Shown piece by piece: positions 1 to 59,991 of a stretch of DNA of 59,991 nt. Under the pieces are notes generated by a model that saw nothing but the letters and a program-made list of their open reading frames with translations, was not told the DNA's origin and searched no databases. The first letter of the stretch is position 1. Every line of letters begins with the position of its first letter. The translations under genes were made by a program, and so were the position numbers. Source of the DNA: Magnetococcales bacterium WMHbinv6 (GTDB taxonomy: Bacteria > Pseudomonadota > Magnetococcia > Magnetococcales > Magnetaquicoccaceae); NCBI GenBank assembly GCA_002753135.1, contig PDZV01000024.1:1-59991 (forward strand), read 5' to 3'.

Positions 1-1
1 T

Positions 2-3000
2 GCCAACGGGGTGGACTATGCCACAATTGGTTTTCAAGTCTCCGACGGCATCGACTGGAGTACCAGCAGCAGTACCATCAATATCGAAGTTGCAGCGGTT
101 AATGATGCACCGGTTTTGAATACAAGCACTGGCTTGTTTTCTGCTCAGGTGAGCTATTCTGTAGGTATTCATGCGTCTTCAGTAGCCATTGGGGATGTGA
201 ATAAAGATGGTGTACAGGATTTAGTGGTTGCGAATTATGGGACTTGGCCGAGTAGTAATGACACGGCTTCAGTTCTATTGGGAACTGGGAACGGTACATT
301 CCAGACTCAGACGACCTATCAGGTAGGTGGGAATCCAGACCCTGTGCTTTTGAGTGATTTCAACGAAGATGGTTTTCTTGACATGGTGGTAGCCAATGAT
401 GGCAGCACGGTGTCTGTATTACTTGGTCAAGGAAACGGCACTTTCCAGACTAGATCTTCCATTTCGGTGGGCAGCCACCCAAGGGCTGCAGCCGTAGGAG
501 ATCTGAATGGTGATGGACACGCGGACATCGTGACCGTCAATCGGGATAGCCGCACTGTTTCCATTCTGCTTGGAAACGGTAATGGAACTTTCCAGGCACA
601 GAGTAGCTATTCTGTAGGTAACTGGGCTCATGCTGTGGTAATTGGGGATTGGAACGAAGACGGAATCCCTGACTTGGCGGTTGTCAACACCCAAGACAAC
701 AACGTGTCACTGCTGCTCGGAAACGGCAATGGCAGTTTCCAGGGGCAGACGAGAGTTGCAGTCGGTAGCGGTCCCACTGCCATGACAACAAGTGACCTGA
801 ACCATGATGGCCATTCTGATTTAATCGTAACCAATGGCAATAGCAACAATCTATCCATTCTGCTTGGGTTATGGAATGGTCAGTTTCAGAGTCAAATTGT
901 CTATGCCGTTGGACAAAATCCAAATGATGTCGTGGCAAAAGACTTTAACGGAGATGACATCGTTGATTTGGCTGTGAGCAACTATGGGAGTAATAGCGTT
1001 ACAATTTTGTCGGGGCAGAGCAATGGAACTTTCCAAACTGGACAGACATACTCTTCTGACAAACCAAATGCCATATCGGTTGGTGATTTCAATAATGATG
1101 GTCTTCCAGACTTGGCTGTTGCCAACGATAGCAACACAGTTTCCATTCTGCTTGCGGAGAATTTTGTTGAGTTAAGTGACATCAATGAAGATACCATCAC
1201 TAATGGGTTCTTGGTTTCCGATCTGGTTGGTTCTTCGATCCGTGACATAGATGGTGGTACAACAGGAATTGCTGTTCGCACGGTGGACAACGTTCACGGT
1301 CAATGGCAATTCACTTTAGACAATGGCGTTCAGTGGCAAAATTTGAACGCTGATTCCGACCAGAATAGTACTCTGCTGGCTGTCAGTGCAGGCACTCGAA
1401 TCCGATTCATCCCTGGTGCCGACTGGAATGGTACTACAGGTTTGACATTTCGAGCGTGGGATCAGAGCGATGCACACATCAGCGGAGAGCAGGTGGATGT
1501 CTCGGTGGTTGGAGGAGCATCCGCATACAGCGACGCTTTTATGGAAGCAAAACTTAGAGTTGCTCCTGTCAACGACGCGCCGGTTTTGAACACATCTATT
1601 CCCGACCGCACAGCGATAGTCGGAGCAGCTATTGCCTGTGAGGTACCTGCGGGCACCTTTGTTGATGCCGATGGAGATACTCTAACCTATTCTGCGACGT
1701 TGGCTGATGGTACTGCTTTGCCGACATGGCTGAGCTTTGACCCAAACACGCACATGTTTACTGGGTTACCATCAAGTGGCGAAACAGGAATCTTGGCTGT
1801 TCAGGTTACAGCGACAGATTCTGTTGGTCATAGCGTGCATGATTCCTTTGCCCTGACTATTGCGGGGCAACAGTATTCTCCAGTGCCATTTTCATCGCTG
1901 GGTTGGAGCAACAAAACGGCAACGACTTTGAGCAGTGTGTGGACAAAGACTGCAGCGGTGTTACCTGCAGATATGAATAACGATGGTATGGTGGATCTGG
2001 TAATTGCGACTGCTGATCCATTGACTGGCAGTACATTTGATTCAGACCATGTTTACTTGATGATGAATCATGGAGATGGCAATTTTTCAACGTCCGAGGT
2101 TCTGAATTTTCCTCGCGTGTTTACGTTTGCGATTGCTGATATTGACAATGATTCACACAAAGATATCGTTGTGTCAGCGTATGGTGAATGGGCTAGTGGA
2201 TTAGGTAAGGTTGGGTGGTTTAAGAATGATGGTGCAGGTGTTCCATCTTTCGAGGAGCACGTTTTATCGACATCAGAGGGTGCTTTTAGCTTGGCCGTTG
2301 GTGATCTTTTCAATGATGGCAATCAGGATATTATTGCTTCGTACCATTTTAACTCGATGTTCTTATTTGAACAAACCTCTCCTGGGGTGTTTGCTTCCCA
2401 GCAAGTCTTGGAGTCGACATCAGCCAGAGGTTTAGCGATCGGCGATTTAGATGGAGATCACTATAACGATGTTGTGCGTAGCGGATGGTGGGATTACAAA
2501 ATCAACTGGTTGGATATCGACGGTTCACTGCCTGTACAAAGCAATACGACTATTACTGTTACTTCCACATATGGTTCTGGCGAGTTGGATCGTCCGCATG
2601 CTTTGACGATTGGTGATATTGAGGGAGATGGTGATCAAGATGTTGTCATGATTGTTGATCATGCCGGTCAGTATCTCCTTATCAATAATGGTGATCAGAC
2701 ATTCAACGCGCATATTCTTGACAAATACAAAATCACAGCCGATACGCAATGGTGGAACGGCAACTACCCAGTTCATCTGATTGATGTTGATCAGGATGGG
2801 ATCAAGGATGTTATCCGTGGTGGTGTTTGGTTTAAGGTGAATTCTGATTATTCTGTAACCCAAAATGTAGTGGATGCCACAGCATATGCGGGTCAGATTG
2901 TTGATCTAGACAATAATGGTAGTCTGGACTTTGTGATATCTGGAGCCAATGGAATAGTCGTGCGGTATGACTTTATGCGCCCGCACATTGCTATCAATGA

Positions 3001-6000
3001 GGATAGCTCTTACCACTTCACCCTGTCCGATTTTCCGTTCACAGATCGTGACACAGGAAGTCAGTTGATGGCAGTACGGATTACCGGCTTGCCTGAAGGT
3101 GGGGAACTGAGGTTAGGTGGACAACTGGTTGCCATCAACCAGGAGATAGTGGCTTCAGAAATTAGCGGCTTACTGTTCGCGCCTTTCCAGGATGTAAACG
3201 GTCATAGTGGTGTACAGTTTCAGGTATTTGATGGGTCTAGCTGGAGTGCCAGTAGCAATACCATTGATATCGAGGTTGCAGCAGTCAACGACGCGCCAGT
3301 TTTGAATAGATCTATTCCCGACCGCACAGCAATTATCGGAGCGGCTTTTACTTATGAAGTACCTGCGGGCACCTTTGTTGATGCCGATGGAGATACTCTA
3401 ACCTATTCTGCGACGATGTCCGATGGCGATGCTCTGCCGACATGGCTTGCCTTTGAAGGAACGACACACACTTTCACTGGTACGCCCACTGGCTCAGGCG
3501 ATGTTTCCGTTCGAGTCACAGCAACAGATCATGCTGGGGCATCTGTTAGCGATTCATTCGACATTGGTATCACAACACTTAACCCTGAGGTCGCAGGAGG
3601 GGAGTTTCAGATTGGGACGTACAGCAATGTTTGGAATCCTGCTATCAGTTCGACTTCGATGTCTGACGGTGGTGTTGTTGTAGTATGGCACACAGGGGAT
3701 AGTAGCGAGACTGGCATTGTTGGACAACGCTATGATGTGCATGGAACGGTAGTTGGTTCCACGTTCCAAATCAACACCTATGAAACTGGTGCGCAGCTAA
3801 ATCCAGAGGTGATTGCTTTGTCAGATGGTGGAGTTGTTGTGGCGTGGGAATCAAACGGCCAGGATGGTCAAGGCTTTGGAATCTACGGTCAGCGGTACAG
3901 TGCATCAATGGTCCCGGTTGGTGCAGAATTCAGAATCAATACCTACACTGATAACGATCAACGTATTCCGGCGATGGCTGTTTTGTCAGATGGTGGATTT
4001 GTTGCAGTGTGGAATTCGTATGGTCAAGATGGAAATGATTGGGGTGTTTACGGTCAACGTTTTAATGCAAGTGGAACCAAAATTGGTTTAGAGTTTCAGG
4101 TCAATACCTACACAGTCGGCGATCAGAGTGGTGAACATTGGGCTGCTCATGAACCATCCAACGTGGTCGGGTTGTCTGACGGTGGGTTTGTTGTGACGTG
4201 GCAGTCCCTAAATCAGGATGGAGTCGGGAACGGCACATATGGTGCGCATGGCATTTATGGTCAACGTTACGGTGTAGACGGTACCAGGATTGGTTCTGAG
4301 TTTCGAATCAATACCTATACGGCGGATGATCAAATGAGTCCTTCCATGGTCTCCTTGTCCGATGGAGGATTTCTTGTTACATGGAGTTCTTATGAGCAGG
4401 ATGGCAGCTATTGTGGTGTCTATGGTCAACGTTATGACGAAAATAGTTCAGCAGTTGGTGACGAGTTCCAAATTAATACCTATACGGACGGCTATCAGTG
4501 GGTCTCTGCCCAAACGGCTTTATCAGACGGAGGGTTTGTTGTAACGTGGCACTCGTGGGAGCAGGACGGTAGTGAATATGGTGTTTACGGCCAACAATAT
4601 GACAGAAATGGTATAGAGGTTGGATCCGAATTTCGGGTTAACACTTTTACTAACGGTAGCCAAGGCACACCAACCATGACATCTATGCCAGATGGTGGTT
4701 TCATGGTGGCATGGGCTTCGTTACCTTTGGGTGTTTATGGTCAGCGTTTTGATGCCAATGGGGTTCCTTTTGGCCATCATGAGCCGGTACTGGCAACCCC
4801 GATTCCCGACCGCACAGCGATAGTCGGAGCAGCCTTTGCCTATGAAGTACCTGTAGGCACCTTTGTTGATGCCGATGGAGATACTCTGACCTATTCAGCA
4901 ACGATGTTCGATGGTGCTGCCTTGCCGACATGGATTACCTTCGATCCCTCCACATACACTTTCTCTGGCATACCGGATAACGGTGATCTCGGTAGTATCA
5001 CGGTAAGGGTGACAGCCAGTGATGGCACTTCAACAGATTCTGATGACTTTATTATCGCTGTAGTCAACAATGATGCTCCGATAGGTGGTTCTAACTTCCC
5101 TGTTCGGATTGGTGGACCCTATCCCGATTATGGCCATGCCATAGCTGTGGACGGGGCAGGTAATATTTATACGGCGGGACATTTCAGGGGAACCATTGAT
5201 TTCGACCCCGGCCCAGGGGTGTTCAACCTGACGACGGAACACTATGATGGTGGCGTATGGAGTGGATATCACGAGGCCATCTTTATTCAGAAACTGGATG
5301 CGGTTGGAAATTTCGTCTGGGCAAAGGGTCTTTCCGGCGGAACATCAATGATGGAGGATCATGTTGTCATCACAGTTGATCAATCGAACAATCTATATGT
5401 AACCGCTGGTCTGGCGGATGTGAATGGTGACGGATTTTACCCTCTCGATAACCCAGGCGTTGGCATGATCCGGATTGAAGGCGCGGGAGATGGGCCAAAT
5501 CGCGACATCGTCGCCATGAAGTTCGACACCGACGGCAACGTACTGTGGACCAGCATCCTGGATGGAACAGGCGATAACGCGCCAAGCGCGATTGCGACGG
5601 ATAACGCAGGACACCTCTCTATCACGGGATCATTTTGGGGGACGATGGATTTCGATCCTGGACCGGCGGTTCATAGCGTATCGAATGGAGTAGAAAGGCA
5701 ATCTATGTTCATTCAGCAGCTGGATGCTTCCACCGGTGTCCTGACATGGGTCAAAACCATGGGCGATATTGAAGCCAGTTACATCCGTTCATCGGGAATC
5801 ACACTTGATGGAGCAAACAATGTTTACGTCATCGGGGAATACAGTGGGCCGGGTGTGGTGGATTTTGATCCAGGTAACGGCGTCGCCACTCTGGATGCGA
5901 CGTATAGCAGTTTCCTTCTGAAAATGGATTCATCGGGAAATTTCGTGTGGGTGCAGGATACGGGCAGCACTTATGGCGGCGTCCTGTCCGTTGCCACGGA

Positions 6001-9000
6001 TGATGCGGGTAATGTCTACACGACGCGCATTTCTGCGGACCTAGGATGCTTTATTCAAAAACAGGATTCGTTTGGGAATGTCCTGTGGAGCAGGGAGGTG
6101 GCCAGCGGAAATCCCTCTAACAGTCTTGGTGTGATACCTTATTCAATAGCTGTGGATAAGGACAGTAATGTCCTCACATCAGGTGGGTTCTATGGCGCTT
6201 TGGATTTTGATCCTGGAGTGGACGAGTTCAGTCTGGTCAGTATAGGTAATTCAGATATTTTTGTTCAGAAATTGGACGCTGAAGGTAGATTGATATGGGC
6301 CAAAAGTGCAGGAGGAGCAGGATGGGAGTTTGCTCGTTCAATTGCCGTGGATACGCTGGGAAATATGCACATCACAGGCTGGTTTGAAGGAACTTCGGAT
6401 TTCGACCCAAGTGCCAGTAATATTACCTTGACAGCTATATATGACCCAGAGGTGTGGAGCAATGATATAAGAGATGTTTTTGTTCTTAAATTGGATGCGA
6501 CCGGGGATTTGTTTGTTCATTCAAACGACGCTCCCGCCCTGGCCATTGCCCTACCCGACCGGACTGCGCTTGTGGGCTATGTCTTTACTTGGCAGATGCC
6601 GGGCAATGCCTTTACCGATTCCAATGGCGACAGTCTGACCTACATCGCCACCCTGGCTGATGGTTCGTCCCTGCCGTCCTGGATCAACTTCGATCCCGTC
6701 ACGCGCACCTTCTCCGGCATTCCAATCAACGGAGATGCAGGCAATATCACAGTCCGGGTGACCGCCAGTGACGGCATCTCAATTGGTTCTGATGAATTCA
6801 TTATCACCGTAGCCAACGTCAATGATGCCCCCTCTGTGGTCAACGCCATCGCTGACCAGAACGTGAAACAGTACTCCGCCCTCAGTTTCCAGATTCCCTC
6901 AGATGCCTTCGCCGACGTGAATGCCGGTGACATCCTGACCTATACGGCTACCCTGGTTGATGGTTCGGCTTTACCAACATGGCTTGCTTTTGATGGAACG
7001 ACACACACTTTCACGGGCACGCCAACAAGTTCTGGCACTGTTTCTGTCCGAGTCACAGCCACTGATCAATCTGGTGCATCAGTTTCGGATGATTTTACGC
7101 TGACTATTGTTGCTGGTTTTAGTTCAACAAATGAGTTCCAAATAGATGCTTCTGGTGGGTTTGATCCACATGCACCTTCTGTAACAACTCTATCGTCCGG
7201 TGAGTATGTAGTTGCTTGGCATGAGAATCAAACAGGCCACTATAATATTTATGGTCAGCGTTTTAGAGAGACTGGCGAGTTAATTGGTGCAGATTTTCAG
7301 ATTGATGCTTCTCCTGATGGCGATAGTTACTTTCCCGTAACAACATCGTTGGTCGATGGAGGGTTCGTTGTAGTTTGGGAATCAAATGGCTACATGAGTG
7401 GGAACGGGTTCGATATCTTCGGACAACGCTATGATGAGAGTGGCAACCAAATCGGGTCAGAGTTCCAGATCAACACGCATGTTGATAGTGATCAACGCCT
7501 GCCAGCAATGGCAGCATTGGCGAATGGTGGGTTTGTCGTTGTGTGGCAATCTGACGGCCAAGATGGTAACGGTTTAGGTGTGTTTGGTCAGCGTTACAAT
7601 GCAGATGGTTCCGTAAGTGGAAATGAGTTTCAAGTCAACACTTATACACTTGGCAATCAACATGGAACTTACTGGAATAATGAGAACATCTCTGTAGCGA
7701 CATTGTCAAACGGCGATTTTGTGGTTGCATGGGGTTCAGAAAACCAGGATGGTAGTGGGTATGGGATATATGGCCAGCGTTTTGATGCCTATGGTGCTCT
7801 AGAAGGGACTGAGTTCAAGATAAATTCTTACACATCAAACAACCAGGAAGCACCAACGGTTATCTCTTTATCTGATAATAGTTTTTTTGTGACTTGGGGT
7901 TCGTGGGATCAGGACGGGAATGAGTACGGAGTTTTTGGGCAAAGATTTGACGGTAATGGTGAAGCTGTTGGTTCGGAGTTTCAGGTTAATACGTACACGA
8001 CGGGTTACCAGTGGGCACCTACTAGCATCCGTCTAGCAGATGGTGGGTTCGTGGTGTCTTGGAATTCATGGGAACAGGATGGCGATCAGTACGGGACGTA
8101 TGGCCAGCGATACGACATGAATGGAGTGGCAGTTGGGAATGAGTTCAGAATTAATTCTACAACGATTGGAGATCAAGGTAGCCCATCACTGACAGCAATG
8201 TCTGATGGAGGATTTGTTGCAATTTGGAACACGACCTATGACGGATTATATGGTAAGAAGTACTATGTTAACCATGTTCCAGTTGTTAAATCACCACTTT
8301 CCGACCGTACAGCAATTGTCGGAGCGGCTTTTGCCTATGAAGTACCTGTAGGCACCTTTGTTGATGCCGATGGAGATACTCTGACCTATTCTGCAACGAT
8401 GTCTGATGGAACTGTCTTGCCGACATGGCTTGTCTTTGATGGAACGACACACACTTTTACAGGAACGCCCACTGGTTCCGGCGATATTTCCGTTCAAGTC
8501 ACAGCCACTGATCATGCTGGGACATCTGTATCGGATGATTTTACGCTGACGATTGAGATGCCTACATCAGCCAATGTCTTCAATCTAGCCACGATCGACG
8601 GTAGCAATGGATTTCGTTTGGATGGGGTGTCAACTGGAGATGCAGGTCATTGGTTAGACAGTCCGGTTAGTTCTGCGGGGGATGTCAACGGAGATGGTTT
8701 TGACGACTTGATCGTTGGGGCTCCTGGAGCCAATTTTAATGCTGGTTCCGTCTACGTAGTATTTGGTCATGCGTCTAATTTTAGTACATGGATCAATTTC
8801 TCTACGCTGGATGGAGGTGCTGGTTTCCGTATAGATGGCGTCGATGGTCAAACAGGAGAATCAGTCAGTTCGGCGGGAGACGTTAATGGTGATGGTTTAG
8901 ATGACGTGCTTATTGGAGCTAGATATAGTGACAATGCAATTGGTTCAAGCTACGTGCTGTTTGGTCAAACATCAGGCTTTAGTTCGGTGATCGACCTTGC

Positions 9001-12000
9001 CAACCTAGATGGTAGCACAGGTTTTCGTTTGTTTGGTGCCACAGGTGACAGATCCGGTGCTTCAGTCAGTTCAGCGGGGGATGTTAACGGAGACGGGTTT
9101 TGTGACCTAATTATTGGAGCTATTGGAACAAATTCGTATGCTGGCTCAGCCTGCGTGGTTTTTGGTCACGCATCAGGTTTTAGTGCAGTGCTTCCTCTTA
9201 GTAGCCTGGATGGTAACACCGGTTTCCGCTTAGATGGCATATTGGCAGACAACCAATTTGGGAGATCGGTCAGTTCGGCAGGAGATATCAACGGAGATGG
9301 TTTTAGTGACTTGATTGTCGGGGCATACAGGTTCAGCCCAAATATAACAGATGCAGGATCCAGTTATGTGGTATTTGGCGGGGCGTCGAGCTTCAATTCA
9401 GCGATCGATTTATCCAGCCTCAATGGCAGTACTGGTTTTCGTCTGGATGGTGCGGCGACGGGTGACCAATCGGGTTTTTCAGTCAGTTCGGCTGGAGATG
9501 TTAATGGTGATGGTTTTGATGACCTGATTATCGGGGCACGATATGCAAATCCAAATGGTCTTGCACAAGCAGGCTCCAGCTACGTGGTATTTGGCAAGGC
9601 GACCGGATTTTATTCAACGATCAGTCTTGCCAACCTGGATGGTCATACCGGATTTCGTTTGGATGGCGTGGTAGCATATGACTGCTCCGGTAAGTTGGTT
9701 AGTTCGGCGGGTGATTTCAACGGGGATGGTTTCAATGACATCATTATTGGAGCATTACGTGCCGATCCGAATAATTTTTCATCTGCAGGTTCCAGTTACA
9801 TGGTATTTGGCAAGGCGTCTGGTTTTAATTCTGTGATTAACCTCGCCAGCCTTGATGGCAGTACCGGATTTCGTTTGGATGGGGTGGAGTCGGGTGACCA
9901 AGCGGGCTTCTCAGTCAGTTCGGCAGGGGATGTCAACGGAGATGGGTTTGCTGACATAATTATTGGAGCGTATGGAGCCAACAGCAGAACTGGTTCTTCT
10001 TACATCATCTTCGGCAGCAACTCCACCAACTCGGTCACCTTCCTTGGCACCAACGGCAACGACACTCTGAATGCAGGCACCTCTGCAGCAGAACGGTTCG
10101 TCTCTGGCGGTGGCAACGATACCATGACCGGTGGTGGCGGTGCCGATGTGTTCCATGGTGGGGTAGGCAACGACACCATCAGTGTTTCCGATTTGACCTT
10201 TCAACTGGTGGATGGTGGCACAGGCACTGATACACTGGCCTTGACCGGATCAGGAATGACTCTGACATTGGCCAACCTCAGAGGAAAAGTCGAGGCCATC
10301 GAAACCATCAACCTCACCGGCAGCGGGGATAATACGTTGGTCTTGACGGCGTTGGATGCGCTGAATTTGTCGGACTCCGGCAATGTCCTGAAGGTGGATG
10401 GGAATGCTGGGGATGTGGTCAACGCGGGAACCGGTTGGACAGATAGGGGTAGCAACGGCGTTTATCATTTCTACACGCAGGGACAGGCGGTGCTGTATGT
10501 AGCGACGTCAATTTCTGTTGTAGCTCCGCAACCTGTTCCTGCCAGTGTTATTGCTCTGTCCAGTCTCAATGGCTCTAACGGGTTCCGGTTGGATGGGGTC
10601 GCTGCGGGGGATATCTCTGGACAGTCAGTTAGTTCAGCAGGAGATGTTAATGGGGATGGTTATGACGATTTGATAGTTGGGGCATCGGATGCCGACCATA
10701 ATGGTTTGGGAAGATCTGGCTCCAGCTATGTAGTGTTTGGCAAAACATCTGGTTTCAATTCCTCGATTGATCTTAGTAGTCTTGATGGAAGCACCGGTTT
10801 TCGTTTGGATGGTGCAGCGGCAGGTGATGAGACAGGATTTTCGAATTCAGCAGGGGATATTAACGGTGATGGTATTGATGACTTAATCATCGGGGCAGTG
10901 GCAGCCAGCGACTGGGCTGGAAGTAGCTATGTGGTCTTTGGCAAATCATCTGGATTCAGCTCATCAGTCAACCTTTCTAGCCTCAATGGTAGTAATGGTT
11001 TTCGTTTGGTTGGAGAGCAGTGGACTAATTGGTCTGGCTATTCAATCTGTTCTGCAGGAGATGTCAACGGTGATGGTTTTGATGATTTGATTGTTGGGGC
11101 AAAAGGGGTAAACAGTTATGCTGGATCCAGTTACGTGGTCTTTGGTAAAGCATCCGGCTTTTCTTCCACGATCTACCTTTCCGGTCTTGATGGCAGTACA
11201 GGTTTTCGTCTGAACGGTGCGGTAGCGCATGACGAATCTGGTTTTTCAGTCAGTTCTGGGGGAGATGTCAACGGGGATGGTTATGCTGATCTGATTGTTG
11301 GGGCATGGGGAGCCGATCCTAACGGTCTGTCATCATCTGGTTCCAGCTATGTTGTGTTTGGTTCTTCGTCTGTGTTTAGTTCTGTGATTGCTCTTTCCGG
11401 TCTTGATGGCAGCACAGGTTTTCGTTTGGACGGCGCATTGGCGGGAGACAATTCTGGTCTCTCAGTCAGTACGGCAGGGGATGTCAATGGTGATGGTTAT
11501 GCTGACCTGATTGTTGGAGCACGGTGGGCTGATCCGAATGGTCTGTCACAATCCGGGTCCAGTTACGTTGTGTTTGGTTCTTCGTCTGTCTTCAATTCCG
11601 TGATCAATCTTTCCAGTCTTGACGGCAGCATCGGTTTTCGCCTTGATGGTGCAATGGCTGATGACAATGCTGGCATTTCAGTCAGTTCAGCAGGAGATGT
11701 CAATGGAGATGGGTTTGATGATTTGATGGTCGGTGCATTCCAGGCAGATCCGAACGGTACAGACTCTGGTTCCATCTATGTCCTTTTTGGTAAATCATCA
11801 GGCTTCACCTCTGCAATGAATCTGTCCAGTCTCAATGGAAGTACAGGTTTCCGCCTGGATGGTACGGCAGCAGGAGATCAAGCAGGTGTTTCCATCCGTT
11901 CGGTTGGCGATGTCAATGGAGATGGATTTGATGATCTGATTGTTGGGGCGCGTCGAGCCGATCCTGGTGGTCTTACCGACGCAGGTTCCAGCTATATCCT

Positions 12001-13534
12001 CTTCGGCAGCAACTCCACAAGTTCAGTCACTTTCCTCGGTACCAGCGGAGCTGACACCTTGACTGGCACTGTCGCCGCAGAAAGTTTCGTCTCCGGCGGT
12101 GGCAACGACACCATGACCGGTGGCGGTGGTGCCGATGTGTTCCACGGCGGCGAAGGCAATGATACTATCACTGTCTCCGACCTGACTTATCAGTTGGTAG
12201 ATGGAGGCATTGGTACCGATACCCTGGCGTTGTCGGGGGCTGGCATGACTCTGACTCTGGCCAATGAACGCGGCAGGATTGAATCGATTGAGACGATTAA
12301 CTTGACAGGTGCTGGAAATAATACGCTGGTACTCACTGATTTGGACCTCTTGAACCTCTCCGATTCCAGCAATACTCTGACCGTTGATGGTGATGCAGGA
12401 GATACTGTTCGTGGAGGAACTGGTTGGACAGATGGCGGGATCAGTGGCGGCTACCACCTTTATTCAAAAGGACAAGCGCAGATCAAAGTGGCCACCACCG
12501 TTACATTCTGCCAGGGTGATCCTTTGGTGCTGGACTTGGATGGCAATGGCATCCGTCTGACTGCCAAAGAGGCCGGTATCCATTTTGATATGAATGGAGA
12601 TGGTATCGCTGATCCCACGGGTTGGATCGGTCATGGGGATGGGTTGTTGGTTTGGGACCGGAACGGCAATGGCAAAATTGATGGTATGCAGGAGGTGATT
12701 TCCGAGCATTCCTCCCCCAATGCCACCTCCAGTCTGGCTGCTCTTGCCACCCTGGACAGCAACCATGACAGTAAAATCGACATCAACGATACAGCCTTTG
12801 CCCATTTGCAGGTATGGGGGGATCAGAAACTCGATGGCGTGGCGGATATTCAGGAGTTGCACAGCTTGGCGCAATTGGGCATCACCAGTCTGGGGCTGTC
12901 ACTGGATCAACACGACCAGTTGACCATCAACGGCAATACGGTGACCGGCTTTGCCACCATAACCTACGCCGACGGCCATCATGGAAATATGGCTGAAGTG
13001 CAACTGGATTTTGTACCGGCTATGCAATCAGAACCTTTCGACGCAACTTCATCACCATCCGCTACGCAAGATGATTCAGCCAGCGTCATGCCTCCCAGTG
13101 GTTTGGCCACGGAACTGCTTAATTGGGATGGTGTTGCCCTGCAACGTGAGGGAGATACAGTCAAGTTGGTTGGCAACGACTCCTCCCTGGATTTGACCAA
13201 TCTGCTGGCCAACAAAGCGTTGGCCAGCACCGATCATGTGGATATGCGGGGTGCCGGGAACAACGCCATGAACGTTCACGATTTCCTGGATTTCTCCGGC
13301 AGTGACCATCCTCTGGTGATCTCTGGAGATGCCGGGGATGTGGTCAATGTCCAGCACGCGATCAATACCGTTCTGGGTGCCAATACCACCGTTGTCGTGG
13401 ATGGCGTCAGTCATGCCACAGACTCGACAGGCCACACGATCATCGGAGCTGACAGCTTTGTCGTGCATCAAACGGTGGATGGTCTGCATACCGTGTTGGT
13501 GGATGACCATGTTGTGGTAAACTTCCTGCGATGA
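2..13534 (+). CDS. Giant multi-propeller secreted/surface protein, 5' end cut by window
   Basis: The frame is open to the left edge, so the true start and any signal are outside the window; 4,510 codons are visible. Domains in order: a partial Ig-like module; seven VCBS/FG-GAP repeats (about 170-1160); a CADG module (1575-1860); seven more VCBS-type repeats (1950-2950); CADG (3290-3580); seven repeats ending in a GxYGQRY motif (3600-4770); CADG (4785-5075); seven SBBP-type repeats with a DFDPG motif (5090-6520); two CADG modules (6525-7110); seven GQRY repeats (7120-8275); CADG (8280-8555); seven integrin-like FG-GAP repeats (8565-10010); an RTX-like patch with GNDT/GGxGxD motifs (10020-10540); seven FG-GAP repeats (10545-12005); a second RTX-like patch (12020-12510); then EF-hand loops such as DMNGDGIAD and DRNGNGKIDG. 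No membrane anchor is visible at the C-terminus. RTX-like calcium motifs suggest type I secretion (inference). A surface adhesin or matrix protein is likely; ligand unknown. Confidence 0.85.
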   Translation, partial: ANGVDYATIGFQVSDGIDWSTSSSTINIEVAAVNDAPVLNTSTGLFSAQVSYSVGIHASSVAIGDVNKDGVQDLVVANYGTWPSSNDTASVLLGTGNGTFQTQTTYQVGGNPDPVLLSDFNEDGFLDMVVANDGSTVSVLLGQGNGTFQTRSSISVGSHPRAAAVGDLNGDGHADIVTVNRDSRTVSILLGNGNGTFQAQSSYSVGNWAHAVVIGDWNEDGIPDLAVVNTQDNNVSLLLGNGNGSFQGQTRVAVGSGPTAMTTSDLNHDGHSDLIVTNGNSNNLSILLGLWNGQFQSQIVYAVGQNPNDVVAKDFNGDDIVDLAVSNYGSNSVTILSGQSNGTFQTGQTYSSDKPNAISVGDFNNDGLPDLAVANDSNTVSILLAENFVELSDINEDTITNGFLVSDLVGSSIRDIDGGTTGIAVRTVDNVHGQWQFTLDNGVQWQNLNADSDQNSTLLAVSAGTRIRFIPGADWNGTTGLTFRAWDQSDAHISGEQVDVSVVGGASAYSDAFMEAKLRVAPVNDAPVLNTSIPDRTAIVGAAIACEVPAGTFVDADGDTLTYSATLADGTALPTWLSFDPNTHMFTGLPSSGETGILAVQVTATDSVGHSVHDSFALTIAGQQYSPVPFSSLGWSNKTATTLSSVWTKTAAVLPADMNNDGMVDLVIATADPLTGSTFDSDHVYLMMNHGDGNFSTSEVLNFPRVFTFAIADIDNDSHKDIVVSAYGEWASGLGKVGWFKNDGAGVPSFEEHVLSTSEGAFSLAVGDLFNDGNQDIIASYHFNSMFLFEQTSPGVFASQQVLESTSARGLAIGDLDGDHYNDVVRSGWWDYKINWLDIDGSLPVQSNTTITVTSTYGSGELDRPHALTIGDIEGDGDQDVVMIVDHAGQYLLINNGDQTFNAHILDKYKITADTQWWNGNYPVHLIDVDQDGIKDVIRGGVWFKVNSDYSVTQNVVDATAYAGQIVDLDNNGSLDFVISGANGIVVRYDFMRPHIAINEDSSYHFTLSDFPFTDRDTGSQLMAVRITGLPEGGELRLGGQLVAINQEIVASEISGLLFAPFQDVNGHSGVQFQVFDGSSWSASSNTIDIEVAAVNDAPVLNRSIPDRTAIIGAAFTYEVPAGTFVDADGDTLTYSATMSDGDALPTWLAFEGTTHTFTGTPTGSGDVSVRVTATDHAGASVSDSFDIGITTLNPEVAGGEFQIGTYSNVWNPAISSTSMSDGGVVVVWHTGDSSETGIVGQRYDVHGTVVGSTFQINTYETGAQLNPEVIALSDGGVVVAWESNGQDGQGFGIYGQRYSASMVPVGAEFRINTYTDNDQRIPAMAVLSDGGFVAVWNSYGQDGNDWGVYGQRFNASGTKIGLEFQVNTYTVGDQSGEHWAAHEPSNVVGLSDGGFVVTWQSLNQDGVGNGTYGAHGIYGQRYGVDGTRIGSEFRINTYTADDQMSPSMVSLSDGGFLVTWSSYEQDGSYCGVYGQRYDENSSAVGDEFQINTYTDGYQWVSAQTALSDGGFVVTWHSWEQDGSEYGVYGQQYDRNGIEVGSEFRVNTFTNGSQGTPTMTSMPDGGFMVAWASLPLGVYGQRFDANGVPFGHHEPVLATPIPDRTAIVGAAFAYEVPVGTFVDADGDTLTYSATMFDGAALPTWITFDPSTYTFSGIPDNGDLGSITVRVTASDGTSTDSDDFIIAVVNNDAPIGGSNFPVRIGGPYPDYGHAIAVDGAGNIYTAGHFRGTIDFDPGPGVFNLTTEHYDGGVWSGYHEAIFIQKLDAVGNFVWAKGLSGGTSMMEDHVVITVDQSNNLYVTAGLADVNGDGFYPLDNPGVGMIRIEGAGDGPNRDIVAMKFDTDGNVLWTSILDGTGDNAPSAIATDNAGHLSITGSFWGTMDFDPGPAVHSVSNGVERQSMFIQQLDASTGVLTWVKTMGDIEASYIRSSGITLDGANNVYVIGEYSGPGVVDFDPGNGVATLDATYSSFLLKMDSSGNFVWVQDTGSTYGGVLSVATDDAGNVYTTRISADLGCFIQKQDSFGNVLWSREVASGNPSNSLGVIPYSIAVDKDSNVLTSGGFYGALDFDPGVDEFSLVSIGNSDIFVQKLDAEGRLIWAKSAGGAGWEFARSIAVDTLGNMHITGWFEGTSDFDPSASNITLTAIYDPEVWSNDIRDVFVLKLDATGDLFVHSNDAPALAIALPDRTALVGYVFTWQMPGNAFTDSNGDSLTYIATLADGSSLPSWINFDPVTRTFSGIPINGDAGNITVRVTASDGISIGSDEFIITVANVNDAPSVVNAIADQNVKQYSALSFQIPSDAFADVNAGDILTYTATLVDGSALPTWLAFDGTTHTFTGTPTSSGTVSVRVTATDQSGASVSDDFTLTIVAGFSSTNEFQIDASGGFDPHAPSVTTLSSGEYVVAWHENQTGHYNIYGQRFRETGELIGADFQIDASPDGDSYFPVTTSLVDGGFVVVWESNGYMSGNGFDIFGQRYDESGNQIGSEFQINTHVDSDQRLPAMAALANGGFVVVWQSDGQDGNGLGVFGQRYNADGSVSGNEFQVNTYTLGNQHGTYWNNENISVATLSNGDFVVAWGSENQDGSGYGIYGQRFDAYGALEGTEFKINSYTSNNQEAPTVISLSDNSFFVTWGSWDQDGNEYGVFGQRFDGNGEAVGSEFQVNTYTTGYQWAPTSIRLADGGFVVSWNSWEQDGDQYGTYGQRYDMNGVAVGNEFRINSTTIGDQGSPSLTAMSDGGFVAIWNTTYDGLYGKKYYVNHVPVVKSPLSDRTAIVGAAFAYEVPVGTFVDADGDTLTYSATMSDGTVLPTWLVFDGTTHTFTGTPTGSGDISVQVTATDHAGTSVSDDFTLTIEMPTSANVFNLATIDGSNGFRLDGVSTGDAGHWLDSPVSSAGDVNGDGFDDLIVGAPGANFNAGSVYVVFGHASNFSTWINFSTLDGGAGFRIDGVDGQTGESVSSAGDVNGDGLDDVLIGARYSDNAIGSSYVLFGQTSGFSSVIDLANLDGSTGFRLFGATGDRSGASVSSAGDVNGDGFCDLIIGAIGTNSYAGSACVVFGHASGFSAVLPLSSLDGNTGFRLDGILADNQFGRSVSSAGDINGDGFSDLIVGAYRFSPNITDAGSSYVVFGGASSFNSAIDLSSLNGSTGFRLDGAATGDQSGFSVSSAGDVNGDGFDDLIIGARYANPNGLAQAGSSYVVFGKATGFYSTISLANLDGHTGFRLDGVVAYDCSGKLVSSAGDFNGDGFNDIIIGALRADPNNFSSAGSSYMVFGKASGFNSVINLASLDGSTGFRLDGVESGDQAGFSVSSAGDVNGDGFADIIIGAYGANSRTGSSYIIFGSNSTNSVTFLGTNGNDTLNAGTSAAERFVSGGGNDTMTGGGGADVFHGGVGNDTISVSDLTFQLVDGGTGTDTLALTGSGMTLTLANLRGKVEAIETINLTGSGDNTLVLTALDALNLSDSGNVLKVDGNAGDVVNAGTGWTDRGSNGVYHFYTQGQAVLYVATSISVVAPQPVPASVIALSSLNGSNGFRLDGVAAGDISGQSVSSAGDVNGDGYDDLIVGASDADHNGLGRSGSSYVVFGKTSGFNSSIDLSSLDGSTGFRLDGAAAGDETGFSNSAGDINGDGIDDLIIGAVAASDWAGSSYVVFGKSSGFSSSVNLSSLNGSNGFRLVGEQWTNWSGYSICSAGDVNGDGFDDLIVGAKGVNSYAGSSYVVFGKASGFSSTIYLSGLDGSTGFRLNGAVAHDESGFSVSSGGDVNGDGYADLIVGAWGADPNGLSSSGSSYVVFGSSSVFSSVIALSGLDGSTGFRLDGALAGDNSGLSVSTAGDVNGDGYADLIVGARWADPNGLSQSGSSYVVFGSSSVFNSVINLSSLDGSIGFRLDGAMADDNAGISVSSAGDVNGDGFDDLMVGAFQADPNGTDSGSIYVLFGKSSGFTSAMNLSSLNGSTGFRLDGTAAGDQAGVSIRSVGDVNGDGFDDLIVGARRADPGGLTDAGSSYILFGSNSTSSVTFLGTSGADTLTGTVAAESFVSGGGNDTMTGGGGADVFHGGEGNDTITVSDLTYQLVDGGIGTDTLALSGAGMTLTLANERGRIESIETINLTGAGNNTLVLTDLDLLNLSDSSNTLTVDGDAGDTVRGGTGWTDGGISGGYHLYSKGQAQIKVATTVTFCQGDPLVLDLDGNGIRLTAKEAGIHFDMNGDGIADPTGWIGHGDGLLVWDRNGNGKIDGMQEVISEHSSPNATSSLAALATLDSNHDSKIDINDTAFAHLQVWGDQKLDGVADIQELHSLAQLGITSLGLSLDQHDQLTINGNTVTGFATITYADGHHGNMAEVQLDFVPAMQSEPFDATSSPSATQDDSASVMPPSGLATELLNWDGVALQREGDTVKLVGNDSSLDLTNLLANKALASTDHVDMRGAGNNAMNVHDFLDFSGSDHPLVISGDAGDVVNVQHAINTVLGANTTVVVDGVSHATDSTGHTIIGADSFVVHQTVDGLHTVLVDDHVVVNFLR

Positions 13535-13590
13535 TTGCTGTCAAAGGCAGTGATCGGGTATATCCAACAGATCTGTTGCGTCACCAGGAA

Positions 13591-13632
13591 AAGGAGATGG
13601 CTATGTCGGCAGGAAGGAGATGGCTATGTCGG
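13591..13632 (+). repeat. Tandem duplication of a ribosome-binding site and start codon
   Basis: A 19-base block containing AAGGAG and two ATG codons occurs at 13591-13609 and again at 13614-13632, an offset of 23 bases. The offset is not a multiple of three, so the first copy starts a different frame. The second copy serves the downstream Rpn gene: GGAG at 13616-13619 is well spaced from the ATG at 13626 but touches the ATG at 13620. Confidence 0.8.
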
Positions 13633-14603
13633 AATCCGACAACCAGAGCCAGAAAAACGAATTTGACACTCCGTGGAAGGAGATTCTGCGGACGCATTTT
13701 GAGGACTTTCTGGCTTTTTTCCTGCCAGAAGCGCATGACGGGATAGAGTGGAGGAGGGGGTACGAATTTCTCGACAAGGAACTGGCCAGCATCGCACGTG
13801 AAGCTGAGATCGGCGATCGGCGCATGGACAAGCTGGTGAAGGTCTATCAGAAAGACGGTGTTGAGTATTGGGTGGTCATTCACGTCGAAATCCAGGGTGG
13901 CAGAGAGGCCAACTACCCGGAGCGGATGTTCACCTACAACTACCGGACCTATGACATCAAGAAGAGGCCGGTAGTCAGTTTGGCTGTCCTGGCAGATGAT
14001 GATATCAACTGGAGGCCGACTGAATACGGTTACGAATTGTGGGGCACGCGGGTGGGTTTCCGGTTCACGGCGATCAAGCTGTTGGACTATTCGGAAGCCG
14101 ACTTGGAGCGGTCGAGCAACCCGTTTGCAGTTGTGGTGCAGGCGCATTTACAGGCCAAGAAGACCAAAGGCAAGACGGAGGATCGGTACCAAGCGAAATG
14201 GAAACTGATCCGAAGCTTGTATCAGCGAGGGTATGACCGCCAGAAGGTGATTGATCTTTTCCGATTTATCGACTGGGTGTTGCACCTTCCCAGGGAAGCT
14301 GATGAGCGGTTGATGGCAGAAATTGTTGCATTGGAGGAGGACAAAAAAATGCCGTACATTTCGAGTGTGGAGCGGATTGGGGAAGAGAGAGGTGTCCTGA
14401 AGGGCATCGAAATCGGAGAGCAGAGAGGCGAGAAAAAGGGTAAAGCAGACACCCTGACCCGCCAACTGCAACGCCGCTTCGGTGACTTGCCACCCTGGGC
14501 CAGCCAGAAAATAGCCGATGCCGATCTGGCTACTTTGGAAAATTGGAGTCTCCGAATCCTGGACGCGCCGACGTTGGAGAGCGTGTTGGCCGACCCGTCG
14601 TAA
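13626..14603 (+). CDS. Rpn-family recombination-promoting nuclease/putative transposase (PD-(D/E)XK)
   Basis: This 325-residue protein resembles the Rpn/YhgA-like family, whose PD-(D/E)XK nuclease domain promotes RecA-independent recombination in the characterised E. coli members. A likely catalytic strand is visible as HVEIQG (near residue 92), preceded by acidic residues in DRRMDKLVKV. The C-terminal part has a Glu/Gly/Lys-rich linker (near 265) and a DUF4351-like end (GKADTLTRQLQRRFG). The same tail recurs in the second Rpn gene at 15140-16057. I chose the ATG at 13626 because its Shine-Dalgarno spacing is normal; the ATG six bases upstream abuts the site. The gene stands alone, followed 310 bases later by a terminator-like hairpin. 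Whether it mobilises DNA here is unknown. Confidence 0.8.
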   Translation: MSESDNQSQKNEFDTPWKEILRTHFEDFLAFFLPEAHDGIEWRRGYEFLDKELASIAREAEIGDRRMDKLVKVYQKDGVEYWVVIHVEIQGGREANYPERMFTYNYRTYDIKKRPVVSLAVLADDDINWRPTEYGYELWGTRVGFRFTAIKLLDYSEADLERSSNPFAVVVQAHLQAKKTKGKTEDRYQAKWKLIRSLYQRGYDRQKVIDLFRFIDWVLHLPREADERLMAEIVALEEDKKMPYISSVERIGEERGVLKGIEIGEQRGEKKGKADTLTRQLQRRFGDLPPWASQKIADADLATLENWSLRILDAPTLESVLADPS

Positions 14604-15139
14604 AGGTGGTGGAGAATCCGCATTCTCATTTTTATATGCAAAATCTGCAATAGAGAATTCCGTGATTGCATCTTGCCAACGAAGCGGGAGTCGGAAGCGA
14701 GTCCGAAGGTGTGTCATGAAAAGTCATTGAGATTTCGACGGCTGCGGAGAAGTCATTGAATATCAAATTGATTTTAATCGGCTCATTACTTGGCTAACCA
14801 AGATGGCGTCGAAACGTTCTCCTGCTGCGCTGCAGCAAAGTGGTGGAGAAAAAGTTCGACGCTCGGAAACTTGCTCCACCATATAAAATTCAGCAGAAAT
14901 TCTCTGTTTTCAAGCCACTCCCAAAAGTGGCTTTTTTTACGCAAAAAATCCAAATGTTTTCAACGGTTACCGAAGAACCCAAAAACCCTTATATTATAAA
15001 ATTTAAGGTGAGCTGCCGAGTGTGAGTGAGAAACCGGAAGACATCTTTCTGAACCAGTTTGTGGTGGTAAAAGTGCTTTGCAAAAGGTAGACTGTTACCG
15101 GTATGCGCTGGTGACTTCCACTGATTGGGTAGATCTGCC
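14604..15139. other. Non-coding gap between the two Rpn genes
   Basis: No convincing gene is present in this stretch of about 540 bases. It holds a 10-base direct repeat (AAGTCATTGA at 14721-14730 and 14750-14759), a terminator-like hairpin (14913-14938) and an AT-rich tract near 14993 (TTATATTATAAA) that could be part of a promoter for the next gene. I could not fit a good -35 box to it. Confidence 0.6.
14913..14938 (+). terminator. Rho-independent terminator
   Basis: A perfect 7-bp stem (AGCCACT at 14913-14919 with AGTGGCT at 14926-14932) has a 6-base loop and runs directly into seven T residues (14932-14938). This is the classic form of an intrinsic terminator for rightward transcription, but it lies 310 bases beyond the stop of the Rpn gene, so it would end a long 3' tail or a separate transcript. 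Confidence 0.7.
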
Positions 15140-16057
15140 ATGAAATTTATCGACCCACGTATTGATTTTGCCTTCAAGAAAATTTTTGGCAGTGAGAGTG
15201 CCAAGGATCTCCTGGTCAGTTTTCTGGAAAGCCTGCTCGGCCTGGAAGGCGACCGGCGGATTGCCGAACTGACAATCCTGGATCCCTTTCTGGTACCGAA
15301 AATTCGCGAGTTGAAATATTCCATCCTGGATGTCCGTTGCCGCGATCATCGGGGCGTCTCCTACATCGTCGAAATGCAGATACAGAGGGTGGCCGCCTTT
15401 CTGAAACGGATCCAGTACAACGCCGCCAAGGCGTATGTCAGCCAGGTCGAGCGAGGAGAGGAGTATCCCAAGTTGAACCAGGTGATCGCCATTACGATCA
15501 CGGATTTCATCTTGTTCAACGGCTTTAACCATTGCGTGTCACGCCACGAGTCACGGGAGATCATCACCGGACAATCTTATCTGCAGGAAATTCTGCACTT
15601 TTTTGTCGAACTTCCCAAATTCCAAAAATCTCTGGATGAGCTGGATGGTATCCTGGATCAATGGATTTACTTCATCAAGTATGCCGGTTCGTTGCAGGAA
15701 GTGCCGGCAAAACTGAATGCGGAGCCATTTCGTCATGCGTTCGAGATGGCGATGGTGGCCAATATGTCAGCGGAGGAACTGGAATTGTATGAGAAGGCGG
15801 GCATAGCCATTGCGGATGCGCGGGGTGCGGTTGAGTTGGCTCGAAAGGAGGGAGAGCAGAAAGGGCGGCAGGAGGGTGAACAACTTGGTGAGCAAAAAGG
15901 TAAAGCCGACACGCTGCTGCGCCTTCTCCAACGACGTTTCGGTCAGGTCTCGGGTCCGATCAAAGAGAAGGTAACGGAAGCCAGCCTGGAACAGCTCGAA
16001 GTCTGGACCGATCGCATCCTGGATGCCAAGTCGATTGATGACGTTTTCATGACTTGA
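15140..16057 (+). CDS. Rpn-family nuclease/putative transposase (PDDEXK_2 type)
   Basis: This 305-residue protein starts with the typical opening of PDDEXK_2 family proteins, MKFIDPRIDFAFKKIFG. The nuclease core is visible as LDVRCRDHRG followed by YIVEMQIQ (residues about 64-83), giving the D...ExQ arrangement. A Glu/Gly/Gln-rich linker near residue 240 leads to a DUF4351-like tail, GKADTLLRLLQRRFG. The tail and linker closely match those of the first Rpn protein although the N-terminal domains differ, so the pair may share a partner or oligomerisation mode. The ATG at 15140 is preferred over an upstream TTG (15125) because it begins exactly at the conserved family N-terminus. Its function in this genome is not shown. 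Confidence 0.8.
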   Translation: MKFIDPRIDFAFKKIFGSESAKDLLVSFLESLLGLEGDRRIAELTILDPFLVPKIRELKYSILDVRCRDHRGVSYIVEMQIQRVAAFLKRIQYNAAKAYVSQVERGEEYPKLNQVIAITITDFILFNGFNHCVSRHESREIITGQSYLQEILHFFVELPKFQKSLDELDGILDQWIYFIKYAGSLQEVPAKLNAEPFRHAFEMAMVANMSAEELELYEKAGIAIADARGAVELARKEGEQKGRQEGEQLGEQKGKADTLLRLLQRRFGQVSGPIKEKVTEASLEQLEVWTDRILDAKSIDDVFMT

Positions 16058-16288
16058 CAGCATCCGTCGCATGCAGAACAACCACGCCGCGTGAGGGAGT
16101 GGCGCAGAGTTTCGGTGGGATATGGTTTCGTTTGGTGGTTTATCGCATTGTATATGAATGGTTTTCCATGCAAGCGGTAACGTCCGCCAACCATTCGTTC
16201 ATCCGGGAATTCTTTGTTTTGCGGCGCAGCAAAACGGAGAATTTTTGAAGGAGGTAACGTACGATAAGCCATATAAAACAAATACTTA

Positions 16289-16314
16289 CGACCACTAACA
16301 AGGTGGCCGTTTTT
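16289..16314 (+). terminator. Weak terminator-like hairpin after the second Rpn gene
   Basis: CGACCAC (16289-16295) can pair with GTGGCCG (16303-16309) with one mismatch, and five T residues follow. It lies about 230 bases after the Rpn stop. The stem is short and imperfect, so termination is only possible. Confidence 0.3.
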
Positions 16315-16375
16315 GTTCCAGTAAGCAAACAGTAAGCAACAGGGGGAAATTCGACACTCTCCTGTTTCCCGGTGT

Positions 16376-16415
16376 ACCTCGCCACATGGTTTTAATATTA
16401 CCTCGCCACATGGTT
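16376..16415. repeat. Two-copy 16-bp direct repeat, 24-bp pitch
   Basis: ACCTCGCCACATGGTT occurs at 16376-16391 and 16400-16415. A second small tandem pair, CAGTAAGCAA, lies just upstream (16319-16328 and 16330-16339). The repeats sit in non-coding DNA next to a gene remnant and may mark a rearrangement junction. Confidence 0.7.
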
Positions 16416-16437
16416 CTACAACAGCGTAAAGCGATAC

Positions 16438-16566
16438 CTATGCCCCCACACGAACAATCTCCTGTTCTTGAAGCACTCGTAAAAACTTGACCTGCGTTGG
16501 AAGAGGCAGTTCGCCCACCTCATCCAGAAATAGGGTGCCTCCCTGTGCTGCTTCAAAATAGCCGAC
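16438..16566 (-). pseudogene. Remnant of a sigma-54-dependent activator (AAA+ Walker B segment)
   Basis: Read on the minus strand, 42 codons upstream of a TAG stop give a segment that matches the core of NtrC-type activators. [18 protein letters not shown] contains the Walker B strand (GGTLFLDE), followed by [17 protein letters not shown] and VRVG. This is the middle of the AAA+ domain. Neither the GAFTGA loop upstream nor the sensor and HTH regions downstream are present next to it, so it is a fragment left by deletion or transfer. No start or ribosome-binding site is apparent. Confidence 0.8.
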
Positions 16567-16954
16567 CCAATAGGTTAAAATTACATGTTATTGTGTTTTT
16601 TGTCTGTACTGTGTACTCGGTGGTTTTGCTTTTGCCAATCTGGCGTTATCTTGCCATTGTAGATTGATTTTCAGTGTGTTACTGTTCTGCAGTTGGCCTG
16701 ACGGATGGTGCGGGAGTGTGGTTTGAAATTGCGCAACGGTTGTGGCTGTTTGGGCGTTGGTCGTGGCTGTGTTGCGCCAGGGTGTGGGTTATGACGCCTG
16801 CGCTGACAAGTCAAGAGTATGTGGCAATTGCGCGTTGTTGGCGGTCAGTGGCGTTGAGTGCTGTTTTGGCTGGCGGGAAGTCCACTGCCGGTTGAGCTTT
16901 GAAAGCGACTGTGGATATGGGCAGAAAGGGTCGTGGAGGATACAGAACACGCCA
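16567..16954. other. Non-coding leader of the SNF2 helicase gene
   Basis: This stretch of about 390 bases is T/G-rich and holds no gene I can support. The helicase frame is open back to 16742, but that extension looks unlike protein (many Cys and Trp, no family match), so I treat it as leader. Confidence 0.5.
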
Positions 16955-19633
16955 ATGAGAAATTTAAGCCTGCGTCTGACGCCCCAAGGAAAACTTGTTG
17001 TTGAACACGATGACGAGACGCCCTCTTTGGACGACAAAGTTGCTGATAGGGTGGCTGCCGCCTTTGCCAAAGGTGTCGGCTACGGATTGATGCAATTAGG
17101 GGCTTGTGAGGTGGGGAACGCCTTGCCCCCGGTGTTTGGATGGTGGCGTGATTTTGCTGCCCGCTACATGGTTGGGCTCTGCCTGCGCACGTCGCATGAC
17201 ATTCCCGATATTCCGCCACCAGCAACAGGCGATCTTTCGTTCCTGGTCCTGACAGCTCCCATGATGTCTGGTGGAGAGTATTTGAACGCCGATGTATTGC
17301 TGGGGTTATGGTCCGGGTTGGGCACAGCATTGACATCCTCTTTTGCCGAAGCCGGTATGGACTTGCAAAATTTTCTGCAGGGATTGAACCCGGTTTGGAA
17401 CTTGGTTGGGAGGGTGCATTTCAACTTGGCGGAAAATCGGCGCGACTCGGAACACCCCTTTGCCTTCATGGCCACCTACACGATGCGCCTTTCGTCGGAT
17501 GCCAAGGTTCAGCATGCACCGCTTGGCCAAGCTTTGCGCGAATATGCCGGGGCGGCGAACCGGGACAAACTGCTATCGTTGTTGTTGCCGGTGCAGAAAG
17601 CTGCGGAACGTTGCACGTGGCTGAAGACGATGGTCGATGCCGGGGAGATATTCCACCCTTTGCGTTGGGCTCCAGGCGATGCGGCGGGGTTTCTTGCCAG
17701 CGTGCCAGATCTTGAGAGTGCTGGAATCGTGGTGCGCATGCCTGCCACTTGGCGTTCCAATCGACCGGCACGACCACTGGTCACACTCTCTGTGGGTAAA
17801 AAGGCCCCTTCAGAAGTAGGGCTTTCCGGTCTGCTCGATTTTCAAATGGATGTCATGCTGGATGGCGAACCGCTCAACGATGATGAGATTGCCTCTTTGC
17901 TTGCTGGCACCGAAACATTGGTTTTGCTTCGTGGTCAGTGGGTAGAGATTGACCGTGAGCGATTGGAGCAGACCTTGCGGCAGTTAGAAGAGGCTGAGGC
18001 ATTGGCTCAGGAAGGTGGTTTGACCTTTGCGGAAGCCATGCGCATGCTGGCTGGTGCCCCTCTGGGTGCAGATGACAGGGGCATTACGTCCAGTGAATGG
18101 TCGAAGGTCGTTGCAGGTCCTTGGCTGGCTGACACGCTGAAGAGTTTGCGTAATCCTGATGGTCATGATGTTGACCCTGGTTCTTCACTGCGTGGCACCC
18201 TTCGACCGTACCAGAAAGCGGGTGTAAAGTGGTTGCACCTGTTGAGCAGTTTGGGACTCGGTGCCTGTCTTGCGGATGACATGGGGCTTGGCAAGACGGT
18301 ACAGGTTTTGTCTTTGTTGCTGGTACAGGCAAGGGAAGGGAACAATAGACAACCGAACCTGCTGGTAGTGCCAACCTCATTGTTGGCCAACTGGGTGGCG
18401 GAAATTGAGCGCTTTGCTCCCAGCCTGCAAATTCTCACAGTACACCCTTCGGCGTTAAGTGCCGACCAGATAAAATCTCTGACAGTAGACCAATTTTTAG
18501 GATTCGATCTCGTCATCACCAGTTATGGCAGCCTGTTGCGGTTATCGGTATTGGAAGATACCGACTGGCGGTTGCTCATCCTTGATGAGGCCCAGGCCAT
18601 CAAGAATCCGAATGCCAAGCAAACCAAGGCCGCCAAGGCGCTGAAAACGAGGGCGCGCATCGCTTTGACTGGTACGCCTGTGGAGAACCATCTGGGTGAT
18701 TTATGGTCAATTTTCGATTTTATCAATCCGGGACTTCTTGGAAATTTCAAACAATTCAATGGTTACACAAAAAAATTGGTTGGCCGAACACATAACCCTT
18801 ATGGCCCGTTGCGAGAACTGGTCGGGCCCTACATCTTGCGTCGCATGAAGACGGACAGGTCAATTATTTCCGACCTGCCAGATAAAACGGAGATCAAGGC
18901 ATACTGTTCCTTGGGACGGAAACAGGCGGCGCTTTATGGCCAAGCGGTAGAAAATTTAGCCAATGAACTGGAGGAGAGCGAAGGGATTCAGCGCAAGGGG
19001 TTGATTCTGTCCACCATGATGAGGCTGAAACAAATCTGCAACCACCCGTCCCACTGGTTGAATGATCATGACTGGTCTGAGGAAGAGAGCGGAAAATTTA
19101 TGCGTTTGCGGGAGATTGCCGAGGTGGTGTCGTCACGTCAAGAAAAAATGCTGCTTTTCACGCAGTTCCGGGAAACGACCGGACCACTGGCATCGTTTCT
19201 CAGCAGGATTTTTGGCCGCAGCGGGTTGGTTTTGCACGGCGATACGGCGGTCAAGAAACGCAAAGAGTTGGTGCAAGCCTTTCAGGAAGATGAGACGGTA
19301 CCTTTCTTTGTGCTGTCACTCAAAGCAGGCGGATCTGGTCTGAATCTGACGGCAGCGTCTCACGTCGTGCATTTCGACCGCTGGTGGAATCCTGCGGTGG
19401 AAAATCAAGCGACTGATCGTGCGTTTCGTATTGGGCAGAAAAAAAATGTGTTGGTGCATAAGTTTGTTTGCAAGGGTACGCTCGAAGAGAAAATAGACAC
19501 CCTGCTCGAAGCCAAGAAGAGTTTGACCAAGGATTTACTGGGTGATTCTGGCGAGATCAACGTAACCGAGATGACGAATGACGAACTGCTGCGCTTGGTG
19601 GCTTTTGACCTGAATGCGGTTATGGAGGAGTAA
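16955..19633 (+). CDS. SNF2-family DEAD/DEAH-box helicase with SNF2-associated N-terminal domain
   Basis: The 892-residue protein is a superfamily 2 ATP-dependent DNA translocase. The N-terminal half contains the bacterial SNF2-associated region (residues about 225-400, with LRWAPGDAAGFL and LLRGQWVEIDRERLE). The motor follows: motif I DDMGLGKT with Lys447, motif II DEAQ at residues 544-547, LTGTPVENHLGDLWS (motif III), then the C-terminal lobe with LLFTQFRE, SLKAGGSGLNLTAA and the arginine-finger motif QATDRAFRIGQ. The ATG at 16955 begins the family-like sequence; GGAGG at 16935-16939 is 15 bases upstream, rather far. It is separated by 5 bases from a SWIM zinc-finger gene, a pairing seen in many bacteria, so the two proteins probably act together on DNA. 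Chromatin-remodelling-like, repair or defence roles are all possible. Confidence 0.9.
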   Translation: MRNLSLRLTPQGKLVVEHDDETPSLDDKVADRVAAAFAKGVGYGLMQLGACEVGNALPPVFGWWRDFAARYMVGLCLRTSHDIPDIPPPATGDLSFLVLTAPMMSGGEYLNADVLLGLWSGLGTALTSSFAEAGMDLQNFLQGLNPVWNLVGRVHFNLAENRRDSEHPFAFMATYTMRLSSDAKVQHAPLGQALREYAGAANRDKLLSLLLPVQKAAERCTWLKTMVDAGEIFHPLRWAPGDAAGFLASVPDLESAGIVVRMPATWRSNRPARPLVTLSVGKKAPSEVGLSGLLDFQMDVMLDGEPLNDDEIASLLAGTETLVLLRGQWVEIDRERLEQTLRQLEEAEALAQEGGLTFAEAMRMLAGAPLGADDRGITSSEWSKVVAGPWLADTLKSLRNPDGHDVDPGSSLRGTLRPYQKAGVKWLHLLSSLGLGACLADDMGLGKTVQVLSLLLVQAREGNNRQPNLLVVPTSLLANWVAEIERFAPSLQILTVHPSALSADQIKSLTVDQFLGFDLVITSYGSLLRLSVLEDTDWRLLILDEAQAIKNPNAKQTKAAKALKTRARIALTGTPVENHLGDLWSIFDFINPGLLGNFKQFNGYTKKLVGRTHNPYGPLRELVGPYILRRMKTDRSIISDLPDKTEIKAYCSLGRKQAALYGQAVENLANELEESEGIQRKGLILSTMMRLKQICNHPSHWLNDHDWSEEESGKFMRLREIAEVVSSRQEKMLLFTQFRETTGPLASFLSRIFGRSGLVLHGDTAVKKRKELVQAFQEDETVPFFVLSLKAGGSGLNLTAASHVVHFDRWWNPAVENQATDRAFRIGQKKNVLVHKFVCKGTLEEKIDTLLEAKKSLTKDLLGDSGEINVTEMTNDELLRLVAFDLNAVMEE

Positions 19634-19638
19634 GAGGC

Positions 19639-20856
19639 ATGTCACGCTACGGAGGATGGGCACCCTATGTTCCGGTGGCTGAACGGCGCAGACAGGCGGC
19701 CCGTCAAGTGGAAAAAATGCGCAAGAAGGGGCAACTGGTTGCGCCGGTCGTGATCCAGGGGCAGGCCATTGCCACGACTTTTTGGGGGAAGGCCTGGTGC
19801 AAGAACCTGGAAAGCTATCAGGATTATGAAAATCGCCTGCCACGTGGCAGAACCTACGTGCGCAACGGTTCTGTCCTGGATCTTCAGATTCAGTCCAAAG
19901 AGATCCGGGCAATCGTCAGTGGATCATCAATCTATCAGATAAAGATCAGTATCTCGGCTGTCCCGGATGGAGTGTGGCAGAATATCTGCGGGGATTGTTC
20001 TGGCGGCATTGATTCCCTGGTTGAGCTATTACAGGGCCGTTTCAATAAAGGGGTTATGGATCGTTTGTGTCGCCAGGATGGCGGACTGTTTCCATCGCCG
20101 TCTGAGATCAAATTTTCCTGTAGTTGTCCTGATTATGCGTACATGTGCAAACACGTGGCAGCCGTGCTGTACGGGGTTGGTGCCCGTCTGGACGAGCAGC
20201 CGGAACTTCTGTTTTTGTTGCGGGCGGTGGACCAAAATGATTTGATTGCCCAGGTAGATACCTCTTTGCCGATGAGTATGCAGCACCCTTCCGAGGAAAA
20301 ATTGCTTGCAACCGAGGATATTGCCGATCTGTTTGGGCTGGATATATTGCATGAAGATGCCACGGCAAAACCGGTTATTGCACAGGAAGCCGTGGTGAGA
20401 ACGGTTGGGAAACGGGGTGGTGCTGCAGCACAAAAGCCTGTACAAGAGGTGATCAAGGCATCGGTTGCGGCTGTCAATAAACCCAAGGTGACTGTTGCAG
20501 AAAAGGCCGCGTCTGCAGTCGGCAAAGCCTCCGCTGCGAAGATGGTCACCAAAGTAAGAACCAAACAGGGCGGTTCTCGACCAGACGTTATGCCGCCTGT
20601 GTCTGCGCAGGATAAGCAGCAGGGAAAACAGGAGGAACTCTACCAGAAGATGCTGTCATTGGTAAAATCTGCTGGGTTCGATACTGTGGAAGAGTTTATC
20701 GCCACGCAAGGCAAGCAGTCAGGGAATGAGATGCTGACGAAATACCGGAACCCTCACAACGCGCAGCAAAGTTGGTCTGGCAAAGGCCGCAAGCCCAATT
20801 GGGTGGTGGCATATTTGGATGCTGGTGGCCGGATGGAGGAGTTGGAGGATGGCTGA
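19639..20856 (+). CDS. SWIM zinc-finger protein with H-NS-type C-terminal DNA-binding domain
   Basis: This 405-residue protein begins 5 bases after the helicase stop and is probably translated with it. The SWIM motif CxCx(n)CxH is intact: Cys161, Cys163, Cys170 and His172 in CSCPDYAYMCKH. A low-complexity Ala/Val/Lys linker (about 245-315) resembles histone H1-like tails. The last 38 residues (about 368-405) match the H-NS DNA-binding domain: KYRNPHNAQQSWSGKGRKP followed by NWVVAYLDAGG, compared with the TWSGRGRKPxW core of H-NS proteins. The SWIM domain is expected to bind zinc and DNA or protein. The fused H-NS module suggests AT-rich minor-groove targeting of the partner helicase, which is inference from domains only. 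Confidence 0.85.
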   Translation: MSRYGGWAPYVPVAERRRQAARQVEKMRKKGQLVAPVVIQGQAIATTFWGKAWCKNLESYQDYENRLPRGRTYVRNGSVLDLQIQSKEIRAIVSGSSIYQIKISISAVPDGVWQNICGDCSGGIDSLVELLQGRFNKGVMDRLCRQDGGLFPSPSEIKFSCSCPDYAYMCKHVAAVLYGVGARLDEQPELLFLLRAVDQNDLIAQVDTSLPMSMQHPSEEKLLATEDIADLFGLDILHEDATAKPVIAQEAVVRTVGKRGGAAAQKPVQEVIKASVAAVNKPKVTVAEKAASAVGKASAAKMVTKVRTKQGGSRPDVMPPVSAQDKQQGKQEELYQKMLSLVKSAGFDTVEEFIATQGKQSGNEMLTKYRNPHNAQQSWSGKGRKPNWVVAYLDAGGRMEELEDG

Positions 20857-21033
20857 TCCAAATTTTATGACTGCTTCTCCCTGTCTTGCCCCCTGTTGTC
20901 TGGAAACGTGAGGGAAATCCGATTCGCTGGCGGGCCTCGCTGTCAATACACATCCAACCCGGTCTTGCTCTGTCCAGTCAAGTTAGCAACCAAGACTCTT
21001 CGGCAAGTAACAGGGGCGCGCGAAATATTCCGT

Positions 21034-21052
21034 GAGGGGCGTCGAGCCCCTC
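21034..21052. other. Perfect 7-bp hairpin upstream of the FkbM gene
   Basis: GAGGGGC (21034-21040) pairs with GCCCCTC (21046-21052) across a 5-base loop. No T-tract follows on the plus strand, so it is not a standard terminator. Confidence 0.6.
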
Positions 21053-21068
21053 AACAGGGGAGCAGGCG

Positions 21069-21101
21069 GGGCAAAACCGTTTTGCGGTTGACTTTTTGCC
21101 C
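21069..21101. other. Two-part inverted repeat upstream of the FkbM gene
   Basis: GGGCAAAA (21069-21076) pairs with TTTTGCCC (21094-21101), and inside it AACCG (21075-21079) can pair with CGGTT (21085-21089). The A/T pairs at the base would supply a U-run on either strand, so it may act as a bidirectional terminator between the helicase pair and the methyltransferase gene. Confidence 0.5.
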
Positions 21102-21179
21102 TGAGGATATCAATCTGAACGGGGCAGGAGGGTGACCTGTCAACCTGATAATTTTAATTGGCACCTTGGAAACAGAATA

Positions 21180-22487
21180 ATGATCAATAAAGAAACTTTT
21201 CTTTCTTTTGTCTTGCCGATGGTAAATATTGGAATAAATTTTGATGATTTGTTCAAGGTGTTTGTTGCGCCACATTTTAGTGGAGAAGAATCATCAACTT
21301 TGGAGAAAATATTGCAATCATTGTGCAAAATCAATGCCTCTGTCAAAGAGAATGGCCAAGTTTCATTGCAAAAAGTGAGTGCCAATGATCATGATACGGA
21401 TGTGTTAAACTTTGCCCTGCAGTGGTATCAAAAACATGCTGGTGTATCTGAAAATGCTGGCAATATTTTCATGAATTATCTGCACTATTACGCCCTTTTC
21501 GATGAAAAGCAAATTATTAAAAATAATGTGCAAGGAGCCCCGGTACCGTGGTATTCCCCTGATCCCTTCGCTGACTGTCAACAGCGCGCCTTTTGGATGA
21601 ACTGGATTGTCGATCATCGCCAGCAACTGTTTGCGGCCTGGAATCAACTGGCAGATCAATGGTCAAAGGATCTCTTTGTCGTCTTGTTGCGCTACAGGAT
21701 GTCGGGACCGAGTCATGTTCGTTTGACCACAGATGCCCACTGGTATTGGAACGCCTTCTACGCACTGAACAATCATATTGTTCGCAATCAGCAGTACGCA
21801 ACCTTTTCGTTTCAAGGTATGCCAATCAAATTACATGCAGCCACTTCTGGTATCTTTTTTGCGTTTTTTGCAAATCAATATTTTTATCACAAAGAGAATG
21901 TTACCATTCAGCCGGAATCGGGTGATCATGTCATCGATGCCGGGGCCTATATTGGTGAATCTGCCGTGCGTTTTTCTATTGCCGTCGGAAAAGAAGGTCA
22001 TGTTTACAGCTTTGAGCCGGTACATAACCACTTGGAGATTATACAGCATAATTTGCAGTTGAATAATGTTGAAAATGTAAGCGTTATGCCATATGGTCTT
22101 TCAAATGTTGTGAATACTGTGATGCCGGTGCGGTTTGGTTCTGCAAGTGCCATCATGGGGCAGTTTACCATTGAAGATTGTGAAGCACCTCTTACTACCT
22201 TGGATACCCTGGTGGCCAATGGAACAATAGCAAAAGTTGACTATATAAAAATGGATGTGGAAGGCGCTGAATTGTTGGCGTTACAAGGAGCCGAATCGAC
22301 GATCCGTCGTTTTCGCCCCAAATTGGTTATTTGCATTTATCACAAGCCGCAGGATCTTTACGAGATTGCCCAGTGGATCGCTGATTTGCAACTGGGGTAT
22401 ACCTTCTACATGGATCATTACATGACACAAATTAACGAAACGGTTCTCTATGCTGCGGTAAAACCGTTCGTTCACGCTGCGGTTTAG
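21180..22487 (+). CDS. FkbM-family SAM-dependent methyltransferase
   Basis: The C-terminal half of this 435-residue protein is an FkbM/Methyltransf_21 domain. The SAM-binding motif is VIDAGAYIGESAVRF (near residue 250), followed by VYSFEPVHNHLEIIQHNLQ and the post-motif KMDVEGAELLALQGAE. The N-terminal 230 residues are helical-looking and unassigned. Family members O-methylate sugars or small molecules, often in surface polysaccharide or glycan clusters, but no glycan genes are nearby, so the substrate is unknown. The codons are AT-rich compared with everything downstream of 22.5 kb, consistent with acquired DNA. The ATG at 21180 was chosen; a GTG at 21132 directly abuts its AGGAGG and would be poorly spaced. 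The Shine-Dalgarno for 21180 is weak. Confidence 0.8.
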   Translation: MINKETFLSFVLPMVNIGINFDDLFKVFVAPHFSGEESSTLEKILQSLCKINASVKENGQVSLQKVSANDHDTDVLNFALQWYQKHAGVSENAGNIFMNYLHYYALFDEKQIIKNNVQGAPVPWYSPDPFADCQQRAFWMNWIVDHRQQLFAAWNQLADQWSKDLFVVLLRYRMSGPSHVRLTTDAHWYWNAFYALNNHIVRNQQYATFSFQGMPIKLHAATSGIFFAFFANQYFYHKENVTIQPESGDHVIDAGAYIGESAVRFSIAVGKEGHVYSFEPVHNHLEIIQHNLQLNNVENVSVMPYGLSNVVNTVMPVRFGSASAIMGQFTIEDCEAPLTTLDTLVANGTIAKVDYIKMDVEGAELLALQGAESTIRRFRPKLVICIYHKPQDLYEIAQWIADLQLGYTFYMDHYMTQINETVLYAAVKPFVHAAV

Positions 22488-22660
22488 CCGAAATTCGTCT
22501 GTCGTTTAACAAAATCGCAAGCAGGAGCAGTGCATACTTTTTTGTCGGGTACGGTTTGTCTTGGCCATTACTGAGGGGGAACTGGGTGGTGCGCGAGGAT
22601 CTCTGCCCTGGCCGGGTGGACGCTTGTTTCTGGAGTTTGCCACTCTTGGCGAGGGAAAAA

Positions 22661-23764
22661 ATGGCTGTTTTGCGCTTGGCAGGGTGCCTGCTGGTTGGCT
22701 TGCTGTCGATGTGGCTTCTGCTGCCCGCGCTGGCAGCTGCAGAGAGCAACAGCAGCAGCCCGTCTGTGGTGCAGGAGAAGGCCGATAAAGCGGCTGCAGC
22801 CATCATCTCCGTGGGTATCCAACCGATGTGGCTGCCGGGGGGGATTATCACTGAAGTTGTGCGGCGGGACCGTGTTCTGCGTCTGGCGCTGCAGCAACTG
22901 GGCAAGGAGGTGCGCTTTCACCCCTTTTTGTCGGGTGTGGAGGTCAACAACGCCCTGCAGCAAGGGGAGTTGGTGGGTGGCGTGGTGGGGGATATGCCGG
23001 CCATCACCGCCTGTGCGGCGGAGCGGATTGTCATTGTCGCGCTGCTTGACCAAAATTTTACCTCCATCGTCGCTGGCAAAACCATGCTGCCGGACGAACT
23101 GCGCGGGCGGCGCATTGGCTATGTGCCTGGTTCCAACGCCCATTATGCCCTGTTGAATACCCTGAAAGCCTACCGGATTCCCCTTGCCGATGTTACCCTG
23201 CAGTCCATGCCCTTGCAGGCAATGGCCGAGGCTTTAGCCGAAGGCCGTATCGATGCTTTTTCCGCCTGGGAGCCGACCCCGGCTCTGGCCATCAAACGCT
23301 ACAAGCATACGGTGATCCATCGGCAGTTGACATCGGGTTATTGGTATTTTACCAACGCTTTTGTGCAACAGCATCCGGAAGAGGTTGCCCTCTTTCTGGC
23401 TGCCGAACTGCGTGCCTTGCACTGGTTGACCCAATCCGACGACCATTTGTTGCAAGCCGTTTCCTGGTCGGAAGCGGCCATTCGCGACCTGACCGGCAGA
23501 ACGTTGGCCCTGGCCCGGGAGGATATTTTCCGTTTGGTGCGACGCTCGTTGCATGCTCTGGCCGTTTTGCCGCTGCTCCCCGAGGATGAACTGCAGGAAG
23601 AGGGGAGGCTGGGCAAAGCGGTAGAATTTTTGCAGTCACTTGGCAACATTCCGCCCGGTTTTACGTGGCAACACATGCTTGCCTGTCTTGATCGCAGTCG
23701 GGGCGAAGCGGTACTCGCCGCCCAGCAACGGTATCGTACCCTGTCGTTTGACTATGAGGAGTGA
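22661..23764 (+). CDS. Periplasmic solute-binding protein (NMT1/SsuA-like)
   Basis: This 367-residue protein has a clear signal peptide, MAVLRLAGCLLVGLLSMW through LLLPALAAA, with cleavage expected near residue 27. The mature part looks like a type 2 periplasmic binding protein of the NMT1/SsuA/NrtA group: GVEVNNALQQGELVGGVVGD is the ligand-site-type segment, then LRGRRIGYVPGSNAHY and AEGRIDAFSAWEPTP. GAGGGA lies just before the ATG at 22661. No permease or ATPase gene is next to it. Instead it is followed after 6 bases by a membrane sensor kinase, so it may hand ligand information to that kinase rather than feed a transporter (inference). The ligand is not predictable; sulfonates, nitrate or pyrimidine-like molecules bind relatives. 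Confidence 0.8.
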   Translation: MAVLRLAGCLLVGLLSMWLLLPALAAAESNSSSPSVVQEKADKAAAAIISVGIQPMWLPGGIITEVVRRDRVLRLALQQLGKEVRFHPFLSGVEVNNALQQGELVGGVVGDMPAITACAAERIVIVALLDQNFTSIVAGKTMLPDELRGRRIGYVPGSNAHYALLNTLKAYRIPLADVTLQSMPLQAMAEALAEGRIDAFSAWEPTPALAIKRYKHTVIHRQLTSGYWYFTNAFVQQHPEEVALFLAAELRALHWLTQSDDHLLQAVSWSEAAIRDLTGRTLALAREDIFRLVRRSLHALAVLPLLPEDELQEEGRLGKAVEFLQSLGNIPPGFTWQHMLACLDRSRGEAVLAAQQRYRTLSFDYEE

Positions 23765-23770
23765 ACTCTC

Positions 23771-25684
23771 TTGGTCTGGAGTCTGCGCACACGGCTGATC
23801 TTTTGGTTTGGCACCCTCTTTCTCAGTGGTCTGTTCTGCACGCTGGCGGTTACTCTGTGGGGGGTGCCGTTTACCCGTCTGGAGGGGCGTATTCAGCAGT
23901 TGCGCAGCGAAACCTATCAACAGCTGAACTGGATCGCCGACCTGCACAAGGAGCAGATCGAAAGCTGGTTGGAAGATAAAAGAAAAGATGTGCAAATGAT
24001 CGCCACCCATCCTCTGTTGCCGGTGGTGTTGAGCAATCTGCATAACGACAGCAACAGGGATACCCTCAAAGTCCTGCTGCGCAGCGTGGCCAACAGTTAT
24101 CCGGAGTTTGACCATGTCGAGCTGCTGGCGTTGCCCCATCACAGCCTGTTTTCCAGCCAGCCGCTGGCTGTGCAGGGGGTATCCAACGACAGCTTTTTGC
24201 ACCATACCCTTTTGGCTCGTCGCGGCTACCTGGGGCGGCCCAAAAGGCTTGGTAACGGTACACACCCTCAATTCCGTATCGGTATTCCAATCTTTGCTGA
24301 CCAGGATCAGCCTTTGGCGGTTCTGGTGGCCTTTTTGTCGGCGGATACCATTTTCAAGGAGCTGTTCGATGCGGGAGAGCGGCTTTCCGGCAATGGGGAG
24401 GTGCTGTTGGTTGACGATGCTGGCCATCTGCTCAGTTCGGCAAAATACCCACACACGGAGGCTGTCGCATCCGGTTTATTGGTCAACAAGGTTGGTTATG
24501 AAGGGCTGCTGATTGCACCCGATTATCGCAACGTTTCCGTGGTGGCGGCGGTGCGTTATCTGCGTCTTCATCCAGAGTGGGGGATGGGGTTGCTGGTCAA
24601 AACCGATCAGTCGGAGCTGTTGCGGCTGTTGCAACAGGAGATTGTTTCAACCCTCTTGATCGGTGTGACGGCCTGTCTGGTGTTGCTGGCCATGAGTTAT
24701 TTTCTGGTGCGCCAGCAGATGCAGCGACTTGATCTGGTCAGTCACACCGCCGCCCGCCTGGCCGACAATGAACTGGGTGCCCGTTCGCAGCTGCAGGGAG
24801 AGGATGAAATCGGGCTGTTGGGGCAAACGTTGGACCATATGGCGGTCCGCATGGAGGCGACGATTCAGGCGTTGACCCGGGAAGCCGCTGAACATCGGCA
24901 GACTGTGTCCGATTTGGCCCAACTCAATGAAGAGCTGCGCAATTTTACCTATATCGTCTCGCATGATTTGCGCTCACCGCTGCTCAGTATTCAGGGTTTT
25001 TCCGAAGAGTTGCACCTGGATCTCAAAGAGCTGGATGAGCAGTTGACACCGCTTTTGCCCGCTCAGGAGACGGCACGGAGCAGACAGATCCGTGAGTTGC
25101 AGCGCCGCTTGCCGGAAGATTTGCACTTTGTGCAGGCGGCAACCGAAAAAATGGAACGTTTGATCAATGCCGTGCTGAAACTTTCCCGTACCGGGCACCT
25201 GGAGTTGCGGCAGGAGAGGGTGGATTTGCAGGCGGTGGTGGAGGAAAACATTCAGGCTTTGGCCTATGCCATTCGCAGCGCAGGCGCAACCGTTACCGTT
25301 GACCCATTGCCCCGTCTGTTGATCGACCGGACCGCCATCGAGCAGATTGTCGGCAACCTGCTCAACAATGCGATCAAATACCTGGAACCAGGCCGTCCTG
25401 GCATGGTACACATCAGTGCCACAGTCGATCATGCGCTGCAGCGCATCACCCTGTGCATGGCAGATAATGGCCGAGGCGTTGCCCAGGAAGATCTTAAAAA
25501 AATATTTATGCTCTTCCACCGGGTTGGCAAACAGGATACCCCGGGGGAGGGGATGGGTCTGGCCTATGTTCTCTCTTTGGTCAGACGGTTGGGAGGGCGT
25601 ATCCAGTGTCAATCCACCTTGGGCAGTGGTTCCCTTTTTCGGGTTACTTTGCCATACATTGTGCCGCCCACCGACGACTGCTAA
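23771..25684 (+). CDS. Membrane sensor histidine kinase with HAMP domain
   Basis: The 637-residue protein has an N-terminal membrane segment (about residues 8-30), a large periplasmic sensory region, a second membrane segment (about 290-312) and a HAMP-like linker (RLADNELGARSQLQGEDEIG). The HisKA box is SHDLRSPLLS with phospho-acceptor His398, and the HATPase domain has the N box LLNNAIKYLEPG and G boxes ADNGRGVAQED and GEGMGLAYVLSL. The kinase core resembles phytochrome-like/NtrB-type kinases that pair with Rcp1-type regulators, and just such a regulator follows 15 bases downstream. The only plausible start is TTG at 23771, 9 bases after GAGGAG, itself overlapping the stop of the binding-protein gene; translation is probably coupled. 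Confidence 0.85.
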   Translation: MVWSLRTRLIFWFGTLFLSGLFCTLAVTLWGVPFTRLEGRIQQLRSETYQQLNWIADLHKEQIESWLEDKRKDVQMIATHPLLPVVLSNLHNDSNRDTLKVLLRSVANSYPEFDHVELLALPHHSLFSSQPLAVQGVSNDSFLHHTLLARRGYLGRPKRLGNGTHPQFRIGIPIFADQDQPLAVLVAFLSADTIFKELFDAGERLSGNGEVLLVDDAGHLLSSAKYPHTEAVASGLLVNKVGYEGLLIAPDYRNVSVVAAVRYLRLHPEWGMGLLVKTDQSELLRLLQQEIVSTLLIGVTACLVLLAMSYFLVRQQMQRLDLVSHTAARLADNELGARSQLQGEDEIGLLGQTLDHMAVRMEATIQALTREAAEHRQTVSDLAQLNEELRNFTYIVSHDLRSPLLSIQGFSEELHLDLKELDEQLTPLLPAQETARSRQIRELQRRLPEDLHFVQAATEKMERLINAVLKLSRTGHLELRQERVDLQAVVEENIQALAYAIRSAGATVTVDPLPRLLIDRTAIEQIVGNLLNNAIKYLEPGRPGMVHISATVDHALQRITLCMADNGRGVAQEDLKKIFMLFHRVGKQDTPGEGMGLAYVLSLVRRLGGRIQCQSTLGSGSLFRVTLPYIVPPTDDC

Positions 25685-25699
25685 AAAGGAGACAAGCCG

Positions 25700-26152
25700 A
25701 TGGAGAGCGACAACTCGCTACAACCTGTCACCATTCTGATGGTGGAAGATGATGATGGACATGCCACCCTGATTGAGCGCAACCTGCGCCGTGGTGGCAT
25801 CAATAACCCGATCATCCGTCTGAAAAACGGTCGGGAGGCGTTGGATTTTCTCTATGCGCGTGGTCAGTATGCCGGAGCCAGCTTTCCGGTCCATCTGCTG
25901 ATGCTGCTCGATCTGAATATGCCGGAAATGGATGGTTATCAAGTGATTCAGGTCATGAAAGAGGATGAACGGCTGCGGGTGATCCCTGTGGTGGTGCTGA
26001 CCACCACGGACGATCCTGTCGAGGTGCAACGCTGCTATGATTTGGGCTGCAACAATTTTGTCACCAAACCGGTCAACTCCCTTGAGCTTGCCAAAACCAT
26101 TCAGAACATGGGATTGTTTATTCATATCATGTCGTTTCCCTGTTGCGCATGA
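25700..26152 (+). CDS. Single-domain response regulator (Rcp1/CheY-like)
   Basis: This 150-residue protein is one receiver domain and no output domain. The acidic pocket is VEDDDG (about residues 15-20), the phospho-acceptor Asp71 lies in [12 protein letters not shown], and the conserved Lys123 in VTKPVNS. The loop between helix 1 and strand 2 ([20 protein letters not shown]) is characteristic of Rcp1-type regulators that serve phytochrome-like kinases. AAGGAG lies before the ATG. The C-terminus is slightly unusual, ending in a hydrophobic [11 protein letters not shown]. It overlaps the next gene in an ATGA arrangement. It presumably relays phosphate from the kinase upstream to, or in parallel with, the hybrid kinase downstream. 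Confidence 0.9.
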
Positions 26153-28650
26153 ACACGCTGCCCGCTGATCCTGCCCCCATTGCCATCCTTTATATGGAGG
26201 ACGATGCCACCCTGGCCGAATGGGTGAAACGTCGTCTTGCCCGACGGGGGTTCGTTGTGGATATTGCCCCGGATGGGGCGTGCGGTTTGGCACAGTTGGC
26301 AGAGAACAGCTACCAGATTGTTCTGGTCGATTATCAAATGCCCCATCGCAATGGCATTGAGATTCTGCAAGAGATTTTGGCCAGACCGGCAGCACCTCCG
26401 GTTGTGTTGGTCTCTGGCTTCAGCAAGCTGGAGATTGTTATCGAGGCGTTGCGTCTGGGGGCTGCCGATTATGTGGTCAAGGAGGGGGGCAGCAACTATC
26501 CTGATTTGATCGCCGAAACCATCCATCGCATTCTGGAAAAACAACAGCTGATCCGGGCCAAAAATCAGGCTGAATTGTCGCTGCGTGAGCGTGAGTTGCA
26601 GTTGCGTGCCATTGCCGATTCAGCCAGCGAAGCCATCATCTCCGCTGACCTCAACGGTCTTTGCACCTTCTGGAATCGGGGCGCGGAGGTGATTTTTGAC
26701 TACACGGAAGCAGAAATGTTGGGCCGTTCTTTGACCGTTTTGATCCCGGAACGGTTTCAGGAACGGCATTGCGCCGCTTTGGCCAGAGTGCGTGAGTCCG
26801 GCGTCATGCGTCTGGCGGGCAAATCGGTGGAGTTGGTCGGGGTGCGCAAAAATGGCGACGAATTTCCCTTGGAACTGTCGCTCTCCACCTGGTTTGTCCA
26901 GGAGAGCCGTTACGTCTCCGCCGTGGCGCGTGACATGACCGAACGCAAAGCCGCCGAGGTGCAGAGCCAGCGCCTGTTGCAGACACAGATTTTAATTAAT
27001 ACTTTGCTCCACTCATCAACCGGATTTCACACTCTGGAACAGCAGCTCCAGATTGCCCTGAATCTGATTATATCGGGCAGCTGGTTGCCTACCCTGCGCA
27101 AGGGAGGCATTTTTTTGTACGACGAAAGCGAACAGGCCCTGCTCTTGAAAATCCATCAGGGATTTGAAAATCATACGCTGCAAACCTGCAGCAAAGTCAC
27201 CTCTGGGCACTGTTTGTGTGGTCAGGTGCTGGACAACAAAAAACTGCTGTTTGCCGACTGGAGGAATCCGGCCCATACGATCCATTTTCCCGGCATGTCG
27301 CCGCACGCCCATTATTGTGTACCGATTTTATCGCGGGAAAAGCTGCTCGGGGTGATGAATATCTATATGCCGGTGGATCATCATCGCCAGGAGGATGAGG
27401 CCGAGCTGTTGGCAGCAGTTGCCAACGCCCTGGCCGGTATCATCGAGCGCAAACAGTTGGACGACAAGCTGCACCAGGCGCTGCAGCAGGCCGATAAGGC
27501 CAATCAGGAAAAAAGCCGCTTTCTGGCGGCCATGAGTCACGAAATTCGCACCCCGATGAATGCCATTCTGGGGATGGGGGAGCTGTTGTCCGAAAGTGAT
27601 TTGGATGAAGAACAGGCGTTGCATGTCAACATCATCAACCATGCTTCGCAGGGGTTGCTGGCTTTGATTAACGACATTCTCGATTTGTCCAAAATTGAAG
27701 CGGGTCAGTTGGAGATAGAGACCATTCCCTTCACCCTTGCCCCCATCGTGCGCACCGTGCTGGAGATGATCCAGCTGAAGGCGTTGAGCCAAGGTACCGC
27801 ATTGACCAGCCATATCGAGGCCGATGTGCCGGAACAGCTGCTGGGCGATCCGTTACGGATCCAGCAAATATTATTGAATCTTTGTTCCAACGCCGTCAAA
27901 TTTACCGAAAAGGGCAAAGTGGAGGTACGGGTCAGTCGTGTCGATCAGGAGCGTATCTCTTTTGCGGTCTCTGATACCGGCATTGGCATTCCCGTCGAGC
28001 GGCAGGAGGCCATTTTTCAACCGTTCGTCCAGGCCGATCTTTCCACCACGCGCCGTTTTGGCGGCACCGGGCTTGGTTTGTCTATTTGCTGGAAGTTGGT
28101 CGAAAAAATGGGTGGGAATATGGGCTTTGTCAGCACGCCTGGACAAGGCAGCACGTTTCATGTGGTGATTCCGTTACCTGCGGCGACCGTTGTTGTTGCT
28201 GCACCGAGGCATGCCCAACAGCCGAGCGAGCCTGTTGCCAACGACAGCGGGCTGACAATTTTGCTTGCCGACGACGCCGAAGAGAACCGTCTGTTGATCA
28301 AAGCCTACCTGAAAAACTCCCCGCACCGTTTGCTCACCGTGGCCGACGGCGCAGAAGCGGTACGCCGTTTCCAGGAGGGTGGCATTGATCTGATTTTGAT
28401 GGATGTACAAATGCCCGGCATGAACGGCTATGAGGCCACCCGAGAGATTCGTACCTGGGAGCGCAACAAACGACTCTCCGCCATCCCCATCCTCGCCCTG
28501 ACTGCCAACGCCATGCGTGACGACCGGGAAAACACGTTGCAGGTCGGCTGCAACCTGCATCTTTCCAAGCCGATCAGCAAAAAACATTTGCTGGAAGTGC
28601 TGAGCCAATTCAGCCGCCAAGCAGGCTCTCCCAACCCCCGCACTGCTTGA
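26149..28650 (+). CDS. Hybrid histidine kinase: REC-PAS-GAF-HisKA-HATPase-REC
   Basis: This 833-residue, apparently soluble protein has six modules. A receiver domain comes first ([12 protein letters not shown], about residues 60-70), then PAS ([19 protein letters not shown], ending in DMTERKAAE), GAF (about 280-430), HisKA with His464 in [19 protein letters not shown], and HATPase ([15 protein letters not shown] and [19 protein letters not shown]). A second receiver closes the protein, with Asp752 in [14 protein letters not shown]. The start ATG overlaps the stop of the preceding regulator (ATGA at 26149-26152), so the two are translationally coupled. It could receive phosphate at its first receiver and relay it through its C-terminal receiver to an Hpt protein not encoded here. 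The operon contains no transcription factor, so its output is unknown. Confidence 0.9.
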
Positions 28651-28895
28651 GTTCTTCCCTGCCGCAGCCACATCACTGCCAACACATCCCGGCAATCCCA
28701 TGCCTGACTGCCATATTTTTAGACGCCCCGGTTGCTGCCGGTTTCCAGCCCTCTGTTTCACCTTTGCAACAAACCAGACCAAGGAAAACTTGCCTTTCAC
28801 ATCGAGGTCACGTTAAACTGTTTATCTTGTTGTTATGTAACTTTTAATAACATAGACGATCCCGAACTGCTTTCCGGCTGTTTTGTGAGGTGCGC
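28651..28895. other. Intergenic region before the octapeptide-repeat gene
   Basis: About 245 bases without a gene. It contains a TGTTAT/ATAACA inverted repeat (28831-28836 and 28847-28852) in an AT-rich patch that may include the promoter of the next gene. I could not assign -35 and -10 boxes with confidence. Confidence 0.4.
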
Positions 28896-31800
28896 GTGAG
28901 TACCCCTACCTATACCAGTAAACAAATGAGCCAGTTGACCACAGCGCAACTGGCTGCGCTGACCTCCGAAGAGTGGGCTGCCTTGAGCCATGAGCAGCTG
29001 AACGGTTTGACCTCTCGCGGCTTGATGATTTTGACCGAGGAGCAGCTCAACGGCTTTTCTGCCGAGCAGTTGGCGGGCTTTGCCCATACGCAGTGGTCCG
29101 GGCTGACGGCGGCGCAGTTGGGTTCGCTGGCCGATAATCAGCTCGACGGGGTGGGTTCGCTGCAGCTCAATCGCTGGGCGTCCACGCAGTGGAACGGATT
29201 GACGGCGGAACAGTTGAGCAATCTGGCCATGACCCAGCTCGACGGGCTGCGTTCCGCCCAGATCAGCAGCCTGGCGGTGACCCAGTGGCAGGGGTTGCGT
29301 GCAGAGCAACTGGCCTCGCTGGCGGTGACCCAATGGAACGGGGTCTCTTCCCGGCAGTTGGCCGCTTTAAGCAACAGCCAGTTGGATGGTTTGAGTTCGG
29401 CCCAGTTGGCCAGCATGGCCAATACACAACTGGACGGTTTGAGCGCCGCCCAATTGGCCTCGCTGGAGGATAGCCAGCTGGCCGGGTTGCAGGCTGGCCA
29501 TTGGAAGGCGATGAGTACCACCCAGTTGCAGGGGTTGACCTCCGGGCAGATCGATTCGTTGTCCACCCTGCAGTTGCAGGGGTTGAGTTCGGCGCAACTG
29601 GGGGCCTGGTCCGATGAACAATGGGACGGGTTGAGCGCGCAACAGCTGGCCTCTTTCTCCAAATTTCAGTTGGCGGGTGTGACTTCAGCCCAGTTGAGCG
29701 CTTTTGCCGATACCCAGTGGCAGGGGTTGAGCAGCGCCCAGTTGGCCACGCTGAACAGCAAGCAGTTGGCGGGATTGAACGCGACCCATCTGCAAAACTT
29801 GACCACCAGCCAGATTGCCGGTTTGAGCGCCGCGCAGCTGGCTGCCATCAGCGTGACGGCCATGGCTGGCTGGAGTGTGGAGCAGTTGCCGACTTTGACC
29901 TTGACACAGATCGGCAGCTTAAGTCGCAACCAGTTTGCTGCGTTGACCGCGACGCAAGGCAACGCCTTGAGTTCCACCCAGATCAGCTGGCTTTCCACGA
30001 CCCAGATGGCCGGTTGGACCACCGCCATGCTGCAGGGTCTGAGCAGCGAACAGCTCAAAGGGTTGCGTGCCGTGCAGATTGTTGCCTTGAGCAGTACCCA
30101 GCTGCAGGGGTTGCCGGATACCGCGTTGTCCGGGTTGAGCGCCACACAGATCAAGGCGCTGAGCCCTACCCAGGTTGCCTTTTTGACCACCACCCAGCTG
30201 GCGGCGCTGCCTGTCGAGCGGATGAGTCTCTTGACCAGTCAGCAGTTGTCCGCCCTGACCCCTACCCGCATCGGGTTGTTGGCGGCGGCACAGGTTGCCG
30301 GGTTGACCTCCAGCCAGCTTAACGTCTTGAGTGTGCGGCAGGCGGCCATGTTGACCGCTTCGGCCATTGCTGCTTTGTCCAACGAGGCGCTGCCCGGCTT
30401 GACCGACAATCAGTTGGCTGTCTGGGACAGCACACAGATTCAAGCGTTGCAGAGCGGGCAAATACCGATTTTGAGCGGTTCGCAATGGCAGGGGTTGGGC
30501 AGCAGTCAGATCGGGGCGCTGAGCATCACCCAGATCGGGGCGTTGACTTCGACGCAAATTCGCAATTTGACGACCACCCAGATCAAAGGGTTGCAGGTGG
30601 AGCAGTTTATCGGTCTGACCCCGCAACAGTTGGGGGCTTTTTCCTCTGGGCAACTGGCTGCACTGACCACAACACAAATGACCGGTTGGCATTCCGACGA
30701 TCTGGCGACGTTGACCACCCGGCAGATGCAGGCCTTTTCCGGGGCACAACTGGCCGCCTTGACCATCGAGCAGGCAGTGGGCTTGACGGCAGAACAGTTG
30801 CGTTCGCTGGGCACGGTGCAATTGCAGCTTTTTACCAGCGAACAGGTCAGCCACTGGTCGGTGCAGCAGTTGGCAGGATTGAGCAGCGAACAGATCGGAT
30901 CGTTGACGGCAGGGCAGCTCTCGGCGTTGCAGAGCGAACAGATTGCCGCATTGAGTGTCACCCAGAGCCGGGGCTTGACGGCAATCCGCATCAAAGAGTT
31001 GACCAGCAGCCAATTGGCCGGTTTAACCACCACCTCGCTGGCGACTCTGTTGACCAGCCAGATTGCGGCGTTGACCGCGACACAGCTCTCTTTGTTGAGC
31101 CTGGAGCAGGTGGGAGCGCTCAGTTCACAGCAGATTCGCACCTTGTCGGCGCAACAGATGGCCGGCTGGAGCGAAAGCCAGGTGGCGGCGATCACGGCCA
31201 GCCAGATCGGCGGCTTGACCACCACCCAGTTGCAGCGTTTGTCCACAACGCAGTTAAGCGGCTTGTCGGCCGCCCAGCTGGGTTGGTTGGGCAGTCGGCA
31301 GATCAGTGTTTTTTCTTCCGAGCTGTTTGCGGCGATGAGCAGTGATCAGTTGCAAGGGTTGAGCGTAGAGCAGGTGCGTCTCCTGAGTGTACAGCAGTTG
31401 CGGGGGCTGGCGGCAGAGCAGCTGGCCTCTTTGAGCGAAAACCAGATCAGTGTCCTGAACACAACCCAGATGCAATCCCTGAACAGCACCCAGTTGCAGG
31501 GGTTGACCGAAATGCAGATGGCCGCTTTGCAGGCCTTGCAGGTACGGGCTTTGACCAGCCAACAGATGCGCAGTTTAAACATCACCCAACTGGCGGCCAT
31601 CACCAGCACGGCCATCGCCCAGATGTCGGTGACGCAGGTGCGAGGTTTGACCACCACGCAGGTGGCAGCCTTGACCGTGACCCAGATCGGAGGTTTGACC
31701 CGCCGCCAGCTGGCCTCGTTGAACTTATCGCAGGTGACGGCTCTGAGTGGTGAACAGCTGGCAGCGTTGCGCCCGGATCAGGAGAAAATATTGACGGCGG

Positions 31801-32828
31801 AGCAGGTGGGCAGCCTCTCGGTGAGTCAGTTGCAGGCGTTGAGCAGCACCCAGATTGCCGATTTGACCAGCACGCAGATTATGCGATTGTCCAAGACCCA
31901 GCTGGCGGCTTTAAGCGACGAGCAGGTTGCGGCGCTAAGCAACGATGATTTGGCCGTCTTGAGTACCCGGCAGGTGGCGGCCTTTTCGCTGCAGCAGATG
32001 GAGGCGCTGACCAGCGGCCAGATGGCCGGTTTGACGGTGACAATTCTGCGCGCCTTGACCCGCACCCAAATTGCCGGGCTGCATGCGGAGGATCTGGGGG
32101 CCTTGAACACCCGGCAGTTGCAGGGGATGAGCGGCAGCCAGTTGGCGACGTTGACAGCGGCGCAGTTGGAGGGGCTCACTTCGACCGGCATCCATGCCTT
32201 GGCCACCGATCAGGTCATGGGTCTGTTGGCCGATCAATTGGCGGCTTTGACCACCACCCAGTTGGCCGGCTTGACCGCCAATCAGATCAAACAGCTGTCG
32301 GTGACCCAGTTTGCCGGTTTGTCGACCACCCAGATTGCCACCTTGAGCAGCGGGCAGGTGGGTGGGTTATCGATCCGGATTATCGCCGCCATGAGCGAAG
32401 GGCAACTGGTCGGCTTGACCGCCAGCCAGATCGGGGTGTTGAGCAAGTTGCAACTGCCCCATTTAAGCAGCGATCAGATCGGGGTGTTGAGTACCAGCCA
32501 GATTGTCGGCCTGACCGGCAGCCAGATCGCCTCGTTGAGCCGCAAACAGGAGGCGGGTCTCACCTCGGCACAGATTGCGGCGATGAGTGCTACCCAGATT
32601 CACGGTTTCACGGCGGTGCAGATCAAGGCGCTGAGCGACGAACAGGTGTTGGGCCTGACCAGTCATGTCGCCGATTTGCGCAGCAACCAGATACCCGGCT
32701 TGCAGACTTCAGACTTTGCCCTGCTGCAATCCGGCATCGCCGCCTTCACGCAAGAGCAGTTCAACATCATGACCAAAGCACAACGTCTTGCCTATATCGA
32801 AGCCGGGGGGAGTTTGAGTACCTCATAA
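28896..32828 (+). CDS. Octapeptide-repeat protein (about 155 LTxxQLxG repeats)
   Basis: Almost the whole 1,310-residue protein is one strict 8-residue repeat, L-[ST]-x-x-Q-[LIM]-x-[GA], for example LTAAQLGS, LADNQLDG, LTTTQIKG. In the N-terminal third the octads alternate as a 16-residue pair. The register is unbroken until about residue 1,260, where one repeat loses a residue and a non-repetitive tail (FNIMTKAQRLAYIEAGG) follows. I see no Cys, few charges, no signal peptide and no membrane segment. The repeats could form a beta-solenoid (two octads per coil, with Ser/Thr/Gln on the surface) or a helical array; sequence alone does not decide. The start is GTG at 28896, 5 bases after GAGG; a GTG six bases upstream overlaps that site. 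It stands alone between divergent contexts. Function unknown; a structural, surface or filament role is conceivable. Confidence 0.85.
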   Translation: MSTPTYTSKQMSQLTTAQLAALTSEEWAALSHEQLNGLTSRGLMILTEEQLNGFSAEQLAGFAHTQWSGLTAAQLGSLADNQLDGVGSLQLNRWASTQWNGLTAEQLSNLAMTQLDGLRSAQISSLAVTQWQGLRAEQLASLAVTQWNGVSSRQLAALSNSQLDGLSSAQLASMANTQLDGLSAAQLASLEDSQLAGLQAGHWKAMSTTQLQGLTSGQIDSLSTLQLQGLSSAQLGAWSDEQWDGLSAQQLASFSKFQLAGVTSAQLSAFADTQWQGLSSAQLATLNSKQLAGLNATHLQNLTTSQIAGLSAAQLAAISVTAMAGWSVEQLPTLTLTQIGSLSRNQFAALTATQGNALSSTQISWLSTTQMAGWTTAMLQGLSSEQLKGLRAVQIVALSSTQLQGLPDTALSGLSATQIKALSPTQVAFLTTTQLAALPVERMSLLTSQQLSALTPTRIGLLAAAQVAGLTSSQLNVLSVRQAAMLTASAIAALSNEALPGLTDNQLAVWDSTQIQALQSGQIPILSGSQWQGLGSSQIGALSITQIGALTSTQIRNLTTTQIKGLQVEQFIGLTPQQLGAFSSGQLAALTTTQMTGWHSDDLATLTTRQMQAFSGAQLAALTIEQAVGLTAEQLRSLGTVQLQLFTSEQVSHWSVQQLAGLSSEQIGSLTAGQLSALQSEQIAALSVTQSRGLTAIRIKELTSSQLAGLTTTSLATLLTSQIAALTATQLSLLSLEQVGALSSQQIRTLSAQQMAGWSESQVAAITASQIGGLTTTQLQRLSTTQLSGLSAAQLGWLGSRQISVFSSELFAAMSSDQLQGLSVEQVRLLSVQQLRGLAAEQLASLSENQISVLNTTQMQSLNSTQLQGLTEMQMAALQALQVRALTSQQMRSLNITQLAAITSTAIAQMSVTQVRGLTTTQVAALTVTQIGGLTRRQLASLNLSQVTALSGEQLAALRPDQEKILTAEQVGSLSVSQLQALSSTQIADLTSTQIMRLSKTQLAALSDEQVAALSNDDLAVLSTRQVAAFSLQQMEALTSGQMAGLTVTILRALTRTQIAGLHAEDLGALNTRQLQGMSGSQLATLTAAQLEGLTSTGIHALATDQVMGLLADQLAALTTTQLAGLTANQIKQLSVTQFAGLSTTQIATLSSGQVGGLSIRIIAAMSEGQLVGLTASQIGVLSKLQLPHLSSDQIGVLSTSQIVGLTGSQIASLSRKQEAGLTSAQIAAMSATQIHGFTAVQIKALSDEQVLGLTSHVADLRSNQIPGLQTSDFALLQSGIAAFTQEQFNIMTKAQRLAYIEAGGSLSTS
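28920..32690 (+). repeat. 24-bp-period coding repeat array
   Basis: The DNA repeats every 24 bases in step with the protein octads, with a recurring TTGACCACCACCCAG-like core. Individual units differ at many synonymous and non-synonymous positions, so the array is old or diversified rather than freshly amplified. The periodicity keeps several other frames open on both strands. Confidence 0.8.
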
Positions 32829-32829
32829 T

Positions 32830-34005
32830 TCAGGTTTCTCTCTTACGCCCCGGTTGGCGTTGTGCCGGGTTGGCAGGATGTTTGGGATCGGGACCGGGTT
32901 GGCGAGCGCCTGGCTTGCCTCTGCCGTGGGCATCGAGCAGCAACAGGCCGGTGACCTCTTCCCGGTCGTGGTAGAGATGACGGAAGCGCAGTTGGCAGCG
33001 AATGCCCGCCTGTTGCAGGGGGGAGAGCAGCAGTTGACGGCAAAGCTGCAGCTCCTCGAACCGTTTTTTCATCGGCAATTTGAGGTTGAAGAGGGCTGCG
33101 CGGCACCAGCCGGCCTGGGCCCAGCGTTGGATCAATGCGGCAATCCGCCGTGGCTTTTCCACCATATCACAGAACAACCAGTCTACGCTTTGCGACGGTT
33201 GAAAATGAAAACCGTCTGCCCGCCGATGGTGCAGGCGGGGTGCATCGCGCAGCGTCGGGGCCAGATCGGCCCGGTCGACGGCGATCACCGCCAGACCGCG
33301 CTGCAACAATACCTGACTCCAACCACCAGGTGCCGCCCCCAGATCGACCGCCCGTTGGCCAGGGGTGAGCCGTTGTCGTCGCTCCTCTGGGCTCAACAGT
33401 TGCCAAAAAGCCTCTTCCAGCTTCAGGGCCGCTCGGCTGGGGGCGTCGTTGGCCAGGCGCAGACGGGGAATGCCCATCGGCCAGTGTGCCCCCTTGTCGG
33501 GCCAGGAGTAGCCGGTCAAGGCCTCCGTGCCGCTTAACAAGACAATTTCTGCCCGTGGGTGGTGTGTATCGGGCTGCAGCCGGTTTTCTTTGCGCAACGA
33601 CTCTTCCAGGCGTCCCTGCAGGGCGCGGCAGAGCGGAGCCAGCACTTTGCCTGCCTCCGAATCCGGATAGCCCAGCCACAAAGCCGCAAAGGGGCCCACC
33701 TCTTGACTCAAAGAGGCCAGACGTTGCCCCAAAGGGGTAAGGCGATCCTTGATCGGCAACGGTTCTTGTGGCCCGTCACAGGCCAAAAAATGGCGGCTGA
33801 AGGTCAACGACTGCAAACGCAGCCGTGCCAACAGGCTGCCGGTCAGACGGGGATCATCCAGCTGCAGCAGGACGTAGCCGCTTCGCGCCGGGGCGGTTCC
33901 GCTCACCCGCACGCCCATCTCGTCGCAGAGCCACAGGAGTTCGGCCAGTGTCTCCTGTTCAAATCCGGCCCGACAATAAAAAAAGAGGCGGCTGCAGGGC
34001 TCCAT
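32830..34005 (-). CDS. rlmM: 23S rRNA 2'-O-ribose methyltransferase RlmM
   Basis: This 391-residue protein methylates the 2'-O of C2498 in 23S rRNA (E. coli numbering) in the RlmM family. The N-terminal THUMP-like part begins RLFFYCRAGFEQETLAEL. The Rossmann methyltransferase domain has the SAM motif AVDLGAAPGGWSQVLL (about residue 210), VIAVDRADL, the catalytic-type WLFCDMVEKP and LFNLKLPMKKRFEEL. Length is close to the usual 360 with an extra basic tail (KPGARQPGPDPKHPANPAQ). Its stop lies one base from the stop of the convergent octapeptide-repeat gene, leaving no space for a shared terminator. Confidence 0.93.
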   Translation of the reverse strand: MEPCSRLFFYCRAGFEQETLAELLWLCDEMGVRVSGTAPARSGYVLLQLDDPRLTGSLLARLRLQSLTFSRHFLACDGPQEPLPIKDRLTPLGQRLASLSQEVGPFAALWLGYPDSEAGKVLAPLCRALQGRLEESLRKENRLQPDTHHPRAEIVLLSGTEALTGYSWPDKGAHWPMGIPRLRLANDAPSRAALKLEEAFWQLLSPEERRQRLTPGQRAVDLGAAPGGWSQVLLQRGLAVIAVDRADLAPTLRDAPRLHHRRADGFHFQPSQSVDWLFCDMVEKPRRIAALIQRWAQAGWCRAALFNLKLPMKKRFEELQLCRQLLLSPLQQAGIRCQLRFRHLYHDREEVTGLLLLDAHGRGKPGARQPGPDPKHPANPAQRQPGRKRET

Positions 34006-34192
34006 CGTCGGTTTTCCTTGTGGCTGCGGTCAATCGGTTTTGCGCTGTGATGATAATCCACTCATCCCGGCAATGCAATTTTGCCTGGTCAGTTGTTGCC
34101 TTCAGCATCTCTTTTCTCCAGGCGGTGAATTTGCGACAATTCCGTGCCTCGGTCGCAGGGGGAGATGACAACCACAGCGGAAGGAGTGGACG

Positions 34193-36244
34193 ATGAAGAG
34201 ACGGGCAGGTCTGTTGGGGGCCTCTTGGTTATGTTTGGCGGCGGCGACGGCCTGGGCCGAGGTGCCGGTGCGGGCGGTGGCGCTGTTTGCATCGGGAGTG
34301 GGCTATTTTCAACATGCCGGTTCGGTCACCGCGCCGGGCGATGTGCGCCTTTCCTTCAAGGATGAACAGATTGACGATCTGTTGAAATCGTTGGTGGTGG
34401 AGGATGTGGATGGCGGGGCCGCCCTGCAGGCCATTTATCCATCGCGGGAGCCGTTGGAGCGCCTGTTGGCTGGTTTGCAGGTGGATTTGTCCGACAATCC
34501 GGGGGTGGGAGAGTTGTTGACCCGGTTGCGCGGGGCCAAGGTGGCGATCACCTTTCAGGGGGAGCAGTTGACAGGCCGCTTGACCGGTGCCGAACAGCGC
34601 CCGGTGGCCTTGGAGAGCAAAGGGGAGGGTGCCGCCTCCGATTGGGTGATCAATCTGTCCAGCGATGACGGGGTGTTGCGCAGCCTGCCCTGGCGGGAGG
34701 TGCGTGGCATGCGTCTGCTGGAGGAGCGGGTGCAGCAGGATTTGGCCCGTGCCTTGGCCGTCTTGGATGGCAACCGGGGACGCGAACGGCGGGAGGTGGT
34801 GATTCCGATTCCCGGCCAGGGTTTGCGGCGGGTGCGCCTGGGGTATGTGATGGAGAGCCCGGTATGGAAAAGTGCCTGGCGTTTGAGCATGCCGCCCGGA
34901 GACGGCAAGAGCAACAAGGCCCGTCTGCAGGGGTGGGCGGTGGTGGAAAACCAGAGCGGCCAGGATTGGCGGGAGGTGCGCTTGACCCTGGCCTCCGGGC
35001 GGCCTATCTCTTTTATCGAAGAGCTTTCCAAACCCTGGTATCGCCCCCGGCAGCGCATTGTCGATCCGTTGCGTCTGAAAGGCGCAGCAGAGAGAGATCT
35101 GGAGATGCAGAGCCGCCAACAGGCGGAGCGGCAAATGGTTCGCTCCCTGGCCCCGGCCCCGCTGGCGGCCAAGACGGGACGGCAGGCTGAGGCGGCGATG
35201 GCCAGTGAACTGCAGTCGCAACGAGCGCTGCCGGAACCTGCCTGGGAAACCTCCTTGCCCGATCCGGGTCCGGAAGCGATTCTGGCCAGCGGGGAACAGG
35301 CCGGCGAGACCTTTGTTTTTAAGGTGGAGGGGGTCAATCTGGATCGGGGGCAGGGGGCCATGTTGCCGATTGTCAACGCGGCGGTGGAGGTGGAACGGTT
35401 GACCCTGTTTGATACCACCCTGGCCGGTGGCGGGCGCAGCATGCGGGCCTTGAAGGTGGTCAACGGTACCGGCGGGGCCATTTCACCTGGTCCGGTGACT
35501 TTGTATGACGGTGATCTGTATGCCGGTGAGGCCCGTTTTGACCACTTGCCGGCAGGTGCCGATCAGCTGTTGTCCTACGCCTTGGATCTGGATGTGGAAA
35601 TTATCCGTCAGGGGGCCCCGGCGCAGCGCCGGTTGGAGAAGGTCAAGTTGGTGAAGGGGGTGCTGGAGATGTCGCACCGCGAAAAACGCAGCCAACGCTA
35701 CAGCCTGCGCAACCGCAGCAAGGAGAGTCGCCAGGTGGTGGTGGTGCAGGCGCGGGAGGGAGGATGGCAGCTGGTGGTTCCCAGCGCGGGCCGCGAATCG
35801 GGCCGCCATTGGCGCTTGCCGGTGACAGTTGCAGCGGGCAGTCAGCAAACGCTGGAAGTGGTGGAGGAGCGTCTGCAAGCAGAGCAGGTGATCTTGCTCC
35901 ATTCGTCGGAGTCGGCCCTGTCGCTGCTGGTTGGCGAGGAGGGGATGGATGCCCAGGTTCGCCAGGGTTTGCAAGGCATTCTCGAGCAACGGCGCGCCCT
36001 GGCCGCCCTGGAAGGGCGCATCAAAGCCGATCAGGAGGCGCTGGAACGGACCGAACAGGAGCAGGTACGGGTGCGGGATAATCTGCACACCGTCCCCGGC
36101 GAAAGCCACTTTCACACCCGCATGCTGGAAAAACTCGACGACCTGGAAAATCGCATCGAAGCCCTGAACAGCCAACTGCAGCAACAGCGCCAGGAGCTGG
36201 AAAAGGGCAAAACGGCGTTGGAACAGTCGTTGTTGCAGCTTTGA
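34193..36244 (+). CDS. Exported DUF4139 family protein
   Basis: The 683-residue protein has a signal peptide (MKRRAGLLGASWLCLAAATA, cleavage near AWA-EV). It contains the DUF4139 fold, recognisable from the start of the mature region (VRAVALFASGVGYFQHAGSV, LSFKDEQIDDLLKSLVVED) and the central beta-rich part (ARLQGWAVVENQSGQDWREV, TLASGRPISFIEEL). The last 110 residues form a coiled coil rich in Gln and Glu (ALNSQLQQQRQELEKGKTAL). A good GGAAGGAG precedes the ATG. Family members are periplasmic or surface proteins of undefined function, so none is assigned. The next gene (fic) starts 58 bases downstream and carries its own structured leader. Confidence 0.75.
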   Translation: MKRRAGLLGASWLCLAAATAWAEVPVRAVALFASGVGYFQHAGSVTAPGDVRLSFKDEQIDDLLKSLVVEDVDGGAALQAIYPSREPLERLLAGLQVDLSDNPGVGELLTRLRGAKVAITFQGEQLTGRLTGAEQRPVALESKGEGAASDWVINLSSDDGVLRSLPWREVRGMRLLEERVQQDLARALAVLDGNRGRERREVVIPIPGQGLRRVRLGYVMESPVWKSAWRLSMPPGDGKSNKARLQGWAVVENQSGQDWREVRLTLASGRPISFIEELSKPWYRPRQRIVDPLRLKGAAERDLEMQSRQQAERQMVRSLAPAPLAAKTGRQAEAAMASELQSQRALPEPAWETSLPDPGPEAILASGEQAGETFVFKVEGVNLDRGQGAMLPIVNAAVEVERLTLFDTTLAGGGRSMRALKVVNGTGGAISPGPVTLYDGDLYAGEARFDHLPAGADQLLSYALDLDVEIIRQGAPAQRRLEKVKLVKGVLEMSHREKRSQRYSLRNRSKESRQVVVVQAREGGWQLVVPSAGRESGRHWRLPVTVAAGSQQTLEVVEERLQAEQVILLHSSESALSLLVGEEGMDAQVRQGLQGILEQRRALAALEGRIKADQEALERTEQEQVRVRDNLHTVPGESHFHTRMLEKLDDLENRIEALNSQLQQQRQELEKGKTALEQSLLQL

Positions 36245-36269
36245 TCAGCACGTCCACAGAAAAAATCTT

Positions 36270-36308
36270 GTTCATGCGGCGAATCGCCGCCATAATCGCC
36301 GCATGAAC
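36270..36308 (+). promoter_or_regulatory. 13-bp perfect inverted repeat covering the fic start codon
   Basis: GTTCATGCGGCGA (36270-36282) and TCGCCGCATGAAC (36296-36308) are perfect reverse complements 13 bases apart. The right arm contains the fic ATG (36303). A nested 15-base palindrome (36276-36290) and a direct repeat of AATCGCCGC (36282-36290, 36294-36302) lie inside. In RNA the start codon would be base-paired. The left arm also opens a 10-codon frame whose TGA overlaps the fic ATG (ATGA). It could be an operator or a translational switch. Confidence 0.75.
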
Positions 36309-37430
36309 GGCGGAGAATGGCGTTATATCTGGCAGTCGGAAGCGTGGCCAAGGTGGCACTATGATCTGGCACTCTTGGCGACTCCTCTATCGCGGGTGAC
36401 GCATGCGCAGGGGCGTTTATTGGGGCGCTTGGCGGATGTGGGCATGGATCTGCAACAGCGTGCCATTCTCAACGTTTTGACCGGCGAGGTGTTGCAGAGC
36501 AGTGTCATTGAGGGGGAGAGGCTCAATGGCGCTGCGGTTCGTTCTTCGTTGGCGCGTCGTTTGGGGGTGGACGAGGCTGGGGTACCGGTTGCCGATCGGG
36601 CCGTGGAGGGTATGGTGCAGATGGTTTTGGATGCCACACTGCACTACCGCTTGCCGCTGACGGCAGAACGATTGTTTGCCTGGCAGGCGGCGCTTTTTCC
36701 GACAGGTTATTCCGGCATGCTGCCGATTCGGGTTGGAGGGTGGCGTGATGACAGCCGTGGACCGATGCAGGTGGTTACTGGCCCGATCGGGCGGCAGCGG
36801 GTCCATTATGAGGCACCGCCTGCAGCGCGCGTCGCGGCGGAGATGGCCGGCTTTTTGGTCTGGATCAACGAGGCGTCAGAGGAATCCCCCATTGTGCGGG
36901 CTGGCGTGGCCCATTTATGGTTTGTGACGGTACACCCGTTTGAAGATGGCAATGGACGTATTGCCCGGGCGATTGCCGAATGGCTGCTGGCCCGTGCCGA
37001 TGGCACGCCGCAGCGCTTTTACAGCCTTTCAGCACAGATCGAACGGGAAAAAAAGTCCTATTATCTGCTTCTTGAACAAGCACAAAAAGGCACTTTGTCG
37101 CTGACGGATTGGTTGCTCTGGTTTTTGGCTATGGTGGAACAGGCCATTATCCAGGCAGAGCAGAGCGTGGCAAGTGTGCTGAGTAAAGCCCGGTTCTGGC
37201 AACGACTGGCGGGTATACCCCTCAATGAACGTCAAATCAAACTGCTCAATCGCCTGTTGGACGGGTTTAGCGGCCACTTGACCAGCAGCAAATGGGCCGC
37301 CATCGGCAAATGTTCCCAGGATAGCGCCCTGCGCGACATCAATGATTTACTGGCACGGGGTATCCTGAGCAAAACATCAGCCGGAGGGAGAAGTAGCAGG
37401 TATCTGTTGACAGCAGAACTGCTGGAATAA
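36303..37430 (+). CDS. Fic-domain AMP-transferase, DUF4172 N-terminus, class II inhibitory motif
   Basis: This 375-residue protein carries the canonical Fic motif HPFEDGNGRIAR with catalytic His211, expected to transfer AMP from ATP to a hydroxyl of a target protein. The N-terminal part is of the DUF4172 type (YIWQSEAWPRWHYD). The inhibitory helix motif [ST]xxxE[GN] is present as Ser66-x-x-x-Glu70-Gly71 upstream of the Fic core, making it a class II, self-inhibited enzyme. The C-terminal 70 residues look like a winged helix (KLLNRLLDGFSGHLTSSK then LRDINDLLARGILSKT), which could allow autoregulation. There is no clear Shine-Dalgarno; the start lies in the inverted repeat described above. No antitoxin gene is adjacent, as expected when the inhibitory helix is in cis. 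Confidence 0.9.
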   Translation: MNGGEWRYIWQSEAWPRWHYDLALLATPLSRVTHAQGRLLGRLADVGMDLQQRAILNVLTGEVLQSSVIEGERLNGAAVRSSLARRLGVDEAGVPVADRAVEGMVQMVLDATLHYRLPLTAERLFAWQAALFPTGYSGMLPIRVGGWRDDSRGPMQVVTGPIGRQRVHYEAPPAARVAAEMAGFLVWINEASEESPIVRAGVAHLWFVTVHPFEDGNGRIARAIAEWLLARADGTPQRFYSLSAQIEREKKSYYLLLEQAQKGTLSLTDWLLWFLAMVEQAIIQAEQSVASVLSKARFWQRLAGIPLNERQIKLLNRLLDGFSGHLTSSKWAAIGKCSQDSALRDINDLLARGILSKTSAGGRSSRYLLTAELLE

Positions 37431-37435
37431 CCTCC

Positions 37436-40198
37436 TTACTTGCTGAGATACTCCTCATCGCTGGGCAGACCATGTTCTTCGGCTCCGTGGCTGGCCTCTT
37501 CTTCGCTGTGGTGGCTGGCAACGCCACCAAAACGGTCCAAATCCCGTTGCAGCAGCATAACCTGCTGACCCATGGCCTGCGCCAGGGGGGCCAGTTGTTG
37601 CAGCAGGGTGCCTTGCTGCTGCATACGGCTTTGCAAGGCTTGTGTTACCCCATGCACATGCACCAGTTGGCCGTGTTGCGCCGTGTCGGCCAGTACCATG
37701 CCCTGCAGCAGCACGGTGGACTCCTGCACCGTTGCCAGCACGGTACCCAGAATGGCTTGTCCGTTGTCGACCAGATAGCTGGTTGATTTGGAAAGTTCGG
37801 CAATTTCGTCGGCCAGAATGCGACCTCGTTCGGCCAGTTTGCGAATTTCCAGGACGGCAACCCCACCCTTTTTGTTGCCCGACTTTTCCACACTGCCACC
37901 CGTTTCAAAGGTGGCTTTCATCGACAACTGATTGGTCTGCTGCGCGGTGTCGGCAAATTGCGCCGCTTTTTCAGCCACCTCTTGCGCCGACTCGCTGGCC
38001 TGTTCCAGCGTTCCTTTGCCTTGCAGGGCGCTGTGGTGGATACGGCTCACCGCCTGTTCCAGATTTTGTACCTGTTTTAAATGTTGCTGAATGCGGGCGG
38101 CAATCTCATGGGTGATGCCGTCGCTGGTTTCCAGATCATGGCGCATCGGATCGCGCTGGCCGTCACTCTGGGCATGGCGGGCCATGCTGCTCATCTCCCG
38201 GCCCATGCGGGCAATCTGCTGTCCGGCCTCGCGCAGGCGCTGACCGGTCTGTTGCCAATGTTCCGCCAACAGCCGTACCTCGCGAGATAACACACCCAAA
38301 GCGTCGGATCCCACCGGCAACGGATCGACTGGCTGTTTGCCTTTGCGCAGCCACTGCAACGCCTCCACGTTGGCCAGCAGGCCAGCCTGCAGTTGGCCCG
38401 CACGCCACCAGGCCAGCAGAGCGGCCAGCAGCAAAGAGAGTCCCGCCGCCAGCCAGACCGAAAAAGGAATACGCTGCAGCGGCAAGGCTCCCTGAATCAT
38501 CGGTGTTTCGGTGATCACCGCCCAGGTGATGCCGTTGCCCACCGTCAGCGGGGCGTAGGCGGTATAGACCGTGGCCCCGGCCCAGTTTTTGCCGATCAGC
38601 ATGCCCGATTTGCCCGCCAACGCCGCCTGCACCGCCTCGGTTTGCGCCCCGTTGCTGGCGATGGAACCGGCAAAAGAGGCGACCACCGAATGGTTTTGCG
38701 GGTCGCGGATGGAATCGGAGCGTAAACGAAAATCGGGACCCACCAGATAGGCATCACCATCCCCCTCCAGGCCGTCCCGATGTTGCATCAGGTTGGTCAA
38801 CAACTCCATCGGCAGTTGTACCGCAGCCACCACCTTGAGGGCTCCCTCCTGCAGGACCGCTTGTGCCATGAAGGCGGCGGGCTCATTGTTGCTGGGTGGG
38901 TAGGGTTCATAATCGGTCATGACAAAGCCCGGCTTGGCCAACACCTGCTGCACCAGCCGCCCCAGATTGGTCTGGGCCAGGGGGCCGGTCAACAAGTTGG
39001 TGGCAAAATCAGCCTGTTTGGCCACCGAAAAAAAGATTTCGCCATCCGGTTGCACCAGAAACAGATCATAATATCCGCCCTGCTCCATGTGTTGTTTGTA
39101 GAAGGGAACCCCCTGTTTCGGGTCGATACTCAGGGCCTGGCTGATCGGCTGTTCGGCGATCACTGCCCAGGCCAGATCCGGTCCTTGCGGTGGTGGCAAC
39201 AGCTGCAGCGGGCTCCAGGCGTGAAAAACCGCCTGACCGTTGCTCCCTTTGCCGTTGCCGGCCCCTTTGTTGCCCGCCAAAGCGGCGATCACCGCCGGGC
39301 TGGAGAGGCTTTCCGGCTTGCGGGCCGGGGTGGTTGCCGTTGCCGTCGCTTCCAGATAGCGCAGACGGTCTGGACCGACCAGCGAGAGGCGAATATTTTT
39401 TTCGCCCTCTTCCAAAGTCGGGCGGCTGCGGCTGGCCAGGGCGTGCGGTGCGATACGGGCCACCAGCATGCCGATCACTTTGCCGTCTGCCAGCGCATCC
39501 TTGTGGACCGGGGCTGCCAACCAGCCTGCAGGCTGGTTGTCCAGCGGCGCATAGAGGGCAAAACCGGCCATGCCGCTGCGATTGAGTCCTTCGGGAAACA
39601 GCTTGCCGATGCCCACATCCTTCAAGGGAGCGCGACCGATATTTTTGCCCAACAGGGCGTCGGGTTGGGCGCTCAACACCACGCTGCCCGTGGCGGAGAC
39701 CAGGTAAACGTTGTCAAAACCCTGTTTTTCCCGGAAACGGTTCAGGCTGGGGGTCATGGTGGCTGCCAGCACCGGCCAGCGGTCGCTGGTCAATTTTTCG
39801 CCGCCGTCGCGAAACACCCAGTCGATGGTGGCCAACTGTTTGGCTAACGGTTCGCTGGCTGCCAACCGTTCCACCTCCTGCATCCACTCCTGCAGCTGTT
39901 TTTGCAGGGTGGCGGCATAGTGGTCGCGGATGGTCTCCAGCCGTTGCGAAGGCTGTTGACCGCTCGGCTGGTTGTAGACTGACTGGGCGGCGTTGGCCAG
40001 CAGCTCCATATCGTTACGATAGCGGGCAACATGCTGTTCCATCCGATTTTTTTTGATTTCCAGAATGGTGGTCGCCCGACCTTTGGCCGCTTCGTTGGCT
40101 GTCTCTCCCAGCCAGCGGGCCGCCGTCCAACCGGTCAGCAACAGGGTCAGCAGGCTGCTCAACAAAAACAGCACAATCCATTTGGGGCGCAATTGCAT
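37436..40198 (-). CDS. Chemoreceptor-like protein with large periplasmic cache region and degenerate signalling tip
   Basis: The 920-residue protein has a membrane segment at about 7-30, a periplasmic region of about 540 residues with repeated cache-like blocks (FDNVYLVSATGSVVLSAQPD, YDLFLVQPDGEIFFSVAK, GDAYLVGPDFRLRSDS), a second membrane segment near 577-600, and a helical cytoplasmic part. The tip resembles an MCP hairpin in AVLEIRKLAERG (about residue 775) but lacks the canonical E-AG--G-GFAVVA-EVR run: it reads TGGSVEKSGNKKGGVAVLEI. CheA/CheW coupling is therefore doubtful. No obvious output domain replaces it. ATG 40198 follows GGAGG at a good distance; an ATG nine codons upstream is less likely. 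Its stop is 5 bases from that of the convergent fic. Confidence 0.75.
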   Translation of the reverse strand: MQLRPKWIVLFLLSSLLTLLLTGWTAARWLGETANEAAKGRATTILEIKKNRMEQHVARYRNDMELLANAAQSVYNQPSGQQPSQRLETIRDHYAATLQKQLQEWMQEVERLAASEPLAKQLATIDWVFRDGGEKLTSDRWPVLAATMTPSLNRFREKQGFDNVYLVSATGSVVLSAQPDALLGKNIGRAPLKDVGIGKLFPEGLNRSGMAGFALYAPLDNQPAGWLAAPVHKDALADGKVIGMLVARIAPHALASRSRPTLEEGEKNIRLSLVGPDRLRYLEATATATTPARKPESLSSPAVIAALAGNKGAGNGKGSNGQAVFHAWSPLQLLPPPQGPDLAWAVIAEQPISQALSIDPKQGVPFYKQHMEQGGYYDLFLVQPDGEIFFSVAKQADFATNLLTGPLAQTNLGRLVQQVLAKPGFVMTDYEPYPPSNNEPAAFMAQAVLQEGALKVVAAVQLPMELLTNLMQHRDGLEGDGDAYLVGPDFRLRSDSIRDPQNHSVVASFAGSIASNGAQTEAVQAALAGKSGMLIGKNWAGATVYTAYAPLTVGNGITWAVITETPMIQGALPLQRIPFSVWLAAGLSLLLAALLAWWRAGQLQAGLLANVEALQWLRKGKQPVDPLPVGSDALGVLSREVRLLAEHWQQTGQRLREAGQQIARMGREMSSMARHAQSDGQRDPMRHDLETSDGITHEIAARIQQHLKQVQNLEQAVSRIHHSALQGKGTLEQASESAQEVAEKAAQFADTAQQTNQLSMKATFETGGSVEKSGNKKGGVAVLEIRKLAERGRILADEIAELSKSTSYLVDNGQAILGTVLATVQESTVLLQGMVLADTAQHGQLVHVHGVTQALQSRMQQQGTLLQQLAPLAQAMGQQVMLLQRDLDRFGGVASHHSEEEASHGAEEHGLPSDEEYLSK

Positions 40199-40309
40199 AT
40201 TCACCCTACCTCCACACACAGGCACTCGCCAGGCCCGTTCGGCCCGCTTGGCTTAACAGGATTTATTAACACAGATCAACCCCGCATTGTAAACCACTTT
40301 GTCCAGGAA

Positions 40310-40936
40310 TCAACCGTGTTCTGCCAACCCTCGGAAAATTTTAGATAATAAGTTGCGGGCGGCCTGTTCAGGGTTTTTTTCCAGCAGGCCACGGATCAGG
40401 GCTACCCCATCGGCACCGGCCAGGACAACCGAGGCGGCGTTGGCCACCGTAATGCCGCCCAGGGCCAGGACGGGGCCAGGAATTTGCTGTCGCCAGGCGG
40501 CGAAGGTGGCCAGGCCCAGCGGAATGGCCTCCGGGTGGGAACGGGTGGCAAAAACCGGCGAGAGGGTGACATAATCGGCCCCTGCCGCCAGCGCCTGACA
40601 GGCGGAGTCGGGTGAATGGCAGGAACGACCCAACAAACCGTGCGGCAGCAGCCGACGGGCCATGGCAGTCGGCAGACCATTTTCCGGCAGATGAACCCCA
40701 TCCGCCGCCAAGGCCAGGGCCACATCCAGCCGGTCATGAATCAGCAGCAAGGCACCGTTCTGTCGGGCCAAGGGTTGCAACGCGGCAGCCTGGGTCAGCA
40801 AATCTGCTGCCGAGCCCCCTTTGTGGCGCAGCAGCAGATGGCGGACGCCGCCGGCCAGGGCCGCCGCCACCCGTTCCGGCAAGGCTGCCCCCAGAGAGGG
40901 GTCGGTAATCAACAGCAGAGGAGGGGGCGCACGCAT
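40310..40936 (-). CDS. thiE: Thiamine-phosphate synthase (ThiE/TenI family)
   Basis: A 208-residue TIM-barrel protein of the ThiE/TenI family. ThiE joins the hydroxymethylpyrimidine diphosphate and thiazole phosphate halves to make thiamine phosphate. Motifs: LLLITDP at the start, HLLLRHKGGSAADL for the Arg/Lys pair, LLIHDRLDVALALAADGVHL, GRSCHSPDSA, DYVTLSPVFATRSHP and ALGGITVANA. TenI paralogues share this fold, and no other thi gene is nearby, so the ThiE assignment is likely but not certain. The start ATG at 40936 overlaps the queE stop (TGATG), pointing to coupling; an ATG six codons upstream (40954) is the alternative. Confidence 0.75.
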   Translation of the reverse strand: MRAPPPLLLITDPSLGAALPERVAAALAGGVRHLLLRHKGGSAADLLTQAAALQPLARQNGALLLIHDRLDVALALAADGVHLPENGLPTAMARRLLPHGLLGRSCHSPDSACQALAAGADYVTLSPVFATRSHPEAIPLGLATFAAWRQQIPGPVLALGGITVANAASVVLAGADGVALIRGLLEKNPEQAARNLLSKIFRGLAEHG

Positions 40937-41586
40937 CACGGCAGGTTGAGCCATTTATGCAGTTGCAACGACAGGCGAATGGTGCCCGCCGCCTCATCGA
41001 TCAGCTGCAGGCAGGCGGCCACGGCCTGCGGGTTGATGATCGCCTGCCCCTGTCGGTTGCCCTCTGCCCCGGAGCGGGGTTGTACCCAGACATTCGGGTG
41101 CAACTCGGCCCGCTGCAGAATTTCTGCCCGCAGGCGTGGCGACGGGGAGGGGCCGATAACATATTTGACCTCATTCGCCCGTTGATAGATCGCCTCGGCC
41201 AGTTTGGTTTTGGGTGACAGGGTGAGCCAATCCACCCCCTCCGGGATGGGACCGCCGACGCCAGAGGTTTCCATGGCCTGCCAGAAGCCCTGTTGCTTGA
41301 AAAAATCGACCAGTTCCGCCAGGCGGGGTACTGCCAGCGGCTCACCACCGGTCAGCAGCAGATAGGGCAGACGGGGATGCAGACGGCGCACGGCCTGCAA
41401 CAATTGCTCGGCCAGCATCTCCCGGCGGGCTGCCGGATCACGATGCAGCGGTTCGTCGCACCAGGGGCAGGCCAGGGGGCAACCATGAAAGCGGATAAAC
41501 AGCATGGGTCGCCCGCTCCAGCTGGCTTCGCCCTGAACGCTGGCAAACAGATCACAGATCGGATAACGGGCAGTAAGCGCAACCAT
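40936..41586 (-). CDS. queE: 7-carboxy-7-deazaguanine synthase (radical SAM)
   Basis: QueE converts 6-carboxytetrahydropterin to 7-carboxy-7-deazaguanine on the route to queuosine. The 216-residue protein has the radical SAM cluster motif CxxxCxxC in HGCPLACPWCDEPLH, the family N-terminus CDLFASVQGEASWSGRP, and the SAM-binding LLLTGGEPLAVP. The frame is open 83 codons further upstream, but that extension overlaps queD in another frame and has no family likeness, so I start at ATG 41586. The gene lies 19 bases after queD and overlaps thiE. queC and queF are not in the window. Confidence 0.92.
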   Translation of the reverse strand: MVALTARYPICDLFASVQGEASWSGRPMLFIRFHGCPLACPWCDEPLHRDPAARREMLAEQLLQAVRRLHPRLPYLLLTGGEPLAVPRLAELVDFFKQQGFWQAMETSGVGGPIPEGVDWLTLSPKTKLAEAIYQRANEVKYVIGPSPSPRLRAEILQRAELHPNVWVQPRSGAEGNRQGQAIINPQAVAACLQLIDEAAGTIRLSLQLHKWLNLP

Positions 41587-41605
41587 CGCCGACGAGGAGT
41601 GGGGG

Positions 41606-42058
41606 TCAGCAGAAGGCACTTTGCGGCGAGGCAAAGAGCGGCAGCAGCTGTTGGGCATCCTGGCGGTCGGCCTCGGCCCAGGCATGCACCGTCTCCCACA
41701 GACGGGCAGTTTCGATGCGCATGGCGACCATCTCCGGGCGTCCCTCCAGATGGTGCATGCACCAGGCGACAATCCAGGCCGCCAGCAGCTCTGCTGAACT
41801 GTAGGGCAGGCCCGGAACGCTCTCTTCCAGCACAAAATGGTCCAGATAACGGTCGATCAGCTCTGTGGTGATCAATTGGTCCAGGCGTCCAAAATCGACG
41901 ACAAAACCCGATTGCGGGTTGTCGGCCTGAATGGCCTGCACCGGGCCGCAAAAGGTCAGTTCCAGACGGTAGGAGTGGCCATGCAGACGATGACAGCGGC
42001 CATCGTGGTAGGGCAGGCGATGGGCCGCTTCAAATTTGAACTGACGACAAATTTTCAT
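41606..42058 (-). CDS. queD: 6-carboxy-5,6,7,8-tetrahydropterin synthase
   Basis: QueD makes 6-carboxytetrahydropterin from dihydroneopterin triphosphate, feeding QueE. The 150-residue protein shows the zinc ligands in FEAAHRL and in CHRLHGHSYRLEL (with the catalytic Cys), the VDFGRLDQL segment and the late acidic IETARLWETV. Length is slightly above the usual 120-140 owing to a tail of about 15 residues. Either ATG 42058 or the adjacent GTG 42061 starts it. It follows the SUMF1-like gene by 14 bases on the same strand and precedes queE by 19. Confidence 0.92.
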   Translation of the reverse strand: MKICRQFKFEAAHRLPYHDGRCHRLHGHSYRLELTFCGPVQAIQADNPQSGFVVDFGRLDQLITTELIDRYLDHFVLEESVPGLPYSSAELLAAWIVAWCMHHLEGRPEMVAMRIETARLWETVHAWAEADRQDAQQLLPLFASPQSAFC

Positions 42059-42072
42059 CACACCCTGCGTGG

Positions 42073-43047
42073 CTAAAAGGGCATTTTTGGCCGGGCGACC
42101 CGTTTGGTTCCCTTCGTCTCTACCGGTTTGACATCGACGCTGGCGGCCAGCCGCAAACCCAAATCAGGCCGTTTGTGGCCGAAACGTTCAAACCCCCGAT
42201 TGGCGCACCGGATTCCCTCCGAGCCATCTTTCCAGCCGCCGCCCCGGATGACGGAAAAGGGAGTGTCGCTGCTGACCAGTGGATCGTTGCTGCCGTGCTG
42301 GCCGTAGGCGTTTTTATCGTAGCTGTCGCGCACCCACTCCCAGACATTGCCGCCCATGTCATAGAGCCCCAGTCGGTTGGGCAGGCGGCTGCCGGTCATC
42401 TGCGTGCTGTTGTTGCTGTTATGGCGATACCAGGCCAGTTGATCCACCTGGGCGTAGCCGGGATAGACCACTTTTTCACCGCCGTTGCGGCAGGCATATT
42501 CCCATTGCGCTTCCGTCGGCAGGGCAAAGTTGACTGAGCCCTGATGGTGGGTGTTCAATTTGGCCAGATACTCCTCCACATCCATGCGGGTGATGTGTTC
42601 CACCGGAAAGGCCTCATCTTTTTGTCCCATCACCTCATGGTGCAGCTGTGACGGGTTGTGCAGCAACACCCGTTGCCATTGCTGCTGGGTCACTTCCCGT
42701 TCGCCGAGCCAAAAACCGGAGAGGCAGACGTTGTGCATCGGCTCTTCGTCGGCATCCCGTCCTTCCGCGTTGGGCGGGGAACCCATCTTGTAACAGCCGC
42801 CGGGAACCCAGACAAAAGAGATACCGCTCAACGGTTCCCGCCACGGTTTGCCTGCCTGAATATCCACCGCGCCGCCTGGGGTGGTGACGGTGGTACTCAA
42901 TTCGTCCCACTCTTTGATGAGGAAGGCCTCTGCCGTGGCGGCCAAAGCCAGCAGGGGTAACAACAGCAGAGCGACCAGGCCATGGCGGCTGGAACCTGCC
43001 GTTTTCCGGCGTACAGAAGGGGCAGATGGGCTTGCCAAACGCAACAC
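42073..43047 (-). CDS. Exported SUMF1/formylglycine-generating-enzyme-like protein
   Basis: This 324-residue protein has a signal peptide (hydrophobic HGLVALLLLPLLALAATAEA, cut near residue 40). Its SUMF1/FGE-sulfatase fold shows in FVWVPGGCYKMGSPP, FWLGEREVTQQQW, ALPTEAQWEYACRNGG, LGLYDMGGNVWEWVRDSYD and VIRGGGWKDG...RCANRGF...LGLRLA. The paired catalytic Cys of true formylglycine-generating enzymes are not obvious, so it is more likely a binding or regulatory relative. It starts with GTG directly after the TAA of the caspase-like gene (zero gap). Caspase-type and SUMF1 domains occur together or fused in many bacteria, so these two exported proteins probably work as a pair. Confidence 0.85.
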   Translation of the reverse strand: MLRLASPSAPSVRRKTAGSSRHGLVALLLLPLLALAATAEAFLIKEWDELSTTVTTPGGAVDIQAGKPWREPLSGISFVWVPGGCYKMGSPPNAEGRDADEEPMHNVCLSGFWLGEREVTQQQWQRVLLHNPSQLHHEVMGQKDEAFPVEHITRMDVEEYLAKLNTHHQGSVNFALPTEAQWEYACRNGGEKVVYPGYAQVDQLAWYRHNSNNSTQMTGSRLPNRLGLYDMGGNVWEWVRDSYDKNAYGQHGSNDPLVSSDTPFSVIRGGGWKDGSEGIRCANRGFERFGHKRPDLGLRLAASVDVKPVETKGTKRVARPKMPF

Positions 43048-44736
43048 TTATCTCTCTCCTTTGCTTTTGCTCAGGCGCATCTTGATCGGTTTGGACAGAT
43101 AAACGTCGCCCTCCGGCATCATCTGCTGCAGATAACGGTAGCTTTCCGCCAGTTGGATCCAATCGTCGCCAGTCTGTTCTCTGTTTTCATTCTCACCCAG
43201 CATGGCCTTGAGCAGATAATAGGTCAAGCCCCCCTGCCGACCGGCCCCATGCAACGGTGCCCGTTTTTGCAGAGAAGAGACCAGCCAGGCATGCGGACCC
43301 CGGAAAAAAGCGGCGTCCAGGGCTATGGCCGATTGGGCTTTTGCCGCATGGCTCATGTTGCCCGATGCGCTGCGACCTTGCGCCGCGCACTCCGCGCTGT
43401 TGTTGAAACAGGTGTCGAGAATGATGGCGGCATTGGCGTTTTTCAGTTTGTTCAGCGACTCCTGCAGTTCTGCCAACGAAATGGCTGCTTGCGGGTTGAT
43501 CCCCTCCAGCTGGCTTTCAGCCGGCAACAGCAGACCATCTTCCACCGCATTGTCGATCACCAGGGGGGCGGCCCAGCCGGAATAATAAAACAACAGAATG
43601 GCACCCGGATTGAGCTGACCCTGACGCACCAGCCAGCGCAGATCGTCACGCAGGGTGGCCAGATTGGCCTCCTGATCGACCCGCAGGCGGACATGCTCCA
43701 CATCATCTTTGAACAATCCCCGTTGCACCAGCATGCGCTGCATATGGCGGGCATCGCGATCGGCAAAATGGCGGGAACGCAGATGCTGGTAGCGGTTGAT
43801 GCCAACGATGAGCGCGTAGGCATCGTCGCGTTTTTCCCAGGGAGCGATGGGCGGCAGGGCCTGAATGTGGTCATCGAGCAGGGGTGACTGATCATCCATC
43901 ACGCCGCTTTTTTTCCAGGTTTCATGCGGCAGGTCGATGGGGTAGGGCATCTCGGCATCTTTGTCCAGGTGGACAGAGAGCAGGCGGTCTTTGGCCTCGA
44001 CGAAACGGCTCTCCTGCGGATACTCTTTGATCAGCAGGTTGATCGCCTGCCGGATGGCGGGCAGTTGGCCGTCATGTTCACAGGGTTTGCCCTTTTGCGG
44101 CTTCAGACATTCACGAAATTTGCGCCATAAGGTCTCCACCACATATTCGGAGGCCTGATTCTGCCACTGCACGGCACGCACACCGCTGAAGCCGGAACGG
44201 CTCAACCAGTCATAGGCTTCCAGATAACGGCCCAGGCGGAAGAGGGCATAAAGTTTGGAATGGGCCAGCGACCAGTTGCCGACAAACACCTGCAACCCTT
44301 CGTTGGCCAGTTGCAGCGACTCTTTATCCTTGCCCAGTTCAAATTTGAGCCAGGCGAGGTTGGCGATGGCCTTTTCCCGATTATTGGCTTCGGTGGCACC
44401 CGGCATCAGATTCAGGCTGTCCCAGACCGCTTCTGCCCGTTCGGCGTTGCCCGCCATGTAGTAGGCCAGCCCCAGGTTGAAGGCGATGCCTGGATCGCTG
44501 GGGCAGATCACGGCGGCATTGTTCATGGCGGCGATGCCCTGATCGGTATCCCGTTCGTAGATGGCAATACCTTTGACCGCCATCTCCCGGGCCACGATAC
44601 AGGGGTTGGAGTGATCGCCGATGGCCCAGGCAGGCAGTGGCAGCAACGGCAGCAACAGCAGGGTCAGCCAGCGGACAAAGGAGCGCGGAGCGCCGGAGGC
44701 TCGCCCACGGTTGCCCGGGAGAGGTGCCCCTTTCAC
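43048..44736 (-). CDS. Exported TPR/caspase-like protein with catalytic His replaced by Trp
   Basis: The 562-residue protein has a signal peptide ([16 protein letters not shown]), a TPR-like N-terminal half (residues about 45-190, including [19 protein letters not shown]) and a C-terminal peptidase C14 (caspase) domain opening with [18 protein letters not shown]. The expected YSGHG motif reads YYSGWAAP, so the catalytic His is Trp388. The nucleophile Cys443 is kept in [11 protein letters not shown]. With the dyad broken, it is probably an inactive pseudo-protease, or uses another base. The GTG start overlaps the fba stop (GTGA), which suggests coupling. Later segments [15 protein letters not shown] and [12 protein letters not shown] fit the caspase fold. 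Confidence 0.85.
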
Positions 44737-45800
44737 GATTGAACCTGCGGGGCCAGTTGCCCGGCGGCGTAGCGCCTGGCCATCTCATCGAGCGGCACGG
44801 CGGTCATTTTGCCCGCCCGGCCTGCCGTGCCGAACTGTTCAAAACGCTCCTTGCAGACGCGGTAGGCGGCATCTTCGGCAGGACGCAGATATTTGCGCGG
44901 GTCAAAATTTTTCGGATTTTTGGCAAAATGCTGACGTACCGCAGCGGTCATTGCCAGGCGCAGATCGGTATCGATATTGATTTTGCGTACCCCGAAGCGG
45001 ATGCCGGTGCAGATCTCTTCGACCGGCACGCCATAGGTTTCCGGGATGGCCCCGCCAAATTCGTTGATGGTCGCCAACAGATCCTGCGGTACCGAGGAGG
45101 AGCCGTGCATCACCAGGTGGGTGTTGGGGATACGCTGGTGGATCTCTTTGATGCGCTCGATGGCCAGAATATCACCAGTAGGTTTGCGGCTGAATTTGTA
45201 GGCTCCGTGCGAGGTGCCGATGGCGATGGCCAGGGCATCCACCTGGGTGGCCTGCACGAAGCGGGCGGCCTCTTCCGGGTCGGTCAACAGCCGTTCCCGT
45301 TCCAGTTTGCCTTCGGCCCCGTGTCCGTCCTCTTTGCCAGCCATGCCGCTTTCCAGCGAGCCCAGCACGCCGAGTTCCCCTTCGACCGACACCCCGATGG
45401 CGTGCGCCATCTCTACCACGCGGGCGGTCACCTGCACGTTGTAGTCATAGTTGGCGGCGGTTTTGCCATCTTCGCGCAGGGAGCCATCCATCATCACGCT
45501 GCTGAAACCGCTGCGCATGGCCATCAGGCAGACAGCCGGCGTCTGCCCATGATCCTGGTGCATGACAATGGGAATTTGCGGGTAGACCTCCAGGGCGGCG
45601 AGAATCTGATGGCGCAGGAAGGCTTCACCGGCATAGTCGCGGGCCCCGGCAGAGGCCTGCAGAATGACCGGACTGTCGGTATCGGCAGCCGCGCGCATGA
45701 TCGCCCGCACCTGTTCCATATTATTGACGTTAAACGCGGGGATGCCGTAATCCTGTTCCGCCGCATGATCGAGCAGTTGCCGCATCGAAACCAATGGCAT
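44733..45800 (-). CDS. fba: Class II fructose-1,6-bisphosphate aldolase
   Basis: This 355-residue zinc enzyme cleaves or forms fructose-1,6-bisphosphate in glycolysis, gluconeogenesis or the Calvin cycle. Motifs: [19 protein letters not shown] start, [21 protein letters not shown] (zinc His and catalytic Asp), [38 protein letters not shown] and [10 protein letters not shown], and [11 protein letters not shown]. The length and the long insertion fit the Calvin-type (CbbA-like) branch. AAGGAG precedes ATG 45800. It heads a close-packed minus-strand series leading through the caspase-like, SUMF1, queD, queE and thiE genes. Confidence 0.95.
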
Positions 45801-45860
45801 GTCAAATCTCCTTGAGCGTATTTCGGGCCTCTTCGGGGTGAGCAGCAATACCCCCAGGCG

Positions 45861-45936
45861 AATTTGGACAAAGCCGCCCAAATTGTCAAGTGAAATCCCC
45901 GCACATCCCCTTTTAGCAACGCGAATGTAAGGGGAT
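45861..45936. promoter_or_regulatory. Inverted repeats in the divergent region upstream of fba
   Basis: AATTTGG (45861-45867) and CCAAATT (45878-45884) form a 7-bp inverted repeat, next to a minus-strand TTGACA (45884-45889). ATCCCCTT (45905-45912) and AAGGGGAT (45929-45936) form an 8-bp inverted repeat 16 bases apart. They lie between fba and the divergent gene at 46034, so they are candidate operators. No good -10 box fits the TTGACA. Confidence 0.35.
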
Positions 45937-46033
45937 CATTTTCCGCAGCAAATCGACTCAAGCGAGTTGGCACCAGATATGCTTGCCCACGATGCCGAAA
46001 CGGCCCGCCATCTGCCCCGGCAGGGAGAAGAGA

Positions 46034-46618
46034 ATGCACAGCATACGCCGCATGACAGTTATTTTAAGTCAGGATCATCTCCCGGAGGATGGGGCGCAGC
46101 GGTTGTGCCGGCAGGGGGAGTGGCCGGAGCAGGTGGATCTTTTTTGTCTGGCTGCGGCAACCCGTTTATTGCAGGCCGATTTCAGCGCCTGGCCGCCGGG
46201 TGAGCGGCTTTTTTGTGCCCATAACCATCAGCAGTTGGCGGCAGAGCCACCGCCGCCGGGTTCGCCCTTTGTGGCGGCGGGGTTGGCCTCTCTGGGGCGT
46301 TTGATTCGTGACAGTCAGGTGACGCTTGCGTTGCCTGCAGCCCGTTGGCCGGAAACGGTGCCGACGGTGGGGGTGAAAGATATTGCCATCATTTTGGGGG
46401 AGGATCGTTGCATGTATTTTGAATCGCTGCGTCTGGCCACCGGCTTGGCCGGTTGCAACCATCAGGTTACCGTGTACACCCCGCTCGAACCGCTGCAACT
46501 GCGCCACCTGGTGCCGGAAGCAGGCTCCTTTTTTGAGGTGTTGTCGGTGATGAGAAGCGAATTCAAGGTTAAAGCGCCGGAACGGGTCACCCGGCACAAT
46601 GTGCTGCTGAGTCTGTGA
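46034..46618 (+). CDS. Unrecognised protein, possible DsrE-like C-terminal half
   Basis: I do not recognise this 194-residue protein with confidence. Its second half (VKDIAIILGEDRCMYFESLR, then ATGLAGCNHQVTVYTP) has the pattern of a DsrE/DsrF-type alpha/beta fold: a strand, a helix with AxxLA, then a G-x-x-VTVY strand. The first half may be a second, diverged copy (MTVILSQDHLPEDGAQRLC...VDLFCLAAATRLLQ). No signal peptide or membrane segment is seen. GGGAG lies before ATG 46034; an internal ATG at 46052 would begin exactly at the first strand. It is divergent from fba and convergent with phoR. Confidence 0.6.
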   Translation: MHSIRRMTVILSQDHLPEDGAQRLCRQGEWPEQVDLFCLAAATRLLQADFSAWPPGERLFCAHNHQQLAAEPPPPGSPFVAAGLASLGRLIRDSQVTLALPAARWPETVPTVGVKDIAIILGEDRCMYFESLRLATGLAGCNHQVTVYTPLEPLQLRHLVPEAGSFFEVLSVMRSEFKVKAPERVTRHNVLLSL

Positions 46619-46661
46619 AGCGAGGGCTGCCCGCCATCGCAAGCTGGCCTGCGCGGATGTA

Positions 46662-48434
46662 TCAGGCCAACTCGGTCGGCAAGGTGAACCAGAAGCAACA
46701 ACCATGCGGCACGACAGCGTGCAAGCCGACCTTGCCGTGCATGCTCTCTACCAGATGTTTGACAATGGTCAGCCCCAACCCCGTTCCTCCCGCCTCCCGG
46801 GAACGGCCTGAATCGATCCGGTAGAAGCGGTTGAAAAGCCGGGGATGGTGCGCAGCCGGAATGCCCGGGCCGTTATCAACCACCTGCAAACAGATCCAAC
46901 CGGGATCGGCAGCGCCCAAGCGCAATATTACCTGACCGGCAAGCGGAACATAGGTGAAAGCGTTGCTGAACAGATTGGTCAACACCTGTTCCAGGGCGGA
47001 AGGGTCCACCAAGAGGCGTAAAGATTCATCAATTTGATTGTCAAACTGGATATTTTTTTCCCGGCATAAAGGGTGCAGAGAGTGGACAATCTGATCGGCC
47101 ATGCTGCGGATTGCGGTTGGTTCCGGCTGAAAGCGCATGTTGCCCGATTCCAGACGAGAGAGATCCAACAGATCGGCGACCAGCTTTGACAGGCGCAACG
47201 ATTGTCGAAAGATACCTTCCAGCAGAAAATGGCTCTGTTCGTCTTCAGCCTCAACATCATCCATCAGGGTTTCTGCATTCAGGCGAATGATACTGACCGG
47301 GGTGCGCAGTTCATGCGATGCGTTGGCGACAAATTCCCGTTGCATCTGTTGCACACGATATTTTTCGGTGATGTCCCGCAGCAGCATGATGCACCCCTGA
47401 TCACTTTTCGTGCAGGCACAACTCACCTGCAACCTTTTCTCTCCGAGGTGGGTCAGGGTGATCTCTTTTTGGCACACATCGCCCAGATAGGGAGGCAGCA
47501 GACCTTGCAGCTGATCTTCCGGCAACAACGTGCTTAAGTGGGTGGCAATCGGGGCCGTATCCAAAGCAAACAGGGTCAAGGCGGCATGGTTGACCAGGGA
47601 GATGTGACCGCTGGCGTCCACCGCCACCACGGCATCAAGAATACCCTCCAGCACGGCACGCAAGCGATCCCGTTCCAGGGCAACCAGGTCCATTGATTGT
47701 TCCAGTTGGGTGAGCATGCAGTTGAAGGAGTCAGCCAGGCCACCGATTTCATCTTTGGCGGCAACCACCAGAGGTTTTCGGGGATGGCCTTCGGCAATTT
47801 TCTGCGCCTGTGCCACCAGTCCCCTGAGCGGTTTGGTGGCCAGGTGGGCGGCGATAAGACTCATGACCACGGCCAGAAGCATGGCCAGCAGAAGAGAACC
47901 GAGGACCAGTTGCCGCAATTGGGTGATTTCCTGTTGCAGATCATGCAGCGGGCGGGCAAGGCGCACGATCAACTGCCGGTCACCCTGAGCAATTTTATAG
48001 GCCATATAGAACAGATCGGCATTGACCGTGCTGGAGTGACGGGTGGCCGTTCCGGTCTGTGCTGTCATGGCGGCGATGACTTCGGGCCGGTGCAGATGAT
48101 TTTCTACCTGCAGCAGATGTTGCCTGTCGATCGATGAATCACCCAGCACCTGACCATGGGTGTTGATGATGGTGACGCGCATTTCCAGAACGGTGCCCAG
48201 TCGCTGGGCCAGATCAGAGTAGCTCTCCTCTGTTCCGCCGGTCGCCATGTTGGTGATCATCAACTCAATCGTGCGCAGCTGACGCAACAAATCCTGGCGA
48301 ATGGCCTCAAATCGGTTGCTCACCAGCAACGTTTCGATGACCACGCCACCGATGCCCAGCGCCAGGCATATGATGAGCATGAAGTAGGCGAACAGTTTGA
48401 ATTGTATGCCAATCCTGGAGGGAAAAATGGTCAT
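46662..48434 (-). CDS. phoR: Phosphate regulon sensor kinase PhoR
   Basis: This 590-residue membrane kinase has two membrane segments (about 11-35 and 175-198) around a periplasmic domain of about 140 residues, then HAMP, a PAS domain (LEGILDAVVAVDASGHISLV), HisKA with His374 in NASHELRTPVSIIRLNAE, and HATPase (LFSNAFTYVPL, VDNGPGIPAAHH, GGTGLGLTIVKHLVE). E. coli PhoR has almost no periplasmic part; the large domain here suggests the longer PhoR type with its own extracytoplasmic input. It follows phoB by 44 bases and ends the Pho operon. ATG 48434 is preferred to a TTG at 48467. Confidence 0.88.
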   Translation of the reverse strand: MTIFPSRIGIQFKLFAYFMLIICLALGIGGVVIETLLVSNRFEAIRQDLLRQLRTIELMITNMATGGTEESYSDLAQRLGTVLEMRVTIINTHGQVLGDSSIDRQHLLQVENHLHRPEVIAAMTAQTGTATRHSSTVNADLFYMAYKIAQGDRQLIVRLARPLHDLQQEITQLRQLVLGSLLLAMLLAVVMSLIAAHLATKPLRGLVAQAQKIAEGHPRKPLVVAAKDEIGGLADSFNCMLTQLEQSMDLVALERDRLRAVLEGILDAVVAVDASGHISLVNHAALTLFALDTAPIATHLSTLLPEDQLQGLLPPYLGDVCQKEITLTHLGEKRLQVSCACTKSDQGCIMLLRDITEKYRVQQMQREFVANASHELRTPVSIIRLNAETLMDDVEAEDEQSHFLLEGIFRQSLRLSKLVADLLDLSRLESGNMRFQPEPTAIRSMADQIVHSLHPLCREKNIQFDNQIDESLRLLVDPSALEQVLTNLFSNAFTYVPLAGQVILRLGAADPGWICLQVVDNGPGIPAAHHPRLFNRFYRIDSGRSREAGGTGLGLTIVKHLVESMHGKVGLHAVVPHGCCFWFTLPTELA

Positions 48435-48478
48435 GCCAGGGTCAGTTCCGCGCGGCGAACGCCGCAACCGGAATCGGT

Positions 48479-49174
48479 TCAGGGTGTCCCTCGCAGGCGA
48501 TAGCCCATGCCATGCAACGTTTCGATATATTCACTCGCTTTACCCAGTTTGTTGCGCAATCGTTTGATGTGGACATCGACAGTACGGGTCTGCACATCGG
48601 AATATATGCCCCAGACATCGTTGAGCAACACATCGCGTGTCTGCAAACGGCCACGACGTTCCAACAAGGTGGTCAACAGTTTCAGTTCGATGGAGGTGAG
48701 TTGCACCTCCTCCTCTTCAACCCAGACCCGAAACGCTTCTGGATCGATACGCAATATTCCGAACTGAATCGATGGCGTGTTCTGTTCGGCAAAATCCTGG
48801 CCAGTACGCCGCAACAAGGCCTGCACTCTCATCAGCAGTTCCCGGATGCTGAAAGGTTTTGCCATATAGTCATCGGCACCCATTTCAAAACCGATCAGCA
48901 GATCGATCTCCTGGCTGCGGGCGGTCAGAATCAGGATACCCATGCTTCTGGTCGCCGGATCGGCGCGAATTCTGCGGCAGATCTCCAGCCCGGTGATGTC
49001 TGGCAGTTGCAGGTCCAGAATCACGAGATCGGGCCTGGGTGTGCGCCCGATCTCGCGCAGGGCCTGGCTGCCGTTGACAGCCTGGCGTACGGCATAATTG
49101 CCCTTGCGCAGATTATAGGCCAGCGCCTTGAGCAGGTCGGCTTCATCCTCCACAATCAACACAGTTCCGGCCAT
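48479..49174 (-). CDS. phoB: Phosphate regulon response regulator PhoB (OmpR family)
   Basis: A 231-residue OmpR/PhoB regulator. The receiver has VEDEADLLKAL and phospho-acceptor Asp54 in VILDLQLPDITGLE, with the Lys motif GADDYMAKPFS. The winged helix includes LTSIELKLLTTLLERRGRL, TRDVLLNDVWG and RTVDVHIKRLRNKLG, the family DNA-recognition helix. PhoB phosphorylated by PhoR activates Pho genes in low phosphate. Position directly downstream of the pst genes, 71 bases after pstB, supports this assignment over other OmpR regulators. Confidence 0.93.
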   Translation of the reverse strand: MAGTVLIVEDEADLLKALAYNLRKGNYAVRQAVNGSQALREIGRTPRPDLVILDLQLPDITGLEICRRIRADPATRSMGILILTARSQEIDLLIGFEMGADDYMAKPFSIRELLMRVQALLRRTGQDFAEQNTPSIQFGILRIDPEAFRVWVEEEEVQLTSIELKLLTTLLERRGRLQTRDVLLNDVWGIYSDVQTRTVDVHIKRLRNKLGKASEYIETLHGMGYRLRGTP

Positions 49175-49245
49175 TCCTCATTCCCAACACAAGTGGTCAT
49201 GCCATATTCTCATTTTTTCCGGCGGGGTAGCCAGAGCGGAGCCGA

Positions 49246-50037
49246 TCATCCGTAGCGGCCCTCGATATAATCGGCGGTTTCGCGCCGGGTCGGGGTGACA
49301 AACATGTCATCGGTTTTGCTGTGTTCCATCACCCGACCCATCAGCATGAAAACGCATTCATCACTGGTTCTTCGTGCCTGGGCCATGTTGTGGGTGACCA
49401 ACAGAATGGAATACTCGCCGCGCAACTCCCAGATCAAATCTTCGACCGCAGCCGTCCCTTTCGGGTCCAGCGCCGAACAGGGTTCATCCATCAGCAAGAC
49501 AGCTGGTTTGACCGGCAGCAGGCGGGCGATGCACAATTTTTGCCGTTCTTCCAGCGACAGGTCGAGCGTTGCCTTGCGTTGCAATTTATCTTTGACTTTA
49601 TCCCAGAGCAACACCCGCCGCAATGCAGCTTCGACAATGCCATCCTCTTCATCGCGATGCAGCTTGCTGCCTGGCGGGCGGTGGATGCGGTGACCAAAGA
49701 TCACGTTGTCATAAATCGAAATGGGCAGGGGATTGGGGCGTTGAAACACCATGCCCACCTGTTTGCGGAGTTGGGCAAGATCCACATCCACGTCGTAGAT
49801 GTTTTTGTCGAGTACATTGATGGCTCCGGTGATGCGCACATATCCCAGCCGTTCATTGATTCGATCGACGCTGCGCAACACCGTGGATTTGCCACAGCCA
49901 CTCGGACCAATCATGGAGGTGATAATACCCTGTTTGATCTCTAAATTGACATCGAACAGAGCCTGAAATTGACCGTACCAAAGGTTGAGACTGACTGTCC
50001 TGATGGCAATGTCTGGTTGGTTTTCCTGAATATTCAT
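49246..50037 (-). CDS. pstB: Phosphate ABC transporter ATPase PstB, copy with degenerate signature
   Basis: A 263-residue PstB-type ATPase energising phosphate import through PstCA. Walker A is GPSGCGKST (Lys50), the Q-loop VFQRPNPLPISIYDNV is intact, Walker B is LLMDEP (Asp184, Glu185), and the H-loop His216 is present in LLVTHNMAQA. The ABC signature, normally LSGGQ, reads LSLEERQ (residues 160-166). It ends in the family-typical TADYIEGRYG. The upstream neighbour is a second PstB with the opposite pattern of defects; together they can form one consensus and one degenerate ATP site. ATP binding and hydrolysis by this subunit would rely on the LSGGQ of the partner. Confidence 0.9.
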   Translation of the reverse strand: MNIQENQPDIAIRTVSLNLWYGQFQALFDVNLEIKQGIITSMIGPSGCGKSTVLRSVDRINERLGYVRITGAINVLDKNIYDVDVDLAQLRKQVGMVFQRPNPLPISIYDNVIFGHRIHRPPGSKLHRDEEDGIVEAALRRVLLWDKVKDKLQRKATLDLSLEERQKLCIARLLPVKPAVLLMDEPCSALDPKGTAAVEDLIWELRGEYSILLVTHNMAQARRTSDECVFMLMGRVMEHSKTDDMFVTPTRRETADYIEGRYG

Positions 50038-50076
50038 GGTGTGATCATGTCCTGTCGGCGGATAGGAAAGGTTGCG

Positions 50077-50850
50077 TCAGCCGAAACGGCCTTCGATATA
50101 GTCATGGGTACGCTGATCGGTCACCTTGCCCGCAAAGAGTGCCCGTGTCTCTCCCACCTCCACGCAACGACCATCGAGAAAAAAGGCCGTGCGATCGGCC
50201 AGGCGATTGGCCTGTTGCACCAGATTGGTCACCAGAATCACCGTCATCTGCTGTTTCAACTCTTTGAGAACATCCTCAATGCGCATGGTGGTGACCGGAT
50301 CGACGGCGATGGAAAATTCATCCAGCATCAATACTTCAGGATCCTGTGACAAGGCTCTGGCGATGGTCAGTCGTTGTTGCTGGCCGCCGGAAAGCAGACT
50401 TCCCAGTGAGGTCAAGCGATCCTTGACTTCGTCCCACAAGGCTGCCCGCCGCAGAGAACGTTCAACAATTTCATCGATCTGGCTTTTGTTGGCGATGCCA
50501 CGCAACCGGGGTGACAAAGCCACATTGTCGTAGATGGAGAGCGGCAAGCCCACCGGTAGCGGGAAGACCACGCCAATTTTGCTCCGCAGGGCGTAGACAT
50601 TGCTCCAGGAGCGGACATCCACTCCGTTAAAGAGTACGCTTCCTTCCACCTGCATGGTGGTACGCATCATGTCCATGCGATTGAGGGCGTTAAGAAAAGA
50701 GGTTTTGCCGCTGTTGGCCGGTCCGATGATGCCGAACACCTCATTGGCTGGTATATCCAGGCTGACTTCCGACAAGGCAGTAAAATTGCCATAGCGAATG
50801 GTCAGATTGCGTATGCTGATTTTGTTGTTCTTGCTGGCTGTGCGATTCAT
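50077..50850 (-). CDS. pstB: Phosphate ABC transporter ATPase PstB, copy with degenerate Q- and H-loops
   Basis: A 257-residue PstB homologue, the second ATPase of the operon. Walker A GPANSGKTS (Lys49) and the signature LSGGQQQRLTIARAL (153-167) are intact. The Q-loop Gln is replaced by Pro97 (GVVFPLPVGLP, normally VFQxPxP), the H-loop His by Asn209 (LVTNLVQQA, normally VTHNMQQA), and the Walker B region reads LMLDEFSIAVDP (normally DEPxSALDP). It ends HDYIEGRFG. The start at ATG 50850 is preferred to an upstream frame extension that overlaps pstA. The losses are expected to reduce hydrolysis at the site this subunit forms with the LSLEE partner. It could instead be a decaying paralogue, but the intact frame argues against this. 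Confidence 0.9.
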   Translation of the reverse strand: MNRTASKNNKISIRNLTIRYGNFTALSEVSLDIPANEVFGIIGPANSGKTSFLNALNRMDMMRTTMQVEGSVLFNGVDVRSWSNVYALRSKIGVVFPLPVGLPLSIYDNVALSPRLRGIANKSQIDEIVERSLRRAALWDEVKDRLTSLGSLLSGGQQQRLTIARALSQDPEVLMLDEFSIAVDPVTTMRIEDVLKELKQQMTVILVTNLVQQANRLADRTAFFLDGRCVEVGETRALFAGKVTDQRTHDYIEGRFG

Positions 50851-50917
50851 GTGCGCGTTGTCCTGTCCTGTTTTGTGTGTGAAAGTTGCCTGAAAGCTGT
50901 CAACTCTCTGTTGCTCA

Positions 50918-51820
50918 TCACCATTTTTTCTTGCTACGCAAATACATGCGTAACCAGATGGAAAAGGCATTCACCACCAGAACGATGCCGAATAATACCA
51001 GGGCAACGCCAAAGGGAATCTCTTCCGGTACACCAGGCACTTGGGTGGAAATGGTGAAAAGATGCAGGGCCAGCGCCATGGTTTGGTCCATGATTCCAGA
51101 AGGAAGGAAGGGAAGAAAAAAGGCAGCACCCGTAAACATGATGGGGGCGGTTTCTCCCGCTGCCCGTGAGACCTGCAAAATGATGCCGGTCAAAATTCCG
51201 GTCAGGGCATTGGGCAGCACCACATGCCAAATGGTTTGCCAACGGGTGGCCCCCATATTCCAACAGGCTTCGCGAAAGGCTTGCGGAACCGATTGCAGGG
51301 ATTCCCAGGAGGCGACAATCACCACCGGCAGAGTCATGACCGCCAAGGTCAGGCTGGCCGCCAGAATGCTGGTGCCGAGGCGAAAAAAGGCGACAAAAGC
51401 CCCCAAGCCAAACAGGGCATGCACAATCGACGGTACACCGGCCAGATTGATGGTTGCCAGGTTGATCACCCGGGTCAACCAGTGGTCTTGCGGGGCATAT
51501 TCACTGAGGTAGATGGCGGCAGCCACCCCCAGCGGCACGGAAGCCAACAGCGAGATGGCCACCAGCCAAACCGTACCCAGCAAAGCGGGAAAAATACCGC
51601 CGGCGGTCATGCCGTTGCTGGGAAAGGTGGTCAAAAACTGCCATGAGATGGCCGGGCTCCCCTTTTGGAGCAGGGTGAGAATGATTAAAGCAACGGGAAT
51701 GACCAGCGTAACGGCCATCAGCCCCAAGACAATTTTGACCAGTTTTTGTACCTGGGCATTTTTGAGGTTGATCGGTTCCGCCTGAAAGCGAACACTGTGC
51801 GTGCCTGATACAGAATTCAT
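50918..51820 (-). CDS. pstA: Phosphate ABC transporter permease PstA
   Basis: A 300-residue inner-membrane permease, with about six membrane segments and the binding-protein-dependent transport signature in the EAA loop: REACWNMGATRWQTIWHVVLP. The downstream conserved RAAGETAPIMFTG is typical of PstA. The N-terminus is cytoplasmic and short. ATG 51820 has GAGG at a suitable distance; a GTG at 51832 overlapping the end of pstC is possible. It pairs with PstC to form the phosphate channel. Confidence 0.93.
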   Translation of the reverse strand: MNSVSGTHSVRFQAEPINLKNAQVQKLVKIVLGLMAVTLVIPVALIILTLLQKGSPAISWQFLTTFPSNGMTAGGIFPALLGTVWLVAISLLASVPLGVAAAIYLSEYAPQDHWLTRVINLATINLAGVPSIVHALFGLGAFVAFFRLGTSILAASLTLAVMTLPVVIVASWESLQSVPQAFREACWNMGATRWQTIWHVVLPNALTGILTGIILQVSRAAGETAPIMFTGAAFFLPFLPSGIMDQTMALALHLFTISTQVPGVPEEIPFGVALVLFGIVLVVNAFSIWLRMYLRSKKKW

Positions 51821-51828
51821 GGAAGACC

Positions 51829-52761
51829 TCACTGATTCTTGATGCCACGCACGATAAAATCGGCGGTCATATTGATGATGAAGGTGATGGTGAACAAAAA
51901 GATCCCGATGGCAAACAGAGCCTGATAGTGATCAGAACCGACCGGCGTCTCCCCCAGTTCGGCGGCAATGGTTGCGGTGAGGGCGCGGATGGAGTCAAAC
52001 ACGGAACCAGGGATGGTCAAAGCGTGCCCACTGGCCATCAAAACCGCCATGGTTTCACCAAAGGCACGGCCAACGCCCAGCAATGCGGCAGACAACAAGC
52101 CGTTTTTGGCGGCTGGCAAGATCACTTTGTAGACCACCTGCCATTTGGTTGCCCCCAACGCTTCTGCCGCCTCCCGGTAGGTGTCCGGTACCGCTTTGAA
52201 GGCATCTTCGGCAATCGAAGTGATGATCGGGGCGGCCATCAAGCCCAGAATGATGCCGGCGTTGAGGACATTGAGACCAATGGGTACATCAAAACTTTCG
52301 ATAATCAGCGGGTTCATGATCATCAGGCCGATGAAGCCCCAGACCACCGAAGGAATGGCTGCCAACATTTCGATGATGACTTTCAACCACTCTCTGGTTC
52401 TTCCCTGGGCAAATTCGGCAATATAGATGGCTGCCCCAAAGGAAAACGGCAGGGCGATGGCCATGGAAATGACCGTCACGGCGGCTGTTCCTGCCACCAT
52501 GGCCAGGGTGCCGTAGGTGGCCTGTGTGGCAGAGGTGGGCCGCCATTTTGGCGAGAGAAAAAATTCGGCCCAGTCCATTTGCTGTATGATGAAGCCGGCC
52601 CCCTCTTTGAACACAAAGATGAAGATGCCGATCACAAAGACAATCGCCGAGATGCCGCAGACAAACATGGCAGATTGAAAAAATTTATCCACATACCAAT
52701 CCTGGTTGCGAATATCGCCGGCGGCATTGCCAGTCGGGGAGAGATCAGAGCGCGTGTTCAT
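51829..52761 (-). CDS. pstC: Phosphate ABC transporter permease PstC
   Basis: A 310-residue permease with a membrane segment at about 28-52 and five more in the transport domain. The EAA loop is YREAAEALGATKWQVVYKVI, followed by GVGRAFGETMAVLMASG, characteristic of PstC. IPSVVWGFIGL is another family motif. Its start codon comes one base after the stop of the PhoU-like gene (TGAGATG), so translation is coupled. It stops 8 bases before pstA. Confidence 0.93.
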   Translation of the reverse strand: MNTRSDLSPTGNAAGDIRNQDWYVDKFFQSAMFVCGISAIVFVIGIFIFVFKEGAGFIIQQMDWAEFFLSPKWRPTSATQATYGTLAMVAGTAAVTVISMAIALPFSFGAAIYIAEFAQGRTREWLKVIIEMLAAIPSVVWGFIGLMIMNPLIIESFDVPIGLNVLNAGIILGLMAAPIITSIAEDAFKAVPDTYREAAEALGATKWQVVYKVILPAAKNGLLSAALLGVGRAFGETMAVLMASGHALTIPGSVFDSIRALTATIAAELGETPVGSDHYQALFAIGIFLFTITFIINMTADFIVRGIKNQ

Positions 52762-52762
52762 C

Positions 52763-53863
52763 TCAATCCTCCGCCTCGCCGACCAGCATGCCCATCAATA
52801 GTGCCAGTTGGCCTGCCAGAGAGCGATAAATCTCCTCGTATTGTGCCATACACTCCGCCTGCTCCATACCTTCGGACGGCGGCATGCCAACCTGCCACTC
52901 CAGCACGGTGGTGTGGAACGGGATAGCCCAACCCGACTGTTTGACCACATCCTGAAATGAAATGATGATGTTGACATCTTCCAGGTCAGGCAGAATCTGT
53001 TCCATGTTGACAGGGCGCACCTTGTGCGTGGTCAAGCCGTTGTTCTGCATAAAATCAGCGAGTGGTTGACCGATGGTTCCGGTCACAGTGCGCCCGGCAC
53101 TGCGAAAACCGGCCAACTCTCCATAGCCCTTGCGGGCGACCGCCTCAGCCAGAGGGGCCAGGACGGTGCCGTCTTGATCCACAAACAGTATCTCCTGCCG
53201 CCGCGTTGGCACGATTTCGCCTGCCAGAATGAACAGAATCTCTTCGCAAACATTGGCGGCCCGATTGATGACCCGTTCCAGCATGTAGGCGATGCTTTGC
53301 AAATCCAACAGACGTATGGCCATCTCCCTGCCGCCACCGCCATCACAGGAGTCGATCAAATCCTGAAAAATCAACTCCAGATCAATGCCACCCTGCTTGG
53401 AGGCGAGGTGGGTGGAGCGGGCCAGTTGCACATTTTCGCTGGCAAAAGCCTGCATGCTCAATTGGAGAATTTCCTGGGCATGTTTGGCCATCTTCTGCAG
53501 ATCGTGCTGCACCTTTCCTTCGGGAGCGTGGTGCATGTGAATCGCTTCCCGGGAGATTGTGCGGGCATAGTCACCGACCCGTTCCAACTCCATGACCATC
53601 TGAATGACTGAGGTCACCATGCGCAGATGGCCAGCACTGGGCAGATGGCGGGCAATGAAGGTATGGCATTGTTTGTTCAGTCGAAGACATTGGCGGTTGA
53701 TGGGAAAATCCCGCAGAACGGTCAGACTGGCCAGTTGATCATCACCGTTGAACAGGGCGCTCACACTGTCCGCAAGCGCCTGGATGACCATTTCTCCCAG
53801 TTTGCTGACCTCTTTTTTGATTTCCGCAATATCGTTTTGCAGTTTTTGTTCATAAATAGGCAT
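52763..53863 (-). CDS. PhoU-like protein fused to an inactive LMW phosphatase/ArsC-like domain
   Basis: The first 220 residues are PhoU-like helical bundles (MPIYEQKLQNDIAEIKKEV, MVMELERVGDYARTISREA, LERVINRAANVCEEILFI), the negative regulator that links Pst to PhoR. The remaining 145 residues resemble the low-molecular-weight tyrosine phosphatase/arsenate reductase fold: ILFVDQDGTVLAPLAEAV aligns with the P-loop strand and helix (normally FxCxxNxxRSxxAE), then GFRSAGRTVTG with SAG and DFMQNNGLTTHKVRPVN. The catalytic Cys is Asp229 and the P-loop Arg is Leu235, so this domain cannot work as a phosphatase or reductase. It may sense a ligand or bind a partner. It sits between pstS and pstC, one base from pstC. 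ATG 53863 begins the family N-terminus. Confidence 0.82.
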   Translation of the reverse strand: MPIYEQKLQNDIAEIKKEVSKLGEMVIQALADSVSALFNGDDQLASLTVLRDFPINRQCLRLNKQCHTFIARHLPSAGHLRMVTSVIQMVMELERVGDYARTISREAIHMHHAPEGKVQHDLQKMAKHAQEILQLSMQAFASENVQLARSTHLASKQGGIDLELIFQDLIDSCDGGGGREMAIRLLDLQSIAYMLERVINRAANVCEEILFILAGEIVPTRRQEILFVDQDGTVLAPLAEAVARKGYGELAGFRSAGRTVTGTIGQPLADFMQNNGLTTHKVRPVNMEQILPDLEDVNIIISFQDVVKQSGWAIPFHTTVLEWQVGMPPSEGMEQAECMAQYEEIYRSLAGQLALLMGMLVGEAED

Positions 53864-53932
53864 GTTCAGACCATTTCCGTATTGGGTGTCAATTGGCAAC
53901 CAATTGCATTGTATTGCCACGCTTGCTGATGG

Positions 53933-54802
53933 TTATTTGCAGGCAACAGGCTTGGCCGGAGCATACCCCTTTTTGCTGACCAGGCATTGGCCCTGCTGAC
54001 TCATTACCCAATCCAGATAGGTTTTGATTTCACCAGTTGGCTCGCCATTGGTATACATGAACAGCGGGCGAGCAATAGGATAGGTTTTATTGACAGCACT
54101 CTCCATGGAGGGGGCAACGGCTGGTGAGGAGTCATCTTTTTTGATGTTCAGCATTTTGCTGCTCTGATCGGCGTAGGCCATGCCACTGTAGCCGATGGCA
54201 CAGGGGGTTTTGCCCACCAGATCCACCACATCTTTGGAACCGTGCATGTCACGGGTACCCATGATGAAATCTTTTTTGTGCAACACCGCCTCGCGAAAAT
54301 ATTCGTAGGTGCCTGAATTGTTCTGACGCGAGATCAGGATGATTTTTTGACCTTTGCAACCTGGCACCTCCACGCCCAACTGTTTCCAATTGTTCAGGTC
54401 GCCGCCATCGCCATACATGCGGGCAAGGTTGGCCAAAGTAATCTCATTCAGGGGATTGCTCTTGTGAACGAATACGCCCAGCGCATCATAGCCGATCACC
54501 AGTTCCCGTGGATGAATATTGTTTTTTGCCGCCATTTTGATCTCTTTTTCTTCGATGATCCGGCTGGAGTTGGCAATATCAACCGTGCCGTTGATCATGG
54601 CTGCGATACCGGTGCCACTGCCCCCTCCGGTGACGGCGATGGCCACCTCCGGTTTGATTTTTTGGTACTCTTCGGCCAACGACTGGGCAACATTGACCAG
54701 GGTGTCGGATCCTTTGTTCTGGATCATTGTTCCTGCCGTGGCGGTGGAACCAACGGACATTGCAGTGGCAACAGCAACGATAACGGCATAGTACTTATTC
54801 AT
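53933..54802 (-). CDS. pstS: Periplasmic phosphate-binding protein PstS
   Basis: A 289-residue binding protein with signal peptide MNKYYAVIVAVATAMSVGST and a likely cut near residue 24. The mature start IQNKGSDTLVNVAQSLAEEY, the TGGGSGTGIAAMINGTVDIA phosphate loop and SRQNNSGTYEYFREAVL are typical of PstS. No lipobox Cys follows the signal, so it is soluble in the periplasm. GAGGA precedes ATG 54802. It is the first gene of the Pho operon. Confidence 0.95.
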   Translation of the reverse strand: MNKYYAVIVAVATAMSVGSTATAGTMIQNKGSDTLVNVAQSLAEEYQKIKPEVAIAVTGGGSGTGIAAMINGTVDIANSSRIIEEKEIKMAAKNNIHPRELVIGYDALGVFVHKSNPLNEITLANLARMYGDGGDLNNWKQLGVEVPGCKGQKIILISRQNNSGTYEYFREAVLHKKDFIMGTRDMHGSKDVVDLVGKTPCAIGYSGMAYADQSSKMLNIKKDDSSPAVAPSMESAVNKTYPIARPLFMYTNGEPTGEIKTYLDWVMSQQGQCLVSKKGYAPAKPVACK

Positions 54803-55231
54803 TCGTATTTCCTCATGAGCAGGCAATTGATCCGCAGGACAGCACGCTGTATTTTTTGTGCCGGGTTGTTGTCCCGACCTTTCTTGTGAGCTACGGTATC
54901 AGCCAGTTATGAAGTTATCATCTCGGAGTTGTAACAAATTTGTGAATTCTGCGCTTTGTCGCCAAAAATGGCTGAAACGTCTGTTCGGGCAAGCAGAATG
55001 ATGCCGCAATGTGAGCCTTCAGGTCAGTTTTGCCGCTGTCAGTTTATTGAAAGTGGTGAAGGCAAGGCAGGGTGGTGCGGAGCAAAAAAGGGTGCGCCGT
55101 AAAAGGCCATGCCTTGCTCTTCGGAGGGTGCTATGTCGGCACCGTGAACGGTGTGCAACACTTTAACAACCGTGACCAGCAACAGCTTGCGACAAGGTGC
55201 CTTCTGTTTTCGTGTGGGAGATTGCCAAGAG
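54803..55231. other. Intergenic region between pstS and acr3
   Basis: About 430 bases without a supported gene. It must hold the pstS promoter on the minus strand and the end of the acr3 transcript. A 6-bp palindromic hairpin (CACCGT at 55140-55145 with ACGGTG at 55148-55153) is the only clear structure. Confidence 0.5.
54909..54937 (-). promoter_or_regulatory. Possible weak Pho box upstream of pstS
   Basis: On the minus strand TTGTTAC, CCGAGAT and ACTTCAT follow one another at an 11-base pitch with the spacers AACT and GATA. The spacing is that of PhoB half-sites (CTGTCAT), but each half matches only about four of seven positions. It lies about 110 bases before the pstS start. Confidence 0.25.
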
Positions 55232-56320
55232 TCAAGAAGAGTGATTTGACATTCCCCGTTGATACCAGTCACGGCTGCGCAGGGTGAGGTGGACCACCGA
55301 AAGCATGACCGGTACCTCCACCAACACCCCAACCACCGTCGCCAGGGCAGCCCCTGAGCTGAAACCAAACAGACCGATGGCCGTGGCCACTGCCAGTTCA
55401 AAAAAATTGCTGGCCCCGATCAGAGCGGAAGGGGCAGCCACGCAGTGGGCTTCGCCAACGCTGCGGTTGAGCAGATAGGCCAGTCCGGCGTTAAAGTAAA
55501 CCTGAATCAGAATCGGCACCGCCAGAAGCAGAATCACCAGCGGTTGGGCCAAAATCTGCTCACCCTGAAAACCGAACAGCAGCACCAGGGTTGCCAACAA
55601 GGCGAGCAGCGAGAAGGGTTGCAGTCGTTTGAGGATGGCCTGCAGCGCTACCTCTCCCCCCGTGGCCAACAGACGCAGCCGCCAACTCTGTGCCACAATC
55701 ACCGGCACGACAATGAACAGAGCCACCGACAACAGCAGCGTCTCCCACGGTACGGTGATCGAGGAGAGCCCGAGCAGCAGGCCGACGAGGGGGGCAAAGG
55801 CCACCACCATGATCAAATCGTTCAGGGCCACCTGACTCAAGGTAAAATGGGGTTCGCCATCGGTGAGATGGCTCCAGACAAAAACCATGGCCGTGCAGGG
55901 GGCGGCAGCCAGAATGATCAGTCCGGCAATATAAGAGTCCAGTTGCTCCGGCGGCAGCCAGGGGCGAAACAGATGGCCGATAAACAACCAGCCCAACAAG
56001 GCCATGGAAAAAGGTTTGACCCCCCAGTTGATGAACAGAGTCACGGCGATGCCGCGCCAATGATCCTTGACCTGATGCAGGGCACGAAAATCAATCTTCA
56101 GCAGCATGGGGATGATCATCAACCAGATCAGCAAAGCCACCGGCAAATTGACCTGCGCCAACTCCAGCGTGCCGATTTTCTGGAAGGGGGCCGGGGCCAG
56201 ATGGCCCAGCACAATGCCGGCAACGATGCACAAAGCGACCCACAGGGTCAGCCACCGTTCAAAAAATCCCATCCGGGCAGTCGCTTTCCGGCGGGCTGCC
56301 ACTTCACAGTGTCCACTCAT
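55232..56320 (-). CDS. acr3: Arsenite efflux transporter, ACR3 family
   Basis: A 362-residue membrane protein with about ten membrane segments that exports arsenite (AsIII) using the proton gradient. ACR3 markers: FINWGVKPFSMALLGWLF, LAAAPCTAMVFVWSHL with the conserved Cys, SQVALNDLIMVVAFAPLVG, and SALIGASNFFELAVATAIG with the NFFELA motif. It lacks the ArsB-type fold. It follows arsC by 21 bases on the minus strand and is therefore fed directly with the product of the reductase. Good AGGAAAC upstream of ATG 56320. Confidence 0.93.
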   Translation of the reverse strand: MSGHCEVAARRKATARMGFFERWLTLWVALCIVAGIVLGHLAPAPFQKIGTLELAQVNLPVALLIWLMIIPMLLKIDFRALHQVKDHWRGIAVTLFINWGVKPFSMALLGWLFIGHLFRPWLPPEQLDSYIAGLIILAAAPCTAMVFVWSHLTDGEPHFTLSQVALNDLIMVVAFAPLVGLLLGLSSITVPWETLLLSVALFIVVPVIVAQSWRLRLLATGGEVALQAILKRLQPFSLLALLATLVLLFGFQGEQILAQPLVILLLAVPILIQVYFNAGLAYLLNRSVGEAHCVAAPSALIGASNFFELAVATAIGLFGFSSGAALATVVGVLVEVPVMLSVVHLTLRSRDWYQRGMSNHSS

Positions 56321-56341
56321 CGTCTGTTTCCTGAAAAAGTG

Positions 56342-56851
56342 TTATTCCGCATCGTTTTCACTCTGGGCAATGCTGTGGGCGGCCTGCTGCAGTTCTGCCG
56401 CCGAGAGGCTCTCCAGCGGCAAGGCCAAAAACCGTTCGATCCGTTGTTGCAGAAGGGCAGCAACCTGGGCAAAAATCGGCAACGCCTCTGCCGTCGACTT
56501 GCCCGCAGCCAATGCCCCCGGTTCTGCAACGCCCCAATGGGCCTTGCGTGGTCCACCTGGCCAGATCGGACAGATTTCGCCCGCCGCCTGATCGCAGACG
56601 GTGATTGTGAGGTTCATCCGTGGCGCATCCGGCAGGGTGAAGGTATCCCAATCTTTGCTGCGCAGGGAGTCGGTGGCAATCCCTGCCTGTTGCAGCACGG
56701 CCAAAGCCAGCGGATGCACCGTCCCGCTGGGATGGCTGCCCGCCGAATAGCCGCGCACTCTGCCCGCAGCCAGATGGTTAAGCAACGCCTCTGCCATGAT
56801 ACTGCGGGCGGAATTGTGGGTGCAAAGAAACAGAACGTGGATTCCAGACAT
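56342..56851 (-). CDS. arsC: Arsenate reductase ArsC, LMW phosphatase type
   Basis: A 169-residue reductase of arsenate to arsenite. The P-loop CTHNSARS with the CX5R motif lies near residues 10-17, and the redox Cys pair of the thioredoxin-coupled class is in VCDQAAGEICPIWPGGPRKA, followed by HWGVAEP with the usual Pro/His context. Unlike Staphylococcus ArsC (CX6C) the pair here is spaced CX7C. The C-terminus has about 30 extra Ala/Leu-rich residues (LSAAELQQAAHSIAQS). GAGGAG precedes ATG 56851. First gene of the minus-strand half of the ars locus. Confidence 0.93.
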   Translation of the reverse strand: MSGIHVLFLCTHNSARSIMAEALLNHLAAGRVRGYSAGSHPSGTVHPLALAVLQQAGIATDSLRSKDWDTFTLPDAPRMNLTITVCDQAAGEICPIWPGGPRKAHWGVAEPGALAAGKSTAEALPIFAQVAALLQQRIERFLALPLESLSAAELQQAAHSIAQSENDAE

Positions 56852-56964
56852 TTTTTCTCCTCTTGCCCGTTACGGTTGTTCCATAGAGCTGCATCTGAAT
56901 CAGGATGGCAGGCATCGTTGGAGAAAAGGGAGTGCCAGCCACGCTACAAATATTCGATGGGACA

Positions 56965-56993
56965 AATATACTGCTTGACATATATATGGTCAA
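56965..56993 (-). promoter_or_regulatory. Promoter for arsC-acr3
   Basis: On the minus strand TTGACC (56988-56993) is separated by 17 bases from TATATT (56965-56970), near-consensus sigma-70 elements. The transcript would start near 56958 with a leader of about 107 bases. It overlaps the plus-strand promoter almost completely. Confidence 0.65.
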
Positions 56994-56996
56994 GCA
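56972..56996. promoter_or_regulatory. Operator-like inverted repeat between the two ars promoters
   Basis: TGCTTGAC (56972-56979) and GTCAAGCA (56989-56996) are perfect reverse complements around a 9-base AT-only-but-one spacer (ATATATATG). Both arms contain the -35 boxes of the divergent promoters, so one bound dimer would shut both. An ArsR-type repressor is the obvious candidate, but no arsR gene is in the window. Confidence 0.7.
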
Positions 56997-57002
56997 TATA
57001 TT
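56975..57002 (+). promoter_or_regulatory. Promoter for the GAPDH-arsJ genes
   Basis: TTGACA (56975-56980) and TATATT (56997-57002) are 16 bases apart, a near-consensus sigma-70 promoter. Transcription would start near 57009, giving a leader of about 80 bases. Confidence 0.7.
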
Positions 57003-57088
57003 TTTCCCTCAGAGATCATGTTGACAGCCATCAACGGCAGTGGCACCCTTGATCGGGGTTTCATCCAACGTATGGGAGAATAAAAACA

Positions 57089-58102
57089 ATGGCAATTCGA
57101 GTGGGCATCAACGGTTTTGGGCGCATGGGACGGTTGGGATTGCGGGCGGCATGGGGGCGTTTGCCGGAGTTGGAATTTGTACATGTCAACGAAATTTTGG
57201 GCGATGCCGCCTGTGCTGCTCATCTGCTGCAATTTGACTCGGTGCATGGCCGCTGGCAACAGGAGGTCAGTGCCGATGGTTCCGCCATCTCCATTGAGGG
57301 GCGGCGTATTGGTTATAGTAGCTCGCCGACCGTTGATGGTGTCGATTGGCAGGGGCTGGGGGTTGATCTGGTGTTGGAGTGTACCGGCAAGTTTAAAACC
57401 ATGGCGGCGCTGCAGCCCTATTTTGCTGCCGGGGTAAAAAAGGTGGTGGTCGCCTGTCCGGTCAAAGAGGCGCAGGCGCTGAATGTGGTCGTCGGGGTCA
57501 ATCACCATCTCTACGAGCCTGACAAACACCAGGTGGTGACCGCTGCCTCCTGCACCACCAACTGCCTGGCACCGGTGGTCAAGGTGATGCTGGATAAAAT
57601 TGGCATCGTGCGTGGTTCGATGACCACCATTCACAACATCACCAATACTCAAACCATTATCGACAGCGGCCACAAGGATTTGCGCCGTGCCCGGGCCAAC
57701 TCGCTCTCTCTGATTCCCACCAGCACCGGTTCGGCCAAAGCCATCACGCAGATTTTTCCCGAATTGACCGGCAAAATCAACGGCACGGCGGTTCGGGTGC
57801 CCCTGCTCAACGCCTCGTTGACCGACATGGTCTTTGAAACCCCCCGCGCCACCACGGTGGAAGAGGTCAATGGTTGCCTCAAAGAGGCGGCCATGGGTGA
57901 ACTGCAAGGCGTTCTCGGCTATGAGGAGCGGCCTTTGGTCTCCATCGACTACAACAATGATACCCGCTCCTCCATCGTCGACGCTTTGTCGACCATGGTG
58001 ATCGATGGCACCCATGTCAAAATTCTCTCCTGGTACGACAACGAGGTCGGTTACGCCAACCGTTTGGTGGAACTGGCCGCTCAGGTGGCCCGCTCCCTGT
58101 AA
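57089..58102 (+). CDS. gapdh: ArsJ-associated glyceraldehyde-3-phosphate dehydrogenase
   Basis: A 337-residue GAPDH. With arsenate in place of phosphate it makes 1-arseno-3-phosphoglycerate, which ArsJ exports. NAD-binding start: [20 protein letters not shown]; catalytic Cys155 in [11 protein letters not shown]; nearby [34 protein letters not shown], and the C-terminal [12 protein letters not shown]. The segment [11 protein letters not shown] replaces the THAYTNDQ of housekeeping GAPDHs and is typical of the ars-linked clade. GGGAG lies before the ATG. arsJ follows 68 bases downstream on the same strand. Confidence 0.92.
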
Positions 58103-58170
58103 GATGCGGCAAGCCCATTTTGACCCGCCGGGAGGTGGTTCCTCCCGGCCAAGCAGGTTGCGAGGTGCCC

Positions 58171-59394
58171 ATGACGACGGAAGGCAATCCCCCTCTCGGA
58201 TTTCGTATTTATCTGATCATCACCCTGGCCTATTGGGCGTTTACCCTGACGGACGGGGCCATCCACATGTTGGTGGTGCTGCATTTTCACCATCTGGGCT
58301 TCAGCCCAATTGCCATCGCCTTTCTGTTTCTTTTTTATGAAATTTTCGGCATTTTAACCAACGCCGTCGGCGGCTGGATTGCCAGCCGCATCGGTCTGAA
58401 CCGCACCATGATCATCGGCGGAATCTTGCAGGTTTTTGCCCTGGGCATGCTGGCCATGGATCCGCTCTGGTTGACGGTGCCCTATGTGATGACCGCCATG
58501 GCCCTCTCCGGCATTGCCAAAGATCTTAACAAAATGAGTGCCAAAGCCGGGGTCAAGTTGGTGACGCCCAAGGGGGCGGATGCCGAATCCCGCCTGTTCA
58601 AATGGGCTGCCGTGTTGACTGGCTCAAAAAATACCCTCAAGGGGGCTGGTTTTTTTCTCGGGGCGCTGCTGTTGCAGTTGTGGGGCTTTCAGATGACGTT
58701 GGCCGCGCTGGCGGCAACGCTGCTCCTGGTCTATCTCATCGCCTGGCTGGTGTTGCCCGGCAGCATGGGTATGTCGAAAAGCAAGGCAAAAATCAGCCAG
58801 ATTTTTGCCAACAGTCGGGAGATCAATCTGCTTTCAGCCGCCCGTTTCTTTTTGTTCGGTTCGCGGGATGTCTGGTTTGTGGTCGGCTTGCCGGTTTTTC
58901 TGCAATCGGTGGTGGGTTGGAACCATGTGTTTGTCGGCAGTTTTCTCGCCCTGTGGGTGGTCTGTTATGGTTTTGTTCAGGCGGCGGCTCCTTTGTTGTT
59001 TCGCGGTGAACGCCATCCGAGTGGGGGCACCGCCCGCAACGTCGCCTTTTTGCTGGCCCTTTTTCCGGCAGGTATTGCCCTGGCCCTGGAGTCGGGCTTC
59101 GACCCGGCCACGGCCCTGGTCGCCGGATTGGCCGCCTTTGGGATTGTTTTTGCCATCAACTCTTCGGTCCACTCTTATCTGATCCTCTCCTATTCGGACA
59201 ACGATAAGGTGGCGATGAACGTCGGTTTCTACTACAGCGCCAACGCCGCTGGCCGACTCACCGGCACCTTGCTCTCCGGCTGGGTCTTTCAGACACAAGG
59301 GTTGAGTGGCTGTTTGTGGTGGTCCACAGGCTTTGTACTCTGCGCTGCTTTGCTCTCGGTATTGCTGCCCAATAAAGCAGTTGAGGGGGGCTGA
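58171..59394 (+). CDS. arsJ: ArsJ, 1-arseno-3-phosphoglycerate efflux permease (MFS)
   Basis: A 407-residue major facilitator protein with about 10-12 membrane segments. ArsJ motifs: the N-terminal LIITLAYWAFTLTDGAIHML, LFYEIFGILTNAVGGWIAS, DLNKMSAKAGVKLVTPKGA and GSKNTLKGAGFFLGALLL. It exports the unstable arseno-sugar-acid ester made by the adjacent GAPDH, which then releases arsenate outside. The frame is open 17 codons further upstream (58120), but GAGGTG before ATG 58171 and the family N-terminus favour the shorter form. Confidence 0.93.
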   Translation: MTTEGNPPLGFRIYLIITLAYWAFTLTDGAIHMLVVLHFHHLGFSPIAIAFLFLFYEIFGILTNAVGGWIASRIGLNRTMIIGGILQVFALGMLAMDPLWLTVPYVMTAMALSGIAKDLNKMSAKAGVKLVTPKGADAESRLFKWAAVLTGSKNTLKGAGFFLGALLLQLWGFQMTLAALAATLLLVYLIAWLVLPGSMGMSKSKAKISQIFANSREINLLSAARFFLFGSRDVWFVVGLPVFLQSVVGWNHVFVGSFLALWVVCYGFVQAAAPLLFRGERHPSGGTARNVAFLLALFPAGIALALESGFDPATALVAGLAAFGIVFAINSSVHSYLILSYSDNDKVAMNVGFYYSANAAGRLTGTLLSGWVFQTQGLSGCLWWSTGFVLCAALLSVLLPNKAVEGG

Positions 59395-59617
59395 AAGGGG
59401 TGTCATCAACCTCTGCGTATCAGATAATTAAACTATTACCATATGTTAATAACGGGGCGGTCGGGGATGATGATTGCAATGAGGGAGAAAATCTGTTATA
59501 TCTGGGTCTAACAAGTGCGTCATATATCATCGCCCGGCTGTGGAATGGGTCAATAAAAGCAGGATCACTTTGACCAGGCCGGGTTAGACAAACCCCTGGA
59601 TAGACAGGAGAACCTCT
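59395..59617. other. Non-coding region after arsJ
   Basis: About 220 bases with an AT-rich part near 59424-59450 and TTGACC at 59570-59575. I see no gene, clear terminator or full promoter. Confidence 0.4.
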
Positions 59618-59881
59618 ATGTCCGAAAACGAAAACAGTTCTGTGACTTTATGCGATGCGGTGCAGGTGGAAGTGGGTGAAACCGGCTTCAGCGTCTGCCG
59701 CACCGATCACCCGGTGGTGGGAGAATGCCTGTTGGAAGGCATTCAGGATTTGGGCGAAGCCATGCGCATGGTGGAACGGCTCAACCAGGAAGGGGAAGAG
59801 GCCGCTGCCAGTTGTGCCGGTGCCCATGGTGCAGCCGCCTTGCCCTGCCTGACTGCCTTGCAGGCGTTGGCAGCCTCTTAA
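59618..59881 (+). CDS. Small acidic protein of unknown function
   Basis: An 87-residue protein without recognised domain. It is acidic, with three Cys (two in the first third), a pattern VEVGETGFSVCRTDHPVVGE followed by a helix EGIQDLGEAMRMVERLNQEG, and an Ala-rich, slightly hydrophobic end. No signal peptide. GGAG lies 9 bases before the ATG, which supports expression. No operon partner is visible inside the window. Confidence 0.6.
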   Translation: MSENENSSVTLCDAVQVEVGETGFSVCRTDHPVVGECLLEGIQDLGEAMRMVERLNQEGEEAAASCAGAHGAAALPCLTALQALAAS

Positions 59882-59991
59882 TCCTGCTCCCTTTTTCTGA
59901 CTAATGGAATGGACCCACCCCTCCCAACGGCATCCAAAAGGTGCCAGAATGAGTGAGCAGTCAATCAACTCATACAAAAGAAGGGGAGGGT
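59882..59991. other. Right edge of the window
   Basis: About 110 bases without a complete gene. The last bases contain GAAGGGGAGGG, which may be the Shine-Dalgarno of a gene that starts just outside. A short frame from ATG 59949 is open to the edge, but it contains this purine run and is probably not coding. Confidence 0.35.

Follow-up and report, generated by a model that had tools for sequence, protein, structure and literature searches.

The window, i.e. the whole stretch of 59,991 nucleotides from Magnetococcales bacterium WMHbinv6 analysed here, carries a gene for an SNF2-family ATPase that is followed after 5 bp by a gene for a SWIM zinc-finger protein. The features of the pair are:

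16955..19633, + strand: SNF2-family ATPase, 892 aa, with DUF3670, SNF2-rel and Helicase_C (Pfam)
19639..20856, + strand: SWIM zinc-finger protein with a C-terminal H-NS domain, 405 aa (ORF and Pfam)
20119..20154, + strand: SWIM site CxCx6CxH, CSCPDYAYMCKH, residues 161-172; the four ligands are invariant in 64 aligned relatives
20254..20604, + strand: A/V/K-rich linker, residues 206-322; low confidence, pLDDT mostly <60, fast-evolving
20605..20739, + strand: putative helical remnant of the H-NS part preceding the DNA-binding domain, residues 323-367 (model; alignment with stand-alone Magnetococcales H-NS)
20740..20847, + strand: H-NS DNA-binding domain, residues 368-403, with an AT-hook-like KGR in WSGKGRKPNW (Pfam, model, structure matches)

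The SNF2 reading frame extends from an ATG at position 16955 to the stop codon at 19631-19633, and a GTG at 16742 is the start of a longer alternative frame. Pfam profiles matched DUF3670 (1.7e-30), SNF2-rel (2.9e-63) and Helicase_C (3.2e-19). Motifs I, II, III, V and VI of the ATPase are all intact, and a search of solved structures revealed SsoRad54 (1z63) as the closest relative (5.2e-131). In the second protein, the SWIM profile PF04434 was matched at residues 160-178 (6e-6). At E<=0.001 the fold of the SWIM core matched neither a solved nor a viral relative; a weak match to ZSWIM8 (E 1.1) is a lead only. Residues 240-322 of the linker comprise 17 A, 15 V and 11 K among 83 positions. Thus an initial annotation, which had described an SNF2 helicase beside a SWIM protein with an intact zinc site, a Lys/Ala/Val-rich linker and a terminal H-NS motif, portrayed the domain content correctly. 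SNF2-SWIM pairs occur across many bacterial phyla and on plasmids. In 84 of 90 SWIM relatives the gene immediately upstream, in the same orientation, encodes SNF2; in Wolbachia phage WO, genome G098 and an Aeromonas plasmid, SWIM and SNF2 are fused in a single frame.

The H-NS domain of the SWIM protein

The C-terminus matched the H-NS profile PF00816 with 1.3e-12 and 47.7 bits against a cut-off of 25.6; the motif SWSGKGRKPNW occupies residues 378-388. Structure prediction yielded the H-NS DNA-binding fold, with pLDDT values of 88-95 for the tail blocks, and the tail model was superimposed on H-NS 2l93 (Z 5.5, 43 residues, 1.8 A); the best solved matches were H-NS proteins. Judged by profile and model, the tail is a true, AT-hook-like H-NS DNA-binding domain. 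According to an excerpt of PMC4466236, H-NS inserts Q/RGR into the AT-rich minor groove, and Ler carries VGR at the AT-hook-like motif. The loop reads KGR in the window protein and RGR in the other four H-NS-tailed members; KGR instead of Q/RGR could mean a weaker AT preference. Similarity to stand-alone H-NS is limited to the last ~80 residues: in comparison with the stand-alone Magnetococcales proteins, the N-terminal oligomerisation domain needed for self-assembly is missing, and three of the five members, the window protein not among them, show erosion of the segment that precedes the DNA-binding domain.

SWIM proteins with an H-NS tail were found in 5 of 48 Magnetococcales genomes, and none of 218 C-termini of neighbouring control proteins had such a tail. 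An assembly artefact or a chance fusion was ruled out, as the SWIM-H-NS fusion is common to five genomes. Outside the Magnetococcales, the tail was absent from 27 loci (L102-L128), from 13 plasmid loci and from the non-Magnetococcales genome-contig loci. The genome-contig scan used six exact peptide patterns and is likely to have missed cases; the plasmid tails represent 14 of 121 plasmid records (13 close relatives and one fusion). Close homologues retain the tail, and all five members preserve the H-NS block with its loop while the linker diverges. Neither outcome that the initial annotation had named as refuting it, a tail missing from every close homologue or a model without the H-NS fold, was therefore observed. 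Among close members the dN/dS ratio was 0.05-0.17 for the H-NS block and 0.31-0.42 for the linker; in distant pairs the block reached 0.12-0.39, only slightly below the linker where both were measurable. Three of the five proteins are near-copies, so that few independent lineages underlie this measure of conservation. On the core tree the H-NS group required one change (support 71). In a tree of H-NS domains the SWIM tails were placed, with weak support, among the H-NS proteins of genus g1 and not those of f13, the domains being too short to tell one capture from two.

Tail swapping and horizontal transfer

The 87 complete C-termini of SWIM relatives were classified as basic (51), Xre-type HTH (13), H-NS (5), AT-hook (2), other (2) or without a tail (14), where 'basic' is a label of composition that may take in tails of other function, e.g., that of L009, which is helical. 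Three of the 90 relatives had cut C-termini and were left out, near-copies such as L124-L126 were retained, and the census dropped duplicate entries for loci already counted (L004, L034, L035, L079, L083-L088, L129-L136), four short or split matches (L032, L081, L116) and the sub-threshold L033. An independent Pfam check of 64 relatives identified H-NS in five, HTH_3 in eleven, AT_hook in one and HC2 in one. The mean net charge was +11.2 for the tails present (n=73) versus +1.07 for the 218 C-termini of neighbouring proteins; the HTH profile was seeded with some of these very tails, so that the zero HTH count among these controls is biased accordingly. At least 15 changes of tail label were required on the core tree. 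Since H-NS tails make up only 5 of the 87, what SWIM relatives generally share is a tail that is basic or of a DNA-binding type, rather than H-NS as such, and since 14 of the 87 are tail-less, the family can do without a tether. The SNF2 sequence varies little with the tail of its partner, as judged from the Magnetococcales proteins: identity to the window ATPase was 74-75 % for partners of H-NS-tailed proteins and 73 % for those with other tails. The repeated swapping among H-NS, AT-hook, HTH and basic ends suggests that the C-terminus is an interchangeable DNA anchor and that the role of the subunit would be to hold DNA for the motor.

SWIM relatives were located on 121 plasmid records, 54 of them typed as conjugative, and in 10 viral contigs, in seven of which a serine recombinase adjoins. 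The DNA of one cassette is 91.5 % identical between two families while the flanks are unrelated; the cassette has crossed family borders by horizontal transfer. Clustering of 554 neighbour proteins placed a serine recombinase at nine loci, mostly from IMG/VR, which selects contigs with integrases and thus biases this link. The other shared neighbours are chromosomal and confined to the Opitutales, where most copies lie in a conserved neighbourhood and encode a SWIM protein without a tail. A constant third partner was not detected: no Pfam family recurred in more than two members among 131 neighbour proteins, scanned from 183 candidates with the Opitutales loci and some others left out and with no matched control.

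Proposed role and comparison with known systems

We regard the pair as probably a self-contained, horizontally moving cassette in which an SNF2 translocase works with a SWIM accessory subunit that tethers DNA for remodelling. The SNF2 protein is a predicted double-strand DNA translocase; its probable docking partner is the SWIM core (residues 1-205), and the long flexible linker would end in a replaceable DNA tether. Such a tether may grip DNA while the ATPase pumps, so that protein-DNA assemblies could be remodelled or stripped. In the Magnetococcales form the H-NS tail is likely to direct the motor to AT-rich DNA by anchoring in the minor groove, because the tail is an H-NS DNA-binding domain and an SNF2 gene stands directly upstream in 84 of the 90 relatives; remodelling would then occur preferentially on AT-rich, often mobile, DNA.

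The initial annotation had gone further and proposed a xenogeneic silencing or defence remodeller, in which the complex would be guided to invading AT-rich DNA for repression or restriction. The AT-rich targeting is a natural inference, the silencing and defence part found no support, and as a whole this function appears quite unlikely. It would fit the H-NS domain with its AT-hook-like loop and one of the five H-NS-tailed loci (G046), which lies in a defence island: one flank holds an integrase, AlpA and a RelE/HTH toxin-antitoxin-like pair, the opposite flank a CARF-RtcR regulator with HsdR and HsdM. However, the tested genes next to the G003 and G016 pairs included no defence gene, none recurred among the 131 proteins near the pair, and the tail lacks the part by which H-NS assembles. 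The 27 other window proteins, scanned against PADLOC without the frames in 11-13534 and 28890-32828, matched, at 1e-15, only mad3, SoFic and PDC-S24, with no complete system. The SNF2 ATPase resembles ZorD and DpdE, but the likeness covers the shared ATPase domain; an identity with ZorD, DpdE or DrmD was ruled out, their other subunits not being found among these 27 proteins.

A service to the carrier element, e.g., counter-silencing by clearing host H-NS or other proteins from its AT-rich DNA, maintenance or transfer, is an unlikely purpose of the pair, despite the plasmid and viral copies, the transfer between families and an excerpt of PMC5512222 that describes SWIM-associated SNF2 ATPases as widespread in mobile systems. 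The recombinase link is biased, the Opitutales copies are mostly tail-less and chromosomal, and 9 of 11 genomes of genus g2 are without any H-NS domain, which makes H-NS an unneeded target there. That the tail is a passive, nonspecific booster of DNA affinity or a relic without targeting value is very improbable: the merely basic tails of most relatives and the KGR loop would agree with it, but the H-NS block has been retained in all five members despite linker divergence.

As a wider and still doubtful extension of the tethered-translocase reading, SNF2-SWIM pairs may be bacterial ATP-driven nucleoid remodellers with plug-in tethers, the Magnetococcales form being dedicated to AT-rich DNA and moving or evicting H-NS-type filaments as a counterpart of eukaryotic chromatin remodelling. 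No published function for the pairs was found in the literature searched. The H-NS form offers an experimental handle, with a predictable DNA preference and a tail that can be removed or swapped; if the reading is true, it provides a simple test system for ATP-driven nucleoid remodelling in bacteria and an H-NS domain put to use outside self-assembling silencers.

Among known systems, bacterial and archaeal SsoRad54-type SNF2 proteins with an adjacent CxCxnCxH SWIM protein share the ATPase and DUF3670 with the window pair, whereas in the SWIM partner described here a long linker leads to a terminal H-NS DNA-binding domain. The silencers of the H-NS family resemble the tail in sequence and predicted fold of the C-terminal domain and in its AT-hook-like loop, there with KGR for Q/RGR, but the tail has no N-terminal dimerisation part, is fused to a SWIM core and is paired with an ATPase. 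The helicases ZorD (Zorya), DpdE (Dpd) and DrmD (DISARM) have a related ATPase domain; the window protein differs in its N-terminal part and its SWIM partner. AT-hook-bearing eukaryotic SNF2 remodellers combine an ATPase with a tether for the AT-rich minor groove and may present a parallel in mode of action, and two bacterial SWIM relatives bear AT-hooks themselves; in the window, however, the tether would reside on the partner protein and not on the ATPase.

The SNF2-SWIM gene pair

The window's contig is part of a genome of 3.84 Mb whose nearest relatives are Magnetococcales. An SNF2 gene and a SWIM gene are arranged head to tail, separated by 5 bases.

Features of the gene pair and of the SWIM protein
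16955-19633, + strand: SNF2 gene, domains DUF3670, SNF2-rel and Helicase_C (Pfam)
19639-20856, + strand: SWIM gene, encoding core, linker and H-NS tail
SWIM residues 1-205: core with the CxCx6CxH site
SWIM residues about 206-322: linker, low model confidence
SWIM residues 323-405: H-NS tail (Pfam and AlphaFold model)

The ATPase motifs of the SNF2 protein are intact. Its best solved match was SsoRad54 (1z63, 5.2e-131), followed by 8qy7 (3.8e-75), an entry titled only DEAD/DEAH box helicase, which we take to be the Zorya helicase ZorD. The CxCx6CxH site was confirmed as intact, all four ligands being invariant across 64 aligned SWIM relatives. In 84 of 90 SWIM relatives the gene immediately upstream, in the same orientation, encodes SNF2, and in two more SNF2 lies farther upstream; of the remaining four, three begin near a contig end and one (L062) shows no SNF2. 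Both parts form a single reading frame on an Aeromonas salmonicida plasmid (L149), in Wolbachia phage WO (L150) and in genome G098 (L151). From this gene order, SWIM and SNF2 are predicted to act together.

Identity of the C-terminal tail

The H-NS domain proposed in the initial annotation for the SWIM C-terminus was borne out by Pfam (1.3e-12) and by a profile of the tail and stand-alone H-NS proteins, which retrieved the solved DNA-binding domains of 2l92 (H-NS family protein), Ler, StpA and H-NS. In the AlphaFold model of the full protein the tail blocks had a pLDDT of 88-95, the joint between them being weaker (67-76); the tail modelled alone had a mean of 75.9. An H-NS fold was also the outcome of structure comparison: the top match of the tail-only model was Salmonella H-NS 2l93, with a Foldseek TM of 0.60 by target but an E of 1.9, and in VIA a Z of 5.5 (1.8 A over 43 residues). 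The small size of the domain keeps these structural scores modest, and the assignment to H-NS is carried by sequence evidence.

Homology to stand-alone Magnetococcales H-NS was confined to the last ~80 residues (325-403), and identity to the H-NS copy on another contig of the same genome was 51 %. The N-terminal part of H-NS, which forms the first dimer contact, is missing from the SWIM protein. Ahead of the DNA-binding domain, the window and locus L007 still show a discernible helical stretch, which has eroded in L005, L006 and L008. Thus the constant element kept from H-NS is the DNA-binding domain, not self-assembly. The loop reads KGR in the window and RGR in the other four H-NS-tailed SWIM proteins; the AT-hook-like motif of H-NS is Q/RGR, with VGR in Ler (PMC4466236).

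Distribution and exchange of tails

Of 48 Magnetococcales genomes, seven had a SWIM core with more than 60 % identity and three a distant one; SNF2 partners occurred in the same ten. Close homologues shared the H-NS tail, which was found in five of the 48 (G000, G003, G015, G016, G046). The cassettes of G016 (family f1) and G046 (family f13) share 91.5 % identity across a 4366-bp stretch that opens ~360 bp ahead of SNF2 and closes shortly after the SWIM gene; the sequences on either side are unrelated. In genus g2 (G007-G017), 9 of 11 genomes lacked a detected H-NS domain, whereas all seven of sister genus g1 had one. The SWIM tail is the sole H-NS domain in G016 and is accompanied by one weak match in G015, each genome being about 76 % complete. 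The tail was thus brought in by the cassette and can occur in genomes in which no other H-NS was detected; an anchoring role is therefore favoured over that of a partner for H-NS. Outside the order, close SWIM relatives occurred in one further genome among 398 sampled from the phylum and in 15 of 341 genomes of its family, none with an H-NS tail. Second, broken cassettes with a different kind of tail accompany the intact copy in G046 (L133/L079, contig C333; both frames split) and G015 (L136/L033, contig C332; SWIM truncated).

Among three close members, dN/dS was 0.07-0.08 for the core, 0.31-0.42 for the linker and 0.05-0.17 for the H-NS block; between less closely related members the last of these rose to 0.12-0.39. 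The H-NS block has been conserved at its position, in a comparison of few independent lineages.

Of the 90 SWIM relatives, 87 had complete C-termini: 51 tails were basic, a label by composition, 13 Xre-type helix-turn-helix, 5 H-NS, 2 AT-hook and 2 other, and 14 proteins had none. An independent Pfam check of 64 gave HTH_3 (11), H-NS (5), AT_hook (1) and the H1-like HC2 (1). Mean net charge was +11.2 for the 73 non-absent tails versus +1.07 for 218 C-termini of neighbour proteins (Mann-Whitney 1.2e-21, related rows not being independent). None of these controls carried an H-NS, helix-turn-helix or AT-hook tail, the helix-turn-helix profile having been seeded from the tails themselves. On the core tree the labels required at least 15 changes versus 36.7 after shuffling; tail kinds are clustered by lineage, yet were replaced repeatedly. 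Since Q/RGR loops and AT-hooks (R-G-R-P) read the AT-rich minor groove similarly (PMC4466236), H-NS and AT-hook tails would converge on AT-rich DNA; helix-turn-helix tails need not. Other Magnetococcales SWIM proteins (L009:1030-2100, L034, L032) have a different basic end segment without a Pfam match at cut-off. In Opitutales the pair lies in a conserved chromosomal neighbourhood, and five of six loci (L066, L067, L072, L073, L074) lack a tail, L060 having a helix-turn-helix; tail loss may accompany settled chromosomal life.

Genomic context and proposed role

SWIM relatives were found on 121 of 72,556 plasmid records (54 typed conjugative, 23 mobilizable), on 1 of 50,697 phage records and on 10 IMG/VR contigs. 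Each of the 13 close plasmid relatives examined was preceded by SNF2 sequence; in L091 this sequence is truncated and in L096 it is split. In seven of the ten IMG/VR loci (L119-L122, L124-L126) a convergent large serine recombinase directly follows SWIM, in a collection that favours integrases.

The window flanks encode DUF4351/PDDEXK_2 proteins, an FkbM methyltransferase, an NMT1-type protein and a histidine kinase. Visual inspection of a 4507-aa frame (11-13534) showed repeats of FG-GAP/cadherin-like modules; its giant product is probably secreted or displayed on the cell surface. Two related DUF4351 proteins follow (13620-14603 and 15125-16057, the second a PDDEXK_2 (Rpn-like) nuclease-transposase); a relative also adjoins the G015 cassette (L130:6125-7087). 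A 1312-aa protein (28890-32828) contains ten ALTTAQ repeats (PF20080).

We consider a tethered translocase probable: SNF2 would pump double-stranded DNA, the SWIM core would couple to it, and the tail would hold DNA, here with a preference for the AT-rich minor groove. The initial annotation is supported in part: the H-NS DNA-binding domain is real and targeting to AT-rich DNA is likely, but its silencing or defence-like remodeller is not supported, as the self-assembly part is missing. Defence or silencing as outcome is quite improbable. The G046 copy, alone among the five H-NS-tailed loci, lies in a defence island (integrase, AlpA, a RelE/HTH-like pair, CARF-RtcR, HsdR, HsdM), but no consistent defence partner surrounds the five: G015 has an IS4/5-type transposase and a PDDEXK_2 protein nearby, G003 a ShlB-type transporter and a catalase, and the single neighbour tested in G016 gave nothing known. 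Defence-family matches among 27 window proteins were limited to mad3, SoFic and PDC-S24. A factor serving its element, e.g. by counter-silencing or plasmid upkeep, is likewise an unlikely outcome, if a little less so.

No published description of a SWIM/H-NS fusion was found in a literature search covering mainly open-access journals. SWIM domain-associated SNF2 ATPases are already named in PMC5512222; the pair is therefore known, and the new part is the tail on the SWIM protein.

Follow-up and report, generated by a model that had tools for sequence, protein, structure and literature searches.

The window analysed here, a stretch of 59,991 nucleotides from Magnetococcales bacterium WMHbinv6 (GCA_002753135.1, PDZV01000024.1:1-59991), contains an octapeptide-repeat gene of the ALTTAQ type, flanked by a histidine kinase gene (26143-28650) and by RlmM (32830-34005, minus strand). 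The features of the locus are as follows:

28887..28890, plus strand: GAGG, plausible ribosome-binding site of the GTG at 28896 (direct sequence reading)
28896..32828, plus strand: ALTTAQ octapeptide-repeat protein, 1310 aa, GTG start (ORF list; Pfam PF20080, E 9.9e-133; orthologue)
28896..28934, plus strand: N-terminal leader of 13 residues, without a hydrophobic signal peptide (sequence; kept in the orthologue)
28935..32678, plus strand: 156 octads in register, L-[ST]-x-x-Q-[LIM]-x-[GA], each a predicted short alpha helix (motif counts; AlphaFold, 20 octads)
32679..32825, plus strand: C-terminal cap with register slips and longer predicted helices, ending ...AYIEAGGSLSTS; candidate export signal (conserved among paralogues)

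The ORF list confirms the plus-strand reading frame and the coordinates 28896-32828 given in a preliminary description of this DNA. The start was assigned to the GTG at 28896 rather than to the upstream GTG at 28890 because the GAGG at 28887-28890, five bases 5' of the former, is correctly spaced for it, and because a congener's orthologue shares both this first residue and the length of 1310 aa. The leader sequence, VSTPNYTSKQFSQ, is conserved in that orthologue.

Several other genes in the window deserve mention. An ORF of more than 4500 aa at 2-13534 (plus strand), cut by the window edge, contains FG-GAP, He_PIG, and RTX repeats, a composition typical of large type I secretion substrates. 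Also on the plus strand, a PD-(D/E)XK transposase-family gene (15125-16057) has a DUF4351 tail, and a second gene with DUF4351 lies nearby (13620-14603). Two adjoining minus-strand genes at 42073-44736 code for a protein with a formylglycine-generating-type (FGE-sulfatase) domain and for a caspase-domain protein that matches TPR weakly. At three ALTTAQ sites of this genome (window 26143-28650; L009 11750-14999; L010 4786-5835), the neighboring genes include histidine kinases or response regulators, which may reflect chance in a kinase-rich genome.

The octad array spans residues 14-1261 in a single register; its 156 units agree closely with the approximately 155 first described, and the protein contains 128 in-phase [hydrophobic]xxxQ[hydrophobic] motifs, as compared with a maximum of 9 across 2000 shuffles. 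Rather than only one slip, as originally reported, there are two one-residue slips, both within the last ~50 residues. The protein does lack cysteine and is poor in charged residues (50 Lys + Arg and 68 Asp + Glu among 1310), and the 16-residue pairing noted earlier is real, since self-identity rises from 0.30 at lag 8 to 0.36 at lag 16 over a background of about 0.07. Position 8 of the octad alternates, being mostly Gly in one unit and Ala or Ser in the next. At the DNA level, neighboring units are only 45-49% identical, which argues that the octads are old, diverged repeats.

The preliminary description could name no described family for the repeat and had listed a match to a characterised repeat family as evidence that would count against its reading. 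Profile searches, which it had proposed, recovered such matches, to Pfam PF20080 (ALTTAQ_rpt) and to the solved structure 9zem. The window protein scores 432 bits against PF20080 (E 9.9e-133; curated cut-off 26.4 bits), with 38 stretches above threshold; this score, together with the long tandem array in one register, places the protein within the family, from whose octad motif it does not differ in sequence. NCBIfam profiles did not match the protein, and matches to CAAP1 and Sigma70_r4 profiles were rejected as low-complexity or period coincidences. Among solved structures, one chain, HeliScrew4 (PDB 9zem), carries the octad repeat (phmmer E 1.4e-15; profile match E 7.6e-25, same octad and register over 108 residues). 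Positions 3-4, occupied by Ser/Thr in the native repeats, are richer in Pro and Glu in this 120-residue chain. No mention or functional description of ALTTAQ, PF20080, or HeliScrew in this sense was found in the literature searched; ALTTAQ is thus a family listed in Pfam but functionally undescribed in the literature found.

Structure prediction of 10-20 octads had also been suggested. An AlphaFold model of 20 octads (residues 976-1135, counted from GTG 28890; the input alignment was built from further in-register stretches of this protein) comprises 20 short helices and no strands, with a mean pLDDT of 93.7 and a pTM of 0.82. A model of the C-terminal piece shows regular octad helices followed by longer cap helices, with lower confidence at the very end. 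Together with the sequence match to 9zem, these models indicate that the protein folds as an alpha solenoid of the HeliScrew type, with one short helix per octad. Each octad would form a helix of ~5 residues begun by a Ser/Thr N-cap; judging from the motif, the conserved Gln, third in the helix and three residues after the Ser/Thr, would complete a capping box, and the solenoid core would be made up of position 1 (Leu) and position 6 (Leu/Ile/Met).

The extended solenoid and helical array of the preliminary description are therefore retained, but its alternative of a beta-solenoid resembling ice-nucleation proteins is not. The period of 8 or 16 residues suits a beta-solenoid and public records label some relatives "ICE nucleation protein"; however, the model is all helix at a pLDDT of 94, with none of the strands such a fold requires, and the sequence pattern equals that of the HeliScrew4 chain, making this reading very improbable. 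A leucine-rich repeat protein built of 24-residue units can be dismissed with similar assurance: the weak profile and phmmer matches to leucine-rich repeat structures fall far below 9zem, 24 is three times eight by coincidence of period, and neither the LxxLxLxxN strand per unit nor any strand at all appears in the model.

Foldseek returned mesothelin structures as the best solved matches (E 2e-4, TM 0.3-0.45), followed by ARM-type proteins, whose Z of about 5-6 reflects general superhelix shape. The mesothelin ectodomain is an extracellular helical superhelix (PMC2628672), and in this mesothelin and stereocilin ectodomains resemble the modeled octads; however, TM-scores are low, the proteins are eukaryotic, and mesothelin is not among the matches shown in phmmer and profile searches of solved structures. 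The likeness to mesothelin and ARM proteins is one of general shape, not membership. HeliScrew4 (9zem) did not figure among the matches of the fold search, which covered structures up to April 2026. ARM/HEAT solenoids were rejected since they need helix-turn-helix units of ~40-50 residues, as compared with a repeat of 8 (16) residues here, and a phage receptor-binding protein (7qlr) that alone tops the list at Z 8.3 lies inside the chance range for helical repeats.

The genome (3.84 Mb, 80 contigs) contains 127 ALTTAQ-matching stretches in about ten genes, located on contigs C23, C28, C29, C37, C40, C42, C62, C70, C71, and C76. Paralogue lengths range from about 750 to more than 5,600 aa; several arrays run past contig ends, and the longest open arrays reach 5675 residues (C40) and 5377 residues (C29). 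In sum the arrays amount to about 25,500 codons. In a sample of relatives, 16 genomes match ALTTAQ, all from the window's own family; the other families of the order gave no matches (0/23) in the same sample. Window segments used as queries, in alignment-based as in single-protein genome scans, gave no matches, and phage records yielded no ALTTAQ match, with few matches in viral contigs. We also compared 81 related loci, drawn from named genomes and plasmids and from viral contigs; the named loci were retrieved with a Thr-rich consensus query, which biases the sample toward Thr-rich arrays. At least three C-terminal types occur by lineage (...ATGGGK, ...NNLLI/PLI, and ...SALFL), perhaps representing different export or anchoring signals. 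Seven Pseudomonas ALTTAQ proteins (L025, L031, L051, L060, L087, L095, L098) share a non-repeat C-terminal domain, for which the proteins tested gave no separate match in NCBIfam or Pfam; a known T1SS adhesin domain, suspected at the end of some Pseudomonas copies, was confirmed by neither collection, and the idea was dropped.

Repeat number, whose comparison among strains had been proposed at the outset, is nearly invariant between the orthologues compared. The window protein and its orthologue in congener G004, both 1310 aa, align over 1308 residues at 59% identity with zero gaps. Further orthologue pairs align over 5333 residues with one gap of 32 residues (four octads), over 5376 residues with one single-residue gap, over 2639 residues with no gap, and, in the sister genus, over 2680 residues with no gap. 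The five pairs (59-82% identity) thus contain 2 internal gap events in 17,336 aligned residues. As a baseline, ordinary proteins encoded beside the window gene show 16 gap events in 3730 residues when aligned with those of congeners at 60-78% identity; therefore, about 74 would be expected in the ALTTAQ pairs, a rough comparison given the small baseline and uncounted terminal differences. A further pair (C71 vs. G006 C134; 59% identity, ten gap events, some large) was excluded because the C71 gene overruns its contig and orthology is unsure. Values of dN/dS are 0.14-0.24 across the orthologue pairs and 0.23 for the window protein, with dS near saturation in the G000-G004 pairs; together with the gap-free alignment, these data support the earlier proposal of selection on a periodic structure.

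The simplest reading of this conservation is that indels of a length other than a multiple of eight break the solenoid and that the units have diverged too far for slippage to occur. Selection may also act directly on the exact length, but it need not be invoked. The "ruler" of the preliminary description fits the frozen repeat number, though register constraint and diverged units provide a sufficient and simpler reason. In its fuller form, as a molecular ruler or intracellular scaffold that remains inside the cell and dictates, by its exact repeat number, how long a cellular structure becomes, this explanation draws on repeat number being the same between species despite 41% residue divergence, on the single multi-octad indel in the whole aligned set, and on the absence of a signal peptide. 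However, a register constraint that forbids most indels, combined with the rarity of multiples of eight, explains the freeze without a ruler; paralogue lengths vary widely; and the protease fusion and T1SS neighbors described below point to export. We regard a ruler or intracellular scaffold as quite unlikely.

The window protein has no evident N-terminal signal peptide, and neither T1SS nor GT41 genes adjoin its gene among the flanking genes checked. In congener G006, no ALTTAQ array lies beside RlmM. Adjacent T1SS genes are common, but not obligatory, for T1SS substrates. Four sister-genus genomes carry a peptidase-type ABC transporter gene next to ALTTAQ genes of about 1,780-2,940 aa, with HlyD beside ALTTAQ in two of the four and GT41 genes also adjacent; in Cereibacter and Pseudomonas, named plasmids place ALTTAQ beside annotated type I secretion genes. 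HlyD occurs in 7 of the 81 related loci, and in 5 of the 35 with both flanks visible. A gene in congener G001 (L135:5239-8559) joins a serralysin-like M10 protease (metzincin, HEIGHALGLDH) and RTX to an ALTTAQ array and cap; its terminus, ...QKSAYVAAGGMLS, is of the same cap type as that of the window protein, ...QRLAYIEAGGSLSTS. Type I secretion is the classical export route of serralysin-type proteases. As this fusion shares the cap, the cap is the most likely export route, although it gave no match to T1SS signal families. RTX calcium-binding GGxGxD nonapeptides are not matched in the window protein and are present only in the congener fusion. The giant adhesins and RTX proteins exported by T1SS are repetitive, signal-less proteins of thousands of residues, and ALTTAQ proteins, whose genes in relatives have T1SS neighbors, resemble them in this; the window protein is unlike them in its all-helical prediction, its lack of calcium-binding repeats, and its frozen copy number.

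In 36 of the 81 loci, a GT41 (OGT-like) glycosyltransferase gene is found no more than 3 kb from ALTTAQ, usually at 60-900 bp, and in 28 it is directly downstream; where both flanks can be seen, 22 of 35 loci have one. Pfam confirmed five of these genes as GT41. Congener G001 has a GT41 gene of 3767 aa (L119:1251-12554) and, about 1.2 kb from it, an ALTTAQ gene oriented divergently; in the genome of the window, the C29 array lies about 4-5 kb from the gene for a TPR/GT41 protein of 2460 aa (L116:4426-11808). Both proteins contain several GT41 modules in tandem, with TPR confirmed in L116. GT41 is not obligatory, since seven ALTTAQ-matching genomes outside the family in the phylum sample (three of them below the Pfam cut-off) had no GT41 match. 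Genome-level co-occurrence gives no support, as GT41 is found in every order member listed in that sample. Ser/Thr content did not differ between ALTTAQ loci with and without GT41, and Ser/Thr retention at octad positions 3-4 is about equal to the prediction from composition. Large ALTTAQ genes with adjacent GT41 also occur in the sheathed bacteria Sphaerotilus mobilis and Leptothrix discophora (L091, L097); a link between ALTTAQ and sheath building would be speculative.

Cytoplasmic glycosylation before export has precedents in the HMW1 adhesin, modified by the GT41 enzyme HMW1C (PMC3012730), and in Caulobacter flagellin, modified by FlmG, which combines TPR with an OGT-like domain (PMC7591256). 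Both resemble the arrangement proposed for ALTTAQ in pairing a substrate with a cytoplasmic GT41-type transferase that acts prior to export; however, their export routes differ, and glycosylation of ALTTAQ proteins is putative and not universal.

These data suggest, at a probability of roughly 0.5, that the window protein is a type-I-secreted, rigid surface or matrix rod of a kind that is glycosylated in many lineages. Lacking a signal peptide, the protein would be made in the cytoplasm, where GT41 probably decorates the exposed Ser/Thr of many lineages' proteins, including several copies in the window's own family; a type I secretion system would then export it via the conserved C-terminal cap, and outside the cell it may serve as a rigid rod or spacer of the surface or matrix, possibly in adhesion. 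Because GT41 is not obligatory, HlyD occurs in a minority of loci, and the sample is biased toward Thr-rich arrays, the role of the window copy is inferred from relatives, whose GT41 and T1SS neighborhoods and protease fusion favor the "surface scaffold" first suggested.

The array might instead be a large interaction or adhesion surface, its octads binding specific partners, its length frozen by unit-specific sites, and its glycosylation incidental. Units that are mutually diverged yet conserved between orthologues (59-71% identity, dN/dS 0.14-0.23) are what such a surface would predict, and the structural likeness to ARM and mesothelin-type solenoids is compatible with it. However, substitutions fall mostly at positions 2-4, 7, and 8, with no obvious invariant patches except the cap; we consider this explanation unlikely.

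Returning to the exported rod, the recurrence of ALTTAQ with adjacent GT41 and type I exporters tentatively suggests, at less than even odds, a widespread and undescribed system of Pseudomonadota that would build giant, rigid, O-glycosylated alpha-solenoid rods at the cell surface whose length is genetically fixed by a locked octad count. In this genome, a named but functionally undescribed family fills about 2% of the sequence and includes some of the largest genes. Some 17,000 nearly gap-free residues represent tandem repeats with almost no change in copy number, unlike the usual variable surface repeats. The recurrent pairing of ALTTAQ with GT41, the loci that combine it with T1SS genes, and its fusion to a protease provide the family with a concrete role that can be tested, and the octad itself is a simple, extendable building block in protein design.
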